Made by a program: the position numbers and the translations under genes. A stretch of 64,000 nucleotides of DNA from Acidicapsa ligni. Its GTDB lineage: Bacteria > Acidobacteriota > Terriglobia > Terriglobales > Acidobacteriaceae. Under the pieces are notes generated by a model. It saw only the letters and a program-made list of their open reading frames with translations, was not told the origin of the DNA and did no database searches. The stretch lies in assembly GCF_025685655.1 (NCBI RefSeq), contig NZ_JAGSYG010000001.1:186001-250000 (forward strand). Reading direction: 5' to 3'. Shown here piece by piece: positions 1 through 64,000 of the stretch (position 1 is its first letter; each line of letters opens with the position of its first letter).

Positions 1-384
1 GCTGTAGGGCTGGCCGGATTGGCGGACGCGTTCGGCGGCGGCTTCGGCGGAGGTTTGAATCTCCTGCTGGCGAAGAGCTTTGAAGTTGAGTGCGTCGAAG
101 CTGACCAGATCGTGTTCACGGATGTCGAGGCGGAGGATCTGGATGGCGATGTGTTCGAGGGAGCGGAGGAGTTCGCCGCCGCGCTCGGTGAGCATGGGCG
201 AATCGATGCCTACGAACTCGACGTTGAGGATCTCGACAGGGCCGAGGGCAGGATCTGCTTCCGGGTCTACCGGCGCGGGGCTGGCGCTGATGCGGTATTT
301 CAGACGCAGGCCGCCTAAGCGGATGACCGAATTGAGGAAGTCGGCGACTTGTCGGGCGGCTTGCTGCAGGTTCTCGATGGGCAT
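1..384 (-). CDS. jag: Jag/SpoIIIJ-associated KH-R3H RNA-binding protein (C-terminus cut by window edge)
   Basis: The minus-strand frame opens at ATG 384 and stays open to base 1, giving 128 codons without a stop. It reads as the KH region of Jag proteins: a strand with VEILNVEFVG, then the helix TERGGELLRSLEHIAIQILRL, then REHDLVSFDALNFKALR and the start of the R3H part (SAEAAAERVRQSGQPYS). Jag is a cytoplasmic RNA-binding protein usually encoded beside yidC and rnpA near the replication origin; those neighbours would lie off the left edge. The R3H signature and the stop are outside the window. No strong ribosome binding site is visible before ATG 384, so the start is less certain than the family. 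Confidence 0.85.
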   Translation of the reverse strand, partial: MPIENLQQAARQVADFLNSVIRLGGLRLKYRISASPAPVDPEADPALGPVEILNVEFVGIDSPMLTERGGELLRSLEHIAIQILRLDIREHDLVSFDALNFKALRQQEIQTSAEAAAERVRQSGQPYS

Positions 385-565
385 GGGTTGTCAGTATCTC
401 AAATTTGGCTGGGGTTGTGCTGAGCTCGATTCAATTATCGACGTTCGCCGCAAAAGTGCCGAAGGGCCAGATGGTCCTTCGGCGGGGTTTCCGAATTATT
501 TTAATGCCCGGGCTGGAGGCCGTGTCCATCTAAGACACTTTGTATGCAGAATCGGACCTGCGGGG

Positions 566-1114
566 CTACTTCAGAGACCTTGCGGGGAGTTCTTTGCCGT
601 GCTGGAAGTTGCGGATGGCGATGGGAAGACCAAAGGCCAGGGCAACCACGATTGCGGTCGAGATGAGGTCGCGTTCGTAGAAAGGCAATCCTGCGGCGAA
701 GCAGGCGATGAGGCCGCCGAAGTTTGCGGCGTACATGCCGCCGGGATTGTGGGCCACGAGCCAGACGGCGTAGTTCGAAACGAGAAAGAAGGATGTCGGC
801 CCGAGGATGGCTGCTGCGACGGCGCGCAGGGTGGTGGTTTTCTGCGCCAGCAGGATGCGTCCGAGGACGATGGCGGCGGCGTACCAGCCCCAGGTCACGA
901 GGTAGTCGCTGACGGCGAAGCTGTAGGAGTAGACGTGGGTGGTGAGGTAGTAGTCGGTCGCGGCGAGGGCGGCTACGGGCAGCAGCATCTCCCGCCAGGA
1001 GCGGCGTGCGCCGAAGTAGAGCAGCGAGCCACCGACGGCGGTGAATCCATAGAGGCCGGAGTGGGGTAGTACGCGACTCAGAAGTGCGGCCAGAAGCAGG
1101 AGATATGCGGGCAT
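566..1114 (-). CDS. DUF6580-type integral membrane protein
   Basis: A 182-residue protein made almost entirely of hydrophobic segments: about residues 3-20, 25-35, 43-58, 68-90, 100-125, 132-148 and 155-170. The pattern, with charged YFGARRSWRE and TTHVYSYSF loops, resembles the DUF6580 family of small bacterial membrane proteins that look like S components of ECF transporters. No ECF ATPase or T component is nearby, so a transport role is only inferred. Downstream of it (minus direction) lies jag, after a 181-base gap in which I see no feature. Confidence 0.65.
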   Translation of the reverse strand: MPAYLLLLAALLSRVLPHSGLYGFTAVGGSLLYFGARRSWREMLLPVAALAATDYYLTTHVYSYSFAVSDYLVTWGWYAAAIVLGRILLAQKTTTLRAVAAAILGPTSFFLVSNYAVWLVAHNPGGMYAANFGGLIACFAAGLPFYERDLISTAIVVALAFGLPIAIRNFQHGKELPARSLK

Positions 1115-1264
1115 GACAACCTCAAATCGATAGGTTCCCGGAGAATTCAGCTTTGATTTGCCGGGTCGGGGGTAATTCTCATTCTGGAGATCATCGTCTC
1201 CAGGGTCAACTTTGATTTTTTCACAGAGTGAACAAATGTGCCGGGAATGCCGGGGAATAGACGG

Positions 1265-1801
1265 TCAGCCCTGAAGCAGTGAGGCTATTTGCGACAGCTC
1301 AAACTGGATTGCATGGTGGGCAAATCGAGTAGCGGGAACGAGGTGCCCATTTTCATACCGCTCGAATTTTTCCGTTCCGGGAACGGCATCGGGATCGACG
1401 ACCCATATCTCGGGGATACCCATCTGAGCGTAGTCCGCCAGCTTGTGCTTGAGGCGATGAACGTTATCTTGTGGGCTCAGTACTTCAAAAACTGCGAGGG
1501 GCGGGCGGGTGATGACCTGCTCGACCGGAAGGGCGCGATCCAGAACAGTGACATCGGGAACACGAAATCTGGTTGGTGACACCTGAACACGCAGTTCCGC
1601 AAGCACACGGATATTCCACTCCTTTGCATGGCTGAGGAACCAGGCAGATATGGCAGCCTGCCAGTCTGCGTGACCGAATTCACCTGCGGGCCTCTCCTCG
1701 ATTTCTCCATCTACATATTCCGCGTCTGGGTCGTACTCGGAGGAGCGAAGATAGACTTCGATCGGGATTTGTGTTCCGGTAGCCTGTGTTCCGGTAGACA
1801 T
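1265..1801 (-). CDS. Uma2/DUF820 family putative nuclease
   Basis: 178 residues with the Uma2 layout: an N-terminal YVDGEIEERPAGEFGHADWQ segment, the DVTVLDR strand near residue 93, a PPLAVFEVLSP strand (usual catalytic E near residue 107), and KLADYAQMGIPEIWVVDPD near 130-148. The family has a PD-(D/E)XK-like restriction-enzyme fold, but its cellular role is mostly unknown. The first codons contain a 15-nt direct duplication that repeats TGTQ. The gene lies alone between two unrelated membrane-protein genes, which is typical of this scattered family. No toxin-antitoxin partner is visible. Confidence 0.8.
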   Translation of the reverse strand: MSTGTQATGTQIPIEVYLRSSEYDPDAEYVDGEIEERPAGEFGHADWQAAISAWFLSHAKEWNIRVLAELRVQVSPTRFRVPDVTVLDRALPVEQVITRPPLAVFEVLSPQDNVHRLKHKLADYAQMGIPEIWVVDPDAVPGTEKFERYENGHLVPATRFAHHAIQFELSQIASLLQG

Positions 1802-1857
1802 GGAATCCTCCCAGAGCGCTTGATTTTACTCCAGGAGGATTGTGCCGATGCTTATTT

Positions 1858-3003
1858 CTACTCGCGGCCATTCATGTACTGGCCTACTTCTTCGCCGTTG
1901 AAGATGTAGACATAACCGCCGACGACGGGGTGGTCGAGACGCTGGTTTAGCTGCTGGCTGGAGCCGTTGGTCATCAATGTGTCCAGGTAGTTGTAGGCGA
2001 AGCGCAGGTCGGCGAACTGGACGTTGGTCCAGGGGCTGGCGTGGCTCGATGAAGTTGCGCCTGCGATGGCGGGTGGAATGGTTGGCGCGGGGATTCCAGG
2101 GGCTGGCTGCGGGCCGAGGTCGCGAACGACGGGCCACTGGGCCCAATCCATGTAGACCTGGCCGAGGCGGGTGCGGCGGGCGATCTGGACGGCGGGCGTG
2201 ATGGGCGGCTTGAAGAGGGTGTCAGTGGTGGGATCGCTCTCGACTGAGCCGGTACGGGTATCGACTTCGGCGGTCTGCCAGGTGGTGGCGGTTTCTAGCA
2301 GGGCGTGCCAGCGGAAGGGGTTTACGGGGTAGGGTTCGAGGGCAATGCGGGTGACGGGGGTGGGAGTGATCTGGGAGGACTGGACGAGGTTGCGGGCGTG
2401 GGCCTGCTCCGCCCAGCGCCAGCACCAGAGGACGACCATGCCGGTGAGGGCGACGATGGCCAAGCTACGGCCACGGAATTGCGTTCTGCGTGCGCCTACT
2501 TCGCGGTCGGCGAGACCGAGCAGGGCGGGAAGAATGAGGGCGATCAGAAGCAATCCCCAGAGGATGGGCTCGGCGATGAAGACGAGATCGCCGGAGTACC
2601 AGCGATCGTTGAAGGGAAAGAACGGGCGGATGCCGTAGTTGTTGGTCCAGTCGAGGAGGAGATGGCTGAGGTCGGCAATGAAGGCGGAGAGCCAGACCCA
2701 GAGCCAGCGAATGGGTTGCGGCTCCATCACGCGACTCATGGAGGAACGGCGTGAGGTCCAGACTCGATCGAAGAGCCAGACGGCACCGGTGACGGCCAGG
2801 GCGATGAATGGCGCGGCCAGGAAGGTGTGCGTGATGCCGCGATGGTGCTGGAAGAAGGCGACCTGACCGGCGAAGTTCCAGACGACGTCTAGGTCGGGGG
2901 CATCGGCGGCGAGGACTGCGGCGAGGGTGGCGTAGGCAGTGCGGCGGTTAAGGCCGGCGCGGCCAATGCACGCGCCGGTGAGGATATGGGTGACTGGCTC
3001 CAT
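1858..3003 (-). CDS. YdjM/DUF457-type membrane-bound metal-dependent hydrolase
   Basis: 381 residues. The N-terminus has the family signature: HILTG (about residues 6-10), DAPDLDVVW near 34-42, and HHRGITHT near 53-60, which together place His and Asp residues typical of a metal site. Hydrophobic segments follow near 62-80, 105-118, 140-165 and 180-200. The C-terminal 170 residues form a soluble domain rich in substituted loops. E. coli YdjM is the best-known relative and is LexA-regulated, but no LexA box was recognised here. The substrate is unknown. It is transcribed divergently from the ygiBC-like pair. Confidence 0.75.
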   Translation of the reverse strand: MEPVTHILTGACIGRAGLNRRTAYATLAAVLAADAPDLDVVWNFAGQVAFFQHHRGITHTFLAAPFIALAVTGAVWLFDRVWTSRRSSMSRVMEPQPIRWLWVWLSAFIADLSHLLLDWTNNYGIRPFFPFNDRWYSGDLVFIAEPILWGLLLIALILPALLGLADREVGARRTQFRGRSLAIVALTGMVVLWCWRWAEQAHARNLVQSSQITPTPVTRIALEPYPVNPFRWHALLETATTWQTAEVDTRTGSVESDPTTDTLFKPPITPAVQIARRTRLGQVYMDWAQWPVVRDLGPQPAPGIPAPTIPPAIAGATSSSHASPWTNVQFADLRFAYNYLDTLMTNGSSQQLNQRLDHPVVGGYVYIFNGEEVGQYMNGRE

Positions 3004-3219
3004 GGTGGACTTATTCTAGAGCATTTCTCCTATTGCAATGTTCCAGCAGGAGGTTCGCGAAGCGTGGCTTTTCCTGATGAAAAGCCGCGCAATCAGCTGC
3101 TGCACAGAATATACCTATAGGGAAAATGCTCTCGCGGGTTGGTGTGGCGAGTGTTGATGCATCCCGCAGGAAATGCTTGCCTTTGAAGGTGGAGTCTGGC
3201 AGCATCGCTTACTAGACCA

Positions 3220-3537
3220 ATGCGACGATCCCGAGAAGTTCCGCTTACGCTGCTGGCTGCGCTGGCTTTAACTACGATTGGCACCACGATTGGCTGCCAT
3301 GACGAGCCGGAGGGTCCGCGCAGTTGCGTGGATAAAGAGAACCACCTTGTTCCTGCAGCGAATTGCGAGGCTCATGGTGGAAGCGGCGTGGTGATTCCCT
3401 TTCACTACGTCTATGGCGGTTCAAGTGGCGGCCACTATGGGGACATGGTGGTGGGCGCGAGCGAGACCGGGGTGAGCCGTGGCGGATTTGGCCATAGTGG
3501 TGAGGGTGGTGAGGGCGGCGAAGGCGGGGGCGAATAA
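3220..3537 (+). CDS. Small secreted YgiB/DUF1190-like protein
   Basis: 105 residues. The N-terminus is a lipoprotein-like signal (hydrophobic residues 9-25 followed by Cys in TTIGCHD). The mature part is short, with two further Cys residues, a Gly/His-rich stretch, and a C-terminal SRGGFGHSG motif followed by a Gly-Glu tail. The SRGGFG motif and the position directly before a YgiC-like ATP-grasp gene match the E. coli YgiB (DUF1190) pattern, although this protein is much shorter than YgiB. The stop overlaps the next start (TAATG at 3535-3539), which implies translational coupling. The function is not known; assignment to DUF1190 is an inference from motif and neighbour. Confidence 0.7.
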   Translation: MRRSREVPLTLLAALALTTIGTTIGCHDEPEGPRSCVDKENHLVPAANCEAHGGSGVVIPFHYVYGGSSGGHYGDMVVGASETGVSRGGFGHSGEGGEGGEGGGE

Positions 3538-4715
3538 TGCGGCGGCATGTGCTGAGTCCGCGAGCCGATTGGCAGCGGAGCGTGGAACGCATTGGCCTGA
3601 CGTACCATACGTGCGCGGATGGCAGCGCGTATTGGGATGAGTCGGCGTACTGGGAGTTTTCGGCTGCGGAGATTGACCGACTGGAGGCGGCTACGGCTGA
3701 AGTTCAGCGGATGGCGCTGGCGGCTGGGGATTTTATTCTCACGAACGACAGGTTAAAGCAGATGCAGATTCCAGAGGTGGCGTGGGCGAGGATTCGCGCA
3801 ACCTGGGAGAGTGAACCGCCTGCCCTCTATGGCCGTCTCGATCTGGCTTACGACGGGCGGCAGATCAAGCTGCTGGAATACAACGCCGACACGCCGACGG
3901 CGCTGGTGGAAACGGCAGTGGCGCAGTGGTATTGGCTGGAGGATTGTTTTCCCAAGGCGGACCAGTTCAATTCTCTGCATGAGAAGTTGATTGCAAAGTG
4001 GAAGGATCTCAATCCTTACGTTTCGCAGCCGATGCATTTTGCGCATGACGGAAGTGAAGAAGACGCGATGACGGTGGCCTATCTGCGGGACACGGCGCAG
4101 CAGGCGGGGTTGCGAACGGAAGGCATGACGATGCATGAGATTGGCTGGGAGGATGCCGAGAATCGGTTTGTCGATTTGCAGGGATTGCCGATCAGGACGC
4201 TCTTCAAGCTGTATCCGTGGGAATGGATGTTGAAGGAAGATTTTGGCAGCCATGCGCTGGCGACGATGAATGCGACTTCGCAGTCGCCGGTGGCGGGCAT
4301 GGTGCAGTGGATTGAGCCGATCTGGAAGATGCTTTGGTCGAACAAGGCGCTGCTGGCGATTCTTTGGGAGATGAATCCGAATCACGAGCTGCTGCTGCCT
4401 GCGTACCTCGATGGCCCGCGCAATATGCAGAACTATGTGCGCAAGCCGCTGTTTGGACGCGAGGGCGCTGGGATTACGGTGTTTCGCAACTGGATTGCGG
4501 ATGAAGGCGCTGCAAATGAAGGGGCTGGGGGTGTGGCTTCCGATGCGGGAGGGTTTGTCTACCAGGGGCTGGCTTCGATGGCGCAGGCCGATGGAAAGAC
4601 GGCTGTCTTTGGAAGCTGGCTGGTCGATGGCGAGCCGGCGGGGATGGGGATTCGCGAATCGGATGGATTGATTACGACGAATACGAGCCGCTTTGTGCCG
4701 CACTTGTTCCGTTAG
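3537..4715 (+). CDS. ygiC: YgiC-like glutathionylspermidine synthase family ATP-grasp enzyme
   Basis: 392 residues matching the YgiC/YjfC branch of glutathionylspermidine synthase-like proteins. Diagnostic stretches are ALYGRLDLAYDG, LLEYNADTPTALVE (about residues 115-128) and the C-terminal ATP-grasp region KPLFGREGAGI (about 302-312). Members ligate a carboxylate to an amine with ATP, but YgiC itself has no firmly established substrate and lacks the amidase half of Gsp. The gene starts inside the stop of the small secreted gene before it, so the two probably act together, for instance in modifying an envelope molecule (inference). It ends 40 bases from the convergent ribokinase gene. Confidence 0.88.
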   Translation: MRRHVLSPRADWQRSVERIGLTYHTCADGSAYWDESAYWEFSAAEIDRLEAATAEVQRMALAAGDFILTNDRLKQMQIPEVAWARIRATWESEPPALYGRLDLAYDGRQIKLLEYNADTPTALVETAVAQWYWLEDCFPKADQFNSLHEKLIAKWKDLNPYVSQPMHFAHDGSEEDAMTVAYLRDTAQQAGLRTEGMTMHEIGWEDAENRFVDLQGLPIRTLFKLYPWEWMLKEDFGSHALATMNATSQSPVAGMVQWIEPIWKMLWSNKALLAILWEMNPNHELLLPAYLDGPRNMQNYVRKPLFGREGAGITVFRNWIADEGAANEGAGGVASDAGGFVYQGLASMAQADGKTAVFGSWLVDGEPAGMGIRESDGLITTNTSRFVPHLFR

Positions 4716-4755
4716 TTGCCGTTTCGCTAGTTATCTTTCCGCAAGTATCGTTTCG

Positions 4756-5679
4756 CTAATTATCGCCGAGCAGTTTGTGGACTTCGTCCATCGTGGCCAT
4801 CGATTCCTGTGCGCCGTGGCGGGTGACAGAGATGGCGGAGGCGGCGGAGGCGAACATCGCGGCCTCAAGCCGGGATTGGCCGAGCATCAGGGCTGCGGCG
4901 TAGGCTCCGTTGAAGGCGTCGCCTGCGCCGGTAGAGTCCACTGCTTTTACCGGGAAGGCCTTGATGGTGGCCTCATTGCCGCCTGCCTGCGCGAAGTAGG
5001 AGCCTTTGGAGCCGAGCTTCAGGATGACGCCTTTTGCGCCTTTCTTGAGGAGTTCTTCTGCTGCCGCGTCGGTGCCTCCGTTGGCGATTGGATGGCCGAG
5101 GTAGAAGGCGGCTTCGGTTTCGTTTGGCGTGAGCCATGTGACGAGCGGCAGTAAGGCGTCGGGCAGCTTGTGGGCGGGCGCGGGGTCCAGAATGAAAGGG
5201 ACTTTTGCTTCGGCGCAGAGCTGGGCGAGGCGCAGGACTGTTTCGAGTGGAATCTCAAGTTGCGCGAGGACGATGCCCGCGTTGGCGATCTTGTCCTTGT
5301 GCTGATCGAGGAAGGCTGGCGTGACCTGGGTGTTGGCTCCGGGGGCGACGACGATGCTGTTTTCGCCTGCGGCGGAGACGGTGATGAGGGCTACTCCGGA
5401 AGAACCGGGAACGGTGCCGACGGCGGCGGTGTCGACTCCGGCGCGGGTGAGGCCGTCGCGGAGTTGCTTGCCCAGGTCATCGGAGCCGAGTTGCCCGATC
5501 ATTTGAACGGAACAGCCGAGGCGGGCTGCGGCTACGGCCTGGTTGGCTCCTTTGCCTCCGGGATGCATCAGGAAGCCGGTACCGAGGATGGTTTCGCCGC
5601 CTGCCGGGATGTGATCAGCGGTGGCGACCAGGTCCATGTTGATGCTGCCTACAACTACGATGGGTTTCATGTCGGACAT
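4756..5679 (-). CDS. rbsK: Ribokinase (PfkB family)
   Basis: 307 residues with the complete PfkB layout. It has the N-terminal VVVGSINMDL strand, the first PfkB signature GGKGANQAVAAARLG near residues 42-56, and the catalytic second signature DSTGAGDAFNGAYA near residues 246-259, in which the second Asp is the general base. It phosphorylates ribose to ribose 5-phosphate in the cytoplasm. An AGGA motif sits 6-7 bases before ATG 5679, which supports this start over ATG 5670. It lies 54 bases after the sugar permease gene on the same strand, so uptake and phosphorylation of ribose are probably co-expressed. Confidence 0.92.
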   Translation of the reverse strand: MSDMKPIVVVGSINMDLVATADHIPAGGETILGTGFLMHPGGKGANQAVAAARLGCSVQMIGQLGSDDLGKQLRDGLTRAGVDTAAVGTVPGSSGVALITVSAAGENSIVVAPGANTQVTPAFLDQHKDKIANAGIVLAQLEIPLETVLRLAQLCAEAKVPFILDPAPAHKLPDALLPLVTWLTPNETEAAFYLGHPIANGGTDAAAEELLKKGAKGVILKLGSKGSYFAQAGGNEATIKAFPVKAVDSTGAGDAFNGAYAAALMLGQSRLEAAMFASAASAISVTRHGAQESMATMDEVHKLLGDN

Positions 5680-5701
5680 AAAAATCCTACGTTCGATGCT
5701 G

Positions 5702-5736
5702 GATCATTCGAGGCTCAATCATTCGAGGCTCGATCA
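5702..5736. repeat. Short tandem repeat, 15-bp unit, 2.3 copies
   Basis: ATCATTCGAGGCTCA at 5703-5717 is followed directly by ATCATTCGAGGCTCG at 5718-5732 and a partial third copy (ATCA). It fills most of the gap between the permease stop and the ribokinase start. No function is evident. Confidence 0.8.
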
Positions 5737-6747
5737 GTATAGAGGTGCGAGGGCTACTAGGGTCAGTCCTGAAAGGAACAGAACGAACATCCAGAAGAGA
5801 AGTTGTTTGGCGCGGCGAGGGGCTGAGGCGAACTCTTTCCAGATGAAGACGCCCCAGGCCGCGGTGATCATGGTGGCTCCCTGACCGATGGAATAGGAGA
5901 CGGCGGGGCCGACGACGCCGGTGCGGGAGGCTACGAAGTTGAGGGTGGCTCCGATGCACCAGATGATGCCGCCGATGATTCCCCAGAGATGCCATGAGGG
6001 GCGCGCCTGTATGTAGCCGCTCATGGCTGCGGGAACCTTGCCGTCGAGCGGCCTGCGCATGAGCAGGTAGTTCACGGGGATGGCGCAGATGGCTACTCCG
6101 ATGACGAAGAAGAATGCTGTGGCGTAGGGGCCGGGTGCGCGTTCGCCGGGTGCCGTGGCGGACATGGCTTTTGATACGAAGGGATAGAAGGTGCCCATGA
6201 GCAGGCCCGCGACAAGGCTGAGGACGATGCCGCGCATGCTGGTGGCTTGACGGGTTGCTTCGCGGGCGCGGTAGGCCAGCGCGTCGCAGAGGATGGCGGC
6301 GGCTACGAGGGCTACTCCGCCGAAGAGCATGAGCGGGTTGCCTGCGGGCGCGAGCAAGTAGCTGCTGACTGCGCCTACGACTAAAGCAAGTCCAATGCCG
6401 ATGGGGAAAGCCACGGCCAGGCCGGCGATGTCGATAGCGGCGACGAGTAACAGGTTGGCGATGTTGAAGAGAATGCCGCCGATGAGGGCGAAGTGAATGT
6501 GCCGGTGATCGGCGTAGTGCAGATCGGCGAGGAAGGAACGGCCGGATGCACCGGCTGATGTGCCGTGGCTACCGAGTGTGAGGCCGAGGAGCAACGCTCC
6601 GGCAAAGAGGCCGATGACGTAGTCCCAGTAGAAAAGCTGGAAACGATAGCCGGGCGCGAGCTTGAGCGTGTTGGCCCATGATCCCCAACAGAGCATGGTG
6701 CAGATCATGAAAAAGAGCGCTACGGCGTAGGTTTCCGGCTGATACAT
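5734..6747 (-). CDS. GRP-type sugar permease (DMT superfamily), probable ribose transporter
   Basis: 337 residues with about ten hydrophobic segments (roughly 8-22, 42-60, 88-108, 112-130, 140-155, 170-190, 205-225, 250-270, 285-300, 315-333). The start YAVALFFMICTMLCWGSWANTLKL is characteristic of GRP/RhaT-like sugar transporters, where a WGSWAN motif lies in the first helix. These are secondary carriers of the inner membrane. The direct link to ribokinase suggests ribose or a related pentose as substrate, which is an inference from context. Upstream, 197 bases separate it from the oxidoreductase gene and contain a strong hairpin. Confidence 0.78.
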   Translation of the reverse strand: MYQPETYAVALFFMICTMLCWGSWANTLKLAPGYRFQLFYWDYVIGLFAGALLLGLTLGSHGTSAGASGRSFLADLHYADHRHIHFALIGGILFNIANLLLVAAIDIAGLAVAFPIGIGLALVVGAVSSYLLAPAGNPLMLFGGVALVAAAILCDALAYRAREATRQATSMRGIVLSLVAGLLMGTFYPFVSKAMSATAPGERAPGPYATAFFFVIGVAICAIPVNYLLMRRPLDGKVPAAMSGYIQARPSWHLWGIIGGIIWCIGATLNFVASRTGVVGPAVSYSIGQGATMITAAWGVFIWKEFASAPRRAKQLLFWMFVLFLSGLTLVALAPLY

Positions 6748-6856
6748 CGATCGTGCCTCACTTGCCTGGATGATCCACGGAGCTATTCGTACAAGAGTGT
6801 ACCTGTTTGAAAAGATTTTTCCTTCGGGGGCTGAATCCGGGGTGCTGTTGCCGGGC

Positions 6857-6888
6857 TGACAGGTACGGGCTAAAGCCCGTACCTGTCA
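6857..6888. repeat. Perfect 14-bp inverted repeat between oxidoreductase and permease genes
   Basis: TGACAGGTACGGGC (6857-6870), loop TAAA, then GCCCGTACCTGTCA (6875-6888). No T-run follows on either strand. It could stop or attenuate minus-strand transcription leaving the oxidoreductase gene, or be a dispersed palindromic element. I cannot tell which from one copy. Confidence 0.75.
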
Positions 6889-6944
6889 ACTGAAGCTTCC
6901 TTCAAAATCGAATGCCAGTGCTCTTCAAACTGACCGGTTGCGGT

Positions 6945-8180
6945 TTAGTAGGGCTGCTTGAATTCGCGGGCTTCTTCCCAGGTGATGCGGCGTTTTTCGC
7001 GGTAGGCGAGGTTGGCCATGTGCGCGGCTACTGCGGAGCGATAGCCGGTCTCTACCGGGGCGTTGGTTTGCCTGTTGCGGCTGCGGATGCAGTCGATCCA
7101 GTTCTGCATGTGGCTGACGTCTTTGGATTGGCCTGTGAGTGGGCGGCCGCTGGGGTTATTGATCTTTTCCGGATAGAAGGTGATGCCGGATGTGGATTTG
7201 CCACTGATCATGTCGGTGGAGCCGCTGAGGTGCTCGATGGTGCCATCGCTGCCGAGGATGCGTTCGCCGAGGCCGAAGTGGCTGTTGCTGAAGGTGGATT
7301 GCCAGACTACGGTGAGGTCGGGGAATTCGAGTGTGACGGCGATGGTATCGGGAACCTGGCGACCGTCTTTTTCTGAGAAGACGCCGCCGCTCATGGTGGC
7401 CGCGAGTGGCTCCTTGAGATCGAGGACGGTCATGATCCAGGCGATCTGGTGGACCATGTTTTCGGTGATGTTACCGCCGGAGAACTCCCAGAAGAGACGC
7501 CAGTTGACGAAGCGATTGCCGTTGAATGCTTCCTTGGGACGGTCATTGAGAAAGAGATCCCAGCCGACGTGCTGCGGGTCGCAGTCGGGCGGGATTGGGC
7601 GCACCCATTGGCCGTGGCCGTGGGGGGAGTTGCGACTCATCCACGACTCGACGAGGGCGACTTTGCCGGGCAGGCCTTGCTTGACCCACCGCCGGGCGTC
7701 GGTGTGCTCGCCGCCACTCTCGTGCTGCAGGCCGATCTGGATGATCTGCTTCGATGTTTCAGCGGCCTTGCGGCAGGCGATGGCTTCTGCGATGTTCCAG
7801 GTCATGGTCTTTTCGCAGTAGAGGTCTTTGCCGGAGTCGAGGGTGTCGTGGAAGTACTTGGAGTGCAGGAACAGAGGGGTGGCTACGATGACGGCGTCTA
7901 TGTCGTGACGGTCGAGGAGCCTGCGCGGATCGTCGTAGGTTTGCGCGCCGGATGCGATTGCCTTGGCCTGATCGCGGTTGCGCGAGTAGACGTCAGCGAT
8001 GGCGACGAACTCGACACCGGGGACACCGATGACGGCGTGCATATCTTCCTGGCCGCGGCTGCCGGCACCGATGATGCCGACGCGCACGCGGTCGTTTGCG
8101 CCGAGAACTTTCGCGGGCGAAGTAAGAGATACGGCTGCTGCTCCGGTGGCGGCTGCTGCGAGAAAGTTTCGGCGGTTCAT
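6945..8180 (-). CDS. TAT-exported Gfo/Idh/MocA family oxidoreductase
   Basis: 411 residues. The leader NRRNFLAAAATGAAAVSL (residues 2-19) is a twin-arginine signal. The Rossmann NAD(P) motif GIIGAGSRGQ is at 35-44. The usual EKP motif is EKT at 123-125: the catalytic Lys is kept but Pro is replaced by Thr. The C-terminal domain contains HVGWDLFL and a long beta-sheet region. Such proteins oxidise or reduce sugar hydroxyls using a tightly bound cofactor, here probably in the periplasm. It starts 35 bases after the isomerase-like gene and is likely co-transcribed with it. Confidence 0.9.
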   Translation of the reverse strand: MNRRNFLAAAATGAAAVSLTSPAKVLGANDRVRVGIIGAGSRGQEDMHAVIGVPGVEFVAIADVYSRNRDQAKAIASGAQTYDDPRRLLDRHDIDAVIVATPLFLHSKYFHDTLDSGKDLYCEKTMTWNIAEAIACRKAAETSKQIIQIGLQHESGGEHTDARRWVKQGLPGKVALVESWMSRNSPHGHGQWVRPIPPDCDPQHVGWDLFLNDRPKEAFNGNRFVNWRLFWEFSGGNITENMVHQIAWIMTVLDLKEPLAATMSGGVFSEKDGRQVPDTIAVTLEFPDLTVVWQSTFSNSHFGLGERILGSDGTIEHLSGSTDMISGKSTSGITFYPEKINNPSGRPLTGQSKDVSHMQNWIDCIRSRNRQTNAPVETGYRSAVAAHMANLAYREKRRITWEEAREFKQPY

Positions 8181-8215
8181 GCGGTCTCCTGTGACGAAGT
8201 TCAGTATCGGAAAGG

Positions 8216-9211
8216 TTATGAGAGGTTGCCTGATTTTTGGAGGGCGTCTTTCATGCCTGCCCAGCTAATGCGCGTGGAGGCTTCGGGTGATCCAGCGCCA
8301 CCCCAGTGTGTTTCAAGGCTGACGGCCTGGCGATAGCCGCTCTGCTTGAGGGCGCGAAACTGGGCGACCCAGTCAGGGATGCCCTGACCGACTGCGGCCC
8401 ATTCGAAGCCGTCGGGATGGGCGGGGGTTGGCTGGGCGACAGCGCACTTCACATGGCAATGGCCGATGCGATTCTTGGGAAGCAGGTTGAAGGCGGTGGG
8501 GAAGGCATCGAGTTCGCCACGAGCGACGGCGTTGCCTGGATCCCAGTTGAGCATGAGGTGCGGGGTGCGCACGGCGGCTAGAGTCTTTACGGATTCACGA
8601 CCGGTTGCGGTGTTGCACTCGAACTCATTTTCGAGAACGAGCAGCAGGCCCTGCTTGCCGACGATGTTGGCTGCTTCTGCCAGCTTGGCGTTGATGGCTG
8701 CGCGATAGGGAGCCTGATCGTCGAGACGCCAGAAGTCAAAGCAGCGGATGCGCTCGGTCTTGAATTTGCGGGCGAGAGCGATGGTTTTTTCAAGCACCTC
8801 ATCCTGCTGCTTGAAGCCGAAGCTGGCACCGAAGGAATCGTTTTTAGGGCTGAACTTGGATCGCGGTGCGCCAGGCCAATCGGTCTTGAAGAGCGGGCTG
8901 GCGATGTCGGTAACGCGCAGCTTGTACTTGTCGAGAATGGCGTTGGCCCTGGCGATTTCTTCGTCACTGAGGTCCATGATGTTCTTGGTCCAGAGAGAGC
9001 GCAGCTCGACCCACTGGAGGCCGAAATCGTTAGCGATGACGGAGCAGGCATGATCAAAATCCGGTGAAATTTCGTCGCTGATGACGGCGATGCGAAAGGG
9101 CGAATTTGCGACTGCGGCTTGTAGCATTGCGGGGGATAATCCGTAGGCGAGGACGGCCGCGCCCGTAGCTCCGGCGGCGTGCAGGAATCCGCGGCGTGAG
9201 ACTGAAGACAT
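8216..9211 (-). CDS. TAT-exported sugar phosphate isomerase/epimerase-like TIM barrel
   Basis: 331 residues. SRRGFLHAAGATGAAVLAYG (residues 5-24) is a twin-arginine leader. The rest is an AP-endonuclease-2-type (xylose isomerase-like) TIM barrel. Likely metal ligands are Glu in LVLENEFE, Asp in LNWDPGN, His in GHCHVK and Glu in AVSLETHWGG. Exported members of this family are found next to Gfo/Idh oxidoreductases and may act on oxidised (3-keto) sugars rather than on sugar phosphates; that is inference here. It is the first gene of a minus-strand group and is divergent from another member of the same family at 9663. Confidence 0.87.
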   Translation of the reverse strand: MSSVSRRGFLHAAGATGAAVLAYGLSPAMLQAAVANSPFRIAVISDEISPDFDHACSVIANDFGLQWVELRSLWTKNIMDLSDEEIARANAILDKYKLRVTDIASPLFKTDWPGAPRSKFSPKNDSFGASFGFKQQDEVLEKTIALARKFKTERIRCFDFWRLDDQAPYRAAINAKLAEAANIVGKQGLLLVLENEFECNTATGRESVKTLAAVRTPHLMLNWDPGNAVARGELDAFPTAFNLLPKNRIGHCHVKCAVAQPTPAHPDGFEWAAVGQGIPDWVAQFRALKQSGYRQAVSLETHWGGAGSPEASTRISWAGMKDALQKSGNLS

Positions 9212-9417
9212 GATTGCTCCTATATGGCTGAGACGGATGATGCGAAGTAATAGTCGATGGAGCTTGCTTGCGTAATTAGGCGACTCGTCGATCGAGAGAT
9301 TGTGAGTCGAGCCATATTAGAGCATTGCTGTGCCTGCTGTGTAGTGGTGGTTTTTGGGGATGTGGGAAGGTTGGGGTAGAAGTGGATTTTCTTTTGGGGA
9401 TGGCGGACAGGGCGGCG

Positions 9418-9598
9418 AGGACAACGGCAGAAGCAGATTCCCTTCGGGAATGACAGCCAGAAAGGCAAGGGCAACGGCAAAGGCAAGGGCAACAGCAAGG
9501 GCAACTGCAAGGGCAACTGCAACGGCAGAAGCAGATTCCCTTCGGGAATGAAAGCCAGAACGGCGACTGCAAGGGAAACTGCAAGGGCAAAGACGGAG
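9418..9598 (+). repeat. Dispersed core-array repeat, locus A (two cores)
   Basis: Two palindromic cores ATTCCCTTCGGGAAT (9437-9451 and 9535-9549), each preceded by AGCAG and followed by GA(C/A)AGCCAGAA. Between and after them runs a T-poor array of 6-nt units such as AAGGGC, AACGGC and AACTGC. The 451-base gap 9212-9662 lies between divergent genes and holds nothing else that I recognise. Frames through this repeat give only Lys/Ala/Arg/Thr or Leu/Pro low-complexity peptides, so I do not call genes in it. Confidence 0.85.
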
Positions 9599-9662
9599 GC
9601 TACGGTTGGGGAATCTTTTGGCTGCTGTACATCGGAAGAGGCAATGCTCTACTATCGCGGCC

Positions 9663-10532
9663 ATGATCTCTGCTACTAGTCGACGGAGTTTTTTGCGTGC
9701 CGGGGTGGTTGTTACTGCGGCGGCGTGTGCGTTTTCTGCTGGTGAATCCGGTGCGGCGGCGGTGACCGAAAGCTCTGCTGCGGAGCCTCGCATTCGGCTT
9801 GGTGTGGCTAGCTATTCCTTTCATAAATTTGACCGTGCGCATGTGATTGAGTTTATGAAGCAGTTGAATGTGAAGTATCTCAATGCCAAGGATGCGAACG
9901 ATCATCTGCCGATGAAGCCGCCTGAAGCTACGCTGGCGGCGGTGGATGCTTACAAGGCTGCGGGCATTGAACTGACTGGCGCGGGAGTGGTTTATTTTTC
10001 GAAGGATGAGGCGGATGTTCGCGAGAAATTTGAGTATTGCAAGCGGGCTGGGCTTTCGCTGATTGTGGGCAGTCCGGTACGCGAGGCGCTGCCGGTGGTG
10101 GAGCGATTTGTGAAGCAGTACGATATGCGGCTGGCGATTCACAATCATGGGCCGGAGGACAAGGAATGGCCATCGCCGCTCGACATCCTGAAGGAGATTG
10201 AGCCTATGGATAAGCGCATTGGATTGTGCATCGATGTGGGCCATACGGCGCGAACGGGGACGGATGTGGTGCAGGCTATTCACACGGCCGGGGCGCGGGT
10301 TTTTGACCTGCACATGAAGGATCTGGCCGACATGAAGGTGAAGGAGAGCCAGGTTGCTGTGGGTGATGGCAAGATGCCGGTGCGGGGGATTTTTGAGGCG
10401 CTGCATGCGATCGGATATAAGGGATTTGTCGATCTTGAATATGAGATTCATGATGACGATCCGCTGCCGGGCATGATGAAGAGCTTTGCTTATATGCGCG
10501 GGGTGCTGGCGGGGATGCGGTATAGCGATTAG
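9663..10532 (+). CDS. TAT-exported sugar phosphate isomerase/epimerase-like TIM barrel
   Basis: 289 residues from ATG 9663. I chose this start because it places the twin-arginine leader SRRSFLRAGVVVTAAACAFS at residues 6-25; an in-frame ATG 57 bases upstream would bury it. Family motifs are the barrel start RLGVASYSFHKFD, AIHNHGPED, GLCIDVGHTAR, VFDLHMKDL and FVDLEYEIHDDD, which supply the His, Asp and Glu metal ligands. It is probably periplasmic. It lies alone on the plus strand and is divergent from the similar protein at 8216-9211; the repeat element sits between them. Confidence 0.88.
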   Translation: MISATSRRSFLRAGVVVTAAACAFSAGESGAAAVTESSAAEPRIRLGVASYSFHKFDRAHVIEFMKQLNVKYLNAKDANDHLPMKPPEATLAAVDAYKAAGIELTGAGVVYFSKDEADVREKFEYCKRAGLSLIVGSPVREALPVVERFVKQYDMRLAIHNHGPEDKEWPSPLDILKEIEPMDKRIGLCIDVGHTARTGTDVVQAIHTAGARVFDLHMKDLADMKVKESQVAVGDGKMPVRGIFEALHAIGYKGFVDLEYEIHDDDPLPGMMKSFAYMRGVLAGMRYSD

Positions 10533-10648
10533 GCGCTATGGCCATAGCGCGAGAAGTGAAGCGAACCGTTCCGGTGGAAGCGGCATCTTAATCAGGAACA
10601 GGATGTTCGGTGAAACTTAATTTCGATCAGGAAGAGAAAGAGGTCACA

Positions 10649-11548
10649 ATGATTTCTGCTCCAGCTCATCTGCGAAATGGTTTGATTCTCGCGCTTGTGG
10701 CGTTGTCGTTGAGTGGTTGCAAATCGCAGCAGGATAAGGCAATCGAGCAGGCCAAGATAGAGGCCGCGAAGACGGGACAACCACAGCAGGTTGTGACGAC
10801 TGACAAGAACGGCAACACGGTAACTACTACGGTGCAGCCTCCGGCGCAGGGTCAGAAAGATGAGGTGGTGACTACGACGGTCACGCCTAAGGCAGCGGCG
10901 GGAACACCGGCGGCTGCTCCGGCTGAGAGTGCGGCGGCGGGGGATGCGCAGTCGGCTGGGACCAGCCCTGCTCCGGCATCGGCAGCAGCTCCGGCTCCGG
11001 CTATGACACCAGCGCCTGTACCGGCGCCCAAACCTGAGATTCGTGTCTCGAAGGGGACGGCGTTGGCGATTCGGATCAATCAGCGCATCAGCGTGAAGAC
11101 CAGCCAGAGTGGCGATCGATTTACGGGGCAGGTTGTTGAGCCGGTGACGGACGGTAGCGGCAACGTGGTTATTCCCAAGGGATCGCCGGTTCGCGGGGTG
11201 GTTGCTGTGTCGCATGAGCGGGGAAAATTCAAGGGTGCTTCAGAGCTTGAGTTGCGCCTGACATCACTGTCGTTGAATGGGACCAGCTATCCGTTGACGA
11301 CGCATGACCTGGTGCGCAGCAAGAAGGGCAAGGGCAAGCGATCGACTGCTTTCATTGGCGGCGGTACTGGGCTGGGGCTGCTGTTGGGCGGTGTGGCCGG
11401 GGGCGGTAAGGGCGCTTTGATCGGCGGCCTGGCTGGCGCGGGCGCGGGAACTGCGGGCGCGGGGCTTACGGGGAATAAGGATTTGGTGATCCAGGCGGAG
11501 ACGATTGTGCGATTCAAGCTGGCGGACGATCTGGTGATTCAGCCGTAA
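10649..11548 (+). CDS. Predicted lipoprotein with glycine-zipper C-terminus
   Basis: 299 residues. ATG 10649 follows GAAAGAGG at a suitable distance and is preferred to GTG 10610. The leader ends in a lipobox (LSLSGCKS). Residues 20-140 are low complexity, rich in Ala, Pro, Thr and Gln. A folded domain of about 100 residues follows (KGTALAIRINQRISVKTSQSGDRF ... VVIPKGSPVRGVV), then a Lys-rich linker and a Gly-rich glycine-zipper-like segment (IGGGTGLGLLLGGVAGGGKG). Similar proteins are common in acidobacteria and uncharacterised; the zipper suggests membrane contact. A textbook terminator follows. Confidence 0.75.
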   Translation: MISAPAHLRNGLILALVALSLSGCKSQQDKAIEQAKIEAAKTGQPQQVVTTDKNGNTVTTTVQPPAQGQKDEVVTTTVTPKAAAGTPAAAPAESAAAGDAQSAGTSPAPASAAAPAPAMTPAPVPAPKPEIRVSKGTALAIRINQRISVKTSQSGDRFTGQVVEPVTDGSGNVVIPKGSPVRGVVAVSHERGKFKGASELELRLTSLSLNGTSYPLTTHDLVRSKKGKGKRSTAFIGGGTGLGLLLGGVAGGGKGALIGGLAGAGAGTAGAGLTGNKDLVIQAETIVRFKLADDLVIQP

Positions 11549-11568
11549 CGTTTCTCTATTCTGCGGAT

Positions 11569-11610
11569 AAAAAATCGATGCCAGCCACTGCGGCTGGCAT
11601 CGATTTTTTT
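11569..11610. terminator. Rho-independent terminator
   Basis: 13-bp stem ATCGATGCCAGCC (11574-11586), loop ACTGC, GGCTGGCATCGAT (11592-11604), then a T-run to 11610. A-rich sequence on the other side makes it usable from both strands. It follows the lipoprotein gene and faces the convergent hydrolase gene. Confidence 0.93.
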
Positions 11611-11698
11611 ATAGACCGGAATGTCTGTGCGTATTTCTCTGCTCGCTTGGACTTGTGCCTGCTGGGGCTTTTGGCGAATTGCCGCAGGCCTGATTGGC

Positions 11699-12637
11699 TC
11701 AGGGTTTGGCCGGAGGCAGGATTTTGATGGTGTGCAGCCAGAGTTCTACGGATTTGGGCCATGTGGTGATGGGAAGCGCGGTGCGGCGCAGGCCGTAGCC
11801 GTGGCCACCTTCGGCGTAAATGTGCAGTTCGGATGGGACTTTTGCCTGTTTCAATTCTTCGAAATAGACGGTTGAGTTTTCGATGTGGACTGGGTCGTCC
11901 TCGGCTTGTACGAGGAATGTGGGTGGTGTATCGGCGGTGACGTGGATGTCGGGGTTGGGTTCGAAGTTCTTTTCGGCGATGGCCAGGTAGCCGGGATAGA
12001 CGATCACGGCGAAGTCGGGACGGCAGCTTAGCTGATCCGCGGCGTCGATGGGGTCGTAGAGGCGCTTGTCGAAGTGGGTGCTGAGGGCGGCTGAGAGGTG
12101 ACCTCCGGCGGAGAAGCCAAGGACGCCGATGCGCTTGGGGTCGATGTGCCATTCGGCGGCATGGCTGCGAACGATGCCCATTGTTCGCTGTGCATCCTGG
12201 AGCGCGGCTGGGGATTTGGGATAGGGGCCGGTGTTTGGAACGCGGTACTTGAGCAGGATGCAGGTGATGCCGGCGGAGTTGAGCCAGTCGCAGACTTCTG
12301 TGCCCTCAAGGTCGATGGCGAGTATCTGGTAGCCTCCGCCGGGGAAGACGACGACTGCTGCGCCGGTGTTGTTGCCTTTGGGCGAATAGACGGTGAGTGT
12401 GGGGGTGGCGACGTTGCCGAGGCGCACGAGCGGTCTGCCGGCGATGAGGTTGTCCTTTGCCGAGGTGGTGTCGACTTCCGGCCCTTTGGTGGTGTCGGGG
12501 CCTGGTGCGGTGGTGGGCCAGATGTTCATCGTGATGTGGCCGGGAGCTGGCTGCCATGCTGGCTTTTGGGCAAGGCCGGTCAGCGGGATGGAGGCGGCGA
12601 AAAGAACTACGGCTGGGGTGAGGAGGCTTTTGGGCAT
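11699..12637 (-). CDS. Exported alpha/beta hydrolase (BD-FAE/esterase-like)
   Basis: 312 residues from ATG 12637. A longer in-frame start at 12835 runs into repeat DNA and would hide the signal peptide MPKSLLTPAVVLFAASIPLTGLAQ. The enzyme has the oxyanion motif VVVFPGGGYQ (about 96-104), the nucleophile elbow GFSAGG with Ser176, an acid in QAEDDP (Asp247 or Asp248), and His279 in EGGHGYG. This layout fits exported carbohydrate-ester deacylases placed beside glycan-degradation genes. The true substrate is unknown. The gene is divergent from the NupG-like permease and converges on the lipoprotein gene. Confidence 0.85.
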   Translation of the reverse strand: MPKSLLTPAVVLFAASIPLTGLAQKPAWQPAPGHITMNIWPTTAPGPDTTKGPEVDTTSAKDNLIAGRPLVRLGNVATPTLTVYSPKGNNTGAAVVVFPGGGYQILAIDLEGTEVCDWLNSAGITCILLKYRVPNTGPYPKSPAALQDAQRTMGIVRSHAAEWHIDPKRIGVLGFSAGGHLSAALSTHFDKRLYDPIDAADQLSCRPDFAVIVYPGYLAIAEKNFEPNPDIHVTADTPPTFLVQAEDDPVHIENSTVYFEELKQAKVPSELHIYAEGGHGYGLRRTALPITTWPKSVELWLHTIKILPPAKP

Positions 12638-12765
12638 TTGATGGAACTCCGCTCGGAAGTGAGCACCGATGATTGCAGTCGTGGGTGGTGGGGCGCAAGC
12701 TGGCTTTGGGATGGTTGTTCTTTTTGGGGAGGGGGAAGCGGGTTCTTTTTGGGAATTATGGATAG

Positions 12766-12895
12766 AACGGCAAGGGCAAAGGCAACAGAAGAAGCAGATT
12801 CCCTGCGGGAATGACAGACAGAACTGCAAGGGCAACTACAAGGGCAAAAGCAACGACAACGGCAAGGGCAACGGCAAAAGCTAGGGCTACGGCAA
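12766..12895 (+). repeat. Dispersed core-array repeat, locus B (one core)
   Basis: One core with a TGC loop, ATTCCCTGCGGGAAT (12798-12812), preceded by AGCAG and followed by GACAGACAGAA. T-poor 6-nt-unit sequence lies on both sides. It sits in the 377-base gap between the divergent hydrolase (start 12637) and permease (start 13015), where I see no other feature. Confidence 0.82.
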
Positions 12896-13014
12896 AGTTC
12901 GGGACTGCGATGCTGTGTGGAAACTTGCCTGCTGTTGGGAGCTTACTGGAGGGGCGGTGCTTGTTGTATCTTTGCTTGCAGCCGCTTAAATAAAAGGTCT
13001 TGCCGGAGATAAAG

Positions 13015-14265
13015 ATGCCGATTGCTTCAACGCTGATTAAAACTAGACTTAGCCTGATGATGTTCCTGGAGTATTTTATCTGGGGTGCGTGGTATGTGAC
13101 GTTGGGAACGTTCACTGCAGAGGGTCTTCACTTTACGGGTACGCAGGTGGGGCTGGCGGCTGGTGCTACGGCGATTGGCGCGATGGTGTCGCCGTTCTTT
13201 GTGGGCCTGGTTGCGGACCGGTTGTTTGCTACGCAGCGGGTGCTGGCGGCGTTACATTGTTTTGGGGCGGCGGTGCTGTTTCTGGCTTCGCTGCAAGGGG
13301 ATTTCGCGAGATTTTACTGGCTTGAGCTGTTGTATTGCCTGTGCTTTATGCCGACGCTGGCGTTGACCAATTCCCTTGCCTTTCGCCAGATGCGCGATCC
13401 GCAACTGGAGTTCGGCCCGATCCGCGTGCTGGGTACCGCGGGCTGGATTGTGGCCGGGCTGTTGATTGGAACGCTCAAGCTGGAGGCGACGGCGGTGCCG
13501 ATGCAGCTGGCGGCGGGCGCTTCGCTGGTGATGGCTTTTTACTGCCTGAGTCTGCCGCACACGCCGCCTATCACGCGCGTGGGACGGGTGACGGTGCAGT
13601 CTATTTTTCCGATCGAGGCGGTGAAGCTGCTGGGCGATCGATCGATGGCGATTTTTGCGATCGCTTCGTTTTTGATCTGCATTCCGCTGCAGTTTTATTA
13701 CGCGTTTACGAATCTCTATCTCAATGACATTCATGTGAGCAATGCGGCCTCCAAGATGACGGGTGGGCAGATTTCTGAGCTGACGTGCATGCTGCTGATC
13801 CCGTGGTTCTTTCGCAGGCTGGGCGTGAAGTACATGCTGGTGGCGGGGATGGTGGCATGGACGCTGCGCTATCTGTGCTTTGCTTATGGCAATGCGAGCT
13901 CGGGTATGTGGATGTTGTGGGCGGGCATTGTGCTGCACGGCATCTGCTATGACTTCTTTTTTGTGACGGGGCAGATCTACATCGATCGCAAGGCTTCGCT
14001 GGCGTTGCGTGCGGCAGCGCAGGGGTTGATGACTTTTCTCACCTACGGAGCGGGGATGTTTGTCGGTTCGTGGCTGTCGGGGCTGGTGGTGGAGCATTAC
14101 TCCTCTACGGTCGCGGGTATTGTTACTTATCAATGGCGGGCTATCTGGCTCTTCCCTGCGGCGGCTTCTGCTATCGTCCTCATGTTGTTCCTGGCGACAT
14201 TTTCAGATCGCGAACGCGGGCGGGGTGTGGGCGAATCGGAGTTCACTGCACAGACGACACCGTAA
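13015..14265 (+). CDS. NupG/XapB-like nucleoside:H+ symporter (MFS)
   Basis: 416 residues from ATG 13015, which has CGGAG eight bases upstream; an in-frame TTG at 13000 is less likely. About twelve hydrophobic segments are present. The first, LMMFLEYFIWGAWYVTLGTF, and GPIRVLGTAGWIVAGLLIG near 140 are typical of the nucleoside:proton symporter family. NupG-like carriers bring nucleosides across the inner membrane. In acidobacteria and Bacteroidetes they often sit beside Gfo/Idh and isomerase genes, as here, so a sugar or sugar-derivative substrate is also possible. The next gene starts 46 bases downstream on the same strand. Confidence 0.85.
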   Translation: MPIASTLIKTRLSLMMFLEYFIWGAWYVTLGTFTAEGLHFTGTQVGLAAGATAIGAMVSPFFVGLVADRLFATQRVLAALHCFGAAVLFLASLQGDFARFYWLELLYCLCFMPTLALTNSLAFRQMRDPQLEFGPIRVLGTAGWIVAGLLIGTLKLEATAVPMQLAAGASLVMAFYCLSLPHTPPITRVGRVTVQSIFPIEAVKLLGDRSMAIFAIASFLICIPLQFYYAFTNLYLNDIHVSNAASKMTGGQISELTCMLLIPWFFRRLGVKYMLVAGMVAWTLRYLCFAYGNASSGMWMLWAGIVLHGICYDFFFVTGQIYIDRKASLALRAAAQGLMTFLTYGAGMFVGSWLSGLVVEHYSSTVAGIVTYQWRAIWLFPAAASAIVLMLFLATFSDRERGRGVGESEFTAQTTP

Positions 14266-14311
14266 CTGAAAAACAAAAGCAATCCAGTTCCCACGAGAAG
14301 GAGAATCTACT

Positions 14312-15229
14312 ATGCGTGTGCTTTCGAGACGACGATTTCTGATTACAACAGGCGGCGCGGGCGCTGCGGCTGTTGCTGCTTCATTGCTGCCTCGCATGGC
14401 CGTGGCGAGCCCGATGGGACTGCCGATCGGCATTCAGCTTTACTCGGTCGGCAAGCCGCTGACGGAAGATACGGCGGGAACGCTGACGCAGGTGTACGCG
14501 ATGGGCTATCGCGAAGTGGAAACGGCGGGATACGCGAAGAAGACTGCGAAGGAATTTCGCGCGCTGCTGGATGCGGCGGGCCTGGTGTGTCCGAGCGCGC
14601 ATTTGCAGCTCTCCGGAGACGGGCTGGATGCACAGTTTGACGATGCACACGCGCTGGGAGCGCATTATGCGGTGAGCTCGTTGCTGTCCGTGAAGGATTC
14701 CGGGGATTCCAAGGCGGCTTCGACGGACCCGAAGGCAGCGGCGCTGGAGCGGTTCAAGAGGCTGGCTGCGCGGATGAATGAGCTTGGGAAAAAGGCCAAT
14801 GCCGCGGGCTTGCAGTATGCGTATCACAACCACAATATCGAGTTTCAAAAGATGCCGGATGGTACGCCGGGCTACGATGTGTTGCTGAAGGAAACGGATC
14901 CGGAGCTGGTGAAGTTTGAAATCGATTGCGGATGGATGGTGATTGCAGGTGGCAGCCCGGTGGCCTATTTCAAGAAGTATCCGGGCCGCTTCCGCATGCT
15001 GCATATCAAGGACTTCAAGCCGGTTTCGAAGCCGGTTATTGGATTGGGTGGACCGGACCGTCCGCAGGGAGTCGATCTGGGCACGGGGTTTGTGGATTAT
15101 GCGCCGATCTTCGCTGCGGGCAACGCTGCTGGAATTGAACATGCGTTTGTCGAGCAGGAAGCTCCCTATCCAGTGTCGGAGCTGGTGTCGGTGAAGAACG
15201 ACGTCGCATTCATGCAGAAGTTCAATTAA
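14312..15229 (+). CDS. TAT-exported sugar phosphate isomerase/epimerase-like TIM barrel
   Basis: 305 residues. The leader SRRRFLITTGGAGAAAVAASLLP (residues 5-27) has three Arg residues in the twin-arginine motif. Barrel motifs include IGIQLYSVGKPL, YAYHNHNIEFQ, FEIDCGWMV, MLHIKDFK and AFVEQEAPY, giving the expected His, Asp and Glu metal ligands. GAGAAGGAG lies six bases before ATG 14312. It lies between the NupG-like permease and a TAT-exported oxidoreductase, and all three are probably one operon ending at the terminator at 16626. The protein should act in the periplasm. Confidence 0.88.
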   Translation: MRVLSRRRFLITTGGAGAAAVAASLLPRMAVASPMGLPIGIQLYSVGKPLTEDTAGTLTQVYAMGYREVETAGYAKKTAKEFRALLDAAGLVCPSAHLQLSGDGLDAQFDDAHALGAHYAVSSLLSVKDSGDSKAASTDPKAAALERFKRLAARMNELGKKANAAGLQYAYHNHNIEFQKMPDGTPGYDVLLKETDPELVKFEIDCGWMVIAGGSPVAYFKKYPGRFRMLHIKDFKPVSKPVIGLGGPDRPQGVDLGTGFVDYAPIFAAGNAAGIEHAFVEQEAPYPVSELVSVKNDVAFMQKFN

Positions 15230-15263
15230 GAAAATACACAACGGTTGACCGGGGAGGATGCAG

Positions 15264-16604
15264 ATGTTGAATCGCAGAAATTTTCTGAGGGCGGCGAGCG
15301 TGGCTACGGCCGGTTCGCTGGCCGGAGTACGGCTAAACGCGCTAACCGGGGCTGAAGGCGGCAGAAAGATCGCGGCGAACGATCATATTCAACTGGCGTT
15401 GATTGGCGCCGGAATCCAGGGACAAGGCGATACGAAGGTCGCGCTGGAGGTGCCGGGCGTGAAGCTGGTGGCTGTGGCGGACTGCTACCAGGGCAGACTG
15501 GATCACAGCAAGGAGCTGTGGGGTAACGATGTTTTCACCACTCGCGATTACGCGGAGATACTGGCGCGCACGGATGTGGATGCGGTCATTGTTGCTACTC
15601 CCGATCACTGGCATATGAAGGCGGCGACGGATGCGATGAAGGCGGGCAAGGACGTCTATTGCGAGAAGCCGATGATTCATCTGTATTCCGATGGGCCGGA
15701 GATTATTGAGACGGCGCGTGCGACGGGGCGGATCATTCAGATCGGCAGCCAGCGTGTGAGTTCGAAGATTTATCTGAAGGCGAAGGAATTGCTGGCGGCG
15801 GGAGCCATCGGCGAATTGAACATGGTTTCGGCGCGCTGGGATCGCAATTCGGCGATGGGTGCGTGGGACTATACCGTTCCTCTGGATGCATCGACGGAGA
15901 CCTGCGACTGGCCACGCTTTCTGGGAACGGCTCCGGCGATTCCTTTCAACCCGGAACACTTCTTTCAATGGCGCAAGTGGAAGGCTTATGGAAGTGGTGT
16001 GGCGGGCGATTTGTTTGTGCATCTTTTCAGCGGCACGCACTTCATTACCGGCTCGAAAGGCCCAACGCGCGCGATGGCGACTGGTGGATTGCGCTTCTGG
16101 AAAGATGGCCGGGATGCTCCGGATGTGATGCTGGCGTTGTTCGATTATCCGGAGGGATTCAACCTGAGTTTGCGGGTGAACTTTGTGAATGGCGGCGAGG
16201 ACAACGAGGGCTTCCTGTTCACGGGTTCGGAGGGCACGATGGAGATCGCCGGCAACTCGGTGATCGTGAGCCGGCAGCCGCGTGAGAAGGGTCCGGGACT
16301 ATCGATTGGGACTTACGCGGATGCGATGCAGGGTCGGTTGATCGAGGAGTATCACAAGAAATATCCGATACCGCATCCGATGTCTCTGCCTCCGCTGGGC
16401 GAGGACAAGTATGTGGCTGAGCCGGGATACAGCGATCATTACGATCACTTCTACAACTTCTTCAGCTCGGTGCGTTCGCGCAAGCCGGTGGTGGAGGATG
16501 CTGTCTTCGGTTTCCGGGCGGCGGGCGCTGCGCTGCTGAGCAACCTGAGCTATGAGAAAGACTCCATCATTCATTGGGATCCGGAAGCGATGAAGATCGT
16601 TTAG
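15264..16604 (+). CDS. TAT-exported Gfo/Idh/MocA family oxidoreductase
   Basis: 446 residues from ATG 15264. GGGGAGG at 15251-15257 touches the alternative ATG 15258 but stands six bases from 15264, which I therefore prefer. NRRNFLRAASVATAGSLAG (residues 3-21) is a twin-arginine leader. The Rossmann motif ALIGAGIQGQG is near 45-55 and the canonical EKP at 134-136. The C-terminal domain has an FFQWRKWKAYGSGVAGDLFVHL stretch typical of exported members with a bound cofactor. Together with the preceding isomerase-like protein and permease it forms an apparent sugar-processing operon. Confidence 0.9.
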   Translation: MLNRRNFLRAASVATAGSLAGVRLNALTGAEGGRKIAANDHIQLALIGAGIQGQGDTKVALEVPGVKLVAVADCYQGRLDHSKELWGNDVFTTRDYAEILARTDVDAVIVATPDHWHMKAATDAMKAGKDVYCEKPMIHLYSDGPEIIETARATGRIIQIGSQRVSSKIYLKAKELLAAGAIGELNMVSARWDRNSAMGAWDYTVPLDASTETCDWPRFLGTAPAIPFNPEHFFQWRKWKAYGSGVAGDLFVHLFSGTHFITGSKGPTRAMATGGLRFWKDGRDAPDVMLALFDYPEGFNLSLRVNFVNGGEDNEGFLFTGSEGTMEIAGNSVIVSRQPREKGPGLSIGTYADAMQGRLIEEYHKKYPIPHPMSLPPLGEDKYVAEPGYSDHYDHFYNFFSSVRSRKPVVEDAVFGFRAAGAALLSNLSYEKDSIIHWDPEAMKIV

Positions 16605-16625
16605 GAGAATTGAGAAGATGGAAGC

Positions 16626-16656
16626 AAAGAGGTGTCCGATTATGGGCACCTCTTTT
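16626..16656 (+). terminator. Rho-independent terminator of the permease-isomerase-oxidoreductase operon
   Basis: Stem AAAGAGGTGTCC (16626-16637), loop GATTAT, then GGGCACCTCTTT with one G-T pair, ending in TTTT. It begins 21 bases after the stop at 16604. Confidence 0.88.
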
Positions 16657-16783
16657 CGCATGTGAACATTTTTTGCCCGGGCGCGTATCTCGAAGTGTTT
16701 GAAATAACTGGGGTGGGGAACGGTGCTGGAATTGCTACCTGGTTACTTAGTGGTTTGTGGCAGTTGTCATTCTGTGGGACGGG

Positions 16784-16915
16784 AGAAGCAGATTCCCTGC
16801 GGGAATGACAGCAAGAAAAGCAACGGCAACAGCAAAGGCTGACAGCGGATTCCCTGCGGGAATGGCAGACAGAAAAGCAAGAACATGACAGAGCGAATGA
16901 CGAGAACGTGACAGG
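16784..16915 (+). repeat. Dispersed core-array repeat, locus C (two cores)
   Basis: Two TGC-loop cores ATTCCCTGCGGGAAT (16792-16806 and 16849-16863), with AAGCAACGGCAAC array sequence between them and AAAAGCAAGAACATGACAG after the second. It occupies the 359-base gap 16605-16963 together with the terminator; nothing else is evident there. Confidence 0.82.
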
Positions 16916-16963
16916 CGGACACGCTGCCTGTTACTTACTGCGGTGAATTTTTGGGAGGGCAGG

Positions 16964-19459
16964 ATGCTGGATACGATTCAGGACGCGATGCGGGATTTGC
17001 GGTTTGCGATTCGGCAGCTACGGCGGTCGGGTGCTTTTACGCTGACGGTGATTCTGACGCTGGCTCTGGGCATTGGGTTGAATGCGGCCATCTTCACGAT
17101 GGTGGACTGCGTGCTGCTGCGCCCCCTTGGATATCACGACGCTGATCGCATCTACGGCATCAATACTCGTTTTACCGACGAGGGAAGGGCGATTCCTCGT
17201 GTGGGCGGGGCAGATTTTACAGATCTGGCGAGCAGGATCACCTCGCTGGAGTCTGCAGCTTATTACCAGTCTTATCCGGATGGCCTGCAGGCGGGCTCGC
17301 GCACTTTGTACACGGATATTGGGCATGTCAGTCCGCTATTTGGAGAGGTGATGGGCGTGGAGCCGCTGGCTGGCCGACTCTTTCAGAGCGATCGCAATGC
17401 GGTTGTTACCGCGCCACAAGAAGCAATGGTGGGCAGTGCGTTTGCGCGACAAAATTTCGGCAGCGCGGCACAGGCTCTCGGGCAGACCCTGAAATATGGC
17501 GGCAAGCTGCGCGTCATCGTCGGGGTGATGCCGGATGGATTCTCATTTCCCGGCAAGTCGCAGGTATGGATCGAATTGCCATCGGTTCCGGAATGGCCGA
17601 GCAGAAGCTCATATAACCAGCAGGTGGTTGCCAAGGTGAAGCCCGGGGTATCGGCGGAGCAATTGAATGCGGAGATGGCAACGCTCTCCCGGCAACTGAG
17701 TTCGGCTTATCCCGACGACAAGCTGAAGGCGCTTGAGGCGGTGCCGTTGCAGGAGCAGATTGTCGGCAAGATTCGCCCGACGCTGCGGCTGCTGATGGGT
17801 TCGGTGATTGTGGTGCTGCTGATTGTGTGCGCCAACATTACGCATCTGCAACTGGTGCGGGGGACGCTGTTGCGGCGCGAGGTGACGATTCGGGCGGCGC
17901 TGGGAGCAACGCGGAGTGCGCTGGCTCGCCGGGCGGCGTTAGAGGTGCTGCTGCTGGCGGTTGGCGGATGCGCGGTTGGAGTGCTGATCGCACTGCCTGC
18001 GTTGAAGCTGCTGGTGCGGCTGGCGCCGACGGAGATTCCGCGGCTGGCAGATGTGCGGCTGAACTTGGACGTAATTGGATTTTCGTTCCTGATCAGTCTG
18101 CTGACGATGGGTTTGACGGCTCTGCTGCCGCTGTGGCGTTCGTGGCGGATCGATCCTGCATCGGCGATGAGGCAGGACTCGGGGCGCGGGATGGAGACGC
18201 GCGGCTCAGGACGATTGCGCCAGGGGTTGATCGTTGGCGAAGTTGCTTTGACGCTGATGTTGAGCGTGGCGGCTTTGCTGCTGGTGCGGCAGCTTATCGC
18301 GGAGTCGCAGCAGTACCTGGGATTTGTGCCGGAGAAGCTGGTGGTGCTGGATACGCATGCCACCAGTGCAGCGGCGGAGATGATGGCCAATCACACGGGA
18401 GATGCGCCGTCTACCCCCGAGATGCTGGCTGCGTACAAGCAGGCCCAGGCAGCCGATGTGGAGGCGCTGCGCTCGCTGTTGGAGGGGATTCGCAGCGTGC
18501 CGGGGGTGGCGAGTGCGACGGCTGTGTCGGGTGCTCCGATGACGGACGGCGGCTCCAATGGGAACTACGCCATTCGCGGGGTGAATGAATTCAAAGCTCC
18601 GTATACGGGTATGCCGCATGCGAACTTTACCGCTGTGACTGCGGGTTATTTTGAGACGATGAGCATTCCGGTGTTGAAGGGACGCGGGATTACGGATGCG
18701 GATCGATCGGGTTCAGAGCAGGTGATACTTATCAGCGAATCCCTGGCGAGACAAAGGTTTGCGGGAGTGGACCCGATCGGGAAACAAATCATGTTTGGAT
18801 GGGACGACGTTAACGGCTGGTCTACGATTGTCGGGGTCGTGGGGGATGTGCGGCAGGATTCGCCTGCTTCGGTTCCTTATCCAACCGTGTACGTATCCGT
18901 GGCGCAACACCCTATAATCGCGCCCGATATGCAGATTATGGTGCGGACCCATGCCGATGCAGGGGCGATGGCGGCTACGCTGGACAAGTACGTGAAGCGT
19001 CAGTTCCCTACGGTTGCTGTGCAGACGACGAGGATGCGGGAGAATGTAGGCGAGTCGGAGCGGGCGCAGCACTTCAGAACGCTGCTCTTTGGCAGCTTTG
19101 CCGGAGTGAGCATTTTACTGGCGATGATTGGGATGTATGGCGTGACGGCGTATACGGTGGCGCAGCGGCGGTTTGAGTTTGCGCTGCGCTTTGCGCTGGG
19201 TGCGCAACGCGGGCAAGTGCTCGCATCTGTGCTGCAGAGAGCGCTGAGCGTGGCGGGGGTTGGAGTGGTCAGTGGAGTGGTGTTGAGCCTGGCGTTGATG
19301 CGGGCGATCGGCACTCTCTTTGGACAGATGCCTGCATTCGATGCGATGTCGTATGGGATTGCTGCGGCGGGTGTGTTGCTGATTGCGTTATCGGCTACGT
19401 TGCTGCCCGCTTACCGGGCAGCAACGGTTGAGCCGATGCAGGTGCTGCGGAACGAGTAG
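16964..19459 (+). CDS. Duplicated MacB/FtsX-type ABC permease without own ATPase (ADOP family)
   Basis: 831 residues from ATG 16964, preceded by GGGAGGGCAGG; GTG 16943 is an alternative. The arrangement is that of the acidobacterial duplicated orphan permeases. It has an N-terminal helix (about 24-45), a periplasmic MacB-like domain (about 50-230), an FtsX core of three helices (about 270-400), then a second helix, periplasmic domain (about 440-690) and FtsX core (about 705-830). Repeated signs are RGTLLRREVTIRAALGATRSALARR in the first half and RRFEFALRFALGAQRGQV in the second. Such proteins may be export or mechanotransmission permeases. No ATPase gene is adjacent. Confidence 0.9.
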   Translation: MLDTIQDAMRDLRFAIRQLRRSGAFTLTVILTLALGIGLNAAIFTMVDCVLLRPLGYHDADRIYGINTRFTDEGRAIPRVGGADFTDLASRITSLESAAYYQSYPDGLQAGSRTLYTDIGHVSPLFGEVMGVEPLAGRLFQSDRNAVVTAPQEAMVGSAFARQNFGSAAQALGQTLKYGGKLRVIVGVMPDGFSFPGKSQVWIELPSVPEWPSRSSYNQQVVAKVKPGVSAEQLNAEMATLSRQLSSAYPDDKLKALEAVPLQEQIVGKIRPTLRLLMGSVIVVLLIVCANITHLQLVRGTLLRREVTIRAALGATRSALARRAALEVLLLAVGGCAVGVLIALPALKLLVRLAPTEIPRLADVRLNLDVIGFSFLISLLTMGLTALLPLWRSWRIDPASAMRQDSGRGMETRGSGRLRQGLIVGEVALTLMLSVAALLLVRQLIAESQQYLGFVPEKLVVLDTHATSAAAEMMANHTGDAPSTPEMLAAYKQAQAADVEALRSLLEGIRSVPGVASATAVSGAPMTDGGSNGNYAIRGVNEFKAPYTGMPHANFTAVTAGYFETMSIPVLKGRGITDADRSGSEQVILISESLARQRFAGVDPIGKQIMFGWDDVNGWSTIVGVVGDVRQDSPASVPYPTVYVSVAQHPIIAPDMQIMVRTHADAGAMAATLDKYVKRQFPTVAVQTTRMRENVGESERAQHFRTLLFGSFAGVSILLAMIGMYGVTAYTVAQRRFEFALRFALGAQRGQVLASVLQRALSVAGVGVVSGVVLSLALMRAIGTLFGQMPAFDAMSYGIAAAGVLLIALSATLLPAYRAATVEPMQVLRNE

Positions 19460-19461
19460 AG

Positions 19462-20598
19462 TTACTGTTTGGGCAGTGGCTTGAGTTCGATGGTGCGGCC
19501 AGACTTTACCGATTCGCGGGCTGCGGTGAGAATCTGCATCACGACCATGTTGGTATCGAGCGAATTCAGATCGCCCTGCGGGTGAATCTGTCCGCGAAAG
19601 ACTGCGACCAGGTAATCGAGTGAGCTTTGTTCGTTTTCTGTGAGCGGCGGCGCCTTGATGCTGGACTCGGCTTTCTCTCCGGCGTAGCGCACGCGGAGAT
19701 CGTCTGCGGCAACGGTGATGGCGTAGCCGGTGGCGCCGTAGACTTCCATGTCCTTGCGGGCGAAGGGCCAGTTCCATGAGGGTTGCAGGACGAGCTGCGC
19801 CTTGGGATAGCGAACGATGATGGTGGCGTCGTCATCGACCTTGGGATAGATGTCGGGCTTGTCGGTGAGGGCGACGGCGGTCACGCTGATCGGGGTTTCG
19901 CCGTGCATCATCCAGGTCATGAGATCGGCGCCGTAGCAGCCGAAATCGAACATTGCGCCTGCGCCGTTCTTTGCCGGATCGGTGAGCCACTTCAAGAATT
20001 CAGGACCGACGTGAATCTCTTTTGGTCCCTCGTGACCGTCGTGGACGACTACGCGGCGGATGGCTCCGAGTTTGCCTGCTTCGACCTGGCGATAGGCTTC
20101 GGTGTTGCTGGGGTACCAGGTGGTCTCGTAGTTCACGAGAACGGGGACATGATGCTGTTCGGAGACGCGGCGGATGGCGATGGCGTCGGCCATAGTGGTG
20201 GCGAGTGGTTTCTCAACCATGGACATGATGCCGTGGCGGGCTGCGATCTCAATCACCTTGCGATGATCGGAGATGGCGGTGTAGACGAGCACTGCGTCCG
20301 GATGGAGCTGGGTGAGCATCTGGTCTGTATCGGTGAAGAAGATCTTCTTATCGAGATGGAACTGCCGGGCGTAGCGCTCTGCGAGCGCGGTATTGGCCTC
20401 TGAGATGCCGACGAGCTCGACGTTTTTCTGGTCAGGAATGCTGGAGAGCAAGCCTCCGGCGTGGCCATGCTCAAGCCCGACGATCACGACGCGAACAGGC
20501 GCGTTGGATGGGTTCTGCGCCGAGGCGGTTTTGGGCGCGAGTACGATACCGGGAATAGCTAGCACGAGAAGCATTGCTGCCGACAATCGAAGATTCAT
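19462..20598 (-). CDS. Secreted Gfo/Idh/MocA-like oxidoreductase with atypical dinucleotide loop
   Basis: 378 residues from ATG 20598. A longer in-frame start at 20646 would bury the Sec-type leader MNLRLSAAMLLVLAIPGIVL ending near ASAQ (residue 28). The protein has the family EKP motif at 129-131 and the C-terminal sheet domain with GAGAMFDFGCYGADLMTWMM. The expected GxGxxG loop reads VIVGLEHGHAGG (about 38-49), so cofactor binding may differ. Unlike the other oxidoreductases here it has no twin-arginine motif. It is convergent with the permease gene, with two bases between the stops. Confidence 0.85.
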   Translation of the reverse strand: MNLRLSAAMLLVLAIPGIVLAPKTASAQNPSNAPVRVVIVGLEHGHAGGLLSSIPDQKNVELVGISEANTALAERYARQFHLDKKIFFTDTDQMLTQLHPDAVLVYTAISDHRKVIEIAARHGIMSMVEKPLATTMADAIAIRRVSEQHHVPVLVNYETTWYPSNTEAYRQVEAGKLGAIRRVVVHDGHEGPKEIHVGPEFLKWLTDPAKNGAGAMFDFGCYGADLMTWMMHGETPISVTAVALTDKPDIYPKVDDDATIIVRYPKAQLVLQPSWNWPFARKDMEVYGATGYAITVAADDLRVRYAGEKAESSIKAPPLTENEQSSLDYLVAVFRGQIHPQGDLNSLDTNMVVMQILTAARESVKSGRTIELKPLPKQ

Positions 20599-20886
20599 GA
20601 AGTGATCCTTTGCAAAAGCGCGATGAGAGCTTACGGATGGAAACATAGGGGTACCGGGTTCGATTGTCTATCCGGAGCCTGGATGGACGACGATCTCCGC
20701 GGTATGGCTGCGAGGTTAGTGTTCAGACGGCCAGTCCTGAATGCGACAGGCCACCGGTCTCTTTAGCTTATGCCAGAGGTTGAGGGTCAATCTACTTCTT
20801 TAGAGACGCTTCTGGATGGCGGAAGAGTTTCCTTGCCGATTTGGGCTGCGGATTGGGCTGTGCGTCTGCACCTGAGAATCTGATTT

Positions 20887-22680
20887 TTATGGGCGCTTGA
20901 TGAGCTTTGGGCGGTTCTGTTCCGCGGGGACAATTCCCTTGCCCTGGAGTACGTAGTAATGATGATCGCAGGCTAGATTCGCGAGGGTTTCTGTCGTTCC
21001 GTCGGACCAGAGTATCTCTACCTTGTCGGCATGATCGGCGGCTCCGAGGCCGAAGTGAAGCCTGAGATCGTTCTGTGAAAGATAGCTGCCGCCGCTGAGA
21101 ATTTCTCCGGTCTGCACCATGCCTGCGGCAGTCACTCGTACACGCGCGTTCAAGGCGAGACGATTTTTTTGCGTGCCTGCGAGTTCGAAACTGATCCAGT
21201 GGTTGGATGTGCCTTTGGGCTTGAGGACGATGCCATTGCCCTGCAGATTTTCAATCACCAGGTCTATAACCCCGTCATTGAAAAGATCGCCCATCGCTAC
21301 ACCACGGCTTACCGATGGCGTCTGGAGCGCGGGGCCAGCCTGCTTACTTATGTCGGCGAATTTTCCATTGTGTTGATTGAGGAAAAGCAACTTCGGCTCG
21401 CGGTATCGAGTGCCTACATCGGAGGTGTCTACTTGCGGATAGACGTGCCCGTTGACCATGAAGAAGTCGGACCATCCGTCGTTATCGAAGTCGAAGAATA
21501 CGTCTCCCCATCCGACATAGGATGAGGTGCTGTGAGCGATTCCGGCTTCGTAGGAGACGTCGGTGAAATTCATGGCTCCGTCGTTCCGAAAGAGTGCTGC
21601 GTACTCATCGCTGAAGTGTGTGACGGCGATTGAGAAGCGCCCGGTGTGTTCATAATCTCCAAGCGCAACGCCCATGTTGGCCTGCTCCTGGCCATCCTGA
21701 CTGACGGCTACGCCTGCCTGATAGGCGACATCGGTGAAGTGTCCGTTGCCATCGTTTCGGTAGAGATAGTTCGGTTCGCTGTCGTTGGCTACGAAGAGGT
21801 CGAGACGGCCATCCTGATTGAAGTCAGACCATACGGCGGTTAGTCCGAAGAAGCGTTTGTCATCGTCTACGCCTGCCTGCTTCGATACGTCGGTGAAGGT
21901 GCCGTCGTGGTTGTTGCGATAGAGATTATCGGGCGAGCCTTTGAGCCCGCGGGGGCCGCATTGCACTTCAATTTCGTGATATTTGCAGGTCTTGCTCGAT
22001 CCAAATTTTGGCAGGTCACCCAGGTTGAGATCCACGTAGTGCGAGACAAACAAATCAGACCAGCCATCTCCGTCGTAGTCGCCGAAAACTGCGCCGGTGG
22101 CCCATGCTTTATCGCTGCCGAGGCCAGCGGCTTTGGTTACATCGGTGAATGTGCCGTCGCCGTTGTTTTTATAGAGAACGACGCCGCCAAAGCAGGTTAC
22201 GAGCAGGTCTGGCCAGGCGTCGTTGTTGTAGTCTCCGACGGATGCACCCATGCCCCAGCAGGGATAACCGACGCCTGCTTTGTCTGTAACATCAGTAAAC
22301 GTTCCGTCGTGATTGTTGTGGTACAAAACGCTCCTGGCCTTTTTGCCTGCCAGGGCCATGTCGACGCTCTGCGCGTTTGTGAAATAGAGATCGGGCCAGC
22401 CGTCCTGATCATAGTCAAGGATGGCCACACCGCCGCCCATGGACTCGACGATGTAACGCTGGTCCGGCGAGGAGAGATGATCGAAGTTGATTCCTGTCGA
22501 GGCGGTAATATCGACAAGCTCGGGCAGATTCTTGGGCTGCGCGGGAGCCTGTTGAGAGCCGGCTCCGGCAGTCTGCGCGGAAGACGCTGCCGTTAAAAAC
22601 AATATGCCCGCAAGAGCAATATAGAGTGCGCGGAAGACTGGATGCCTGCGAAGAACCGGTTTACTTTGGCTCATCTGCAT
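20887..22680 (-). CDS. CRTAC1-family FG-GAP/VCBS repeat protein with ASPIC/UnbV domain
   Basis: About 597 residues from ATG 22680 (ATG 22674 is equally possible). After a signal-type segment (about residues 16-35) come repeated FG-GAP units with calcium-binding DYDQDGWPDLY, DYNNDAWPDLL, DYDGDGWSDLF, DFNQDGRLDLF and DFDNDGWSDFF motifs, forming a beta-propeller. The C-terminal part (about 500-590) is an ASPIC/UnbV domain (SGGSYLSQNDLRLHFGLG). It is predicted to be extracytoplasmic. The start overlaps the end of the TPR gene by about 20 bases, so the two are translationally linked. Function is not established. Confidence 0.88.
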   Translation of the reverse strand: MQMSQSKPVLRRHPVFRALYIALAGILFLTAASSAQTAGAGSQQAPAQPKNLPELVDITASTGINFDHLSSPDQRYIVESMGGGVAILDYDQDGWPDLYFTNAQSVDMALAGKKARSVLYHNNHDGTFTDVTDKAGVGYPCWGMGASVGDYNNDAWPDLLVTCFGGVVLYKNNGDGTFTDVTKAAGLGSDKAWATGAVFGDYDGDGWSDLFVSHYVDLNLGDLPKFGSSKTCKYHEIEVQCGPRGLKGSPDNLYRNNHDGTFTDVSKQAGVDDDKRFFGLTAVWSDFNQDGRLDLFVANDSEPNYLYRNDGNGHFTDVAYQAGVAVSQDGQEQANMGVALGDYEHTGRFSIAVTHFSDEYAALFRNDGAMNFTDVSYEAGIAHSTSSYVGWGDVFFDFDNDGWSDFFMVNGHVYPQVDTSDVGTRYREPKLLFLNQHNGKFADISKQAGPALQTPSVSRGVAMGDLFNDGVIDLVIENLQGNGIVLKPKGTSNHWISFELAGTQKNRLALNARVRVTAAGMVQTGEILSGGSYLSQNDLRLHFGLGAADHADKVEILWSDGTTETLANLACDHHYYVLQGKGIVPAEQNRPKLIKRP

Positions 22681-23860
22681 CCACGTTTTGATCTTTACCG
22701 GGCTGCAAACGCATCTGCTTATAAAGATCACCCAGGCGCTCTTTCATCTCTTTATATTTTTTGTATTCGACGATTTGTTGTTTGGCGTCTTCGGTGCGGC
22801 CTGCCTGGCGATACAGCGTGCTTAAGCGGAAATGCGCCATGGAGTTGGTTGGATCCTGCTGGATGACCTGTTCGAGAAGAGGCACTCCCTTTTGCGGCTG
22901 ATCCAGTGAGGCGTAGGCTTTGGCTAATCCGATGGCGGCATCGGGATCGAGAGGCTGCAACTGATAGGCATGCTCGTAGTGTTTGAATGACTCCTCGATG
23001 TCGCCGCGAAGAGAGGCGATGTCGCCAAGCCGACACTCGGTTTTTTCGTCTGAACTGTTGACGACAAGTGCGGCGCGGTACTCGCGCTCTGCTTCATCTT
23101 TGTTGGCTACCTGGCCGGTGGCGTTCAGGACCTCAGCCAGTTCAAAGTGAAGGCCGGGCAGTGCTGGATTGATTTTGAGCGCTTCGCGATATTGCGCGAT
23201 GGCTCCAACTTTGTCTCCCTGCCTCTCAAGCTCATGCGCCATGACCTGATGCATCTGCGCGGAGTGAGGGTCGGTCAGGGATATGCTCAGCATCGCATCG
23301 CCGGCGAGGTCGGAGTAGATGCGATAGGCGGCGTAGAGAATGGTCAAGTTGGTCGGATCGTGTTCGCGTAGAACGGCAATGATGGCGCTGGCTTTTGCGA
23401 GATCGCCGGTGCTGGAGTATAGCTCGACCATCTCCAGTCCGGTCTGGACGCGCATCTTTTCCTCGGTGAGCTGAGGGAAGGAAGATTCAAGATCGGTGCG
23501 TGCGTTGGCCAGGTCGCCTTCACGCTTTTCGCAGATGCCGAGGAGCGCCTGCATCCTCCACAGATCCGGCTGCAGTTTGATCGCGGCGCGGAGTTGGGGA
23601 GCCGCGTTTGCGTAGTCCCCTTTGAAGAAGAGGAGCACACCCAGATTGGCGCGGGTATTTACGTCGTTCGGATCGAGGGCAGCTAGTGCCTGCAGCTCGG
23701 GTATCGCCAGCTCTGGCTTTTTCTCGCGGAGGTACTCCTGCAGCTTTTGCGAATGTTGCTGGATCTGTTGCTGCGTGTTTCCGGTTGCCTGCGGGAAGCA
23801 GGCGGTTGACGCGAGAGAGATACCGATTGCGATACATGCTGTAATTTGCTTCAAACTCAT
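22661..23860 (-). CDS. Secreted TPR-repeat protein
   Basis: 399 residues from ATG 23860. A longer in-frame start at 24013 would overlap the receptor gene and its terminator, so I reject it. The leader MSLKQITACIAIGISLASTACFPQ could be a lipoprotein signal (Ala-Cys). About nine TPR helix pairs follow, for example PELAIPELQALAALDPNDVNTRANLG, GAIAQYREALKINPALPGLHFELA and GVPLLEQVIQQDPTNSMAHFRLS. TPRs mediate protein contacts. It overlaps the CRTAC1 gene and follows the TonB receptor gene; TPR-CRTAC1 pairs beside Oar-like receptors recur in acidobacteria, but their job is unknown. Confidence 0.85.
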   Translation of the reverse strand: MSLKQITACIAIGISLASTACFPQATGNTQQQIQQHSQKLQEYLREKKPELAIPELQALAALDPNDVNTRANLGVLLFFKGDYANAAPQLRAAIKLQPDLWRMQALLGICEKREGDLANARTDLESSFPQLTEEKMRVQTGLEMVELYSSTGDLAKASAIIAVLREHDPTNLTILYAAYRIYSDLAGDAMLSISLTDPHSAQMHQVMAHELERQGDKVGAIAQYREALKINPALPGLHFELAEVLNATGQVANKDEAEREYRAALVVNSSDEKTECRLGDIASLRGDIEESFKHYEHAYQLQPLDPDAAIGLAKAYASLDQPQKGVPLLEQVIQQDPTNSMAHFRLSTLYRQAGRTEDAKQQIVEYKKYKEMKERLGDLYKQMRLQPGKDQNVDADEPK

Positions 23861-23922
23861 GACACCCAAATCATATATAGAAACTTTGTTGTGGCGATTT
23901 GTCTTCCGTTTTCCAAAAAGAA

Positions 23923-23948
23923 GAGAGACGGCAGATTCGCCGTCTCTC
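23923..23948 (-). terminator. Rho-independent terminator of the first TonB receptor gene
   Basis: 10-bp stem GAGAGACGGC / GCCGTCTCTC with a 6-base loop. On the minus strand it is followed by TTCTTTTT. It lies between the receptor stop (23970) and the TPR start (23860), so read-through would be needed for co-transcription. Confidence 0.88.
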
Positions 23949-23969
23949 CATCTGTTCAATGAATGAAGG

Positions 23970-26900
23970 TTAGAACGTGACGCGCGCTCCGAGCTGTACG
24001 TTACGCCCGCCAACCGTGGTGCCTGAAATCTGGTTGGTAGGAACCTGTACAGGTGCGCCGTCGGCTCCCTGGACCGTTTTGTACCACGTGTAGGGTTGAC
24101 CGACCTTTTGAATGGTATTGCCCTTGTCGTCGGTCACCAGGTTCACTCCTCCTCCTGGAGGCGAGAAGCTGGCGTGATTGAAGGCGTTGGATGCATCGGC
24201 ACGAATCTGGATCTTGATTCCTTCCCAGGGTAGAGAGAAGGTCTTGCTACCAGACAGATTGACCTGGTTGATTCCAGGGCCGTAGACGCTGTTTCTGCGC
24301 GAATCGCCGAATTGGCCGGGAGCAGCAAGCGAGAAGGCCGCGGGGTTAAACCACTCGTTGACGCAACCTGTGTTCACCACGGCGCCACTGAAGGTTGTGA
24401 TGTTGACATTCGATCCAACTTCGCAACGTGTTGAGCGATGCTGCGGCTTGATGTTTACGCCAGGAACGCGGTTCGGGAACATCGATCCGGCGAGTTGATA
24501 GTTGGCCTGCGTTCCGAATACGGTGAATGGATTACCGCTGGAAAGGAGGATGGTGCTGGAGATCTGCCAACCGCCAATCGCTTCATCCAGCAAGGCATTG
24601 CGGTTCAGGAATTTCTTTCCTTTGCCGAATGGGAGCTGATAGACAACGTAACCCTTGAAGGAGTTGCGAATATCAAAGTTGGAGTTGCTGTAGTTTGAGG
24701 ACGGATTGTTGGCAATCTGCCAGTTCTGCGGTCCTCCCCTGCTTCCCCAGCCGGAAGAGTCCTGATCATCCAGGAAGTGCGACCAGACGTAGTTGAAGCT
24801 CATGCTCAATCCAGAGCTCAAACGCCTTGTGACCGAGGCCTGCAACGAGTTGTAGTTGGAGATTCCGTTGTTGGTGCTGCCGCTGATTCCCTGGAACTGA
24901 GGGAAAGGACGGGAAGCAGTATCGTTCGACGAGAACTTATCCAACGGAACTGCGTTGAGATCGGTTGGGTAGCTGAGGTTGAATCCGTGGCTGGCCACAT
25001 ACGCAATTTCGGTGACCATGTTCGGGCCAAACTCATGCTGCATGGCAAAGTTCCACTGATAAATCTTGGGAACCGGGGTGTGGAACTCGTTGTAACCTGG
25101 CCCTGACTGACCGTTATACCGTGCCGGATCGGTAGTGGATGCGGTATAAGGCAGCGGGGTGTTGGTTCCAAAGATTGTGCCGGGACCATCCAGCTTGACG
25201 ACAGGAGTGATGCCGTTCGTCTGATCTGAAATGCTGCCGGAGTTGGCGAATGACGCTCCCATTCCCGAGCCATAGGTATCGAGGCTCCAGTTATAGGAGT
25301 AGAGTCCGAAGCCACCACGGAAGGTAGTGCTGGGGCTCTCAAGCCATGAGAAGCCTACGCGGGGAAGGAAAGTGTTGAAGACGTTCGCCTGGAGCGACTC
25401 GCGGCCATTGGCATGCGTGCTGCCAAACCAGTATGCGCCCTGAGTTCCAGTTGCCGGATTTGCAAGATTTGGATCGAAGGCGGTTTCGTTGCCATGGATT
25501 TCATTCCAGCCATGGTTGATCTGATAGCGCAGGCCGAGGTTCACGGTGAGAGTTGGGCTAACCTTCCAGTCATCCTGGATGAAGACCTGTGGGCTCTTCA
25601 GACGTGCGCCATATTCTGGCGAGACATTTGCAGACCAGCTCTGGGCCAGACCGAGCAAAAGATCGGCATATTCCAGACCCGTTCCCGATACGGCGCAAGC
25701 TACGCCGGGTGTGGCCGAACCGCAGATTGCCTGATCCGTCGTCCATTGCTGGGTGTACTGACCGGAGAATGCCATGGTTCCGGCGTTGGTGTTGCCCCAG
25801 TTGGTAGCGTCATCCCGGTAGATCAGGAACTCGCCGCCGAAGTGGAGGATATGCTTTCCGCGGATCATCGTTACTACATCCGACGGATCGAAGACGTGTT
25901 CTTTGTAGACCGCGTTGATGCTGGGCTCAATCCAGGCATAAGGATAGGTGTTCGTGAACTGGATTGCAGGGATGTCATCGGCCTTGGCGAACTGCCATCC
26001 GAGTTGAGCTGCATAGCCGTGGCCCAGCGCCAGATCATTGAAGAAGCTGGCCTGCCAGGTGTATCCCATGCGGGCTTCGTTGATCGTCCGCGAGCTGATG
26101 TTCCATACGTCGGTGACTTGCGAGTTGTTGTTGTCTACGTCGCCTGCCTGGCATCCGATGGGGCATGCTGTGACAGAGTTCGGATAGATAACCGGCGTGT
26201 CGCTTTGCGTATCGGACATGGTGATGCGGTTGTTCGGAGTGACGTCATAGTCGAGGCGTCCGAAGAACTTTCTATACGGAGTGGACTGCGGAATGCTGGA
26301 GAAGAAGTTGTTCTGGGTTTCTCCGTCGGCGCCGACGCTTCCTGGAATGAACTTTCCGCCTGCAATGTGATTGGCAGGGGTCGGGTAAAACTGCTGGAAC
26401 TTCGTGGCTACGCTATCCAACAGTCCAGAGGGAAGCGCGTTCGCGCCGTTCTCTTCCTGAAAGGACTTTCTTACTGGATAGGGATTGCCTTTAGAGTCGA
26501 TCGCAATGGTCTGCGTGGTGGGATCGAAGATTGGCCGTTCGTTGGCGAAAACGCCCTGCATTTCAGCGGCGGACGGAATGGAGTTTGTTCCATTGCTGGC
26601 CGAGCCGTGATTGACGATCTGGTCGTAGTCGAAATAGAAGAACATCTTCTTCTTCAGGATTGGACCGCCGACGGATGCGCCAAAGTTGTTGTAGCGCAGG
26701 AAGGGAACGTTCGGGTCATTGAGGAACCCAAACTGGGCCGCGTTCAATGCGTTGTTTTGCAGGTAGTCGTAGCCGGACCCGTGAAACTGGCTGGAGCCGC
26801 CCTTGCTGATCTGGTTGATGATCATGCCGCCGACGCCATACTGCGCCGAGAAGGACGACAGAGAGACCTGAAGCTCCGACACCGTCTCGAAGATTGCCGG

Positions 26901-27512
26901 ATTTGCATTCTGGCTCATCGAGAGAGTGGTGGAGGCGCCGTCCGCGAGGACGTTGCTGTAGGGCAGGTTACCGTTGGACGATACGACCTGGCCGGGGTTG
27001 GATGAGCCGTTGGAGCTGCCTGGAGTACCTGCGGTACCGGGCAACAGGATCATGAAGTTTTCCCAGTCCTGTGTGACCTGGGGCAACTGCGCCATCGACT
27101 TCGAATCCAGGGTCGCGGTCTGGTCACCGGACTCGGTTTGCAGTAGCGGCACGTCAGTTGTGACGACTACCTGATCCTTGGTCGATCCGACCTTGAGCTT
27201 GGCATTGACGGTCGTGTTGCCGACCTGCAGGGTGATGGGTCCACGGACGAGGCTCTCGAAGCCATCCTTGATGAAGGTGAGCTTGTAGCTTCCGGCCACG
27301 ATCGAGGAGGTATCGAAGAGACCGTCCTGATTGGTGACAAAGTCTTTGGAAACGCCAGTATCGACATCGAGTACAGTCACCGTGACGCCAGGGATGAGTG
27401 CCCCTGTTGCGTCGGTCACGCTACCACGGATGTCTCCGGAGTTTGTGCTCTGCGCCAGACCGATGCCGGTCATAAGCAAACAGAACATCATGAAACGTAA
27501 TGCATTTCGCAC
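23970..27512 (-). CDS. Oar-like TonB-dependent receptor with CarboxypepD_reg domain
   Basis: 1180 residues. It has a signal peptide (residues 1-20, ending GIGLAQ), then a carboxypeptidase-regulatory-like beta-sandwich (about 27-110: GDIRGSVTDATGALIPGVTVTVLD). A plug domain (about 120-230) and a long outer-membrane barrel follow, with the family stretch GASVGGPILKKKMFFYFDYDQI near 280-300. The chain ends LGARVTF, with the aromatic last residue typical of Bam-inserted barrels. These receptors take up large substrates, often carbohydrates, using TonB energy. No TonB box could be assigned by eye. A terminator separates it from the TPR and CRTAC1 genes. Confidence 0.93.
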   Translation of the reverse strand: MRNALRFMMFCLLMTGIGLAQSTNSGDIRGSVTDATGALIPGVTVTVLDVDTGVSKDFVTNQDGLFDTSSIVAGSYKLTFIKDGFESLVRGPITLQVGNTTVNAKLKVGSTKDQVVVTTDVPLLQTESGDQTATLDSKSMAQLPQVTQDWENFMILLPGTAGTPGSSNGSSNPGQVVSSNGNLPYSNVLADGASTTLSMSQNANPAIFETVSELQVSLSSFSAQYGVGGMIINQISKGGSSQFHGSGYDYLQNNALNAAQFGFLNDPNVPFLRYNNFGASVGGPILKKKMFFYFDYDQIVNHGSASNGTNSIPSAAEMQGVFANERPIFDPTTQTIAIDSKGNPYPVRKSFQEENGANALPSGLLDSVATKFQQFYPTPANHIAGGKFIPGSVGADGETQNNFFSSIPQSTPYRKFFGRLDYDVTPNNRITMSDTQSDTPVIYPNSVTACPIGCQAGDVDNNNSQVTDVWNISSRTINEARMGYTWQASFFNDLALGHGYAAQLGWQFAKADDIPAIQFTNTYPYAWIEPSINAVYKEHVFDPSDVVTMIRGKHILHFGGEFLIYRDDATNWGNTNAGTMAFSGQYTQQWTTDQAICGSATPGVACAVSGTGLEYADLLLGLAQSWSANVSPEYGARLKSPQVFIQDDWKVSPTLTVNLGLRYQINHGWNEIHGNETAFDPNLANPATGTQGAYWFGSTHANGRESLQANVFNTFLPRVGFSWLESPSTTFRGGFGLYSYNWSLDTYGSGMGASFANSGSISDQTNGITPVVKLDGPGTIFGTNTPLPYTASTTDPARYNGQSGPGYNEFHTPVPKIYQWNFAMQHEFGPNMVTEIAYVASHGFNLSYPTDLNAVPLDKFSSNDTASRPFPQFQGISGSTNNGISNYNSLQASVTRRLSSGLSMSFNYVWSHFLDDQDSSGWGSRGGPQNWQIANNPSSNYSNSNFDIRNSFKGYVVYQLPFGKGKKFLNRNALLDEAIGGWQISSTILLSSGNPFTVFGTQANYQLAGSMFPNRVPGVNIKPQHRSTRCEVGSNVNITTFSGAVVNTGCVNEWFNPAAFSLAAPGQFGDSRRNSVYGPGINQVNLSGSKTFSLPWEGIKIQIRADASNAFNHASFSPPGGGVNLVTDDKGNTIQKVGQPYTWYKTVQGADGAPVQVPTNQISGTTVGGRNVQLGARVTF

Positions 27513-27674
27513 GTATTGCCCCCTAATTGTGACAAAACCACTTATGTTGCCAGCCTCCGCCTGCGTCGACGGAAGTCCAGGACTAATTGACTACCTTCGA
27601 AGTTTTAACCACCCCATCGAAGTCTTGCTTAGCCTTCTTTGCCATGGGCGGTGATCTGTCCAATGCAAGTGAAA

Positions 27675-27686
27675 GCAAACGTTCGT
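27675..27686. promoter_or_regulatory. Candidate LacI-family operator upstream of the first TonB receptor
   Basis: GCAAACGTTCGT is a near-palindrome with the AACGTT centre usual for LacI-family sites; it differs from the PurR-type core GCAAACGTTTGC at two positions. It lies about 160 bases before the receptor start and 710 bases before the divergent LacI-type gene. Binding is inferred. Confidence 0.4.
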
Positions 27687-27828
27687 CTGCGCGGGTAATC
27701 CAAGGAAACAGAGCATCTTCGACCTAATCGATATGCTTCCCCGGCCGTTGACGATTCAATTGTCTTTTAGTGCTTAGACAAACGATAGTCTTCGTGTTCC
27801 GGCAGGGAACTTTAGATTGCCGAAGTGA

Positions 27829-27858
27829 ATTAAATCTCCGCCACTGGACTGTTGTCAA
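27829..27858 (-). promoter_or_regulatory. Candidate sigma-70-type promoter for the first TonB receptor
   Basis: On the minus strand TTGACA (27858-27853), an 18-base spacer and TTTAAT (27834-27829). It would give a leader of about 310 bases that contains the operator-like site at 27675. Boxes were picked by eye. Confidence 0.35.
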
Positions 27859-27981
27859 GGCCAAACTTTCGGTTGAGATTTCCCTAGACAATCGTTCGCC
27901 TTGTTAAGGCTGCGCGAACCGCGCTCTCCGGTTGATTCTGACGGTTTCAAAATATCCTTGATGACCGGACCCATAATTTCA

Positions 27982-27993
27982 ACGCAAACGATT
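27982..27993. promoter_or_regulatory. Candidate LacI-family operator (half-conserved)
   Basis: ACGCAAACGATT matches the left arm and centre of PurR-type operators, and an outer GCGT lies at 27999-28002. It is 400 bases before the LacI-type gene. This is a weak call. Confidence 0.3.
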
Positions 27994-28393
27994 TATCAGC
28001 GTATGTTTATTCTTTCTACGGTTGCGGGATCTGCCTGCGCGGCGACGATCCGACCCTGCAATTCTCTCTGCTACCGGGCACGAATGGCAAACGGGTGGCA
28101 AGCGGGGGTGGCAGCCGGGATGCCGGGTGCGCCGCCGATTTATAGCGGCCAACGTTACCGATGTGTTGTCTGCTGGTTCCTCCAGCGTTAAGTCTGCCGA
28201 GCGAAGGGCTTGATTGCTGCGTTAGTTTGGTAGAGTGGATGCTAACCAATGAAGCCATGCAGTGAACCGTGTTCAACATGGATGCTACAGCTCGGCTTGT
28301 GTAGACAGTTCTGCATCAGAATCACTCAAAAACAGAGACTATTGGAATACGCGCCACCTAATACGGGGATGCGGGGGTAAGTGAGATTGCAAG

Positions 28394-29458
28394 ATGGATA
28401 ATCCCACAGGTAATGAAGGCCAGAAGCAGCCTGCGAAAGCAGTAAGCTATGCCCCTGTGAGCCTGAAGCAACTGGCGGCGCACCTTGGCCTGAATCCAGC
28501 AACCGTGTCGGTCGTCTTGAATGATGTTCCGGGCAGGTCGATTCCCCAGGTGACTCGGGATCGCATCAAGGCTGCTGCCAAGCAGTTGAATTATCAGCCG
28601 AGCCTGCTGGCGCGGTCGCTGCGCAATCGACGCACCCTGACGGTGGGTATTCTTGTGCCGGAGCTGGGCGATGGATATCACACCGAGGTGATGAGCGGCA
28701 TTGGCGATCAGTTGATGAATGCGGGTTATTTCTATTTCACAGCTCACCATCGGCATCGCAAGGACCTGGTTGAGGATTACGCGAGGATGCTGGTGGGGCG
28801 AGGCGCGCAGGGCATCCTGGCGATTGATACGCTGCTGGAGCATCCCATCTCAGTGCCAGTAGTGGCCGTGGCGGGTCATCGGCATATTGATGGGGTTACG
28901 AATGTGGTGCTGGATCATGCGCGCGCCGCTGAGTTGACGTTGAAGCATCTTTACTCGCTGGGTCATCGCGAGATTGCATTCATGCGCGGCCAGCCATTCA
29001 GCTCGGACTCGGATGCGCGATGGCAAAGCACGGTACATGCGGCAGAAAAGCTTGGCTTGCAGATTCGACCAGAGCTTGTCGTCAGCCTGGATCGCGATCT
29101 TACATCGCCTGAGTTGGGATATCCGGTGGTGCAGCAACTGCTTGCGAGCAGGCATCCGTTTACGGCGCTGGTGGCTTTCAACGATATCTCGGCGATGGGG
29201 GCGACGCGCGCGCTGCAGGACTTTAACCTGCGGGTACCGGCGGATGTTTCGGTCGTTGGCTTTGACGATATTCGCGCGTCGGCTTATTCGCTGCCTCGGC
29301 TTACGACGATTCGTCAGCCGCTGGCGGAGATTGGGCGGATTGCGACTCAATGCCTGCTCAATCGTATTCACGGAACGGCTACTTCTCGCGACGAGATTGC
29401 GGTGGAGCCGGAGCTGGTGGTTCGCGAATCTACTGGGCCTGTTCGGTCTGGGGTGTAA
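28394..29458 (+). CDS. LacI-family transcriptional regulator
   Basis: 354 residues. The DNA-binding helix-turn-helix and hinge are VSLKQLAAHLGLNPATVSVVLN (about 22-43) and LNYQPSLLARSLRNRR (about 75-90). A periplasmic-binding-protein-like effector domain follows (TVGILVPELGDGYHTEV near 94, then AFNDISAMGATRALQ and VVGFDDIRAS). These proteins usually repress sugar-uptake genes and are released by a sugar. It is divergent from the TonB receptor across an 881-base gap that has operator-like sites, so that receptor is its most likely target (inference). Confidence 0.92.
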   Translation: MDNPTGNEGQKQPAKAVSYAPVSLKQLAAHLGLNPATVSVVLNDVPGRSIPQVTRDRIKAAAKQLNYQPSLLARSLRNRRTLTVGILVPELGDGYHTEVMSGIGDQLMNAGYFYFTAHHRHRKDLVEDYARMLVGRGAQGILAIDTLLEHPISVPVVAVAGHRHIDGVTNVVLDHARAAELTLKHLYSLGHREIAFMRGQPFSSDSDARWQSTVHAAEKLGLQIRPELVVSLDRDLTSPELGYPVVQQLLASRHPFTALVAFNDISAMGATRALQDFNLRVPADVSVVGFDDIRASAYSLPRLTTIRQPLAEIGRIATQCLLNRIHGTATSRDEIAVEPELVVRESTGPVRSGV

Positions 29459-29487
29459 TGGGGTTGATGGGTTAGGGGATGTGGTAG

Positions 29488-29635
29488 GGAAAGCGGATTC
29501 CCTTCTGGGATGATGGGCAGAAGGGCAACTGCTGACAGCAAGGGCAAAAGCAAAAACAGATTCCCTTCGGGAATGACAGCCAGAACGGCAAGGGCAACTG
29601 CACCACAACAGCAACGGCAACCGCAACGGCTGGGT
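29488..29635 (+). repeat. Dispersed core-array repeat, locus D (one degenerate and one perfect core)
   Basis: A degenerate core ATTCCCTTCTGGGAT (29497-29511) and a perfect ATTCCCTTCGGGAAT (29560-29574) followed by GACAGCCAGAACGGCAAGG. The array between and after them is T-poor. It fills half of the gap between the LacI-type gene and the tRNA. Confidence 0.82.
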
Positions 29636-29755
29636 TGGGGTTAAAGATTGGGTGAGTTTTGCGAACTGCCCTACTGGCCAGAGGATGCTGACCTTGTGCC
29701 GATGCATTTACAATCGTAAAACTGAGCGTTTCGTTGGCATTTCATGCCACTGCAG

Positions 29756-29831
<76 letters not shown>

Positions 29832-29975
29832 CTCTTTATGTATGTCATCGAAGTGGCGCTGATCGAAGTGAACAGCTTCGATGCAGATCACATAGAACGC
29901 AACATTGAATGCATGTTGGGTTGCAAACCTGTTGAGGCCTCGAAGTAGTTTTTTGTCCCGAGCGACGCTGGCTTT

Positions 29976-31055
29976 CTATGCGCGATAGGCGGTTGTGGAT
30001 TCGCGAATGACCAGTTCTGCCTGGACAATATTTGTCTGCACCTTGGCGGACGGCACGCTGGTCTTGCTTTTGATTTGCCCGAGCAGATTTTCGACGGCGA
30101 TGGCTCCCATTTGTTCGAGTGGCTGGCGCATTGTGGTGAGAGCCGGGCGAACCAGTTGGGCCAGGTAAATGTCATCAAAGCCGACTACGGAGCAGTCACG
30201 CGGTATTGTCCAATGATGGCGATCGAAGGCGCGGAATGCTCCGATGGCGGAGAGATCGTCGAAGGTCAGAAGCGCTGTGAATGGCTGCTTCTGGTTGATG
30301 AGCATGGTTGTCAGGCGATCCGCTTCGCCGACAATTGAGGCGAAGGCTGAGAGAGGATTCATCTCCGGGCATAGCTTTGGGTCGAGTTCGAGACCGACCG
30401 TTCGGGCGAAGTTTTGCATGCCGCGCCACCTATCCCAGCTATCGATATGGTCGCTGGGGCCGCGCAGAACGCCGATCTTTCTGTGGCCTAGTTCATAGAG
30501 GCAGGCGAGGGCTTTGGCGCCGCCATCGACGTTATCGACTACCACGTAGGAGATGTCTTCGATGGGCGGTGTGGCACCGACCATGACGAATGCTCCCCGT
30601 TTGAGATCCTGAAAGAGATTGACGTTTACCGAAGGCCAGTTGACGATGACGATGATGCCTTCTACACGGCGTTCGGTGAGTAATCGCCAGTAGCGCTGGA
30701 CGAGATCCGGTTCGTTTTGGGTGCTCACCATCAGGGGCAGATATTCCGTATTCATCAGCGAGCTTTGGATTCCATGAAGCAGGCGAGTGCAGTACGGGTC
30801 CTCAATGTCGAAGACCATTACGCCGATCATCTGGCTTTGGCGGGCTTTGAGGCTTCTGGCGACGAAATCGGGTGTGTAGCCGAGCCGGGCTGCTGCCATT
30901 TCCACGCGGCTTTTTGTTTCCGGGGAGAGGCGCTGCGCGAGGCTGGCGCGGTTCAGGATGAGGGAGACCGTCGAGATTGAGACACCGGTCTCTTCGGCGA
31001 TATCGCGAAGAGTTACTCTACGGGGTTCTTCCATTCCGGGAGACTTGGTCATCAA
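29976..31055 (-). CDS. LacI-family transcriptional regulator
   Basis: 359 residues. The helix-turn-helix is VTLRDIAEETGVSISTVSLILN (about 14-35), the hinge is LGYTPDFVARSLKARQSQ, and the effector domain begins MIGVMVFDIEDPYCTRLLHG. The closing IVQAELVIREST is usual for the family. ATG codons at 31055 and 31034 are both possible starts. It is on the same strand as the exported phosphodiesterase and second TonB receptor, which lie upstream of it, so it may control them or the operator-like site at 36648 (inference). Confidence 0.92.
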   Translation of the reverse strand: MMTKSPGMEEPRRVTLRDIAEETGVSISTVSLILNRASLAQRLSPETKSRVEMAAARLGYTPDFVARSLKARQSQMIGVMVFDIEDPYCTRLLHGIQSSLMNTEYLPLMVSTQNEPDLVQRYWRLLTERRVEGIIVIVNWPSVNVNLFQDLKRGAFVMVGATPPIEDISYVVVDNVDGGAKALACLYELGHRKIGVLRGPSDHIDSWDRWRGMQNFARTVGLELDPKLCPEMNPLSAFASIVGEADRLTTMLINQKQPFTALLTFDDLSAIGAFRAFDRHHWTIPRDCSVVGFDDIYLAQLVRPALTTMRQPLEQMGAIAVENLLGQIKSKTSVPSAKVQTNIVQAELVIRESTTAYRA

Positions 31056-31350
31056 TGTATGTCCATTCCATCGAGGTGCGCTCGGCTGCTATCTGGGTGC
31101 GTCTTTTAAAGATATGTTTTCCGGGGCGAATCCGTTAGTCGTAAAAACCGGGTCGTAAGAATTGTTCTGAGTGAACAGTTTACCGTTGGTGAATTGCGCC
31201 GGATGTCCAGAGATGTCCAGATTTGTTCGTCTGATGTTTTCGTCTCGCGCCTTCTGAACTTTTAGAGACTTGGGGCCTGGCGACACGCGGTATCTGTCTG
31301 TTGCGTGTCGTCCATGCCCCTGTTGCTGCGGTGATGAATTCAGGCTGGTG

Positions 31351-32712
31351 TCAGGGGCGAGGATCGCTCAGAATTTCCTGCAGTGGGTGTCCGGTTACTG
31401 CTTTCATTTCTAATCCGAGCAGGGCGGAAATTGTTGGGGCGATATCCAGGTTGGAGATGTGATCGAGATGGGTGCCGGGCCGTATGCCTCGTCCCCATGC
31501 GAAGAAGACGGATTGCATTTGCGGATCGCTGTTCAGATACCCATGGGTGCCAGCCTCTGACTTATCATTTTCGCCGCCTTGTGTGCCTCCGCTAAAAACA
31601 TAACCGGGTTTAGCGGATAGGAGGAGATCAGGTGCCTGATCGCTCTGCTCCCGGGTTGGCAGGCCAAGACCAGCGAACTCTTGCTGCTGATATACGCGGT
31701 CTACTCCTTCGACTCCGCTAAAGAGCGTTGTCAGCTTTGGAATCAACTCTGCGCGGCGGGCGGGGTCATTCACATACACCATTGCTGAGCCGCCATCGGG
31801 GACAATCCATGTACCCCAGATTGGTTTGCCGTTCTCGTCCTTCACAAATCCTTCCCGGCGCAGAATCGCGTTGGCGTAAATGTTATGGCTTATCTTGCGG
31901 AAACCATGATCTGAGACGACGAGGATGGTGGTTTGTTGCGCTAAGCCAGCACTCTGAATCGCGGTGACGATTTCTTTGACTCGATCATCGAGAAATGCCA
32001 TGGTTTCGAGGCTTGCATTTCCCATCGGGCCATACTCGTGATTGAGATCATCCAGCGAGAGGAGATGAAAGAGCATGAGATTTGGTTTGTAGCGCTTGAG
32101 TATTTCTACGGCTGCATCTGTTCGTATTTCGTCTTGCCAGGCTGGGCTGCTGTCGTCAAAGTTTGCGAGCTGAGCTGGGGTGACAACTCCGGCCTGAATC
32201 AAATGTCCCTCGATCAGGCCCTTTGGGTCCGGCTCTTCGGGAAACTGCCAGGTGATGGTCTTTGCGCCGTAAATGGCGACCCAATCTACCTGTGCGGTGG
32301 TGAGCCCGGCCTTGTAGGCAACGTCGTAAACTGTCGGCGCATGCACGAGAAGATCTTTATCGCGCCACGGCTCAACGGTCATGGAGCCATCGGCCGGGTT
32401 GCGGGTGAGCAGTCCGTTGAACAAGACCTGGTGCTGGGATGCGTTGACGCCGGTCACCATAGCCGTGTGATTGGGCCAGGTCACGGTCGGGTTGATGGGT
32501 TGCATGGATGTTGCGACCGCGCCTTCGCGGGCTAACTTGCGCAGGGTTGGAATTGGGAGGCGAGGATCATCCAGCGCGTAGGCGGGAAAGCCATCGAGAC
32601 TGATCACGACGACCATGCGCTGCTTGTGGGGAGCGGCATTTGCGGGGATAAAGGAAGATGCCAGAAGCAGGGATGCTGCGATCCATCGTGGCAATAGTTT
32701 CGATCGTTTCAT
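31351..32712 (-). CDS. Exported type I phosphodiesterase / nucleotide pyrophosphatase (alkaline phosphatase superfamily)
   Basis: 453 residues. Signal peptide of about 26 residues ending in PANA. Metal and catalytic residues fit the NPP family: Asp40 in VVISLDGFP, the Thr nucleophile (Thr78) in PTVTWPNHT, Asp221 and His225 in SLDDLNHEY, Asp268 and His269 in VVSDHGF, and a late His in AGTHGY. It would hydrolyse phosphodiester or pyrophosphate bonds outside the cytoplasm. It follows the second TonB receptor gene (160-base gap with a hairpin), so it may process what that receptor imports. The 295-base gap 31056-31350 downstream holds only a weak hairpin (31281-31310). Confidence 0.9.
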   Translation of the reverse strand: MKRSKLLPRWIAASLLLASSFIPANAAPHKQRMVVVISLDGFPAYALDDPRLPIPTLRKLAREGAVATSMQPINPTVTWPNHTAMVTGVNASQHQVLFNGLLTRNPADGSMTVEPWRDKDLLVHAPTVYDVAYKAGLTTAQVDWVAIYGAKTITWQFPEEPDPKGLIEGHLIQAGVVTPAQLANFDDSSPAWQDEIRTDAAVEILKRYKPNLMLFHLLSLDDLNHEYGPMGNASLETMAFLDDRVKEIVTAIQSAGLAQQTTILVVSDHGFRKISHNIYANAILRREGFVKDENGKPIWGTWIVPDGGSAMVYVNDPARRAELIPKLTTLFSGVEGVDRVYQQQEFAGLGLPTREQSDQAPDLLLSAKPGYVFSGGTQGGENDKSEAGTHGYLNSDPQMQSVFFAWGRGIRPGTHLDHISNLDIAPTISALLGLEMKAVTGHPLQEILSDPRP

Positions 32713-32777
32713 GAGAGCTTTGGGTCCTTTCAGAGAGCCGCGGCGGATGCTTCTATGTATCCAGGTGATAGAGGAAT

Positions 32778-32814
32778 GCTCCCTTGCCGTGAATTGCTTT
32801 CATGGCAAGGGAGC
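32778..32814. repeat. Long hairpin between TonB receptor and phosphodiesterase genes
   Basis: GCTCCCTTGCC (32778-32788) pairs with GGCAAGGGAGC (32804-32814). The stem extends inward by five more pairs (one G-T) to a 5-base loop. No T-run follows on the minus strand, so it could attenuate or stabilise the transcript rather than end it. Confidence 0.7.
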
Positions 32815-32872
32815 GTAATCCATATTGCGTACGAAGCGCCTCCGTCTGTCTGGAGATAGATGGCGCCTGGAG

Positions 32873-35800
32873 TTAGAAGAGCAGTTTTAAGGAAAGCTGC
32901 ATGATCCTGGGTGAGTTTGCGGTGTTCACCAGCCCAAACGTGCTGTCGTTGAAATTGCCGTCTGGCGCACCAAACTGGGCGTGGTTGAGGGCGTTGAAGA
33001 GTTCGGCGCGAAACTCCAGATTGATTCCTTCTTTGATGGCGGTGTCTTTCAGGAGCGCGGTATCCCAGTTGTTGATTCCTGGACCACCAAAAAATCTCCG
33101 GCTTGAGGTGCCTAACTGACCCAGAGTCTCCGGCGAGAAGAGGGCTGTGTTGAAGTAAGGCTTTCCGCTTCGGGGGTTGCTGAAATGGAGCGATCCCGGC
33201 GTGTAGTTTGGGCGGTCGAGGGGAACGGAGATTGCACCCGCGGAGCCGGTTCCCAGTAGCGAACGATCGTCGATCTCATACAGGGTTACTGGCTGGCCGG
33301 TTGCAAATCTTGTGATGCCGGTCCACTTCCAGCCTTTCGTCAGCCGGCTCGGTCCGGGGATCAGGTAGAAGGGCAGGTCGTAGTTGTAGCTGACAACGAA
33401 GTTATGGGTTGCGTTGAAGGCGGAGAGAGCGTTCTGTTCCGGGTTGAGGATATTGATCTGTTCGCCGTAGCCGGAGGCGTTATCCAATGACTTGGAGTAG
33501 GTGTAGCCTGCCAGATATTCCAGATGGGGAAGGCGTTGCTGCAGGCTTAGTTGCAGCGAGTTGTAGTTGGACTTTCCATTGGTCATGAATAAGCCGTCGC
33601 TGCCGAAGTTCTCACCAAAGGGCGCACGGGTGCCGTTGATTGTGCCTCCTGCGACTGGGGAATACACGCCGTTTTCTCCGTTGGGTCCGCATGTCGACGT
33701 GCCTGGTATGACCTGGCCGGGCTGGCTGACACTGAGACAGAGAGCGGGGTTGCCGGGGTTGGCTTCAACCGAGGAGAGTAGGTGGTGTCCCTGTGCTCCT
33801 ACGTAGCTCATGGTGAAGACCATCGATGCGCTGAGCTGCCGCTGGAGGGACAATTCATATTGCTCGGTGTAGGGCAGGACGTTCTTGTACCAGAAACCGG
33901 GTGAGGTACCGATGGGTAGATAGTTGGCCCAGTTGATGGAAGTATCCGGATGACTGCGGGATGAGTTTGCTGGCGGTGGCGGCGATGGGAAGCGTTGGCC
34001 TTCCACGTTGCCGGTGCCACGATCCACGAATGGGGTTACGAATTCCGGAGGAACGGGACTTCCGTAGTAGTTGCCGAAGGGAGCGTCGCCGACGGCATTG
34101 AAGTTGGTCGCACCCTCGAAGCTGCTGTAAAACCGGCCCCAGGCGGCACGGATGCTGCTTTTGCCCGGCTCTCCGGTCAGCTTTTTCAGAAAACCACCGG
34201 CGGCAGATGGGGAGTAGGCTAATCCGACACGAGGCGCGAGGTTGTTGTATCGCGTGGGTGCGAGGGTGCTGGGGATTCCTGGGTCGCCGGGGAAGACCCA
34301 GCCGACGGGTGCTCCGGGGAAGACTTGCGACTGCAGTCCGGGCACCAGGGTTTCCAACTCGTTATGCAACTCGGACCAGGGCCTGCTTACATCCCAGCGC
34401 AGCCCATAATTCAGAGTCAGGTTGGACATGGCGTGCCAACTGTCCTGGGCGAACAGTCCAAAGGATCGCGATCTGCCGTAGGAGGGATATATCTGCGATT
34501 GCGAGTAGGAAGTCGGAGCCCCGATGAGGAAGTCCGCGAAATCGACGCCGGTTTCTCCACCGTCGAAACCGAAGCTTCCATTGGAGCCGAGATTGTATTC
34601 GGCTAACTGGTTGTAGTGGAATTGTCCGCCGAAGGTGAGTGTGTGGGCGCGAATGATTTTGCTGAAATTGTCGCTTACCTGGGCGGTGTTTTCGGTAATT
34701 CCCAGGGGGCCTCCGGAGGCTCCGAAGGAGAACGCGTTGAAATCCATGTTGGGGATGCGTGCGTATTGAGGAATGGACGGTGAGATGCCGAGAGTATTGG
34801 CGCCTTCAGCAAAGCCCAGGCTTCCGGGGGTGACGACTCCTCCGCCTGTGGGGATGTGAATCTCGTACTTGAGGCGGGTAAAACCAAAGTGCGCTTCGTT
34901 GATGGTGCTGTTGCCGAGGGTCTTTGTATCCCCGATATTCACGACCTGCGAGCGTCCGGTGAAGTTATCTCCGAAGCCGGGCAGCAACAGGTTCGGAACG
35001 GACTCAAGGTATTGATCGAAGAAGTAGTAACCGGTAATCAGGCCCAGCCGGGAGTTGAAGTCGATGCGGCCGCTGCCCTTGTCATCGCTGAGCCGCTCGG
35101 GACCGCTGCCGGGAGTAAAAAAGCTGTTCCCTGTTCCGTCGACGGTATTCGCGGGCGGCACATACGCCAGGAGGTTTCTGGAGGGTACGGTAATGACGCT
35201 CGCTGGAATTTGAGCACCGGGGAAGACGCATTGCGCTGAGGAGCAGCCGGCGAAGTAATAGGGCTCTCCCTGCGAGACGGTATAGCCAAGGCTATTTGAG
35301 AGCTGCTGCGCCCAGAAGGATCCGCGCACGGTGCCGGATAACACAGAGGCGAGGGCTGGAGCAGAAAAGTTGCCCTGCCGCTCGGCATCAGATGGCACGG
35401 GGATTCTGCCCAGGGCGCTTTGCCCGATGATGACCCGATCACCCTGGTAATCGCCGAAGAAGAAGAGCTTGTCGTGCTTGATCGGTCCGCCTATGGTGCC
35501 GCCGAATTGATTTTCTTTGTGGTCATCGCGGGTGGTGGCGAAATAGTTTTTCGCATCGAACGCGGCGTTTCTGAGGAACTCGAAGACGCTTCCGTGGAAG
35601 GTGTTGGTGCCGGACTTGGTGATGACGTTGATCTGGCCGCCGGAATAGTTTCCGTACTCGGCGTCGAAGTTGTTTGTGAGGATGCGAAACTCGGCGATGG
35701 AGTCCAGATTTGGAATGATTCCGGCTCCGGAGAATGCGAATTCTTCGACGGTGGTTCCGTTGAGCAGGAAGCCATTTGAGGCTTCGCGCTGACCGTTCAC

Positions 35801-36397
35801 TGATTGATTTCCGGCATTCAGAGAGCCGGAAACGGGGGTGATGGTGAAGCCGGTTGCGCTGAACGCGCCTCCCTGGCCACCGGCAAAACCGGACGAGGTC
35901 GGGGATACTCCGGGCTGGAGGGCCAGGAGATCGGTATAGCTGCGCGAAACCAGCGGCATGGCGGTCATGGTTTTTCCGCTGATGACCTCGCCCATCTGCG
36001 TGCTTACTGTTTCGGCATGTACAGCATCTGCGGTGACGGTGACTTGCTCTGCATCGCTGCCGACTTGCAGGGTTATATCGACTTGCAGCACATCGTTGAC
36101 GGTGAGCAGCAATCCAGACCGAACGGCAGCCTTGAATCCGGCCGTGCTCGCTTCAACGTCGTAGGTTCCGATCGCCAGGGCGTGAAAGGAATACAGTCCT
36201 CGGGCATCGGTTTTAATTGTCAGCTTAACGCCGGTTTCTTCGTTTGTAGCGGTGACCTGGACGCCAGGGACGACGCGACCGTTTGCGTCTCGTATCAGAC
36301 CCAGGATCGTACCTTGAGTCGACTGAGCGCGACTCGAAGCGCAGAAAACCAGCGCCAGGGCAATCAGGGAAAAGACAACCATCATTTTTTTGTACAT
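32873..36397 (-). CDS. Oar-like TonB-dependent receptor with CarboxypepD_reg domain
   Basis: 1174 residues. Signal peptide 1-24 (ending SSRAQ), a carboxypeptidase-regulatory-like domain (about 30-115: GTILGLIRDANGRVVPGVQVTATN), a plug (about 120-240) and a barrel to the end. FGGTIGGPIKHDKLFFFGDYQGDR (about 297-320) is the family hallmark. The C-terminus is MQLSLKLLF with a final Phe. It is a paralogue of the receptor at 23970-27512 with clearly different sequence. Its promoter region (36398-36758) has an operator-like site and a 21-bp tandem repeat; the phosphodiesterase gene follows. Confidence 0.93.
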   Translation of the reverse strand: MYKKMMVVFSLIALALVFCASSRAQSTQGTILGLIRDANGRVVPGVQVTATNEETGVKLTIKTDARGLYSFHALAIGTYDVEASTAGFKAAVRSGLLLTVNDVLQVDITLQVGSDAEQVTVTADAVHAETVSTQMGEVISGKTMTAMPLVSRSYTDLLALQPGVSPTSSGFAGGQGGAFSATGFTITPVSGSLNAGNQSVNGQREASNGFLLNGTTVEEFAFSGAGIIPNLDSIAEFRILTNNFDAEYGNYSGGQINVITKSGTNTFHGSVFEFLRNAAFDAKNYFATTRDDHKENQFGGTIGGPIKHDKLFFFGDYQGDRVIIGQSALGRIPVPSDAERQGNFSAPALASVLSGTVRGSFWAQQLSNSLGYTVSQGEPYYFAGCSSAQCVFPGAQIPASVITVPSRNLLAYVPPANTVDGTGNSFFTPGSGPERLSDDKGSGRIDFNSRLGLITGYYFFDQYLESVPNLLLPGFGDNFTGRSQVVNIGDTKTLGNSTINEAHFGFTRLKYEIHIPTGGGVVTPGSLGFAEGANTLGISPSIPQYARIPNMDFNAFSFGASGGPLGITENTAQVSDNFSKIIRAHTLTFGGQFHYNQLAEYNLGSNGSFGFDGGETGVDFADFLIGAPTSYSQSQIYPSYGRSRSFGLFAQDSWHAMSNLTLNYGLRWDVSRPWSELHNELETLVPGLQSQVFPGAPVGWVFPGDPGIPSTLAPTRYNNLAPRVGLAYSPSAAGGFLKKLTGEPGKSSIRAAWGRFYSSFEGATNFNAVGDAPFGNYYGSPVPPEFVTPFVDRGTGNVEGQRFPSPPPPANSSRSHPDTSINWANYLPIGTSPGFWYKNVLPYTEQYELSLQRQLSASMVFTMSYVGAQGHHLLSSVEANPGNPALCLSVSQPGQVIPGTSTCGPNGENGVYSPVAGGTINGTRAPFGENFGSDGLFMTNGKSNYNSLQLSLQQRLPHLEYLAGYTYSKSLDNASGYGEQINILNPEQNALSAFNATHNFVVSYNYDLPFYLIPGPSRLTKGWKWTGITRFATGQPVTLYEIDDRSLLGTGSAGAISVPLDRPNYTPGSLHFSNPRSGKPYFNTALFSPETLGQLGTSSRRFFGGPGINNWDTALLKDTAIKEGINLEFRAELFNALNHAQFGAPDGNFNDSTFGLVNTANSPRIMQLSLKLLF

Positions 36398-36506
36398 TTC
36401 ACCATCCTTGATTCAGTGGTCTTAAAAAATTTGCCCGTGAACGCACGTCGATGCTTAGGCCTGTTCAGCTCATTCGCTGGGCGCGGGATCATAGCGGATC
36501 ATTTTT

Positions 36507-36568
36507 TTTGTGTCTGCAGTAGCCGGTTTGTGCCTGCAGGAGTCAGGTTTGTGTCTGCGGGAGCCAGG
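36507..36568. repeat. Imperfect 20-21-bp tandem repeat, three copies, upstream of the second TonB receptor
   Basis: Copies begin at 36507, 36527 and 36548. Each reads roughly TTTGTGYCTGCRGKAGYCRG. The array is 110-171 bases before the receptor start, within the 361-base gap 36398-36758. No gene is seen in that gap. Confidence 0.7.
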
Positions 36569-36647
36569 ACGTGACTCGCTCCGCGTATTGAAGCAATAAG
36601 CTGATTATCGACCAGGAAGAGCGTGAGCCTCTTTAACAAAACGTGAA

Positions 36648-36660
36648 TTAAAACGTTTGA
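36648..36660. promoter_or_regulatory. Candidate LacI-family operator upstream of the second TonB receptor
   Basis: TTAAAACGTTTGA is almost a perfect palindrome around AAACGTTT, the commonest LacI-family operator centre. It is about 250 bases before the receptor start. Two LacI-type genes lie 5-7 kb away. Recognised by eye only. Confidence 0.4.
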
Positions 36661-36758
36661 ACATGATGTTCTACGCGAAAGTCTAAAAGTAGCTATCGGT
36701 CACTTCTGGGATCGTATTCTGGTAACCAATCGAGGATGATGTGCTGCTGCTGGGCGGA

Positions 36759-38360
36759 TTAATCTTCCTCGGCATTGCTGAAGCGGGATTCGTTCAGATC
36801 CAGTTCGCGTTCGATTCGACGCAGGACCTGGTCGTTGATCCGGCCTTCGTTGCGCAGGCGAACTGCGGTTTCGCGTTCGATGCTCTCGGCTTCCCTGGAG
36901 ATCTCGATGAAGAACTGGTGGTGGTCGGCGTGTTCCGGGTTCTCTTCGCCGGGCTGAAGGCCTGCCAGCCTGTGACGATAGTGCCCAATGATGTCCTCAT
37001 AGATTTCATCCGATTTGCCGCCATCCTCAAGTCGGGCTGTTTCCAGATGGGTCAGTGCGGCGGTGATTACCTGGCGGCGCGCTTCCTGCTCTTCACAGTT
37101 GGGGCCACCTGAGCCTTCCATACCCAGCATGCGGACCAGCGGCGTCAATGTAACTCCCTGCAGGACGAGGGTTACGAGAATGACGCAGAAGGTCAGAAAC
37201 ACGATCAGATCTCGCTCGGGGAAGGCCCGGCCATCCGCGAGCAGAGTGGGAAGAGACAGGGCCGCCGCGAGCGAGACTACGCCGCGCATTCCGGTCCAGC
37301 CGACAATGAAGACCTGCCGGGGTGAAGGTGCTTTTTCTTTCTGCTGGCTGAACCGGTTGCGCAGCCAGTTTGAAATCCATGCGCCGGGAAAGACCCATGC
37401 CATGCGCAGAACGATCAGCACCAGGCTGAAGAGCGCTCCGTCGAGCAGGATTTTGGAGATGCTGTATCCGCGAATCGAGGAGAGGAGGATAGGAAGCTGA
37501 AGCCCGATGAGGAGAAAGACAAGGCCATTCAAAACAAAGGTAAAGGACTGCCAGAAAGAGTAGATCTGAATGCGTACCGGGGGCGAGAAGAGGCGCGCGC
37601 TTTTGCGAGTCAGGAACAGTCCGCAGGCCACTACGGCGAGGACGCCGGAGGAATGAACGGCATCGGCGGCGAAATAGGCGGCGTAAGGGACGAGGATGCT
37701 CAGGGCAATTTCGATAGGGCCGTCGTCGATGTGCCGCTCGCCAAAGGCGATGATCCAGCCTACAAGCAGCCCGATGCCTGCGCCGCCGACTACGAGCCAG
37801 GCCAGCGTTAACAGGCTGCCGGAGACGGTTGGGACGCTTCCGCTTACGACCAGCGCGATGGCGAACTCCAGTGCGAGTAGGCCGGTGGCATCGTTGATGA
37901 GACTCTCGCCCTCCAGAATGTCGACGATGCGGCCGGGCAGTCCTACTTTTTTCGCGATTGAGGTCGCAGCGATGGCATCCGTGGGGGCCACGATTGCTCC
38001 GAGGACCAGGCCGAGACGCCAGTCGAAGCCGGCGAAAAATTTAGGGGTGAACAGGGCTACTCCCACGACGGTAAAACCAACCAGGCCAAACGCGAGGAGG
38101 AAAATGCTGACCAGATTGGAGCGGAAATCCCGCCATGAGGTGGCCCATGCTGAGGAGTAGAGCAATGGAGGCAGGACTACGAGAAAGATCAGATCCGGAT
38201 TGAGTGCGATGCGCGGGATGCCGGGAATAAATCCCAGCAGCAGTCCACCGATAATCATTACGATCGGATAGGGCGTGCCAATCTTTCGCGCCAACTGTCC
38301 AAACGCAATGATGAAGAGCAGTAGCAGCAGAAAAAGCAGTTCGGCTGTTCTGATGTCCAT
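36759..38360 (-). CDS. CPA1-family Na+/H+ antiporter
   Basis: 533 residues. About twelve membrane segments lie within residues 1-405. The ion-site motifs of the family are present: GAIVAPTDAIAATSIAKKVGLP (about 118-139) and ILEGESLINDATGLLALEFA (about 146-165, with the Asn-Asp pair). A hydrophilic C-terminal tail of about 120 residues contains predicted helices (HLETARLEDGGKSDEIYEDII) and probably senses pH or binds regulators. It exchanges Na+ or K+ for H+ across the inner membrane. No operon partner is apparent. Confidence 0.92.
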   Translation of the reverse strand: MDIRTAELLFLLLLLFIIAFGQLARKIGTPYPIVMIIGGLLLGFIPGIPRIALNPDLIFLVVLPPLLYSSAWATSWRDFRSNLVSIFLLAFGLVGFTVVGVALFTPKFFAGFDWRLGLVLGAIVAPTDAIAATSIAKKVGLPGRIVDILEGESLINDATGLLALEFAIALVVSGSVPTVSGSLLTLAWLVVGGAGIGLLVGWIIAFGERHIDDGPIEIALSILVPYAAYFAADAVHSSGVLAVVACGLFLTRKSARLFSPPVRIQIYSFWQSFTFVLNGLVFLLIGLQLPILLSSIRGYSISKILLDGALFSLVLIVLRMAWVFPGAWISNWLRNRFSQQKEKAPSPRQVFIVGWTGMRGVVSLAAALSLPTLLADGRAFPERDLIVFLTFCVILVTLVLQGVTLTPLVRMLGMEGSGGPNCEEQEARRQVITAALTHLETARLEDGGKSDEIYEDIIGHYRHRLAGLQPGEENPEHADHHQFFIEISREAESIERETAVRLRNEGRINDQVLRRIERELDLNESRFSNAEED

Positions 38361-38504
38361 CGATCGATGTCCTCCGCAGGGTCGAAGCTGCTATACCTGT
38401 CCGGTCCATTATGCATGGCTGCGTCTCGCAATCATAGACATGGATGGGCGGATCGGCTGGGCGTGGTAAAGACCGTGATAGATACCATGCCTTAGGATGA
38501 GGCA

Positions 38505-39461
38505 ATGGCTTCTTCGATTCATGCTGCCAACACCGCCAACACAACCGAGGCAATCGGGAGCGATGCTCCTCTGCTGGAGATTACGGACCTGCATGTCTGG
38601 TTTGGTGCAGTGGAGGTGGTGCGCGGGGTGAGTCTCTCGCTGCATCGCGGTGAGGTGCTGGGGCTGGTGGGAGAGTCGGGTTCGGGCAAGAGCGTGACTT
38701 CGCTGGCGATCCTGGGATTGCTGAATCCTGCGGCCCGTGTTGCGGGGTCGATACGCTGGCAGGGGCGTGAGTTGCTGGGAGCGGATGTGGCCAGCCTGAG
38801 CGCCAGCCAGAGGGCTGCCCTGAGGGCAATACGCGGACGCGAGATTGCCATGATCTTTCAGGAGCCGATGACGGCTCTCAATCCGGTGATGACGGTTGGG
38901 AGGCAGTTGACGGAGGCGATCCTGGTGCACTCCAAGGTGTCTGGGCGCTCGGCAAAGGCTCATGCCATTTCTGCGATGGAGGCGGTGGCGATTCCGGAGG
39001 CTGCGGGGCGCTATGGCGATTATCCGCACCAGTTTTCCGGCGGGCAGAGGCAGCGCATTCTGATTGCGATGGCCCTGGTGCATAAGCCGCAATTACTGAT
39101 TGCCGATGAGCCGACGACGGCCCTGGATGTGACGGTGCAGGCGCAGGTTTTGGATCTGCTGAAGGACCTGCAACGCGAGCATGGCGTGGCTATGCTGTTT
39201 ACGAGTCATGACCTGGCCGTGGTGGGGCAGATGGCCAACCGGGTGGCGGTCATGCGCTATGGGCAGGTGCTGGAGAGTGGAAGCGCGGTTCAGGTGCTGG
39301 CTGAGGCGCAGCATCCGTATACGCGGAGCCTGCTGGGGGCGGTTCCTACGCTGAGAACGGACCGGAATTTACCGTTGGCCACACTTGCTTCTTCAGGCAT
39401 ACGAGACGCTGGTCCGCTGCTTGAAACGGTCCCCGGACATTGGGTCCGGCAGAGCAAGTAA
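38505..39461 (+). CDS. Orphan oligopeptide/dipeptide-type ABC transporter ATPase
   Basis: 318 residues with all ABC motifs: Walker A GESGSGKS (56-63), Q-loop IFQEPM, signature FSGGQRQR, Walker B LLIADEPTTALD and the switch His in FTSHD. The C-terminal HPYTRSLLGAVP matches the extra oligopeptide-type domain of DppD/OppD proteins. Those proteins normally work with two permeases, a second ATPase and a binding protein, but none is adjacent. It may serve a transporter encoded elsewhere. A terminator follows at 39526. Confidence 0.9.
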   Translation: MASSIHAANTANTTEAIGSDAPLLEITDLHVWFGAVEVVRGVSLSLHRGEVLGLVGESGSGKSVTSLAILGLLNPAARVAGSIRWQGRELLGADVASLSASQRAALRAIRGREIAMIFQEPMTALNPVMTVGRQLTEAILVHSKVSGRSAKAHAISAMEAVAIPEAAGRYGDYPHQFSGGQRQRILIAMALVHKPQLLIADEPTTALDVTVQAQVLDLLKDLQREHGVAMLFTSHDLAVVGQMANRVAVMRYGQVLESGSAVQVLAEAQHPYTRSLLGAVPTLRTDRNLPLATLASSGIRDAGPLLETVPGHWVRQSK

Positions 39462-39525
39462 TGCGGGCAAGCAAGACGGGCAAGTAGTGCCTTCTAAACG
39501 AAACAGGCACCTCTGAATGAGGCAA

Positions 39526-39565
39526 GCCCACCCTACGCCTGAGCGCGGGGTGGGCCGTCTTTTTG
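39526..39565 (+). terminator. Rho-independent terminator of the ABC ATPase gene
   Basis: GCCCACCC (39526-39533) pairs with GGGTGGGC (39548-39555); a small inner CGC/GCG stem lies in the loop, and CGTCTTTTTG follows. Confidence 0.8.
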
Positions 39566-39601
39566 TGCCTGTCTATCTTCGGTTCAAACTACAGGTTTTG
39601 C

Positions 39602-40078
39602 TTACGCGCCGACTTCGACTGCGGACTCGACGACGCTCTCAGCAGCGACTGTCACCTTGACGTGCGCGGTGACTTCGCGGTGCAGCTTGATGGCAACCGC
39701 AGTCTCACCGACAGCCTTGAGGGGCTCGGCCAACTGGATCTTGCGGCGGTCGACTTCGAAGCCTTTGACCTCGAGCTCGTGTGCGATATCGGCTGAGGTG
39801 ACGGAACCGAAGAGGTGGCCGTTCTCGCCCGACTTGCGGGTGAAGTTGAGAACCAGAGGCTCGAGTTGAGCGGCCAGGGATTCGGCAACAGCCTTCTCCG
39901 AAGCGGAGCGGCGCGCAGCAGAGGCCTTCATCTGTTCAATGACGGCCTTGTTGGAGGTGGTAGCCTGCAGGGCCAGCTTGCGCGGCAGCAGGAAATTGCG
40001 ACCATAGCCCTCGGCCACTTTCACCACGTCTCCGCGGTGGCCAAGATTCGCTACGTCTTCTTTCAGAATGACTTCCAT
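39602..40078 (-). CDS. rplI: Large-subunit ribosomal protein bL9
   Basis: 158 residues, slightly longer than the usual 148-150. The N-terminal signature MEVILKEDVANLGHRGDVVKVAEGYGRNFLLPRKLA is diagnostic. The long connecting helix (about 42-75) and C-terminal rRNA-binding domain follow. The product binds 23S rRNA and helps maintain the reading frame. It is the last gene of the minus-strand rpsF-rpsR-rplI set, with a 220-base gap to rpsR that has no recognised feature. Confidence 0.97.
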   Translation of the reverse strand: MEVILKEDVANLGHRGDVVKVAEGYGRNFLLPRKLALQATTSNKAVIEQMKASAARRSASEKAVAESLAAQLEPLVLNFTRKSGENGHLFGSVTSADIAHELEVKGFEVDRRKIQLAEPLKAVGETAVAIKLHREVTAHVKVTVAAESVVESAVEVGA

Positions 40079-40298
40079 TGGAAACTCTCCATTGTTTCAG
40101 GCGGCGCTTTTGGAACTGACCTCATATTGTTCAAACACGGGGTAGAGCCAGGGGTTGCGCCGCGACGGATTATAGAGCCGTACCACATTAGTCTGACTAC
40201 TCCACAAAGGCAGTAGTGTTGCGAATTGTTCAAAATTCAGCAACATTTACCTTTGAGGTGCTTTCAGAGCCACTGGGACCGCTCTCTAGCATCTCGGT

Positions 40299-40664
40299 TT
40301 AGTGGCGCGCGGCGAATGGCAGCAGAGCGATGTTGCGGGCCTGCTTGATTGCGCGGGTCAGGCGGCGCTGGTGCGTGGTGCAGACACCGGTGAGACGCCG
40401 GGGAACGATCTTGCCGCGCTCGGCCACAAAGCCCTGGAGCAGGCGAACGTCGCGGTAGGGGATCGCATCGATCTTTTCGGTGCAGAACTTGCAGACTTTT
40501 TTGCGGCGGAAGAACTTGCCGCGGCCGCCAGGGCCGCCGGAAGGACGCGCGCCAGCAGGACGACCACCGCCACCACCGTGCGAGCCGCCGGGGCCAGATT
40601 GCCCTGAGGGACCGGACGGTGCGCCAGCGCTCTCGGGGGCCTTTACCTGATTTTCATCGGACAT
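40299..40664 (-). CDS. rpsR: Small-subunit ribosomal protein bS18 with Gly/Pro-rich N-terminal extension
   Basis: 121 residues from ATG 40664, which has AAAGGAAA six bases upstream; an ATG 33 bases earlier is possible. The conserved core is [14 protein letters not shown] (about 51-64), [50 protein letters not shown]. The first 50 residues are an unusual extension of Gly, Pro, Ser and Ala ([15 protein letters not shown]). Usual bS18 is 75-90 residues. It binds bS6 on the 30S platform; bS6 is the gene immediately upstream and is itself extended. Confidence 0.96.
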
Positions 40665-40795
40665 AGGATTTCCTTTTTCTTGTGCGTTGCCCGGCATCTC
40701 CGGGTCGCTGGTTCCGGCTGACTATCCACAGCTTTTCAACGGGCGGTGGCAGCAGCAATTCAAAAAGATGAAGCTTGAAAAACTCGCTTGAAAAA

Positions 40796-41269
40796 CTAGG
40801 CGCTTACCTGCTCCGCTTCCACTTCTTCGGCGGCAACTGCGGCAGGTGCAACCGGCTCAGCTACGGCGACCGGGGCAGATGCTGCAACTGGTGCGGCGGC
40901 GGCAGGCTGCTGCTGCGGCATCGCGCTCAGCTTCTTACGGCTGTTGCGGATGGCGCGAACCTTGGCGAGACGCTTTTCTTCTTCGTCCATGCGCACGGTG
41001 ATGAACTTGATCACCGGCTCTGTGACGCGGAGACGACGCTCGAGCTCGGCGACTACGACTCCGTCGGCTTCAATGGTCAGCAGAACATAGTTGCCGTCGT
41101 TGAACTTGCGCACGGTGTACGCGAGCTTGCGGCGGCCAAGCTTCTCGGTCGACTTGATGACGCCGCCGCCAGTGGTGACGGTGCCTTCAAAGCCTGCAAC
41201 GAGCTTGTCCAGTTCTTCTTCAACCACATCCGGGCGAACGATGAACATTACTTCATAAACACGATCCAT
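40796..41269 (-). CDS. rpsF: Small-subunit ribosomal protein bS6 with low-complexity C-terminal tail
   Basis: 157 residues from ATG 41269, with GGAAAGAG upstream; a start at 41293 is less likely. The core is RVYEVMFIVRPDVVEEELDKLV (3-24), YTVRKFNDGNYVLLTIEADG and VIKFITVRMDEEEKR. After about residue 118 the tail is Ala/Val/Pro/Glu-rich (PQQQPAAAAPVAASAPVAV) and ends EAEQVSA. bS6 partners bS18 on the 30S platform. It lies after pth with a 157-base gap, as in many bacteria. Confidence 0.96.
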   Translation of the reverse strand: MDRVYEVMFIVRPDVVEEELDKLVAGFEGTVTTGGGVIKSTEKLGRRKLAYTVRKFNDGNYVLLTIEADGVVVAELERRLRVTEPVIKFITVRMDEEEKRLAKVRAIRNSRKKLSAMPQQQPAAAAPVAASAPVAVAEPVAPAAVAAEEVEAEQVSA

Positions 41270-41426
41270 GTTTGACTCTTTCCGCTGAAACATTCGTTTT
41301 CAGCCATGCCCGCCGGCCTTGCCCGTCTTTCAATCAAGACTCAACCTTAGCGGCCTTCTCACCTGTACTGCCTGATCTGCTACTGAACTACCGGACTTCA
41401 GGAACGAATTTTCTATTCCTTTATCC

Positions 41427-42089
41427 CTAATCCCTGCGGTTAAACTCGTTCATTGCCGCTGCCGGACCCACTTCTACAATTCTCCGAACGGCTGTTGCTA
41501 CTTTGTCCAAGACTTCATCCAGCACTGCCAGATCCGCCTTACGCATCGGATCGAGCAGGTAATCCTTGCCACCTCTGCGCTTTGCTCCAGCCGCAATTGC
41601 TTCGGCTGGAAGATCGGGCCCAACGCCGATCCGAATCCTCAACCACTCGTTCGAACCGAGAACCGAGGTGATACTGCGCGCTCCGTTATGGCCCGCTGGA
41701 GAACCTCGCTCCTTGATCTTCACCGTGCCCAGCGGCAGATCCAGTTCGTCGTACAGCACGACCATGTTCTGCCCTGTCTGACTACCAGCCCCGGCTTCGA
41801 ACTCCTTCACCAGGGCGGCTACGGAAAGCCCGCTCAGGTTCATGAAGGTTTCCGGCTTGGCCAGGATCACTTCTCGTCCACCCAACCTTGTGGTTCCGGT
41901 AAGAGCCTTGCATCGCCGGTTCTGGACCACAATCCCTTGCTGCTGGGCGATGCGGTCGATTGCCATGAATCCCGCGTTATGCGGTGTCCACTGGTACTCC
42001 ATGCCGGGATTGCCCAACCCCACCACCAGAAACGGGCTGGTGGAATTGGACGTAATCGGACTGCCCGGCAGTTGTGCTTCCTCAACCAA
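41427..42089 (-). CDS. pth: Peptidyl-tRNA hydrolase
   Basis: 220 residues. After an unusual 20-residue N-terminal leader the enzyme begins FLVVGLGNPGMEYQWTPHNAGFMAIDRI, where His37 corresponds to the catalytic His. KPETFMNLSG (about 80-89), LYDELDLPLGTVKIKERGSPAGHNGARSI (about 112-140, with the catalytic Asp) and the closing region complete the family pattern. It releases tRNA from prematurely dropped peptidyl-tRNA in the cytosol. It begins three bases after rplY ends, so the pair is tightly co-translated. Confidence 0.96.
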   Translation of the reverse strand: MVEEAQLPGSPITSNSTSPFLVVGLGNPGMEYQWTPHNAGFMAIDRIAQQQGIVVQNRRCKALTGTTRLGGREVILAKPETFMNLSGLSVAALVKEFEAGAGSQTGQNMVVLYDELDLPLGTVKIKERGSPAGHNGARSITSVLGSNEWLRIRIGVGPDLPAEAIAAGAKRRGGKDYLLDPMRKADLAVLDEVLDKVATAVRRIVEVGPAAAMNEFNRRD

Positions 42090-42092
42090 GAG

Positions 42093-42758
42093 TTACTTCT
42101 TTGCGTCGGCAGCCGGAGCGTCCGTCTTGCCCTTCTTGGCAACTTCAGGCTCGGTTCCAGCAGCGGCGGCTTCAGGAGCGGCCTCGGCGCGGATCGAGAT
42201 TACGTGAGCAATGGTTGCATCCTCAGCCGACAGGAACTTGATCGAGCCGGAGTGAGGCAGATCGCTGACGTGAATTGCGCCGAAGAGAGCCAGGTTGGTG
42301 ACATCGACATCGATGTGGCTGGGAATCTCGGCTGGCAAGCACTCGAGTTCCACTTCACGCATAACCTGATCGAGCATGCCGCCCTCGTTCTTGACGCCTG
42401 AGGCTACGCCGATCAGACGAACAGGAACGCTGACGCGGATGGCCTTGTCGAGCGCGATGCGCTTGAGATCGATGTGCAGCAGGGTGTCGCGGATCGGTTC
42501 GTACTGCCAGTCCACGATCATGGCTTTTACTTTGCCGGAGCCGGTGACATCCACGTCAAAAATGGTGTTGTGGCCAGACTCGGAGTGCAGGATGCGCAGA
42601 ATCTGCTTGGGGTCCAGTTCGAGCGCGATGGACTCTTTTCCAGCGCCGTAAATGACGGCGGGAATTTTGCCTGCAACGCGAACCTGGCGGGCAGCATTCT
42701 TATTGAACTTTCCATTGGCCGGCACTTGGCGGGGCGTGGCGATTACGACTTCAGGCAT
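42093..42758 (-). CDS. rplY: Ribosomal protein bL25 (CTC/TL5 type)
   Basis: 221 residues, the long CTC form. The N-terminal 5S-rRNA-binding domain (about 1-95) has KNAARQVRVAGKIPAVIYGAG and LRILHSESGHNTIFDVDV. A beta-rich TL5 domain (about 100-185) has LIGVASGVKNEGGMLDQVMREVELECLPAEIP. An Ala/Lys/Glu-rich tail follows. It binds 5S rRNA in the 50S subunit. The order prs-rplY-pth is conserved in many bacteria. Confidence 0.96.
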   Translation of the reverse strand: MPEVVIATPRQVPANGKFNKNAARQVRVAGKIPAVIYGAGKESIALELDPKQILRILHSESGHNTIFDVDVTGSGKVKAMIVDWQYEPIRDTLLHIDLKRIALDKAIRVSVPVRLIGVASGVKNEGGMLDQVMREVELECLPAEIPSHIDVDVTNLALFGAIHVSDLPHSGSIKFLSAEDATIAHVISIRAEAAPEAAAAGTEPEVAKKGKTDAPAADAKK

Positions 42759-42908
42759 TTTTCTCTCATTCTCTCTCGGGCACGCGCTGCAAATAAGCAG
42801 GTTGCGCTCCCTTTGTTAAAGATGGACCAGGGATAAGAACAGGGATTAGAAACGTGTCACGGTTGACGCCATTTTGCTAATCGAATTCCGTTTCCCTGCA
42901 TCCTCCGG

Positions 42909-43976
42909 TTAATTGAAGAGACTGCTAACGCTGGTCTCCATGTGAATGCTTTCGATGGCTGCGCCCAGAAGCCCAGCGATTGAAAGCACCTTGATCTTCG
43001 ACAACTTCTGCGCAGCTTCCCGCAGAGGAACTGTATTCGTCACTACCAACTGCTCCATGCGCGAGTTGGCAATGCGGTCAATCGCGGGTCCGGAGAGCAC
43101 CGCGTGGGTGGCGCAGGCATGAACTGCAGTTGCCCCGTTTGCCAGTAGCGCATCCACCGTCTTGACCAGTGTTCCGGCGGTATCCACCATGTCGTCGATC
43201 ACCAGGCAGGTACGCCCTTTTACGTCGCCGATCACATGCATTACTTCCGAAACATTCATATCCGTACGACGCTTATCCACAATGGCCAGCGGTGCGCCCA
43301 TCTTGGTGGCGAAGAAGCGAGCACGCTCCACGCCGCCTGCATCGGGCGAAACCACGGTCAGGTTGGGCAGGTTCAACTCCCGGAAGTGGCTGACCAGCAC
43401 CGGGCTGGCAAACAGGTGATCCACCGGAATATTGAAAAAGCCCTGAATCTGCGCCGCGTGCAAATCCACAAACAATGCGCGGTTGGCGCCGGCTGTGGTT
43501 AACAGGTCGGCAATCAACTTGGCACTGATGGCTACGCGCGGACGGTCTTTTCTGTCCTGCCGGGCGTAACCGTAGTACGGGACGACTGCCGTAATTCTCG
43601 CGGCAGAGGCCCGCTTGAGTGCGTCAATCATGATCAGCAGCTCAAGCAAATGCTGGTCGACGGGAAAGCATGTCGGCTGTACGAGAAAGACGTCGGTACC
43701 GCGAACATTTTCCAGCAGTTGAAAGTAAACTTCACCGTCGGCAAATCGCTGGAGCTTGCTTTCGCCCAGCTTGACACCGACAAATCCGGCAATCTCTTCG
43801 GCCAGCGGGCGATTGGCCGATCCGGAGAAGAGCTTGAAGCTCTTGTCCTCACCCAATCCCCGGCTCCGCTTCCGCTCGGAGGCCAATTTGGCCTCTTTCA
43901 TCTTCGGGCTGCCTTCGGTTGATGCTGCCGTGGCTACTGCTTCTTCATTGACAACTGCCTGCTCGTCCGTCTTCAC
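42909..43976 (-). CDS. prs: Ribose-phosphate pyrophosphokinase
   Basis: 355 residues from GTG 43976, chosen because GGGAGGAG stands seven bases upstream. ATG 43901 and GTG 44063 are alternatives, and the latter nearly abuts the tRNA gene. After an acidic and basic extension of about 45 residues comes the enzyme: [67 protein letters not shown], and the PRPP loop [15 protein letters not shown]. It makes PRPP from ribose 5-phosphate and ATP for nucleotides, His and Trp. Ribokinase at 4756 could feed its substrate. Confidence 0.95.
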   Translation of the reverse strand: [355 protein letters not shown]

Positions 43977-44076
43977 TCGTAAGCTCCTCCCAAGCTGGTT
44001 GGCTTTGGTTGCTTCCTGAATCCCTTCGAACCCTGTAATTGCCTGTTCTCGTGAACGCGGCACAGGTTCGAAAATC

Positions 44077-44150
44077 TGGCTGGGCGACTAGGATTCGAAC
44101 CTAGACAAAGTGCGTCAAAGGCACTTGACCTACCATTAGTCGATCGCCCA
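44077..44150 (-). tRNA. tRNA-Gln (UUG)
   Basis: A complete 74-base cloverleaf on the minus strand with encoded CCA. The acceptor TGGGCGA pairs with TCGCCCA and includes the weak U1-A72 pair typical of tRNA-Gln; discriminator G73. The anticodon loop is CTTTGAC (UUG). The T arm is CTAGGTTCGAATCCTAG. It sits between ispE and prs on the same strand, an order seen in many bacteria. Confidence 0.96.
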
Positions 44151-44212
44151 GTAGTCAAATTCCGGCAACCGCAGGCGAGTTTTCATGCTCGCAATAGCGG
44201 TTGTCAAGTTGC

Positions 44213-45268
44213 TTATGTCTCAAGCATTTGCTGCCAGTAGGCTTGGCGCGGCAGGGTGCGAGTCAACAGGCTGGCTACCCCGGCCGCCCGCAATCGCTGC
44301 CGGGCTGCTTCTGCTTCTCCGTGACCTCGGTAAAGGCCAAAGAGCGCTGAGCCTGATCCAGACAGGGACGCGTGCAGAGCTGCCTCCGGAGTACCGGAAG
44401 CCACAAGAGCGCACTTGATCTCGCTTAGAAAGGGATATTGCGGAAAGACGACGCGTTCGAAGTCGTTCACTATCCCGGTGCGGACAAGCGCGGACACCTG
44501 AGGTCCGGCCAGGTCTCCTCCCACGGAAGAGACACCGGAGGAGCCTGCCCACGCTTGCTCACCCGTAAGGGCGGCTGCATAGACGCGACTCAACTGCTTA
44601 AGTTTAGCCTCACTTGCCTCTGAGGTCAAACATTCCGTCGCGCAGAGGGCGTCCCAGTCGCGAAAAGCCTGCGGAGTGGAGACTCCGACGGACGGTGTGG
44701 CGACCAGGCACCAGGTTGGTTCTGTTCCCGAAATCAGGTCTGGCATGGGGAAGACCTGCTGGCCTCGATCCAGCCCCAGGACGGTGCCGCCGATAAGAAA
44801 AAGCGGTACGTCGGAGCCTACCTGCTCGGCGATGCGCAGGCGTTCCGCGCCCCAGTTTGCGGGGAAGGCGTCCGGGCCCAGTTCGGCTTTCAGTTCAGCT
44901 TCCAGGCCGACCAGTGCGGCGACTGCGTTGGCCGATCCTGCGCCCATGCCGCCTTGAATGGGTAGCTGCTTTTCGATGTGGATATGCACTTCGGCGGAGA
45001 GGCCGAGGGTTTCCAAGGCGAGCGCGGTCATCTTCCATGCGGTGTTGCGATTGTCGGTGGGGACGCGCCGCTCGTTGGAGGTTAGGGAGATTCGTGGGCC
45101 GTGTTCGGGGTGCGGTTCTGGGTGTGTTCGGCGGGCGGTAACTGTCACCAGGTCATGTACTTCAAGTGTCTGGTAGATCGTCACTAGACCGTGAAAGCCA
45201 TCTGCGCGCGGCGCACCGATACCTAGTCCGAGATTGATCTTTGCGTGCGAGCGAACGGCGGTTGGCAT
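44213..45268 (-). CDS. ispE: 4-diphosphocytidyl-2-C-methyl-D-erythritol kinase
   Basis: 351 residues, somewhat longer than the usual 290-310. The N-terminal VRSHAKINLGLGIGAPRADGFHGLVTIYQTLEVHD is diagnostic. The GHMP ATP loop is PIQGGMGAGSANAVAALVGLE (about 109-129), and the C-terminal GHMP motif is SGSGSALFGLYRG. It phosphorylates CDP-ME in the MEP route to isoprenoids. It is the first gene of the minus-strand ispE-tRNA-prs-rplY-pth block; its upstream side faces repeat locus E and the divergent ggt gene. Confidence 0.94.
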   Translation of the reverse strand: MPTAVRSHAKINLGLGIGAPRADGFHGLVTIYQTLEVHDLVTVTARRTHPEPHPEHGPRISLTSNERRVPTDNRNTAWKMTALALETLGLSAEVHIHIEKQLPIQGGMGAGSANAVAALVGLEAELKAELGPDAFPANWGAERLRIAEQVGSDVPLFLIGGTVLGLDRGQQVFPMPDLISGTEPTWCLVATPSVGVSTPQAFRDWDALCATECLTSEASEAKLKQLSRVYAAALTGEQAWAGSSGVSSVGGDLAGPQVSALVRTGIVNDFERVVFPQYPFLSEIKCALVASGTPEAALHASLSGSGSALFGLYRGHGEAEAARQRLRAAGVASLLTRTLPRQAYWQQMLET

Positions 45269-45307
45269 ATCGAATCTATTGTACGAGTGTGCTTGGCTGG
45301 GTTGTGG

Positions 45308-45633
45308 AGAAGCAGATTCCCTTCGGGAATGACAGCCAGAAGAGCAAAGGCAACTGCAAGAGCAAAGGCAACTGCAAGAGCAAAGGCAACTGCAAGAGCA
45401 AAGGCAACTGCAAGAGCAAAGGCAACTGCAAGAGCAAAGGCAACTGCAAGAGCAAAGGCAACTGCAAGAGCAAAGGCAACTGCAAGAGCAAAGGCAACTG
45501 CAAGGGCAACTGCAAGGGCAACTGCAACTGCAACTGCAACGGAAAGAAGCAGATTCCCTTCGGGAATGGCAGACAGAAAAGCGAAGGCAAGGGCAAGAAA
45601 AGCAAGGGCAAAAGCCAGGGCGAGGGCTGAGGC
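45308..45633 (+). repeat. Dispersed core-array repeat, locus E, with nine perfect 18-bp tandem units
   Basis: Core ATTCCCTTCGGGAAT at 45316-45330 is followed by nine perfect head-to-tail copies of AGCAAAGGCAACTGCAAG (45343-45504). Shorter GGCAACTGCAAG and CAACTG units come next, then a second core at 45553-45567 and GCAAGGGCAAGAAAAGC sequence. It fills most of the 431-base gap between divergent ispE and ggt. Frames through it in all directions are open only because the unit is a multiple of three without stops. Confidence 0.92.
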
Positions 45634-45699
45634 TAAGGCTGTCGGTGGATTTATCTGAACTCTGTTGGGTGGGGGGCGCTATCCTGTTCCGAACTGCGG

Positions 45700-47457
45700 A
45701 TGATCATTACTTTTTGCAAAACTCGTTGCTTTGCGCTTGCGCTTCTGATTGCGCCTGCTGCTTCGTTTGCGATGGCGCAGGTTGCTCTTCCTTATCGCGA
45801 TGAGCAGCCTGTTCGCGCGAAGAATGGCATGGTGGTCAGTGCGCATCACCTGGCTTCGGATGCCGGGTTGCAAATCCTCAAGGATGGCGGCAATGCTGTC
45901 GATGCTGCGGTGGCTACTGGTTTCGCGCTGGCGGTGGTGCATCCCGTGGCGGGCAACCTTGGCGGCGGCGGCTTTTTGCTGCTGCGTACACAGGACGGCC
46001 GCTCGACGTTCATCGACTTTCGCGAGCAGGCTCCGCTTGCTGCCTCTGCCAATATGTATCTCGATGCGAATGGCAATGTTCTTCCTGAGGAGAATCTGCA
46101 GTCGAGCATTACCGGTTATCGTGCTATCGCTACGCCGGGATCTGTGGCGGGGCTGGCGTATGCGGAGAAAAAATATGGCAGGCTGGGCCTCGCCAGGGTT
46201 ATCGCTCCGGCCATTCAGCTTGCGGAAGCGGGTTTTGTGCTCACTGCGCAGGAGACGCATGAATTGCAGGACACCAACCTGGCGCGGTTTGCCGACTCCA
46301 GGAGAATCTTTCAGCGCGGTGGGCAGTATTACCAGGCGGGCGAGGTGTTCAAACAGCCGGAGCTGGCCAGAACACTGAGACGCATCTCTGCGAATCCGGA
46401 TGATTTTTATCACGGCAAGCTGGCGCAGGAATTAGTTGCAGATCTCAAAAAGGGTGGCGGCCTGGTTACGCTCGATGACCTGGCTCACTACGAGGTGAAA
46501 GAGCGAGCGCCGGTCGTGGGCCATTTTCACAACTACACGGTGATCAGTGCTCCGCCGCCGTCCTCTGGCGGAGTGGTGCTGGTGAGTGCGCTCAACATTC
46601 TGGAGCCGTACGATCTGGCCAAGCTGGGGGATCGTAGTCCGGAGTGGATTCACCTGGTTACGGAGGCCTATCGACGGGCCTATATGGATCGCAGCGAGTA
46701 CCTGGGCGATCCCGATTTTAACTCGATGCCCATCGCGGAGCTTACCAACACCGGATATGCCGCGGCGTGGCGCAGCAGCATTGCCGACAAGGCGACCCCG
46801 TCGGCGGATTTGCATCGGCCTGAAGGCTTTTTGCCGCCTCCGCCGAGGACTGCCGGTAAGAGTGCGGAGTCGCAGGATACGACGCACTACTCCGTTGTTG
46901 ACCGGGAGGGAAATGCTGTCTCTGTCACGACGACGCTCAACAATGGTTTCGGCTCTGCGGTGACTGCGGGTTCGCTGGGATTTCTGCTCAATGACGAGAT
47001 GGATGATTTTGCGGCCAAGATCGGTACACCCAACATGTATGGGCTGATCCAGGGTCCGGCGGATGCGATTGCGCCTCGCAAGCGGCCACTCTCGGCGATG
47101 ACTCCGACCATTGTTTTGGAAGGGGATAAGTTGCGCTATGTTCTGGGATCGCCGGGAGGTTCACGCATCATCACGACTGTCGCCAATATCTTTCTGTCTG
47201 CGGCGGAAGGCGGCCTCAATATCCAGCAGGCGGTGGACGCGCCTCGCTTTCACCACCAATATCTGCCGGACAAACTTTCGCTGGAGCCGGGCTTCGATCC
47301 GGAGACCATTACGGCTCTCAAGGCGCGGGGATACGATCTCGATATTCGCAATGGCCACTGGTCTGACGGCGAGTGCATTGCTGTCGATCCGCACACGGGC
47401 GAACTGCTGGGCGGACAGGATCATCGCAGTCACTATGGCAAGGCGGCTGGGTACTGA
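45700..47457 (+). CDS. ggt: Gamma-glutamyltransferase
   Basis: 585 residues. Signal peptide to about residue 26 (FAMAQ). The precursor self-cleaves before the catalytic Thr, here Thr394 in DTTHYSVVDREGNAVSVTTTLN. GSPGGSRIITTV (about 486-497) and the late APRFHHQYLPD match the small subunit, and DGGNAVDAAVATGFALAVVHP (about 62-82) the large one. It cleaves glutathione and other gamma-glutamyl compounds in the periplasm. No operon partner is evident; an isomerase-like gene follows after 152 bases. Confidence 0.95.
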   Translation: MIITFCKTRCFALALLIAPAASFAMAQVALPYRDEQPVRAKNGMVVSAHHLASDAGLQILKDGGNAVDAAVATGFALAVVHPVAGNLGGGGFLLLRTQDGRSTFIDFREQAPLAASANMYLDANGNVLPEENLQSSITGYRAIATPGSVAGLAYAEKKYGRLGLARVIAPAIQLAEAGFVLTAQETHELQDTNLARFADSRRIFQRGGQYYQAGEVFKQPELARTLRRISANPDDFYHGKLAQELVADLKKGGGLVTLDDLAHYEVKERAPVVGHFHNYTVISAPPPSSGGVVLVSALNILEPYDLAKLGDRSPEWIHLVTEAYRRAYMDRSEYLGDPDFNSMPIAELTNTGYAAAWRSSIADKATPSADLHRPEGFLPPPPRTAGKSAESQDTTHYSVVDREGNAVSVTTTLNNGFGSAVTAGSLGFLLNDEMDDFAAKIGTPNMYGLIQGPADAIAPRKRPLSAMTPTIVLEGDKLRYVLGSPGGSRIITTVANIFLSAAEGGLNIQQAVDAPRFHHQYLPDKLSLEPGFDPETITALKARGYDLDIRNGHWSDGECIAVDPHTGELLGGQDHRSHYGKAAGY

Positions 47458-47609
47458 GTGGGATCGTTTCATGGGCTGGAAGTGGCTCTTGGACTTTGCT
47501 GACGGTTGGACTAGTTCTCTGATTTATCAAGGCTTCTTCTTTTCATCGCCCCGAAAATGCGACAATCACTTAAGTAACTGGAAGCATCCAACCGATATCG
47601 GGGATCTGA

Positions 47610-48437
47610 ATGACCAAGCTGCGATGTCTATCGACACACCTCTTTCTGAAGGAGCGCCTGCATCCCGGCCTGCTGGAACTGGCCTTTCGCAGCGGTGCCG
47701 AGGCTGTCGAGATTTTTGCCGCGCGCCAGCACTTCGACTACACCAGCCGCGAGCATGTGCAGGAGCTGGCCTCCTGGTTCGCCTCCAATCCGTTGCAGCC
47801 GTGGTCGATGCATGCGCCTCTCTATCCCGATCGCGAAATGGGCCGGGCCGGTGCTCCTGCGGTTAACCTGCTGCACCCGGAAAAGTCCCGGCGGATCGAC
47901 GCTATGGATGAAGTCAAGCGGGCGCTTGAAACCGCGGAGTATCTGCACTTCAAAAATTTAGTCGTTCACCTGGGCGAACGCGGAGACACCTGGTCGCCTC
48001 GCGCGCTGGAGCACGCACTCACCGCGCTGGAGCACCTCGATGCCTTCGCCAATCCTCTTGGGGTTCGGCTGCTGGCGGAGAATATTCTTAACGAGCCGAC
48101 GACGCCTGAGCACCTGATGGAGATTCTTACGCTGGGGCACCTCAAGCGCATTGGAGTCTGCCTCGATACCGGCCATGCTCACATTACGGTTGGCGTTACG
48201 GATGCCATTGCGACGCTGGGCGACCGCATCGTCTCGGTGCATGTCCACGACAATCATGCGGTGCGCGATGAGCATCTGTGGCCAGGGGAAGGCAGCATTG
48301 ACTGGCCGGCTACGGCCAAGGCGCTTAATGCTTTGCCTGAGCCACCGGCGATGGTGCTGGAAATCCACTACTCGCTCGCGGAGACGCCAGCCGTGTTGAG
48401 TGAAAAGGTTCCGGCTGCGTTTGACAAGCTGGCCTGA
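47610..48437 (+). CDS. Cytosolic sugar phosphate isomerase/epimerase-like TIM barrel
   Basis: 275 residues with no signal peptide, unlike the three exported relatives in this window. Barrel motifs include LSTHLFLKERLHPGLLELAFRSGAEAVEIFA, VVHLGERGD, LLAENIL (Glu ligand), GVCLDTGHAHI (Asp and His), VSVHVHDNH (His) and MVLEIHY (Glu). These give a complete AP-endonuclease-2-type metal site. The reaction is unknown; isomerase, epimerase and endonuclease IV-like activities all occur in this fold. It stands between ggt and asnS on the plus strand. Confidence 0.85.
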   Translation: MTKLRCLSTHLFLKERLHPGLLELAFRSGAEAVEIFAARQHFDYTSREHVQELASWFASNPLQPWSMHAPLYPDREMGRAGAPAVNLLHPEKSRRIDAMDEVKRALETAEYLHFKNLVVHLGERGDTWSPRALEHALTALEHLDAFANPLGVRLLAENILNEPTTPEHLMEILTLGHLKRIGVCLDTGHAHITVGVTDAIATLGDRIVSVHVHDNHAVRDEHLWPGEGSIDWPATAKALNALPEPPAMVLEIHYSLAETPAVLSEKVPAAFDKLA

Positions 48438-48585
48438 GGCTTTGCCGGGAACGGTGTCTCCACTTCCCTGCCCCGCGTTATGCTAGAAAACACGGGGCTC
48501 GTGACGGCTTGTTGCCGGTTCCCGAAAAGATCGTTTCTCGTGAAGGCGTACTTCATGAGAAACATATTGAAAGCCGGTTCTGCGC

Positions 48586-49932
48586 ATGTCTGAAATCATC
48601 CCTACTTCTACCGCGCCTGTCACAACAATTGCCACTATCGGCCAGCATGAAGGGCAGTCTGTCACGCTGCGCGGCTGGCTCTATAACCTGCGCGAAAGCG
48701 GCAAGCTGCTCTTCCCTATTTTCCGGGATGGCTCGGGCACGATCCAGGGAGTAGCCCACAAGTCTGGCGTAGCTCCCGAGGTATTTGAGGCGCTGAAGGG
48801 CCTCACGCAGGAGTCCAGCGTGATTGTGATCGGCAAGGTTCGCGCCGACCAGCGTGCTCCGGGTGGTTATGAGCTGGATGTGGAGCAAATCCAGGTGGTG
48901 CAGCGTGTACCGGAGGAGGATCCTTACCCGATCACTCCGAAGGAGCATGGCGTCGATTTTCTCATGGAGCGCCGCCACCTCTGGGTACGCTCGGCGCGGC
49001 AGGCTGCGATTCTCCGCATACGTGCTGAGATTATGCGCGCGGCTGCCGAGTACTTTGACAGCAACGGTTTTACTCGCACCGATCCGCCGATTCTGACTCC
49101 GGCGGCCTGCGAAGGTACTTCGACGCTCTTCCCTGTCGATTACTTTGGCGAGGAAGCATTCCTGACGCAGTCTGGCCAGCTTTATATCGAATCGACGGCG
49201 CTGGCGCTGGGTAAGGTTTACAGCTTTGGGCCGACGTTCCGTGCGGAGAAATCCAAGACGCGCCGCCATCTCACGGAGTTCTGGATGATCGAACCGGAGG
49301 TCGCGTATTGCGAGCTGGATGGATTGCTCGAACTGGCGGAGAACTTTCTTGCTCACATCGTTCAAAGCGTGCTGAAAAACCGCACGCCGGAGCTGCAGGT
49401 GATTGGGCGCGATATCGCAAAGCTGCAGGCTATCCAGGCTCCGTTTCCGCGTTTGCGCTATGACGAGGCCGTCGCCATGCTGAACCAGGCTCATAAGGAT
49501 GGTCATCTTGAACATCCCTTTGAGTATGGCAATGACTTTGGTTCGCCTGACGAAACGTGGCTAAGCAACCAGTTTGATCGCCCCGTAATGGTTCATCGTT
49601 ATCCTGCGGATGTGAAAGCCTTCTACATGCAGCCTGACCCGGTCGATCCAAAATTTGCGCTGTGCGTCGATGTGCTGGCTCCTGAGGGCTATGGCGAGAT
49701 CATCGGGGGTTCGCAGCGGGTGGATAGCTACGATTTGCTCAAGTCGCGTATCGAGGCGCACAATTTACCTCTCGATGCCTTCCAGTGGTATCTGGATCTG
49801 CGCCGCTACGGTAGTGTTCCGCACAGTGGTTTTGGCATGGGCATCGAGCGTGCTGTTGCGTGGATTTGCGGCCTGGATCATGTTCGCGAGACTATTCCTT
49901 TTGCCCGGACATTGAATCGCATCTTTCCATAA
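48586..49932 (+). CDS. asnS: Asparaginyl-tRNA synthetase
   Basis: 448 residues. An OB-fold anticodon-binding domain (about 15-115: [31 protein letters not shown]) is followed by a class II catalytic core. Motif 2 is [27 protein letters not shown] (about 210-236) and motif 3 [29 protein letters not shown] near the end. The AsnRS-type sequence ([12 protein letters not shown] and TIPFART) separates it from AspRS. It charges tRNA-Asn directly. The start at 48586 gives a short, normal N-terminus. Confidence 0.96.
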
Positions 49933-50124
49933 ACAGTTTTATATCTGTGGTCTATGAAAGAAATGGGAGAGCGATCTCGTACTGTTACGGTACTTTTTCG
50001 CGGCCTCTTGTAAGAAATCTCCTGAAACGATTTTTTGCCTCTGCGAAACTATCGCTATGATTGCTGCAAGATTGTCCGGTAACTGGCTGATCCATAGGTA
50101 AGATTCGAGGCTGTTGATGCGAAG

Positions 50125-51714
50125 ATGCCGATGAAGCGCCGACGACGACTTGCGATTGCGGTTCTCGCGCTGCTAGGGACACTCCTGGGAGCGGCGAGCG
50201 GATATTGGCTGGGACGCGCCTCTCTGATGAGAACCGCCGGATCCGGACTTGCAAGCTATGCAGGCGGCCTGGTCGTCCATGCGGAGGAGTATTCCCGTGA
50301 ACTGAGCGGGATCCAGAAGGCTTTTAATCCCTCGCCATTCCAATTCTGCTCTCCTGATGAAATTGCGAAGATGCAGGCCCTGACCTACGAGTCCCTGCAG
50401 GTGAAGGAAATTGGCCGAACGCGGAACGGCAAGCTGGAGTGTTCCGCATTTCTGGGCCGGCTGAACCCTCCGTGGCAGGAACGTGCCCCGTCGCTTGTAC
50501 TCGGGCAGGGAGTCAATATTTATGCGAACGTGCCGCTGCAAATCGCTGGATTGGCCGTAGGGACAATTGTTGAAGGCGGCGGTGTGAGTGCTGTTCTAAG
50601 CCCGACTGCGTTTGACCACTGGAACCGCCCGGGCATGCGCTACATGGTTGAGATCGTCGATCGCAAATCCCATCAGGCCGTTCAGATTGCGGGCGACAAG
50701 TTGGATACGGACCTGGGGTGGGTGCTGTCTGAGAGATCGACGCGCGGCCCAGGCATGGCTCCGACTGAGATCTATCGCGCACGCTGCTCTCATGTGAGCC
50801 CGGTGTGCGTTGTGACGGCTTCGTCCACGGCAATGTTGATTGAAGATGGGAAAGCCGTTTTGTGGGAATACACGGCTCTCGGCTCGATCGCAGGATTTGG
50901 TCTCTGCCTGGCGATTGGGCAGTTTTATCTTCGAAGCATGGGGACGGCGCAGCAGCTTCGCCGCGCTATTCGCAGGGAGAAACTCTCGCTCGTCTATCAG
51001 CCGGTTATCGAACTGCCTTCGCGACACTGCTCGGGAGCGGAGGCCCTCGTCCGATGGTCCGATGAGGACGGTGTGGCTGCGGCGCCGGACTTTTTCGTTC
51101 ATCTTGCGGAGGAGCTGGGGTTCATCGGCGAACTCACAGCGTTTGTGGTGCGGCGGGCCATTGCGGAGGTTGGGGAGATCTTGCGCAAGAATCCCGAACT
51201 AACCCTCAGCATCAACATTGCGGCCTCTGACCTTGAGGGGGACGCGCTTTTTCTGCTGCTGGATGAGCAGGTCAAGCAGGCACGCATTGCGCCGGGACAG
51301 ATCGCACTGGAACTGACGGAACGCTCCACCACGGATATGGACTCGCTGCGCTGCGCTATACAGCGCCTGCATGAATACGGCTACCAGGTCCACATCGACG
51401 ACTTTGGCAGTGGATTTTCCAGCCTGGCTTATCTGCATGAACTTGCCGTCGATGCAATCAAGATCGACCGCATCTTTACGCGTACGATTGGCACGGATGC
51501 TATCACTGCGTCCATACTGCCGCAGATTTTAGCCCTGGCTGAGACGTTACAACTGGACGTGATTGTGGAAGGCGTGGAGACAGAAGCCCAGGCCGAATAC
51601 CTGATCCAGATGGGAAGAACCATGCAGGTGCAGGGATGGCTTTTCGGCAAGCCAACGGTCGCCACGGAGCTACCCAAATACAAGGGGCTATTCCAGGCTG
51701 AGACGGTGCTGTGA
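50125..51714 (+). CDS. CSS-motif membrane-anchored EAL-domain c-di-GMP phosphodiesterase
   Basis: 529 residues. A basic start and first membrane helix (about 9-30) lead into a periplasmic CSS-type sensor domain (about 35-245) with Cys-Ser at 75-76 and Cys-Ser at 106-107. A second helix (about 249-269) connects to a cytoplasmic EAL domain (about 280-520). Catalytic residues look intact: EAL at 306-308, Asn in LSINIAAS, Glu in ELTERS, the IDDFGSGFSSL pair, Lys in AIKIDR and Glu in IVEGVETE. It should degrade c-di-GMP; in E. coli, CSS-domain enzymes respond to periplasmic disulphide state. Confidence 0.92.
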   Translation: MPMKRRRRLAIAVLALLGTLLGAASGYWLGRASLMRTAGSGLASYAGGLVVHAEEYSRELSGIQKAFNPSPFQFCSPDEIAKMQALTYESLQVKEIGRTRNGKLECSAFLGRLNPPWQERAPSLVLGQGVNIYANVPLQIAGLAVGTIVEGGGVSAVLSPTAFDHWNRPGMRYMVEIVDRKSHQAVQIAGDKLDTDLGWVLSERSTRGPGMAPTEIYRARCSHVSPVCVVTASSTAMLIEDGKAVLWEYTALGSIAGFGLCLAIGQFYLRSMGTAQQLRRAIRREKLSLVYQPVIELPSRHCSGAEALVRWSDEDGVAAAPDFFVHLAEELGFIGELTAFVVRRAIAEVGEILRKNPELTLSINIAASDLEGDALFLLLDEQVKQARIAPGQIALELTERSTTDMDSLRCAIQRLHEYGYQVHIDDFGSGFSSLAYLHELAVDAIKIDRIFTRTIGTDAITASILPQILALAETLQLDVIVEGVETEAQAEYLIQMGRTMQVQGWLFGKPTVATELPKYKGLFQAETVL

Positions 51715-51772
51715 ATGCAGCCGCGGATTTTGAGTTTAGAACCCGCTGGGCTATCAAGGACACTGCAAACGA

Positions 51773-51800
51773 AAAGGCCGCCTCGATTGAGGCGGCCTTT
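51773..51800. terminator. Bidirectional terminator between the EAL gene and frr
   Basis: Perfect 12-bp stem AAAGGCCGCCTC / GAGGCGGCCTTT with loop GATT. A and T ends serve the convergent genes on either side. Confidence 0.9.
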
Positions 51801-51820
51801 CTGGTTAACGCGGATTGTGT

Positions 51821-52408
51821 TCAGATGCGCATGATGTCGGCTTCTTTTTTGGTGGCGAGCTCTTCCAGGTGACGAATCTCATCGTTCAACATGCCCTGCA
51901 CTTCATCCTGGGCACGCTTCTCTTCGTCCTGGCTGATTTCCTTGTCCTTGGACAGCTTCTTCAGGGTGTCATTGCCGTCGCGGCGTACGTTGCGCAGAGC
52001 TGTCTTGTGATCCTCAAGCTCCTTGTTGAGCTGCTTGACCACGTCGCGGCGACGCTCCTCGGTCATGGGAGGAATCGGCACACGAATCTGCTTGCCATCG
52101 TTTGATGGGTTGAATCCGTGCTCGGGTGCGCGCAGGGCTTTTTCAATCTCTTTGAGCAGGCCGATGTCCCAGGGCTGCACGATGATCATGCTGGCCTCGG
52201 GGGTGGTCAACTGGGCGACCTGGCTGAGCGGCGTCGGCGTTCCGTAGTAATCCACGCGCACTTGATCCAGCAACTGCACGCTGGCGCGTCCGGTTCGCAG
52301 CGAAACCAGATGCGTCTGAAAATCAAGGACTGCCTTTTCCATTCTTCGTTTCAAATCCGCGTGCAAGTCCTTCAACACCGGAATTCCTGCCATATATGAA
52401 ACTGCCAT
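51821..52408 (-). CDS. frr: Ribosome recycling factor
   Basis: 195 residues. The stretch DLKRRMEKAVLDFQTHLVSLRTGRASVQLLDQVRVDYYGTPTPLSQVAQLTTPEASMIIVQPWD (about 18-80) and NDGKQIRVPIPPMTEERRRDVVKQL are diagnostic. The normal length is about 185; ATG 52390 is an alternative start that would give 189. RRF works with EF-G to split post-termination ribosomes. Here it is not next to pyrH, tsf or rpsB. It shares a terminator with the convergent EAL gene. Confidence 0.96.
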   Translation of the reverse strand: MAVSYMAGIPVLKDLHADLKRRMEKAVLDFQTHLVSLRTGRASVQLLDQVRVDYYGTPTPLSQVAQLTTPEASMIIVQPWDIGLLKEIEKALRAPEHGFNPSNDGKQIRVPIPPMTEERRRDVVKQLNKELEDHKTALRNVRRDGNDTLKKLSKDKEISQDEEKRAQDEVQGMLNDEIRHLEELATKKEADIMRI

Positions 52409-52564
52409 TCTGTTCCTCTTCCTGTGGCCGGCCCTGGGCTGGCCGACACAAATGCCAGAGTTATTCTATCGAATCCAGCGGATAGATAAGTGCATAGATA
52501 AATGCATGGAAGTAGTTGATCAGCCCGCTACCCGCGGGCTGATCCCTTTGGAAGAAGCATCCAC

Positions 52565-53473
52565 CTAGACCAGCATCGTTAAGCCGGTGGAAGCAGCCTG
52601 CTCGTGTGCGTGATAGCTGGACCGCACAAGCGGACCGCTCTCCACATGGCGGAAACCCATCTTGAGCGCTTCGGTCTTGAGCTCTGCGAACTCCTGGGGC
52701 GCATAGATACGGGCCATAGGGAGATGATCTTTTGAGGGACGCAGGTATTGGCCGATCGTCAGAATGTCGCAGTTTACCTTGGCCAGGTCACGGAAGACAT
52801 CCAGCAATTCGCTGGTCTCTTCGCCCAGCCCTACCATTACGCCGGACTTGGTTACGCCCTTGGGGTTCAGTTCCTTGGCATACTCCAGCAGGCGCAGGGT
52901 ACGCTCGTAACGGGCGCCTGAACGCACTACGCGATAGAGCCGAGGGACAGACTCGGTGTTGTGGTTCAGAACCTCGGGCCTGGCGTCGACTACGATCTGG
53001 ATGGCCTCGGGCTTGCCCTGAAAATCGGGGATCAGCACTTCGACCTGACATCCGGCGGCCTGCTTGCGAATCTCGTCAATCACCATGGCGAAGGCTTTTG
53101 CGCCGCCAATAATATCGTCGTCGCGGTTCACGCTGGTGATTACCGCGTGCTTTAGCCCGAGAATGGCGACCGCTTCGGCGACACGACGTGGCTCGTCGAA
53201 ATCGATTGCGTCGGGGCGGCCTTTGGGTACCGCGCAGAAGCCGCAACGCCGGGTGCAGGTGTTGCCCAGCATCATGAACGTGGCCGTCTTGTGTTGCCAG
53301 CACTCGCCGATGTTTGGACAGTGCGCGCTCTCGCATACGGTGTGCAATCCCAGCGAACGCGCCAGGCGCTTCAGGTCATGGTAATTTTCGCCGCCGGGTG
53401 CGCGTGCCTTCAGCCACTCGGGTTTCGGTGCCGGGGTCTTGCGAGCCGTCTCAATCTGTATGAGTTCCATCAC
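52565..53473 (-). CDS. lipA: Lipoyl synthase
   Basis: 302 residues. The auxiliary cluster cysteines are C47, C52 and C58 (CESAHCPNIGEC), and the radical-SAM cysteines are C73, C77 and C80 (CTRRCGFC). Later motifs VTSVNRDD and SGVMVGLGEE, and a closing SSYHAHEQA with the conserved RSSY Ser, complete the family. It inserts two sulphur atoms into octanoyl groups on 2-oxoacid dehydrogenases. lipB is not adjacent. Confidence 0.97.
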   Translation of the reverse strand: MMELIQIETARKTPAPKPEWLKARAPGGENYHDLKRLARSLGLHTVCESAHCPNIGECWQHKTATFMMLGNTCTRRCGFCAVPKGRPDAIDFDEPRRVAEAVAILGLKHAVITSVNRDDDIIGGAKAFAMVIDEIRKQAAGCQVEVLIPDFQGKPEAIQIVVDARPEVLNHNTESVPRLYRVVRSGARYERTLRLLEYAKELNPKGVTKSGVMVGLGEETSELLDVFRDLAKVNCDILTIGQYLRPSKDHLPMARIYAPQEFAELKTEALKMGFRHVESGPLVRSSYHAHEQAASTGLTMLV

Positions 53474-53733
53474 TCTTTATTCTAGCGGGAATCTAGCGGG
53501 AATATGGACCGGCGCATTCCAGAGTGCGAAAACTGGCTGTTTTTCGCATTGGAGCTGCCTGGAGAGAGTCTGGATTGAGCGTGGGCTTACGGCAATTTCT
53601 TTTTTCAAAGAAAATCAGGACGCATATTACGCCGGGAGCGTGATAGCGTTCACGATAAGGATTTTGCTCTCGCTGCCAGATGTGTCAGCCGAGATCCCCG
53701 GCAGATTCCGCTTCGCTACGGGAGAACGACACC

Positions 53734-54513
53734 ATGGCATCAGAGGCGATCCAACCAAACCTGGACCCTACTCTCAAGACCCGCTCCATACATCGGCCCG
53801 TAAACAGGACTGTTGAGCGTGGCTTTTTCGCTGGAATGGCGATCCTGCTGTGCGTGATCGTTGTCATCGGCTTTTCGCACACTTACTTTCTCGTGGGCAT
53901 GGTGCGCGCGCCGCTTCCGAATGCGCTGGTTCACATCCACGGTGGGGCATTTACGCTCTGGATGACCTTGTTTCTGGTGCAGACGGCACTCGTTTCTGCA
54001 CGCCGCGTTGCATGGCATCGTGCGCTGGGCACGGTGGCCTTTTGTCTACCGCCGATCATGATCGTCCTAGGCACGATCACTGCCATTGACGGCCTGCGGC
54101 GGGGCGTCAGAATTGGTCCACTCGATCCGTCGATCTCGCTGGCGATTCCGCTTCTGGGCATGGTTCAGTTTGCGATTGTGATCCTGGCTGCGTGGCTTGC
54201 GAAACGCAGGCCGGATTATCACAAGCGATATATTCTCTACGCCACAATCGGTCTGTGCGAGGCGGCGCTAGGGCGTTTTCCGTGGACGCAGATGGGGCTG
54301 ACGCCTGGGTCGGGAGCTGTTCTCTCGCTGGGTGCCCTGCTTCTAATTCCCCTTGTCTATGACCTGATTTCTCTGCACCGGATCCATCGCGCATCTATGT
54401 GGGCGGCGCCGTTGACCTTTGCTGCAGGCGCTTTCGCGGTTCCGATCGGGATGAGTTCTGGCTGGCATAGCTTTGCGGCGTTGCTTGCCCGGACTATCGC
54501 TCCGCATGTCTAG
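53734..54513 (+). CDS. Hypothetical seven-helix-type membrane protein
   Basis: 259 residues from ATG 53734, with GGGAGAAC just upstream; a start at 53680 lacks such a site. About seven hydrophobic segments (29-55, 65-85, 95-112, 132-152, 163-175, 188-210, 222-240) follow a short cytoplasmic N-terminus. Several His residues are on or near the segments (FSHTYFLVG, VHIHGGAFTLWM, VAWHRALG), which recalls small heme- or metal-associated membrane proteins. I do not recognise a characterised family. It converges on the S9 peptidase gene. The 260-base gap 53474-53733 before it has no recognised feature. Confidence 0.75.
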   Translation: MASEAIQPNLDPTLKTRSIHRPVNRTVERGFFAGMAILLCVIVVIGFSHTYFLVGMVRAPLPNALVHIHGGAFTLWMTLFLVQTALVSARRVAWHRALGTVAFCLPPIMIVLGTITAIDGLRRGVRIGPLDPSISLAIPLLGMVQFAIVILAAWLAKRRPDYHKRYILYATIGLCEAALGRFPWTQMGLTPGSGAVLSLGALLLIPLVYDLISLHRIHRASMWAAPLTFAAGAFAVPIGMSSGWHSFAALLARTIAPHV

Positions 54514-54560
54514 GCCAGCTTTTATGCGATCCTGCCTGCATCTCACGGGCTATGACCCCA

Positions 54561-54598
54561 AAAAACTGGTGGCGGCGACTGTGCAGTCGCCGCCACCA
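54561..54598 (-). terminator. Rho-independent terminator of the S9 peptidase gene
   Basis: 14-bp stem TGGTGGCGGCGACT / AGTCGCCGCCACCA with loop GTGC (54567-54598). On the minus strand it is followed by GTTTTTTGGGG. Confidence 0.9.
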
Positions 54599-54623
54599 TC
54601 TTGAGTGCTGAGCGAGCTGACAG

Positions 54624-56717
54624 CTATTTCGCGGGTGTCTCCGGCGTTGGCTTTGGGGCGGGTTTGGCTATTGGCGATGCGGGAGTGTCCTTGCCTGCGA
54701 CGTAGTGGTCATACCAGGCGAGCCATCGTTCGTATCTGTCCTTGATGAAGCTTGGCCGGGTGAAACCGTGGAACTGGCCTGGGTACACGATCAGTTCGGT
54801 CGGGACATGGAGCGACTTCAACGCCTGATACATCTGCTCTCCGCCGATGATCGGTACGTTGAAGTCGTTTATCCCGCCCATGTACAGGGTCGGGGTGTGC
54901 ATCCGCTTGTCTGCCTCCAATAACGGGTAGCTCAGTTTCAGATACAGATCCCGGGCCTTCCACGGTACGCCCAGCTCGTTGTCGTATTGCAGGACGTATT
55001 CATCCGAGCCATAGAACGAGAGCGGGGCAGCGGAACCGGCACCGCTGATCGCGGCCTTGAACCGATCGTCAGAGGCGGTGGTGTAATCCGTCAGGATGCC
55101 GCCGTAGCTCCAGCCTCCGATACCCAGCTTGGCCGGATCGGCTACGCCCATCTTCACTACTTCGTCGACCGCTCCAAGCAGATCGATGACTTCCAGATGT
55201 CCCCAGTCGGCGAAGATGGCTTTTGCGTAATCCTGCCCACGACCGGAACTGCCGCGATAGTTCACGTTGATTTCGGCATATCCGTGCGCTGCGAACCATT
55301 GGCGTTCAAAGGCAAAGCTGTGATCATCCTGGCCGTTTGGTCCGCCGTGAATGAACAGGATCGTCGGCACCTTTTGGCCCGCCTTGTATCCAACCGGCCT
55401 GGTCAGGAGCCCGTGGACTTCTGTTCCGTCCTTGCTCTTTGACGTAAAGTCTTCGGTTGGCACCAGTGTCAGTTCAGCCTGGAGCGCATCGTTTTGCCTG
55501 CTCAACTGTCGAAGAGAATTGCCTTCCAGCGCGTAGATCTCTCCGAAATGGGTATCGTCTGTATGCCCTACGGCAATGTGTCCGGCGACGCACTCCAGAG
55601 AGGTCGTGGTGCCGGACTCGCTCAGGAGGCGATGCACTCCGTCCCCTGCCAGCTCGACCTCTGCCGGATATTCCGAGCGGTCATCGTTGACCAGGTAGAG
55701 CAGCTTGCCGTCTGTCAGGAAGCATGGCTGGCTGACGCTGCGGTCGAGCTTCGCGGCGGGATAGCTCACGGCGCCATCTACGGTGACCAGTGCGGGCCTT
55801 GCCTGGCTGTAGGCTCCCAATTCAGGCTTGGCGCCCTGGGTGTAGGCGATCGACTTGGAATCCGGTGACCAGGCCAGACGACCGCCATCGGGACCGATCC
55901 AGTTGGTGAGCTTTTTGGCGGTCGAGCCGGACTTGGTTGCAACGACAAATACATCGCTATTGTCGGAGCGGTCCGGATCTTCATCGTGATTGCTTACATA
56001 CGCGATCCAGGCTCCGTTGGGAGACCAGATGGCCTTGCCTTCTTCCACATTTTTATCTGTCGTCAGTTTCTCGAACTTTTTGGTTGAGAGATCGTACAGA
56101 TACAAGGCCTCTCGCTGATCATTGCCCAGATAGCCTTCAATGTCCTGCTTAAAGTGATAACGGTCGATCACAATCGGCTTTGGTGGGGTCGGCTTGCCTT
56201 CTTCGCCATCCGGCTCGGACTTGGGTTCCAAGGTCAGCAGCAGGTGCTTGCTATCGGGAGACCAGGCGTAATCATGCAGCTCCTGCTCGGTGATTCCGGT
56301 GAACTGATCGGCCTCGCCGCCCATGCGATTCAACACCCAGACCTGGGTTCCCTTGGCTTTACCTGCGCGGGAGGACAGAAATGAAATGTATTTGCCGTCG
56401 GGGCTGAAGGCGGGGCGCGAAGCTGAATCTTTGCCGAACGTCAGTTGCACGGCATTGCTGCCATCCCAGCGAACCATCCAAAGTTCGGAGTGCCCCTTAT
56501 CCTCTTTGGTATCAATGCGCGAGACGGAATAGAGCAGCAATGTTCCGTCGGGAGAGATGACCGGGCTGCCGACACGCGCAATTCTGGCTAGATCGTCCAG
56601 CGAAATAGTCCGCTTGGCCGGTGTGTCAGCAAAGATATTCAAGGGAAGCAACGCAGCAACCAATCCGAAAGCCAGCAGGCCGCGGTAGACGAATCGAGAC
56701 AACGTAAATTCAGGCAT
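54624..56717 (-). CDS. Exported S9-family prolyl oligopeptidase / acylaminoacyl peptidase
   Basis: 697 residues. Signal peptide of about 30 residues ending IFADT. The first two thirds form a WD40-like PD40 beta-propeller (RPAFSPDGKYISFLSS, DYAWSPDSKHLLLT, KAIWSPNGAWIAYVS, RLAWSPDSKSIAYT). The catalytic alpha/beta hydrolase has Ser537 in GGWSYGG, Asp618 in GINDFN and His650 in PGQFHGF. It cleaves short peptides, probably in the periplasm. The last 20 residues are a Pro/Lys/Ala-rich tail. It is a single-gene unit with its own terminator. Confidence 0.94.
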   Translation of the reverse strand: MPEFTLSRFVYRGLLAFGLVAALLPLNIFADTPAKRTISLDDLARIARVGSPVISPDGTLLLYSVSRIDTKEDKGHSELWMVRWDGSNAVQLTFGKDSASRPAFSPDGKYISFLSSRAGKAKGTQVWVLNRMGGEADQFTGITEQELHDYAWSPDSKHLLLTLEPKSEPDGEEGKPTPPKPIVIDRYHFKQDIEGYLGNDQREALYLYDLSTKKFEKLTTDKNVEEGKAIWSPNGAWIAYVSNHDEDPDRSDNSDVFVVATKSGSTAKKLTNWIGPDGGRLAWSPDSKSIAYTQGAKPELGAYSQARPALVTVDGAVSYPAAKLDRSVSQPCFLTDGKLLYLVNDDRSEYPAEVELAGDGVHRLLSESGTTTSLECVAGHIAVGHTDDTHFGEIYALEGNSLRQLSRQNDALQAELTLVPTEDFTSKSKDGTEVHGLLTRPVGYKAGQKVPTILFIHGGPNGQDDHSFAFERQWFAAHGYAEINVNYRGSSGRGQDYAKAIFADWGHLEVIDLLGAVDEVVKMGVADPAKLGIGGWSYGGILTDYTTASDDRFKAAISGAGSAAPLSFYGSDEYVLQYDNELGVPWKARDLYLKLSYPLLEADKRMHTPTLYMGGINDFNVPIIGGEQMYQALKSLHVPTELIVYPGQFHGFTRPSFIKDRYERWLAWYDHYVAGKDTPASPIAKPAPKPTPETPAK

Positions 56718-56850
56718 GGCCAGAGATTAGCATCCCTTGCCTGCTTCCTGGAGAGCAATATTTGCGGGGCTTCTGGCTGGCGAAAATGGCGTGAAATGCC
56801 ATAAAACGCCCTTGCTGCGATAATAAAAGGGAAAGAAAGGTGGTTCTTAC

Positions 56851-57810
56851 GTGCGTTTTGTCCCGTCCCGATTAGCTTTGTTATCGATAGTTTTTGTTTT
56901 TGCGATTGCAGTAGGCTGCAAAGCGCAGGAGACGAAAGATGCGAACAGCGTAAAAGATCCTGTATTAGCTCGCAAAATTGAGGTGCTCGTTCGCTCGCAA
57001 TTCAACGTGCCGCCGGAGTACAACGTGACCTTGGGAGCGCGCAAGGCAGGCACGATCCCTGGCTACGACACTCTGCAAATTACCATCTCTCGCGGAGCAC
57101 GCACGACGAGCACGGACTTCCTGATTTCTACGGACAATAACTCCCTTGCCCGGCTGGAGACCTTCAGCCTCGCCAATATTCCTGCATCGAATATTCCAGT
57201 CGACAAGCGCCCAATTCGCGGTAACCCGGCGGCCAAGGTCACGGTCATCAATTTTGACGATCTGGAATGCCCCTACTGCGCGCGCATGCATCAGGAGCTT
57301 TTCCCTCTGACCCTGGAGCGCTACAAGGATAAAGTTCGCTTTATCTACAAGGACGATCCGCTGACCGATTTACACCCCTGGGCCATGCATGCTGCGGTCA
57401 ACGCCGGCTGCATCGCCGATCAGAATGACAAGGCTTATTGGGGCTACGTGGATTATCTGCACGCTCACGGCCAGGAGGTCACGGGCGAAGATCGCAATCC
57501 TCAAAAGAGCTTTGTAGAGCTCGACAAGATCGCGCGCGAGCAGGGGAAAATCTTCTCTCTCGATGCGGCCAAACTGGATGCGTGCCTGCAAAAGCAGGAC
57601 GAAACAGCGATTCGCGCGTCTATGAAAGAGGCTGAGAGCCTCGGCGTGGACGGTACGCCTTCCCTCTTCGTCGACGGTGAGCACATTAATGGTGCGCTGC
57701 CCGCTGAGCAGGTCTGGATGGTGATTGATCGTGCCTTACGCGCAGCCGGGATTGAACCTCCCCCGCCTCCGGCAACTACTCCGACTCCTGCCCCTGGTTT
57801 AGGGCAGTAG
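56851..57810 (+). CDS. DsbA-like thioredoxin-fold lipoprotein
   Basis: 319 residues from GTG 56851. The leader ends in a lipobox-like IAVGC with Cys23. An N-terminal domain of about 90 residues (KIEVLVRSQFNVPPEYNVTLGARK) precedes a DsbA/DsbG-like thioredoxin domain with active site CPYC at 140-143 and cis-Pro loop GVDGTPSLFVDG near 269-280. The Pro-rich end (PPPPPATTPTPAPG) may tether it. It probably catalyses disulphide formation or isomerisation in the envelope. A peptidyl-prolyl isomerase gene follows 112 bases downstream on the same strand. Confidence 0.88.
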   Translation: MRFVPSRLALLSIVFVFAIAVGCKAQETKDANSVKDPVLARKIEVLVRSQFNVPPEYNVTLGARKAGTIPGYDTLQITISRGARTTSTDFLISTDNNSLARLETFSLANIPASNIPVDKRPIRGNPAAKVTVINFDDLECPYCARMHQELFPLTLERYKDKVRFIYKDDPLTDLHPWAMHAAVNAGCIADQNDKAYWGYVDYLHAHGQEVTGEDRNPQKSFVELDKIAREQGKIFSLDAAKLDACLQKQDETAIRASMKEAESLGVDGTPSLFVDGEHINGALPAEQVWMVIDRALRAAGIEPPPPPATTPTPAPGLGQ

Positions 57811-57921
57811 GAAGATAGCTCCGGGAAATAGAAACCTCCCAGTTTTCTGTAACGGGGGCTGGGGTTTATCCTGATTGCCTGAGGCTGCGCCATCAAATGT
57901 TGCCAGCCAGGAGATGTTCGG

Positions 57922-58998
57922 TTGGCGCAAGCTTTGAAGTTTTCTGTAATTCGCAATGTACCCGTGCTCTTTCTCGCCGCGGGGCTGCTTTCCGTTGGCG
58001 TTATCGGCTGCCACCAGGCTCCGTCGCCGGAAGTGATGGCTACTGTCAACGGCAAGCAGATCGTGCAGGCGGATGTCGACCGCCTTTACAAGCAAAGTAT
58101 GGGGCAAACTCCGCAGGCTCCCTCACCGGAGCAGGCCGCGATAGTGCGCCTCAATATCCTGCGCGGCTTGATCGATGACGAGATCGTACAGCAGCGAGCA
58201 GCGAAGCTGAATCTTGTGGCTACGGATGAAGAAGTCAATGCCAAGTTGACTGAATTCAAAGCGCCCTATACGCAGGAAGAGTTTGAGAGCCAGCTCAAGG
58301 CAAAGAATCTCACCCTCGAAGAACTGAAGCGCGATATCCGGCGTACGATCACCAAGAGCAAGCTGATCAATAAAGAAATCGAATCCAAGATCAACGTCAC
58401 GGACTCGGAAATCAGCGACTACTATACGGTGCATAAGGCGGAGTTCAACCTGATTGAGCCGCAATATCGGCTGGCCGAAATTGTCGTTACCAACCAGCCG
58501 GCCAAGCAGGTCAGCAACCTCCAAAACAGCAAGGCGATGAACGACGCGGACGCCAAGAAAAAGATACAGATGCTGCGCAATCGTCTCGATAGCGGCGACG
58601 ACTTTGCCTCTCTGGCAATGAACTACTCAGAGGATCAGTTTGCCAACAATGGCGGGGACGTTGGCCCCGTTTATGAGTCCTCTGTTCGAAGTACTTACCC
58701 TGAAGTATTTGCCGCGATAGACAAACTAAAGGCGGGGCAGACAACAGACGTGCTTCCTATCACGCAGGGGGAGGGTTCCAGCCGCAAGACTGTTGGCTAT
58801 GCCCTTTATATGCTCATACAGAAAAGCCCGGCAGGCCAAAGAGAAATCACGGACCCGCGAACACGACAGACCATTCGCCAGACTCTGCGCGATAGTCATG
58901 CGCAGCTACTGCAGAACGCTTATTACGAAATGCTCCACAACGATTCCAAGGTTCACAATTACTATGCTGAGCAGATCCTGAAACAAGGCGCAAGCTAA
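57922..58998 (+). CDS. SurA/PrsA-type peptidyl-prolyl cis-trans isomerase lipoprotein
   Basis: 358 residues from TTG 57922, which has CAGGAG eight bases upstream. The leader ends GVIGC (Cys30), suggesting lipidation. A SurA-like N-terminal helical domain (about 38-165: MATVNGKQIVQADVDRLYKQ) precedes a parvulin domain (about 185-310) with YRLAEIVVTN, DDFASLAMNYSEDQFANNGGDVGPV and a C-terminal helix. It should help fold exported or outer-membrane proteins. The lipobox and the nearby DsbA-like protein point to a shared envelope-folding role. Confidence 0.88.
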   Translation: MAQALKFSVIRNVPVLFLAAGLLSVGVIGCHQAPSPEVMATVNGKQIVQADVDRLYKQSMGQTPQAPSPEQAAIVRLNILRGLIDDEIVQQRAAKLNLVATDEEVNAKLTEFKAPYTQEEFESQLKAKNLTLEELKRDIRRTITKSKLINKEIESKINVTDSEISDYYTVHKAEFNLIEPQYRLAEIVVTNQPAKQVSNLQNSKAMNDADAKKKIQMLRNRLDSGDDFASLAMNYSEDQFANNGGDVGPVYESSVRSTYPEVFAAIDKLKAGQTTDVLPITQGEGSSRKTVGYALYMLIQKSPAGQREITDPRTRQTIRQTLRDSHAQLLQNAYYEMLHNDSKVHNYYAEQILKQGAS

Positions 58999-59020
58999 CG
59001 ACTTAGCTGTGGTTGCGCCT
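58986..59020 (+). terminator. Hairpin overlapping the isomerase stop codon, possible terminator
   Basis: AGGCGCA and AGCTAA (58986-58998) pair with TTAGCT and TGCGCCT (59003-59020) with a bulge. No T-run follows, so termination is tentative. The rest of the 480-base gap 58999-59478 holds only a short GACTGTGGGT direct repeat near 59330 and the terminator at 59416. Confidence 0.5.
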
Positions 59021-59415
59021 TCGGCTTAAACCGTTTGTGATCGCGACGTATACCTCGTTCAGATTCTTCTGATTGTCTTCTGCTGCATTCTTTTGCTGGG
59101 GCCGCCTGCTTCGCTCGTATCCTACAGCCGGTGTCGATTGCGGGTCCTGGCTCCCGCCAGCCCGTTCAGTCCAGTCCGCCCTCCGTACAAGCCACGCTAT
59201 AGTCTCATGCCGATTCCCTCGCAGGTGAGGGGTCATCGCTTTCGTTCATGATCTATACGTTCATGGGTCTATAGCCCTGGGCAGGAAAACAACGGCAGTA
59301 CCATTGCTGGTCGTGGTATTGCGTTGACTGTGGGTTATGACTGTGGGTATTTCCGGCCAATATCAATATCTATCTGTAGATCTAGGGCTGGTGATCTAGT
59401 GTCTTCGGCCAAATG

Positions 59416-59447
59416 CAAGAGAGCCTCCCAATCGGGAGGCTCTCTTG
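59416..59447. terminator. Strong hairpin terminator downstream of the TPR lipoprotein gene
   Basis: Perfect 14-bp stem CAAGAGAGCCTCCC / GGGAGGCTCTCTTG with loop AATC. It follows the minus-strand gene ending at 59479. There is no clear T-run, but stem length and position support termination. Confidence 0.78.
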
Positions 59448-59478
59448 ATCGATACGTTGATACGTTTGATGAATGCTG

Positions 59479-60315
59479 CTACTTCATGTTTCCGCTTGAA
59501 TCCATAACGATGCCGCCGGGGCCCTTGTCCTTCTTTGCTTCGTTTTCCTTACGGGTGCCCATAGCCTTGTGGCTCCAGTCCGTTGCGGAATCGACATCTG
59601 CCTTACGGGCTGCTTCATCGCCACAATCTACGTCTGCCTTGCGGCGATAGACGAGATTTAGATATTGCATTGCGTCGTCATAATTGGGGCGATTTTGAAC
59701 GGCCAGATTGAGGTACTTCAGACCTTCTTCTACGAGCGGGCCATTCTGCTTCTGAATTTCAGAGCAAGTGCTTTTTACCATCGCTTTTACATTGCCCACA
59801 CCGTCGTCATTCACGCCAGCGGGTAATGCTTTCAGAAGGTTTTCGTGTGCCTGCGTCCAGTCGATAACGCCGACGGTGTAGGCCGCTTCAGGGTCCTTGG
59901 GATCAACGGCTAGGACCTTCTTCTGCCAATCCTTAGCTTCGTTGAGGCGCTTGGTGTTGAAGTAAAGGCTGGCTACGCCCTTGAGGCTGTTGATGTCAGT
60001 GGGATCATCTGTAAGCACCTGTTGATATGTGTCGATGGCCTGTTGAGCCGTCTTCATATTTTCAGGAGAAGTCAATCCTGGTACGACATTCTGTGAGAGG
60101 GCCGTGGCAAGAAATACCTTCGCGGTCGGAAGCTTCGGGTCCAGATTTTCGGCATTTTGAAAAAAGTGAATAGCGGCTTCATACCTTCCGGCCTTGAACG
60201 CTTCTACTCCCTTGTTGAGTTGGTCCCGGGCTTTCAGACGGTCGCATCCGGTCATCGAAACCATCATGGCGACCAGGACAGCCGCTAGCACCGGCAGACG
60301 TGCGATTCGATTCAT
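59479..60315 (-). CDS. TPR-repeat lipoprotein
   Basis: 278 residues from ATG 60315, with GGAGAAGGA upstream; a start 93 bases earlier would lose the leader. The lipobox is VSMTGC. TPR units follow: ARDQLNKGVEAFKAGRYEAAIHFFQNAENLDPKLPTAKVFLATALS, DPTDINSLKGVASLYFNTKRLNEAKDWQKKVLAVDPKDPEAAYTVG and QNRPNYDDAMQYLNLVYRRKADVD. The C-terminus is rich in Lys and Asp. It sits downstream of the tonB-exbBD genes, beyond a terminator. A role with the TonB machinery is plausible but unproven. Confidence 0.85.
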   Translation of the reverse strand: MNRIARLPVLAAVLVAMMVSMTGCDRLKARDQLNKGVEAFKAGRYEAAIHFFQNAENLDPKLPTAKVFLATALSQNVVPGLTSPENMKTAQQAIDTYQQVLTDDPTDINSLKGVASLYFNTKRLNEAKDWQKKVLAVDPKDPEAAYTVGVIDWTQAHENLLKALPAGVNDDGVGNVKAMVKSTCSEIQKQNGPLVEEGLKYLNLAVQNRPNYDDAMQYLNLVYRRKADVDCGDEAARKADVDSATDWSHKAMGTRKENEAKKDKGPGGIVMDSSGNMK

Positions 60316-60463
60316 GTTCGTATCCTTCTCCTTCGAGTCGTCGCCAGCTTTATCGCGCCTGGTGTCTCCGCGCGGCTGAAGCGGATGGGAGTATCCGTAT
60401 CCAGACATATGAGCATAATTCCGGTTGACTTGCTTTGCGCATCGTTTTCGGTGCGCAGAGCAA

Positions 60464-60498
60464 GAAAAAAGCAGCCCTGCCTACTAGGTAAGGGCTAC
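60464..60498 (-). terminator. Terminator at the end of the tonB-exbBD operon
   Basis: AGCCCT (60473-60478) pairs with AGGGCT (60491-60496), with an inner CCT/AGG pairing. The minus strand continues GCTTTTTTC. It follows the second exbD. Confidence 0.8.
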
Positions 60499-60502
60499 TC
60501 TG

Positions 60503-60943
60503 CTACTGTCCTGCAGCGATCTTGGGGGTGATCAATCCAACGTGATCTACACCGGCAGCATGACCAATATCGATCACATCCGCGACCTGTGCGAAATTCA
60601 CTTCGTCATCGCCCTTGATAAACATTACACGTTCTGCGCGATTTGAGTAGATCGTTGTCAACCGGGCCAGAAGATCTCCACGGGCGACGTCGTCCTGATT
60701 GATCTTGTATGCAACCGTCGAACCATTGGAGTGCAGGACTGACACCACGATGGCGCGATCGTTATCTGGCTGCTGTTTTTGCGGATCTTTAGGCGGCTGG
60801 GGAACCAGCGCGTCCAGACCCTTCGGTACGACTGGAACGATGACCATGAAGATGATCAAAAGAACCAACAGTACGTCGATCAGCGGCGTTACGTTAATGT
60901 CGGAGGATATTCCTCCAGGACCAGACCCACCTGTCATTGCCAT
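60503..60943 (-). CDS. exbD: ExbD/TolR-type proton channel subunit (second copy)
   Basis: 146 residues. A Gly-rich start is followed by the single membrane helix with DINVTPLIDVLLVLLIIFMVIVP, where Asp23 is the proton-carrying residue. The periplasmic domain (about 45-140) has VMFIKGDDEVNFAQVADVIDIGHAAGVDHVGLITP. It works with ExbB to turn the proton gradient into TonB motion. It is 39 bases from the other exbD, with which it shares fold and motif but is clearly diverged. Confidence 0.93.
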   Translation of the reverse strand: MAMTGGSGPGGISSDINVTPLIDVLLVLLIIFMVIVPVVPKGLDALVPQPPKDPQKQQPDNDRAIVVSVLHSNGSTVAYKINQDDVARGDLLARLTTIYSNRAERVMFIKGDDEVNFAQVADVIDIGHAAGVDHVGLITPKIAAGQ

Positions 60944-60982
60944 GTCATAAACTCCCTGAATTTGTCCCGGTAGTATCGCGGG

Positions 60983-61420
60983 TTACTCTGGTGCCCCGGG
61001 TGTCTGCCGTTTTTCGGTCAGCAACCCGACAGATTCGACGCCCGCGGTGCGGACATCATCAATCGCGTTCTCAACATCAAGATACTTGGCACGTGCATCG
61101 GCACGTACGAAGATCTCCTTGCCGGGCTTATCGGCAAGCTTGTCGCGTACTTTGCCCCCAAGCTCGGAGGGCGCGACCTTGTCCTGCCCAAGATAGACGG
61201 TACCGTCGCGGGTCACGGCAACGACAATCGCGTCTTCTTTATCCGCATCTGCCATGGGCTGTGGATTATCTGTCTTTGCCAGATCTACGTTGACCTTATT
61301 CTGGAGCATCGGAGTGATGACCATGAAGATGATCAGCAACACGAGCATTACGTCCACCATGGGGGTGACGTTGATGTTCGAGTTAACCTTGGCGCCTTCG
61401 TTGCGTACTGAAATGCCCAT
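60983..61420 (-). CDS. exbD: ExbD/TolR-type proton channel subunit (first copy)
   Basis: 145 residues. SNINVTPMVDVMLVLLIIFMVITPM holds the membrane helix and Asp23. The periplasmic part has IFVRADARAKYLDVENAIDDVRTAGVESVGLLTEK. It lies between exbB and the second exbD. Having two different ExbD copies suggests a mixed stator or separate TonB-like partners (inference). Confidence 0.93.
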   Translation of the reverse strand: MGISVRNEGAKVNSNINVTPMVDVMLVLLIIFMVITPMLQNKVNVDLAKTDNPQPMADADKEDAIVVAVTRDGTVYLGQDKVAPSELGGKVRDKLADKPGKEIFVRADARAKYLDVENAIDDVRTAGVESVGLLTEKRQTPGAPE

Positions 61421-61497
61421 GTATGTGCTCCACGCCTTTCGATGAAATCTGATCGCTCTTCATCGAGCCGAGTCACGCATCGTCTCTGAGAAACGCC

Positions 61498-61523
61498 GGC
61501 AGGGAAGTGTTTGCTTCCCTGCC
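61498..61523 (-). promoter_or_regulatory. Intercistronic hairpin between exbB and exbD
   Basis: 10-bp stem GGCAGGGAAG / CTTCCCTGCC with a 6-base loop and no T-run. It could set relative transcript levels or protect the exbB mRNA end. Confidence 0.6.
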
Positions 61524-61576
61524 TGCAAGAGAATCCCGCTCATGACTTGTATCGGCTCGGCAGTCCGCAGGCGGGT

Positions 61577-62317
61577 TTAGCGCTTGTGGCTCTGCTTGAT
61601 GAAGTAGTCAACCAGCTCGCTCGATGAGTTATCCATCTCGACGTCGAAGGCTTCCACGCGTCCGCTGAAGTAGTTGAAGGTCATAACTGCCGGGATAGCC
61701 ACGAGCAGTCCGAATGCGGTCGTTACCAGGGCTTCTGAAATACCGCCTGCGACTGCACCGATACCCGAAGACTTCTGGGTTGCGATCTGCTGGAAGGCGT
61801 TCAAAATACCCATAACCGTACCGAGCAAACCAACGAATGGAGCCGTCGCGCCGATGGTGGCGAGAACGCCCAGACCGCGCTTCAGCTTGGCATGCACGAT
61901 GGCTTCAGCCCGCTCAAGAGCGCGCTTGGAGCTCTCGATGGTCTCTTCGTTGACTGCGCCGCCAGAGCTCTTGAACTCCTGGAGACCGGCAGTGACAACT
62001 TCTGCAAGGTGCGACTTCTTGCTGCGATCGGCGATCTTGATCGCTTCATCGAGCTTGCTGTCTTTCAGAGCGCCAGCGACCTTAGGAGCAAACTCGCGGG
62101 ACTGCTTGCGGGCTGCTGTGAAGTAAAGGTAACGATCGATCATGACCGCGAGAGACCAGATGGACATGATGAAGAGCACGACTGCGATGCCCTTGGCGAA
62201 GTAACCCATGTTGGTCCAGAGACCAACGAGGCTGAAGTCAGGGCCTGCGGCTGCGTCCTGGAACATGGCAAGGCTGATCGGGTGTGAGGCGAGATGTGCA
62301 AATTGAGCGAGAATCAC
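61577..62317 (-). CDS. exbB: ExbB/TolQ/MotA-type proton channel protein
   Basis: 246 residues from GTG 62317, chosen because AGGAGG stands nine bases upstream; a longer frame exists but has no such site. Three membrane helices are expected: about 38-58 (GIAVVLFIMSIWSLAVMIDRY), 142-165 (GLGVLATIGATAPFVGLLGTVMGI) and 185-210 (GISEALVTTAFGLLVAIPAVMTFNYF). The GLLGTVMGI and TTAFGLLVAIPA stretches are the family signature. It forms the pentameric proton channel that powers TonB. Confidence 0.93.
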   Translation of the reverse strand: MILAQFAHLASHPISLAMFQDAAAGPDFSLVGLWTNMGYFAKGIAVVLFIMSIWSLAVMIDRYLYFTAARKQSREFAPKVAGALKDSKLDEAIKIADRSKKSHLAEVVTAGLQEFKSSGGAVNEETIESSKRALERAEAIVHAKLKRGLGVLATIGATAPFVGLLGTVMGILNAFQQIATQKSSGIGAVAGGISEALVTTAFGLLVAIPAVMTFNYFSGRVEAFDVEMDNSSSELVDYFIKQSHKR

Positions 62318-62410
62318 TGAATCGTTCCTCCTGGGGGTGCGTTCTATGCTGCGTAAGTAACTACCGAGGGGAATGCGTCCGTTGTCGGTGCACATTCAGG
62401 ACATTGCGAA

Positions 62411-62439
62411 GGTGACTTCAGATTAGACGCGAAGTCACC
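62411..62439 (-). promoter_or_regulatory. Intercistronic hairpin between tonB and exbB
   Basis: GGTGACTTC (62411-62419) pairs with GAAGTCACC (62431-62439) around an 11-base loop. No T-run follows, so it may modulate rather than end transcription. Confidence 0.6.
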
Positions 62440-62450
62440 CAGGAAGTGCA

Positions 62451-63173
62451 TCAGCCACCCAGGCTGAAGACAACGTTGACAGTAGTTTCTACCTCAACGG
62501 GATCGCCGTTGAGAAGATACGGCTTGTAGCGCCAATTTCTCACGGCATCCATTGCGGCCTGCTGCAACATTGCAGGTCCACTCAGAACGCGTAAATTGAT
62601 AATCCCACCGGTCTTGGAGATGGACGCCTGAAGGACGACCGTTCCCTGAACGCGGGCTGCCTTTGCAATCGCTGGATAAACGGGCAGAACTTTCTGCATC
62701 AGCAATCCGGTAGCGACACCCTGAGAGATGTTGACCTTCTTGGGAGGCTCCTGCTTGACGACTGGCTTCGCAGGACCGGTGCCGAAAACGCTACCAATTA
62801 CGCCGCCAGCTACGCCGCCTGCTGAGCCTTCCATACCGGCAACTCCAAAGCTCGTGGATGGAGGAGCTTCTTTTTCCTCAACCTGCACAATCTTTTTGGG
62901 AATCTTGGTGGGAGCCATCAATTCATTGTTCATCAACTGAGGCTTCACCTGCGGATGCGGAACATCCGGTGGTGGTGGTGGCGGCGGTGGTGGCGGCGGT
63001 GGAGGAGCCGTCAGCAACGTAACCAACGAGGCCTTGGGCAGCGCCTCATAATTGATCAAAGGGTATATGATCGCGCCGGCGAGGATTCCTATGTTGATCG
63101 CAAATGTGGCGATCACCCAGGGGTTTCTCTTTTTGATCCGGTTGCTGGATTCGAACGTTGAATCTTCAAACAT
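62451..63173 (-). CDS. tonB: TonB energy-transducing protein
   Basis: 240 residues. A cytoplasmic start (KKRNP) is followed by a membrane helix (about 20-40), then an uninterrupted run of about 14 Pro (56-69) and a linker with PHPQVKP. The C-terminal TonB domain (about 150-240) has VLPVYPAIAKAARVQGTVVLQASISKTGGIINLRVLSGPAMLQQAAMDAVRNWRYKPYLLNG. It carries energy from ExbBD to outer-membrane receptors such as the two large ones in this window. exbB follows after 133 bases with a hairpin. Confidence 0.94.
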   Translation of the reverse strand: MFEDSTFESSNRIKKRNPWVIATFAINIGILAGAIIYPLINYEALPKASLVTLLTAPPPPPPPPPPPPPDVPHPQVKPQLMNNELMAPTKIPKKIVQVEEKEAPPSTSFGVAGMEGSAGGVAGGVIGSVFGTGPAKPVVKQEPPKKVNISQGVATGLLMQKVLPVYPAIAKAARVQGTVVLQASISKTGGIINLRVLSGPAMLQQAAMDAVRNWRYKPYLLNGDPVEVETTVNVVFSLGG

Positions 63174-63362
63174 GGCCGACCTCGAATCTCGTATTAGGTT
63201 CTCTAAACTTTAGACACCGACGGTTCCAATTTTGTTCCCGGCCACTTCACCGGTTCAATCCCGCGCTGAGATAAGCGTGTTTCACCTATATCAGAACGAC
63301 CCATTCACTGCAAAACATGCTGCTAAAACAGTGCAAGTTACGAGGCCTGCATATGCGGCAAG

Positions 63363-64000
63363 TTATGCTTTGCTGCGCTTGGCTGAAGGCAAAACTGCGG
63401 CCTTCCCCTTGCTGCCACGCCATCCCTGATAGGCCACGAGCATGGGAGCGGCGACCGCGATAGAGGAATACGTGCCGATCAAAATGCCTACGACCAATGC
63501 GAATGAGAAGCCACGCAATACTTCGCCGCCAAACAGATATAACGCGAGCACAGTAAGGAATGTCAATCCGGAAGTGAGCACAGTTCGGCTCAAAGTCTGA
63601 TTAATGCTACGGTTTACCACGTCTGTGAGGCTCTCACGACGGGACAGGCGCAGGTTCTCGCGAATACGGTCGAAGACAACGATCGTATCGTTCATCGAAT
63701 AACCGACAAGCGTGAGGATGGCCGCGATGACGGTGAGGCTTACCTCCTTATCGAACAAAGCGAAGAAGCCGACGGTGATGAGCGTGTCGTGAAAGACCGC
63801 GACAACAGCAGCCACGCCGTAGATGAGCTCGAATCGGAACCAGAGATAGATGAGCATGCCGATGAGCGAATAGAGCGTCGCCAGGCCAGCCTGCTTCTCC
63901 AACTGCTGCCCGACGGTTGGCCCGACGGACTCAACCCTCACGACAGTCGCATGATTGGCGTAGTGGGCCTGCAGCGCGTCCACGATCTGCTTCCGTCCTG
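63363..64000 (-). CDS. secF: Protein translocase subunit SecF (N-terminus cut by window edge)
   Basis: The minus-strand frame is open from the stop at 63363 to base 64000 (about 212 codons). It contains VESVGPTVGQQLEKQAGLATLYSLIGMLIYLWFRFE, the SecF signature VGYSMNDTIVVFDRIRENLR and the helices NQTLSRTVLTSGLTFLTVLALYLFGGEVLRGFSFALVVGILIGTYSSI. SecF with SecD uses the proton gradient to complete protein export. The missing N-terminus, and probably secD, lie beyond the right edge. The 189-base gap 63174-63362 before tonB has no recognised feature. Confidence 0.94.
   Translation of the reverse strand, partial: GRKQIVDALQAHYANHATVVRVESVGPTVGQQLEKQAGLATLYSLIGMLIYLWFRFELIYGVAAVVAVFHDTLITVGFFALFDKEVSLTVIAAILTLVGYSMNDTIVVFDRIRENLRLSRRESLTDVVNRSINQTLSRTVLTSGLTFLTVLALYLFGGEVLRGFSFALVVGILIGTYSSIAVAAPMLVAYQGWRGSKGKAAVLPSAKRSKA

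Follow-up and report, generated by a model that had tools for sequence, protein, structure and literature searches.

Two neighbouring gene sets with twin-arginine leaders in Acidicapsa ligni as candidates for periplasmic 3-keto cleavage of glycosides

Two neighbouring enzyme sets encoded in a 64,000-nucleotide stretch of the Acidicapsa ligni genome (the window) are, on balance and judging from sequence, rather likely to act in the periplasm and to free sugars from glycosides by 3-keto chemistry, without a glycosidase. This kind of pathway is already known; the TIM1 branch, the twin-arginine (Tat) leaders on all five Gfo/Idh/MocA and TIM-barrel proteins and an exchangeable dehydrogenase make the present system a variant of it. 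A sequence-only reading of the DNA had proposed that glycosides are oxidised and then cleaved in the periplasm. That proposal is best supported for TIM3 with Gfo2, on the grounds of an AL1/BT1-like fold and invariant residues, and for TIM2 with a Gfo protein, while its extension to cleavage by TIM1 is unlikely to hold.

Gene content and twin-arginine leaders

The genome is acidobacterial, and the region is organised as two units (Table 1). In the first, TIM2 is divergent from TIM1, Gfo1, a permease and a ribokinase; the second comprises NupG, TIM3 and Gfo2. Pfam and NCBIfam searches confirmed the inventory of two Gfo/Idh/MocA proteins, three TIM barrels, two permeases and a ribokinase, and all open reading frames (ORFs) were recovered where they had been placed. 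RbsK scored 329.4 bits against the cut-off of 299.65 of the TIGR02152 ribokinase model (NCBIfam). The exported esterase of the sequence-only reading is a hydrolase by Pfam, while its leader was judged by eye from the translation, not by a program; it scored 210.8 bits for PaeX and 141.7 bits for AxeA1, both under the NCBIfam cut-offs. Its gene is kept in the relatives' loci L297/L383 and also in L384, where it is cut by the contig end. A pairwise BLAST comparison of TIM1, TIM2 and TIM3 gave no match at 1e-3, which excludes a recent duplication of the three barrels; Gfo1 and Gfo2 share 30% identity. No DUF1080 match was found in the window. Just outside the region lies a third Gfo/Idh/MocA protein, Gfo3, which the sequence-only reading had not listed; a relative of it follows FtsX in L384 and stands near Gfo2 and a DUF1080 gene in L252.

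Table 1. Features of the region, with positions counted from the first letter of the window
Feature	Position	Strand	Basis and remarks
RbsK, PfkB-family sugar kinase	4756..5679	-	Pfam PfkB; ribokinase by NCBIfam
DMT-type sugar/ureide permease	5734..6747	-	Pfam Ureide_permease/Sugar_transport
Gfo1, Gfo/Idh/MocA oxidoreductase, Tat leader	6945..8180	-	Pfam GFO_IDH_MocA
TIM1, xylose-isomerase-like TIM barrel, Tat leader, E-N-E/D/H/E site	8216..9211	-	Pfam AP_endonuc_2
TIM2, TIM barrel, Tat leader, H-N-H/D/H/E site	9663..10532	+	Pfam AP_endonuc_2; ORF listed from 9606, ATG at 9663 the probable start
Conserved protein, lipobox-like leader (LSGC, by eye)	10610..11548	+	No above-cut-off family match (Pfam search); kept in L296, L297/L383, L298
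Alpha/beta-hydrolase, esterase-like, leader by eye	11699..12835	-	Pfam; NCBIfam below cut-off; start probably downstream of listed TTG
NupG-type MFS transporter	13000..14265	+	Pfam Nuc_H_symport
TIM3, TIM barrel, Tat leader, AL1/BT1 and AtOGE relative	14312..15229	+	Pfam AP_endonuc_2
Gfo2, Gfo/Idh/MocA oxidoreductase, Tat leader	15264..16604	+	Pfam GFO_IDH_MocA; ORF also from 15258
MacB/FtsX-like permease	16943..19459	+	Neighbour kept in L383 and L384; no pathway role claimed
Gfo3, Gfo/Idh/MocA protein, without RR motif	19462..20646	-	

As had been claimed, an RR motif with a hydrophobic stretch is present in all five Gfo/TIM proteins. Among ORFs of at least 150 aa, 5 of 10 in the region have this combination, as do 6 of 44 across the whole window; sampling 300 kb of the same genome gave 3 of 204 ORFs, in one case at residue 101 of the ORF. 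The enrichment gave a Fisher P of about 4e-6, a value that is not clean because the leaders were the reason for picking the region. In relatives, the RR motif, counted with the hydrophobicity test omitted, occurs in 87/104 TIM1, 52/56 TIM2, 39/41 TIM3, 32/34 Gfo1 and 25/25 Gfo2 proteins, compared with 4/66 control outer-membrane receptors; smaller control groups gave more scattered values (MFS 3/13, GMC 0/5, MR_MLE 2/5, NupG 1/4, FtsX 2/4). Motif, hydrophobic stretch, conservation and the single TatC match in the genome together mark the five as predicted Tat substrates.

Lyase-like barrels and their putative dehydrogenases

Sequence, active-site residues and predicted fold all relate TIM3 to the 3-keto-glucopyranoside lyases of Bacteroides/Alistipes and to AtOGE. 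The best VIA-align match of its predicted fold is AL1 (8tcd; Z 29.7, rmsd 2.0, 238 aligned, 37% identity), followed by BT1 (8tct; Z 29.2, 35% identity), both titled 3-keto-beta-glucopyranoside-1,2-lyases in the PDB, and AtOGE (8bvk) reached Z 22.4; profile E values to AL1/BT1 were 5e-54 to 1e-53. The residues given for AtOGE in a passage of PMC10628242 (His132, His134, Asp163, His189 and Glu233) fall in the profile alignment on TIM3 His172, His174, Asp205, His231 and Glu281, and these lyase/metal residues are invariant in all 30 aligned sequences (28 of 40 fetched loci, L090 and the window). Beta-elimination is thus, by homology, a well-supported prediction for TIM3.

TIM2 likewise carries a His-x-His motif and the D, H, E metal set, read by pattern and not by alignment to AtOGE (H160-N-H162, D191, H217 and E259, in 22 of 22 aligned). 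Its nearest solved sequences, 3lmz and 3p6l, are both uncharacterised, and it is probably a His-x-His lyase like TIM3.

For Gfo1 and Gfo2, the best NCBIfam model was BT_2158_fam (glycoside 3-dehydrogenase, NF058561), with 107.5 and 111.7 bits, respectively, both far under the cut-off of 750. GxGxxG, EKT and E240/H244 are invariant in 19/19 aligned Gfo1 sequences, and GxGxxG, EKP and D249/H253 in 21/21 for Gfo2, so that both proteins show the marks of the Gfo/Idh/MocA family: a Rossmann-type NAD motif, E-K(-P) and a His further downstream. The position occupied by Glu240 in Gfo1 and Asp249 in Gfo2 presumably has a functional role. The best PDB sequence matches of Gfo2 were 8tdf and 8tdh, which we assume to come from the same study as AL1 and BT1, and 8tdi, named glucuronide-3-dehydrogenase, was also matched.

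Neighbourhood conservation

Downstream of TIM1 in 80 relatives stand either GfoX, a Gfo type non-orthologous to Gfo1 (24), or Gfo1 (23), never both (0/80); none follows in 30, and in three the locus ends too soon. The TIM1-Gfo pairing singled out by the sequence-only reading thus recurs, albeit loosely. The row of RbsK, permease, Gfo1, TIM1 and TIM2 is kept in one of the 80 TIM1 loci (L296), and an outer-membrane receptor lies beside the TIM1 set in about one third of the Acidobacteriota loci examined.

In the second unit, a NupG-type transporter adjoins the nearest TIM3 relatives, its orthologues, in four loci (L196, L197, L383 and L384). Among the 22 other genomes of the class with a Gfo2 relative of at least 63% identity, a TIM3-like gene lies close to it in three (G026, G111 and G072). 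Of 40 TIM3-like loci, 11 contain a Gfo, GMC or DUF1080 gene, compared with 0 of 15 control 12-kb stretches, all from the genome studied here; in the other 29 loci all three were absent. In L090, the TIM3-like gene is flanked by a GMC oxidoreductase on one side and a 3-keto-disaccharide hydrolase on the other. Near Gfo2, a DUF1080 gene occurs in 2 of 20 loci (L239, L252).

It is only slightly less than an even bet that the NupG-TIM3-Gfo2 lyase unit and the TIM1-Gfo1 unit (with TIM2) act on different substrates and share no more than a neighbourhood. Gfo2 relatives occur without any TIM seed in 20/20 loci of one biased list, and TIM1 sets lack TIM3 and Gfo2 within their own 12-kb loci. Furthermore, uronate genes lie near TIM1 in 13/80 loci (8/26 with GfoX, 5/23 with Gfo1, 0/31 without; gene families checked for L302, L333 and L318) and in 2/20 class TIM1 and 1/12 class Gfo1 loci, compared with 0/40 TIM3 loci; the counts were also 0/20 for Gfo2 loci, 0/18 for TIM2-anchored loci and 0/10 for distant TIM1 loci. 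Against separate units, the block of TIM1, TIM2, the 10610..11548 protein, the esterase and NupG-TIM3-Gfo2 is kept in Acidicapsa dinghuensis (L383), where Gfo1 is absent beside TIM1, and also in a MAG, where it is divided between two contigs (L296, L384). Moreover, different substrates would leave the proposed chemistry uncontradicted.

The different active site of TIM1

TIM1, which lies 35 bases from Gfo1, had been read as the cleaving partner of that pair. However, Glu196 stands in 28 of 28 aligned sequences where AtOGE has its essential His134, a position set by matching E-N-E to H-N-H on the strand that precedes the conserved Asp and not by an AtOGE alignment. According to a passage of PMC10628242, AtOGE H134A is inactive. 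Because of this Glu, TIM1 probably does not serve as the eliminase of its pair; the role of a hydratase, isomerase or epimerase is likelier than that of a lyase. Its best fold match is the isomerase Art22 (Z 27.9), followed by UlaE (25.6) and AtHYD (8ro4, 25.5), and a single-sequence search found no PDB relative. Since Art22 leads and AtHYD is level with UlaE, naming the step of TIM1 is a guess. The TIM1 family is conserved, and its active site is intact though different; no reaction assigned to the family was found.

Improbable, but still worth weighing, is that TIM1-Gfo1 epimerises glycosides by analogy with E. coli YcjS/YcjR, in that C3 would be oxidised, a neighbouring carbon epimerised and the product re-reduced. 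TIM1 keeps the E/D/H/E set of xylose-isomerase-like epimerases, lacks the eliminase His, and has Art22, UlaE and ketose 3-epimerases among its profile and structural neighbours. The distribution of TIM2, present in 33/80 TIM1 loci, bears on both sides: it accompanies TIM1 in 3/23 loci of the Gfo1 type, but in 19/24 GfoX loci and in the window, which fits an elimination/hydration pair. In addition, AtHYD, whose title names a 2-hydroxy-3-keto-glucal hydratase, matches TIM1 in structure as closely as UlaE does, albeit less closely than Art22.

Exported cyclitol (inositol) catabolism is very improbable: Gfo1 and Gfo2 match the NCBIfam IolG model and TIM2 and TIM3 the IolE model, but far under the cut-offs (78.7 and 83.6 against 355 for TIGR04380; 39.9 and 57.7 against 290 for TIGR04379), and TIM3 is nearer to 3-keto-glucoside lyases (Z 29.7) than to IolE structures (Z 22-23). 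Just as remote is a GFOR-like oxidoreductase that has osmoprotectants or aldonates as products and no connection with the TIM barrels: both Gfo proteins match GFOR structures in the PDB, and a passage of PMC7074687 reports that high sugar up-regulates a gfo4 gene in Granulicella sp. WH15, but these structures rank far under 8tdf/8tdh for both proteins, and Gfo-TIM1 coupling recurs across relatives.

Proposed pathway

In the favoured 3-keto reading, periplasmic oxidation would be followed by beta-elimination, hydration and reduction. The esterase may strip acyl groups, as its weak family matches hint. By family resemblance, a Gfo protein would fold in the cytoplasm with NAD(P), be Tat-exported together with it and oxidise the sugar C3-OH. 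A His-x-His metal TIM barrel (TIM3, probably also TIM2) would then take the acidic C2 proton and expel the aglycone. Still carrying NADH, the Gfo would, as D3dgpA suggests, turn the 3-keto sugar into free sugar by reduction and be regenerated, so that the net reaction would be a redox-neutral hydrolysis for which free periplasmic NAD is not needed. The DMT-type and NupG-type permeases could take up the products, one of which might, in the first set, be phosphorylated by the ribokinase-like kinase. For relatives in which a uronate isomerase gene adjoins the TIM1 set, a hexuronide is the probable substrate; here no uronate gene lies beside the set, and kinase and permease suggest a different sugar. 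Counting against the 3-keto reading are the low BT_2158_fam scores, Glu240 of Gfo1 in place of Asp249 of Gfo2, the loose pairings and the rarity of uronate genes around the sets.

A more specific form of the scheme is doubtful. TIM1, either Gfo type and TIM2 would constitute a Tat-exported, periplasmic, redox-neutral 'split GH4' machine, in which TIM2 would be the lyase, TIM1 a new hydratase family, and Gfo-carried NAD would move one hydride from the glycoside to the 3-keto product, with UxaC fed hexuronates in some lineages. The TIM1-Gfo1-TIM2 triad is weakly supported, given the scarcity of TIM2 in Gfo1-type loci.

Relation to known systems and significance

A 3-keto-glycoside pathway of Bacteroides and Alistipes, with BT2158 and the lyases AL1 and BT1, was reportedly described by Nasseri et al. 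in Nature in 2024. The present system resembles it in combining a Gfo/Idh/MocA dehydrogenase with a metal TIM-barrel lyase, TIM3 being 35-37% identical to AL1/BT1 by structure alignment, and differs in phylum, in the TIM1 family without the lyase His and in a window without DUF1080. The Tat leaders on all five proteins are counted as a further difference from Bacteroides, one known from the acidobacterial side only. The lyase DgpB/C presumably belongs to another TIM family. Like the present Gfo proteins, the DgpA/D3dgpA C-glycoside dehydrogenases are Gfo/Idh/MocA enzymes, with bound NAD(H), but they act on C- and O-glycosides in gut Dorea; passages of PMC11239390 describe D3dgpA as binding almost equimolar NAD(H), following a ping-pong mechanism and being re-oxidised by 3-oxo-glucose. 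BT2158 is characterised in part of PMC11300592 as a periplasmic glycoside 3-dehydrogenase.

In the A. tumefaciens operon GlycDH/AtOGE/AtHYD/Gfo, which encodes a 3-dehydrogenase, an eliminase, a putative hydratase and a reductase, the AtOGE residues are those conserved in TIM3, whereas here one Gfo per set would both oxidise and reduce; sections 7-9 of PMC10628242 do not mention export. The levoglucosan route LgdA/LgdB1/LgdB2/LgdC, outlined in passages of PMC7676230 as oxidation, elimination, hydration and reduction, also combines two oxidoreductases with two sugar-isomerase-annotated proteins, but has adjoining sugar ABC transporter genes, another substrate and, in assays, exogenous NAD+. In Caulobacter, a LacABC-type dehydrogenase and a DUF1080 hydrolase replace the Gfo and TIM lyase (PMC9007349, in part).

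Glycosidase-free release of sugars through 3-keto intermediates has only recently been added to carbohydrate metabolism, with descriptions from levoglucosan users, Agrobacterium and gut Bacteroides. Should soil Acidobacteriota also use it in their periplasm, with Tat-carried NAD, counts of glycosidase genes would miss part of the degradation by these abundant bacteria, and the turnover of an NAD enzyme in a place where free NAD is not expected becomes a testable question. If the doubtful 'split GH4' form holds, acidobacteria would need neither a glucuronidase nor a polysaccharide lyase to cleave uronides.

Gene arrangement and export signals

The gene positions read from the sequence alone were borne out by ORF, Pfam and NCBIfam checks, and the cluster noticed there, in the part of contig 1 (bases 186001-250000) of this 5.68 Mb genome that forms the window, is real. 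Judged from their short gaps, TIM1-Gfo1 (35 bases), permease-RbsK (54), NupG-TIM3 (46) and TIM3-Gfo2 (34) look like operons; the Gfo1-permease gap is larger (197 bases), and TIM2 is oriented divergently relative to TIM1. A promoter and terminator scan, which yielded 3 promoter-like sites against 3.8 expected and 18 terminator-like sites against 11.9 expected (sd 3.6), was not taken as evidence.

Features discussed, with window positions unless a contig or locus is named (Gfo, Gfo/Idh/MocA oxidoreductase; TIM, xylose-isomerase-like TIM barrel)
Feature	Position	Strand	Remark
RbsK	4756-5679	-	ribokinase by model
Permease	5734-6747	-	
Gfo1	6945-8180	-	
TIM1	8216-9211	-	
TIM2	9663-10532	+	
Unknown protein	10610-11548	+	lipobox, no family
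Esterase	11699-12835	-	
NupG	13000-14265	+	
TIM3	14312-15229	+	
Gfo2	15264-16604	+	
Third Gfo	19462-20646	-	leader by eye, no RR motif
Receptor relative	23970-27512	-	164 bits
Receptor relative	32873-36397	-	147 bits
Gfo/TIM pair, own genome (L019)	C1:700846-702207		genes at C1:700846/701458
UxaC match, own genome	C4:466613-467995		elsewhere in the genome
Stretch of locus L090	L090:7126-8981		see TIM1 leaders

Tat-like leaders were found in all five Gfo and TIM proteins of the set, against 3 of 204 ORFs sampled from the same genome. The twin-arginine (RR) motif is retained by most relatives of each of the five; these counts, which took every seed match over a self-chosen score threshold and searched the first 110 residues of the longest ORF for RR alone, may thereby have gained or lost motifs. 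Since other Gfo and TIM proteins of this genome carry Tat-like leaders, the trait belongs to the organism rather than to this locus. Another adjacent pair, on contig C1, has such leaders on both members. Genome-wide, there are 17 Gfo, 11 AP_endonuc_2 and 5 DUF1080 (3-keto-disaccharide hydrolase) matches, none of the last falling inside the window.

TIM3, Gfo2 and the proposed pathway

Sequence, predicted fold (mean pLDDT 91.4) and active-site residues place TIM3 with AL1/BT1, which are 3-keto-beta-glucopyranoside-1,2-lyases, and with AtOGE, a beta-eliminase. The TIM3 alignment (A2) covers 28 of 40 loci plus L090, leaving out near-duplicates, broken or extended ORFs and unpicked sequences; alignments A4-A6 are subsets chosen by hand. 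In the nearest relatives (genomes G091 and G033, Acidicapsa and the MAG G121), a NupG-type transporter adjoins TIM3. Among the 40 TIM3-like loci, a Gfo was found in 8, a GMC oxidoreductase in 4 and DUF1080 in 1, with any of the three in 11 and none in 29; the control (0/15) consists of own-genome stretches alone. Genes for gluconate-2-dehydrogenase subunit 3, GMC, the TIM3-like protein and 3-keto-disaccharide hydrolase follow one another in L090.

Gfo2 relatives of at least 63% identity occur in 22 other class genomes, three of which (G026, G111, G072) have a TIM3-like gene nearby, as do G121 and G122 near their Gfo2 relatives. TIM seeds matched in none of 20 Gfo2 loci (L236-L255), a list biased by the omission of G026, G111 and G072, fetched under TIM3, and including one 46%-identity relative (L254) that is no orthologue. 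The unknown lipobox-bearing protein is retained at the corresponding position in L296, L297/L383 and L298. A relative of the third Gfo stands behind FtsX in the MAG locus L384, and L252 has one close to Gfo2 and a DUF1080 gene; if Sec-exported, the third Gfo would need to acquire its cofactor outside.

With gene content, leader motifs, homology, residue conservation and gene order established here, we infer location, cofactor and every reaction and substrate as follows. Glycosides would be oxidised to the 3-keto form and beta-eliminated in the periplasm, in the order of oxidation, elimination, hydration and reduction described in published work (PMC7676230; PMC10628242), and the cofactor would be recycled as in D3dgpA (PMC11239390). 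Other sources describe BT2158 as a periplasmic glycoside 3-dehydrogenase (PMC11300592) and argue for a periplasmic DUF1080 route in Caulobacter (PMC9007349). The chemistry guessed in the sequence-only reading was about right, as a pathway type already known. A search of open-licence literature and few subscription papers, by title and start of abstract, found no Tat-exported 3-keto route in Acidobacteria.

TIM1 and its partners

Of 121 class genomes, 60 have a TIM1 match (E 1e-20). Its best 80 relatives, read by eye, carry names of Acidobacteria, its families or genera, some of which we presume to lie in that phylum; Acidicapsa dinghuensis belongs to Acidobacteriota, Terriglobia, Acidobacteriaceae. 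This species holds two TIM1 copies on separate scaffolds (L297, L299), one without TIM2 or Gfo in its 12-kb locus.

A single-sequence search gave no PDB relative of TIM1 at E 0.01. The predicted model is good (mean pLDDT 92.3) and comes structurally closest to the isomerase Art22 (Z 27.9); UlaE (25.6) and, level with it, the hydratase AtHYD (25.5) come next, then ketose 3-epimerases at 23-24. The site E194-N-E196, D224, H251/H253 and E300 is present in 28 of 28 aligned sequences (A1, 27 of 31 relatives in wide-flank loci, with the same exclusions as A2). By these residues, the predicted site is of the epimerase/isomerase type and lacks the eliminase His; the sequence-only view that cleavage falls to the TIM partner in both pairs is doubtful for TIM1.

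Downstream of TIM1, on the same strand and within 3.5 kb at self-chosen score thresholds, the best 80 relatives have Gfo1 in 23, GfoX (a non-orthologous Gfo, about 27% identical to Gfo1) in 24, both in none and neither in 30, with 3 loci ending too soon; without the strand, distance and score filters, GfoX rises to 26. That TIM1-Gfo1 is peculiar to this genome, as the GfoX genes seen instead among 20 class-sample flanks had implied, was dropped given these 23 loci. None of the 17 own Gfo places reaches 30% identity to GfoX, so this genome seems to be without it. TIM2 occurs in 33 of the 80 loci (19/24 with GfoX, 3/23 with Gfo1, 11/33 others) and is therefore mainly a GfoX companion. The window combines TIM1, Gfo1 and TIM2, as do L296, L318 and L333. 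This skew towards GfoX makes it slightly more likely that TIM1-Gfo1 epimerises rather than cleaves, in the manner of YcjR, a reading that we still consider unlikely; 3-keto formation followed by elimination is preferred.

TIM2 gave a single match in 39 of the 40 genomes having any (121 searched, E 1e-25), and its H-N-H, D, H, E set is invariant in 22 of 22 aligned sequences (A3, 21 of 28, same exclusions); the solved structures closest to it are entries without a characterised function. An outer-membrane receptor (CarboxypepD_reg/OMP type) exceeds 400 bits in 28 of 80 TIM1 loci, and none adjoins TIM1 in the window. Two weaker relatives of the receptor upstream of relatives' TIM1 lie elsewhere in the window. 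The MAG locus L296 arranges TIM2, TIM1, Gfo1, permease and RbsK as here; the Acidicapsa dinghuensis block (L383) retains TIM1, TIM2, the unknown protein, esterase, NupG, TIM3, Gfo2 and an FtsX protein, with Gfo1, permease and RbsK absent at that place.

In 8 of the 80 loci (L337, L341, L346, L349, L352, L359, L367, L372), TIM1 lacks RR and directly follows an RR-bearing TIM barrel, in several with both ORFs overlapping by a few bases; Tat hitch-hiking as a complex is possible. The L090 stretch and L087 were noted alongside, and 6 more TIM1 lack both RR and such a neighbour.

Possible substrates

Of the 80 TIM1 loci, 13 have uronate-catabolism genes (UxaC, MFS read as hexuronate-type, Eda, MR_MLE) close by, all of them loci with a Gfo (8/26 GfoX, 5/23 Gfo1, 0/31 without), at self-chosen thresholds that L345 passes narrowly (259 vs 250 bits) and with seeds themselves drawn from TIM1 loci. 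Because several are related bog MAGs, these are not 13 independent events. None occurred in 40 TIM3, 20 Gfo2, 18 TIM2-anchored or 10 distant TIM1 loci; class loci gave 2/20 for TIM1 and 1/12 for Gfo1. Pfam confirms UxaC in L302 and L333, together with a KDPG aldolase in the latter and UxaE in L318; the transporters match no family narrower than MFS_1. This genome has one UxaC match, away from the set. As the kinase here is a ribokinase by model, a different sugar may be the substrate of this set. Nucleosides, suggested by the symporter family and ribokinase, found no support past family names and are not proposed.

Altogether, the set falls within a known type of pathway, its new part being the TIM1 branch with its exchangeable dehydrogenase.
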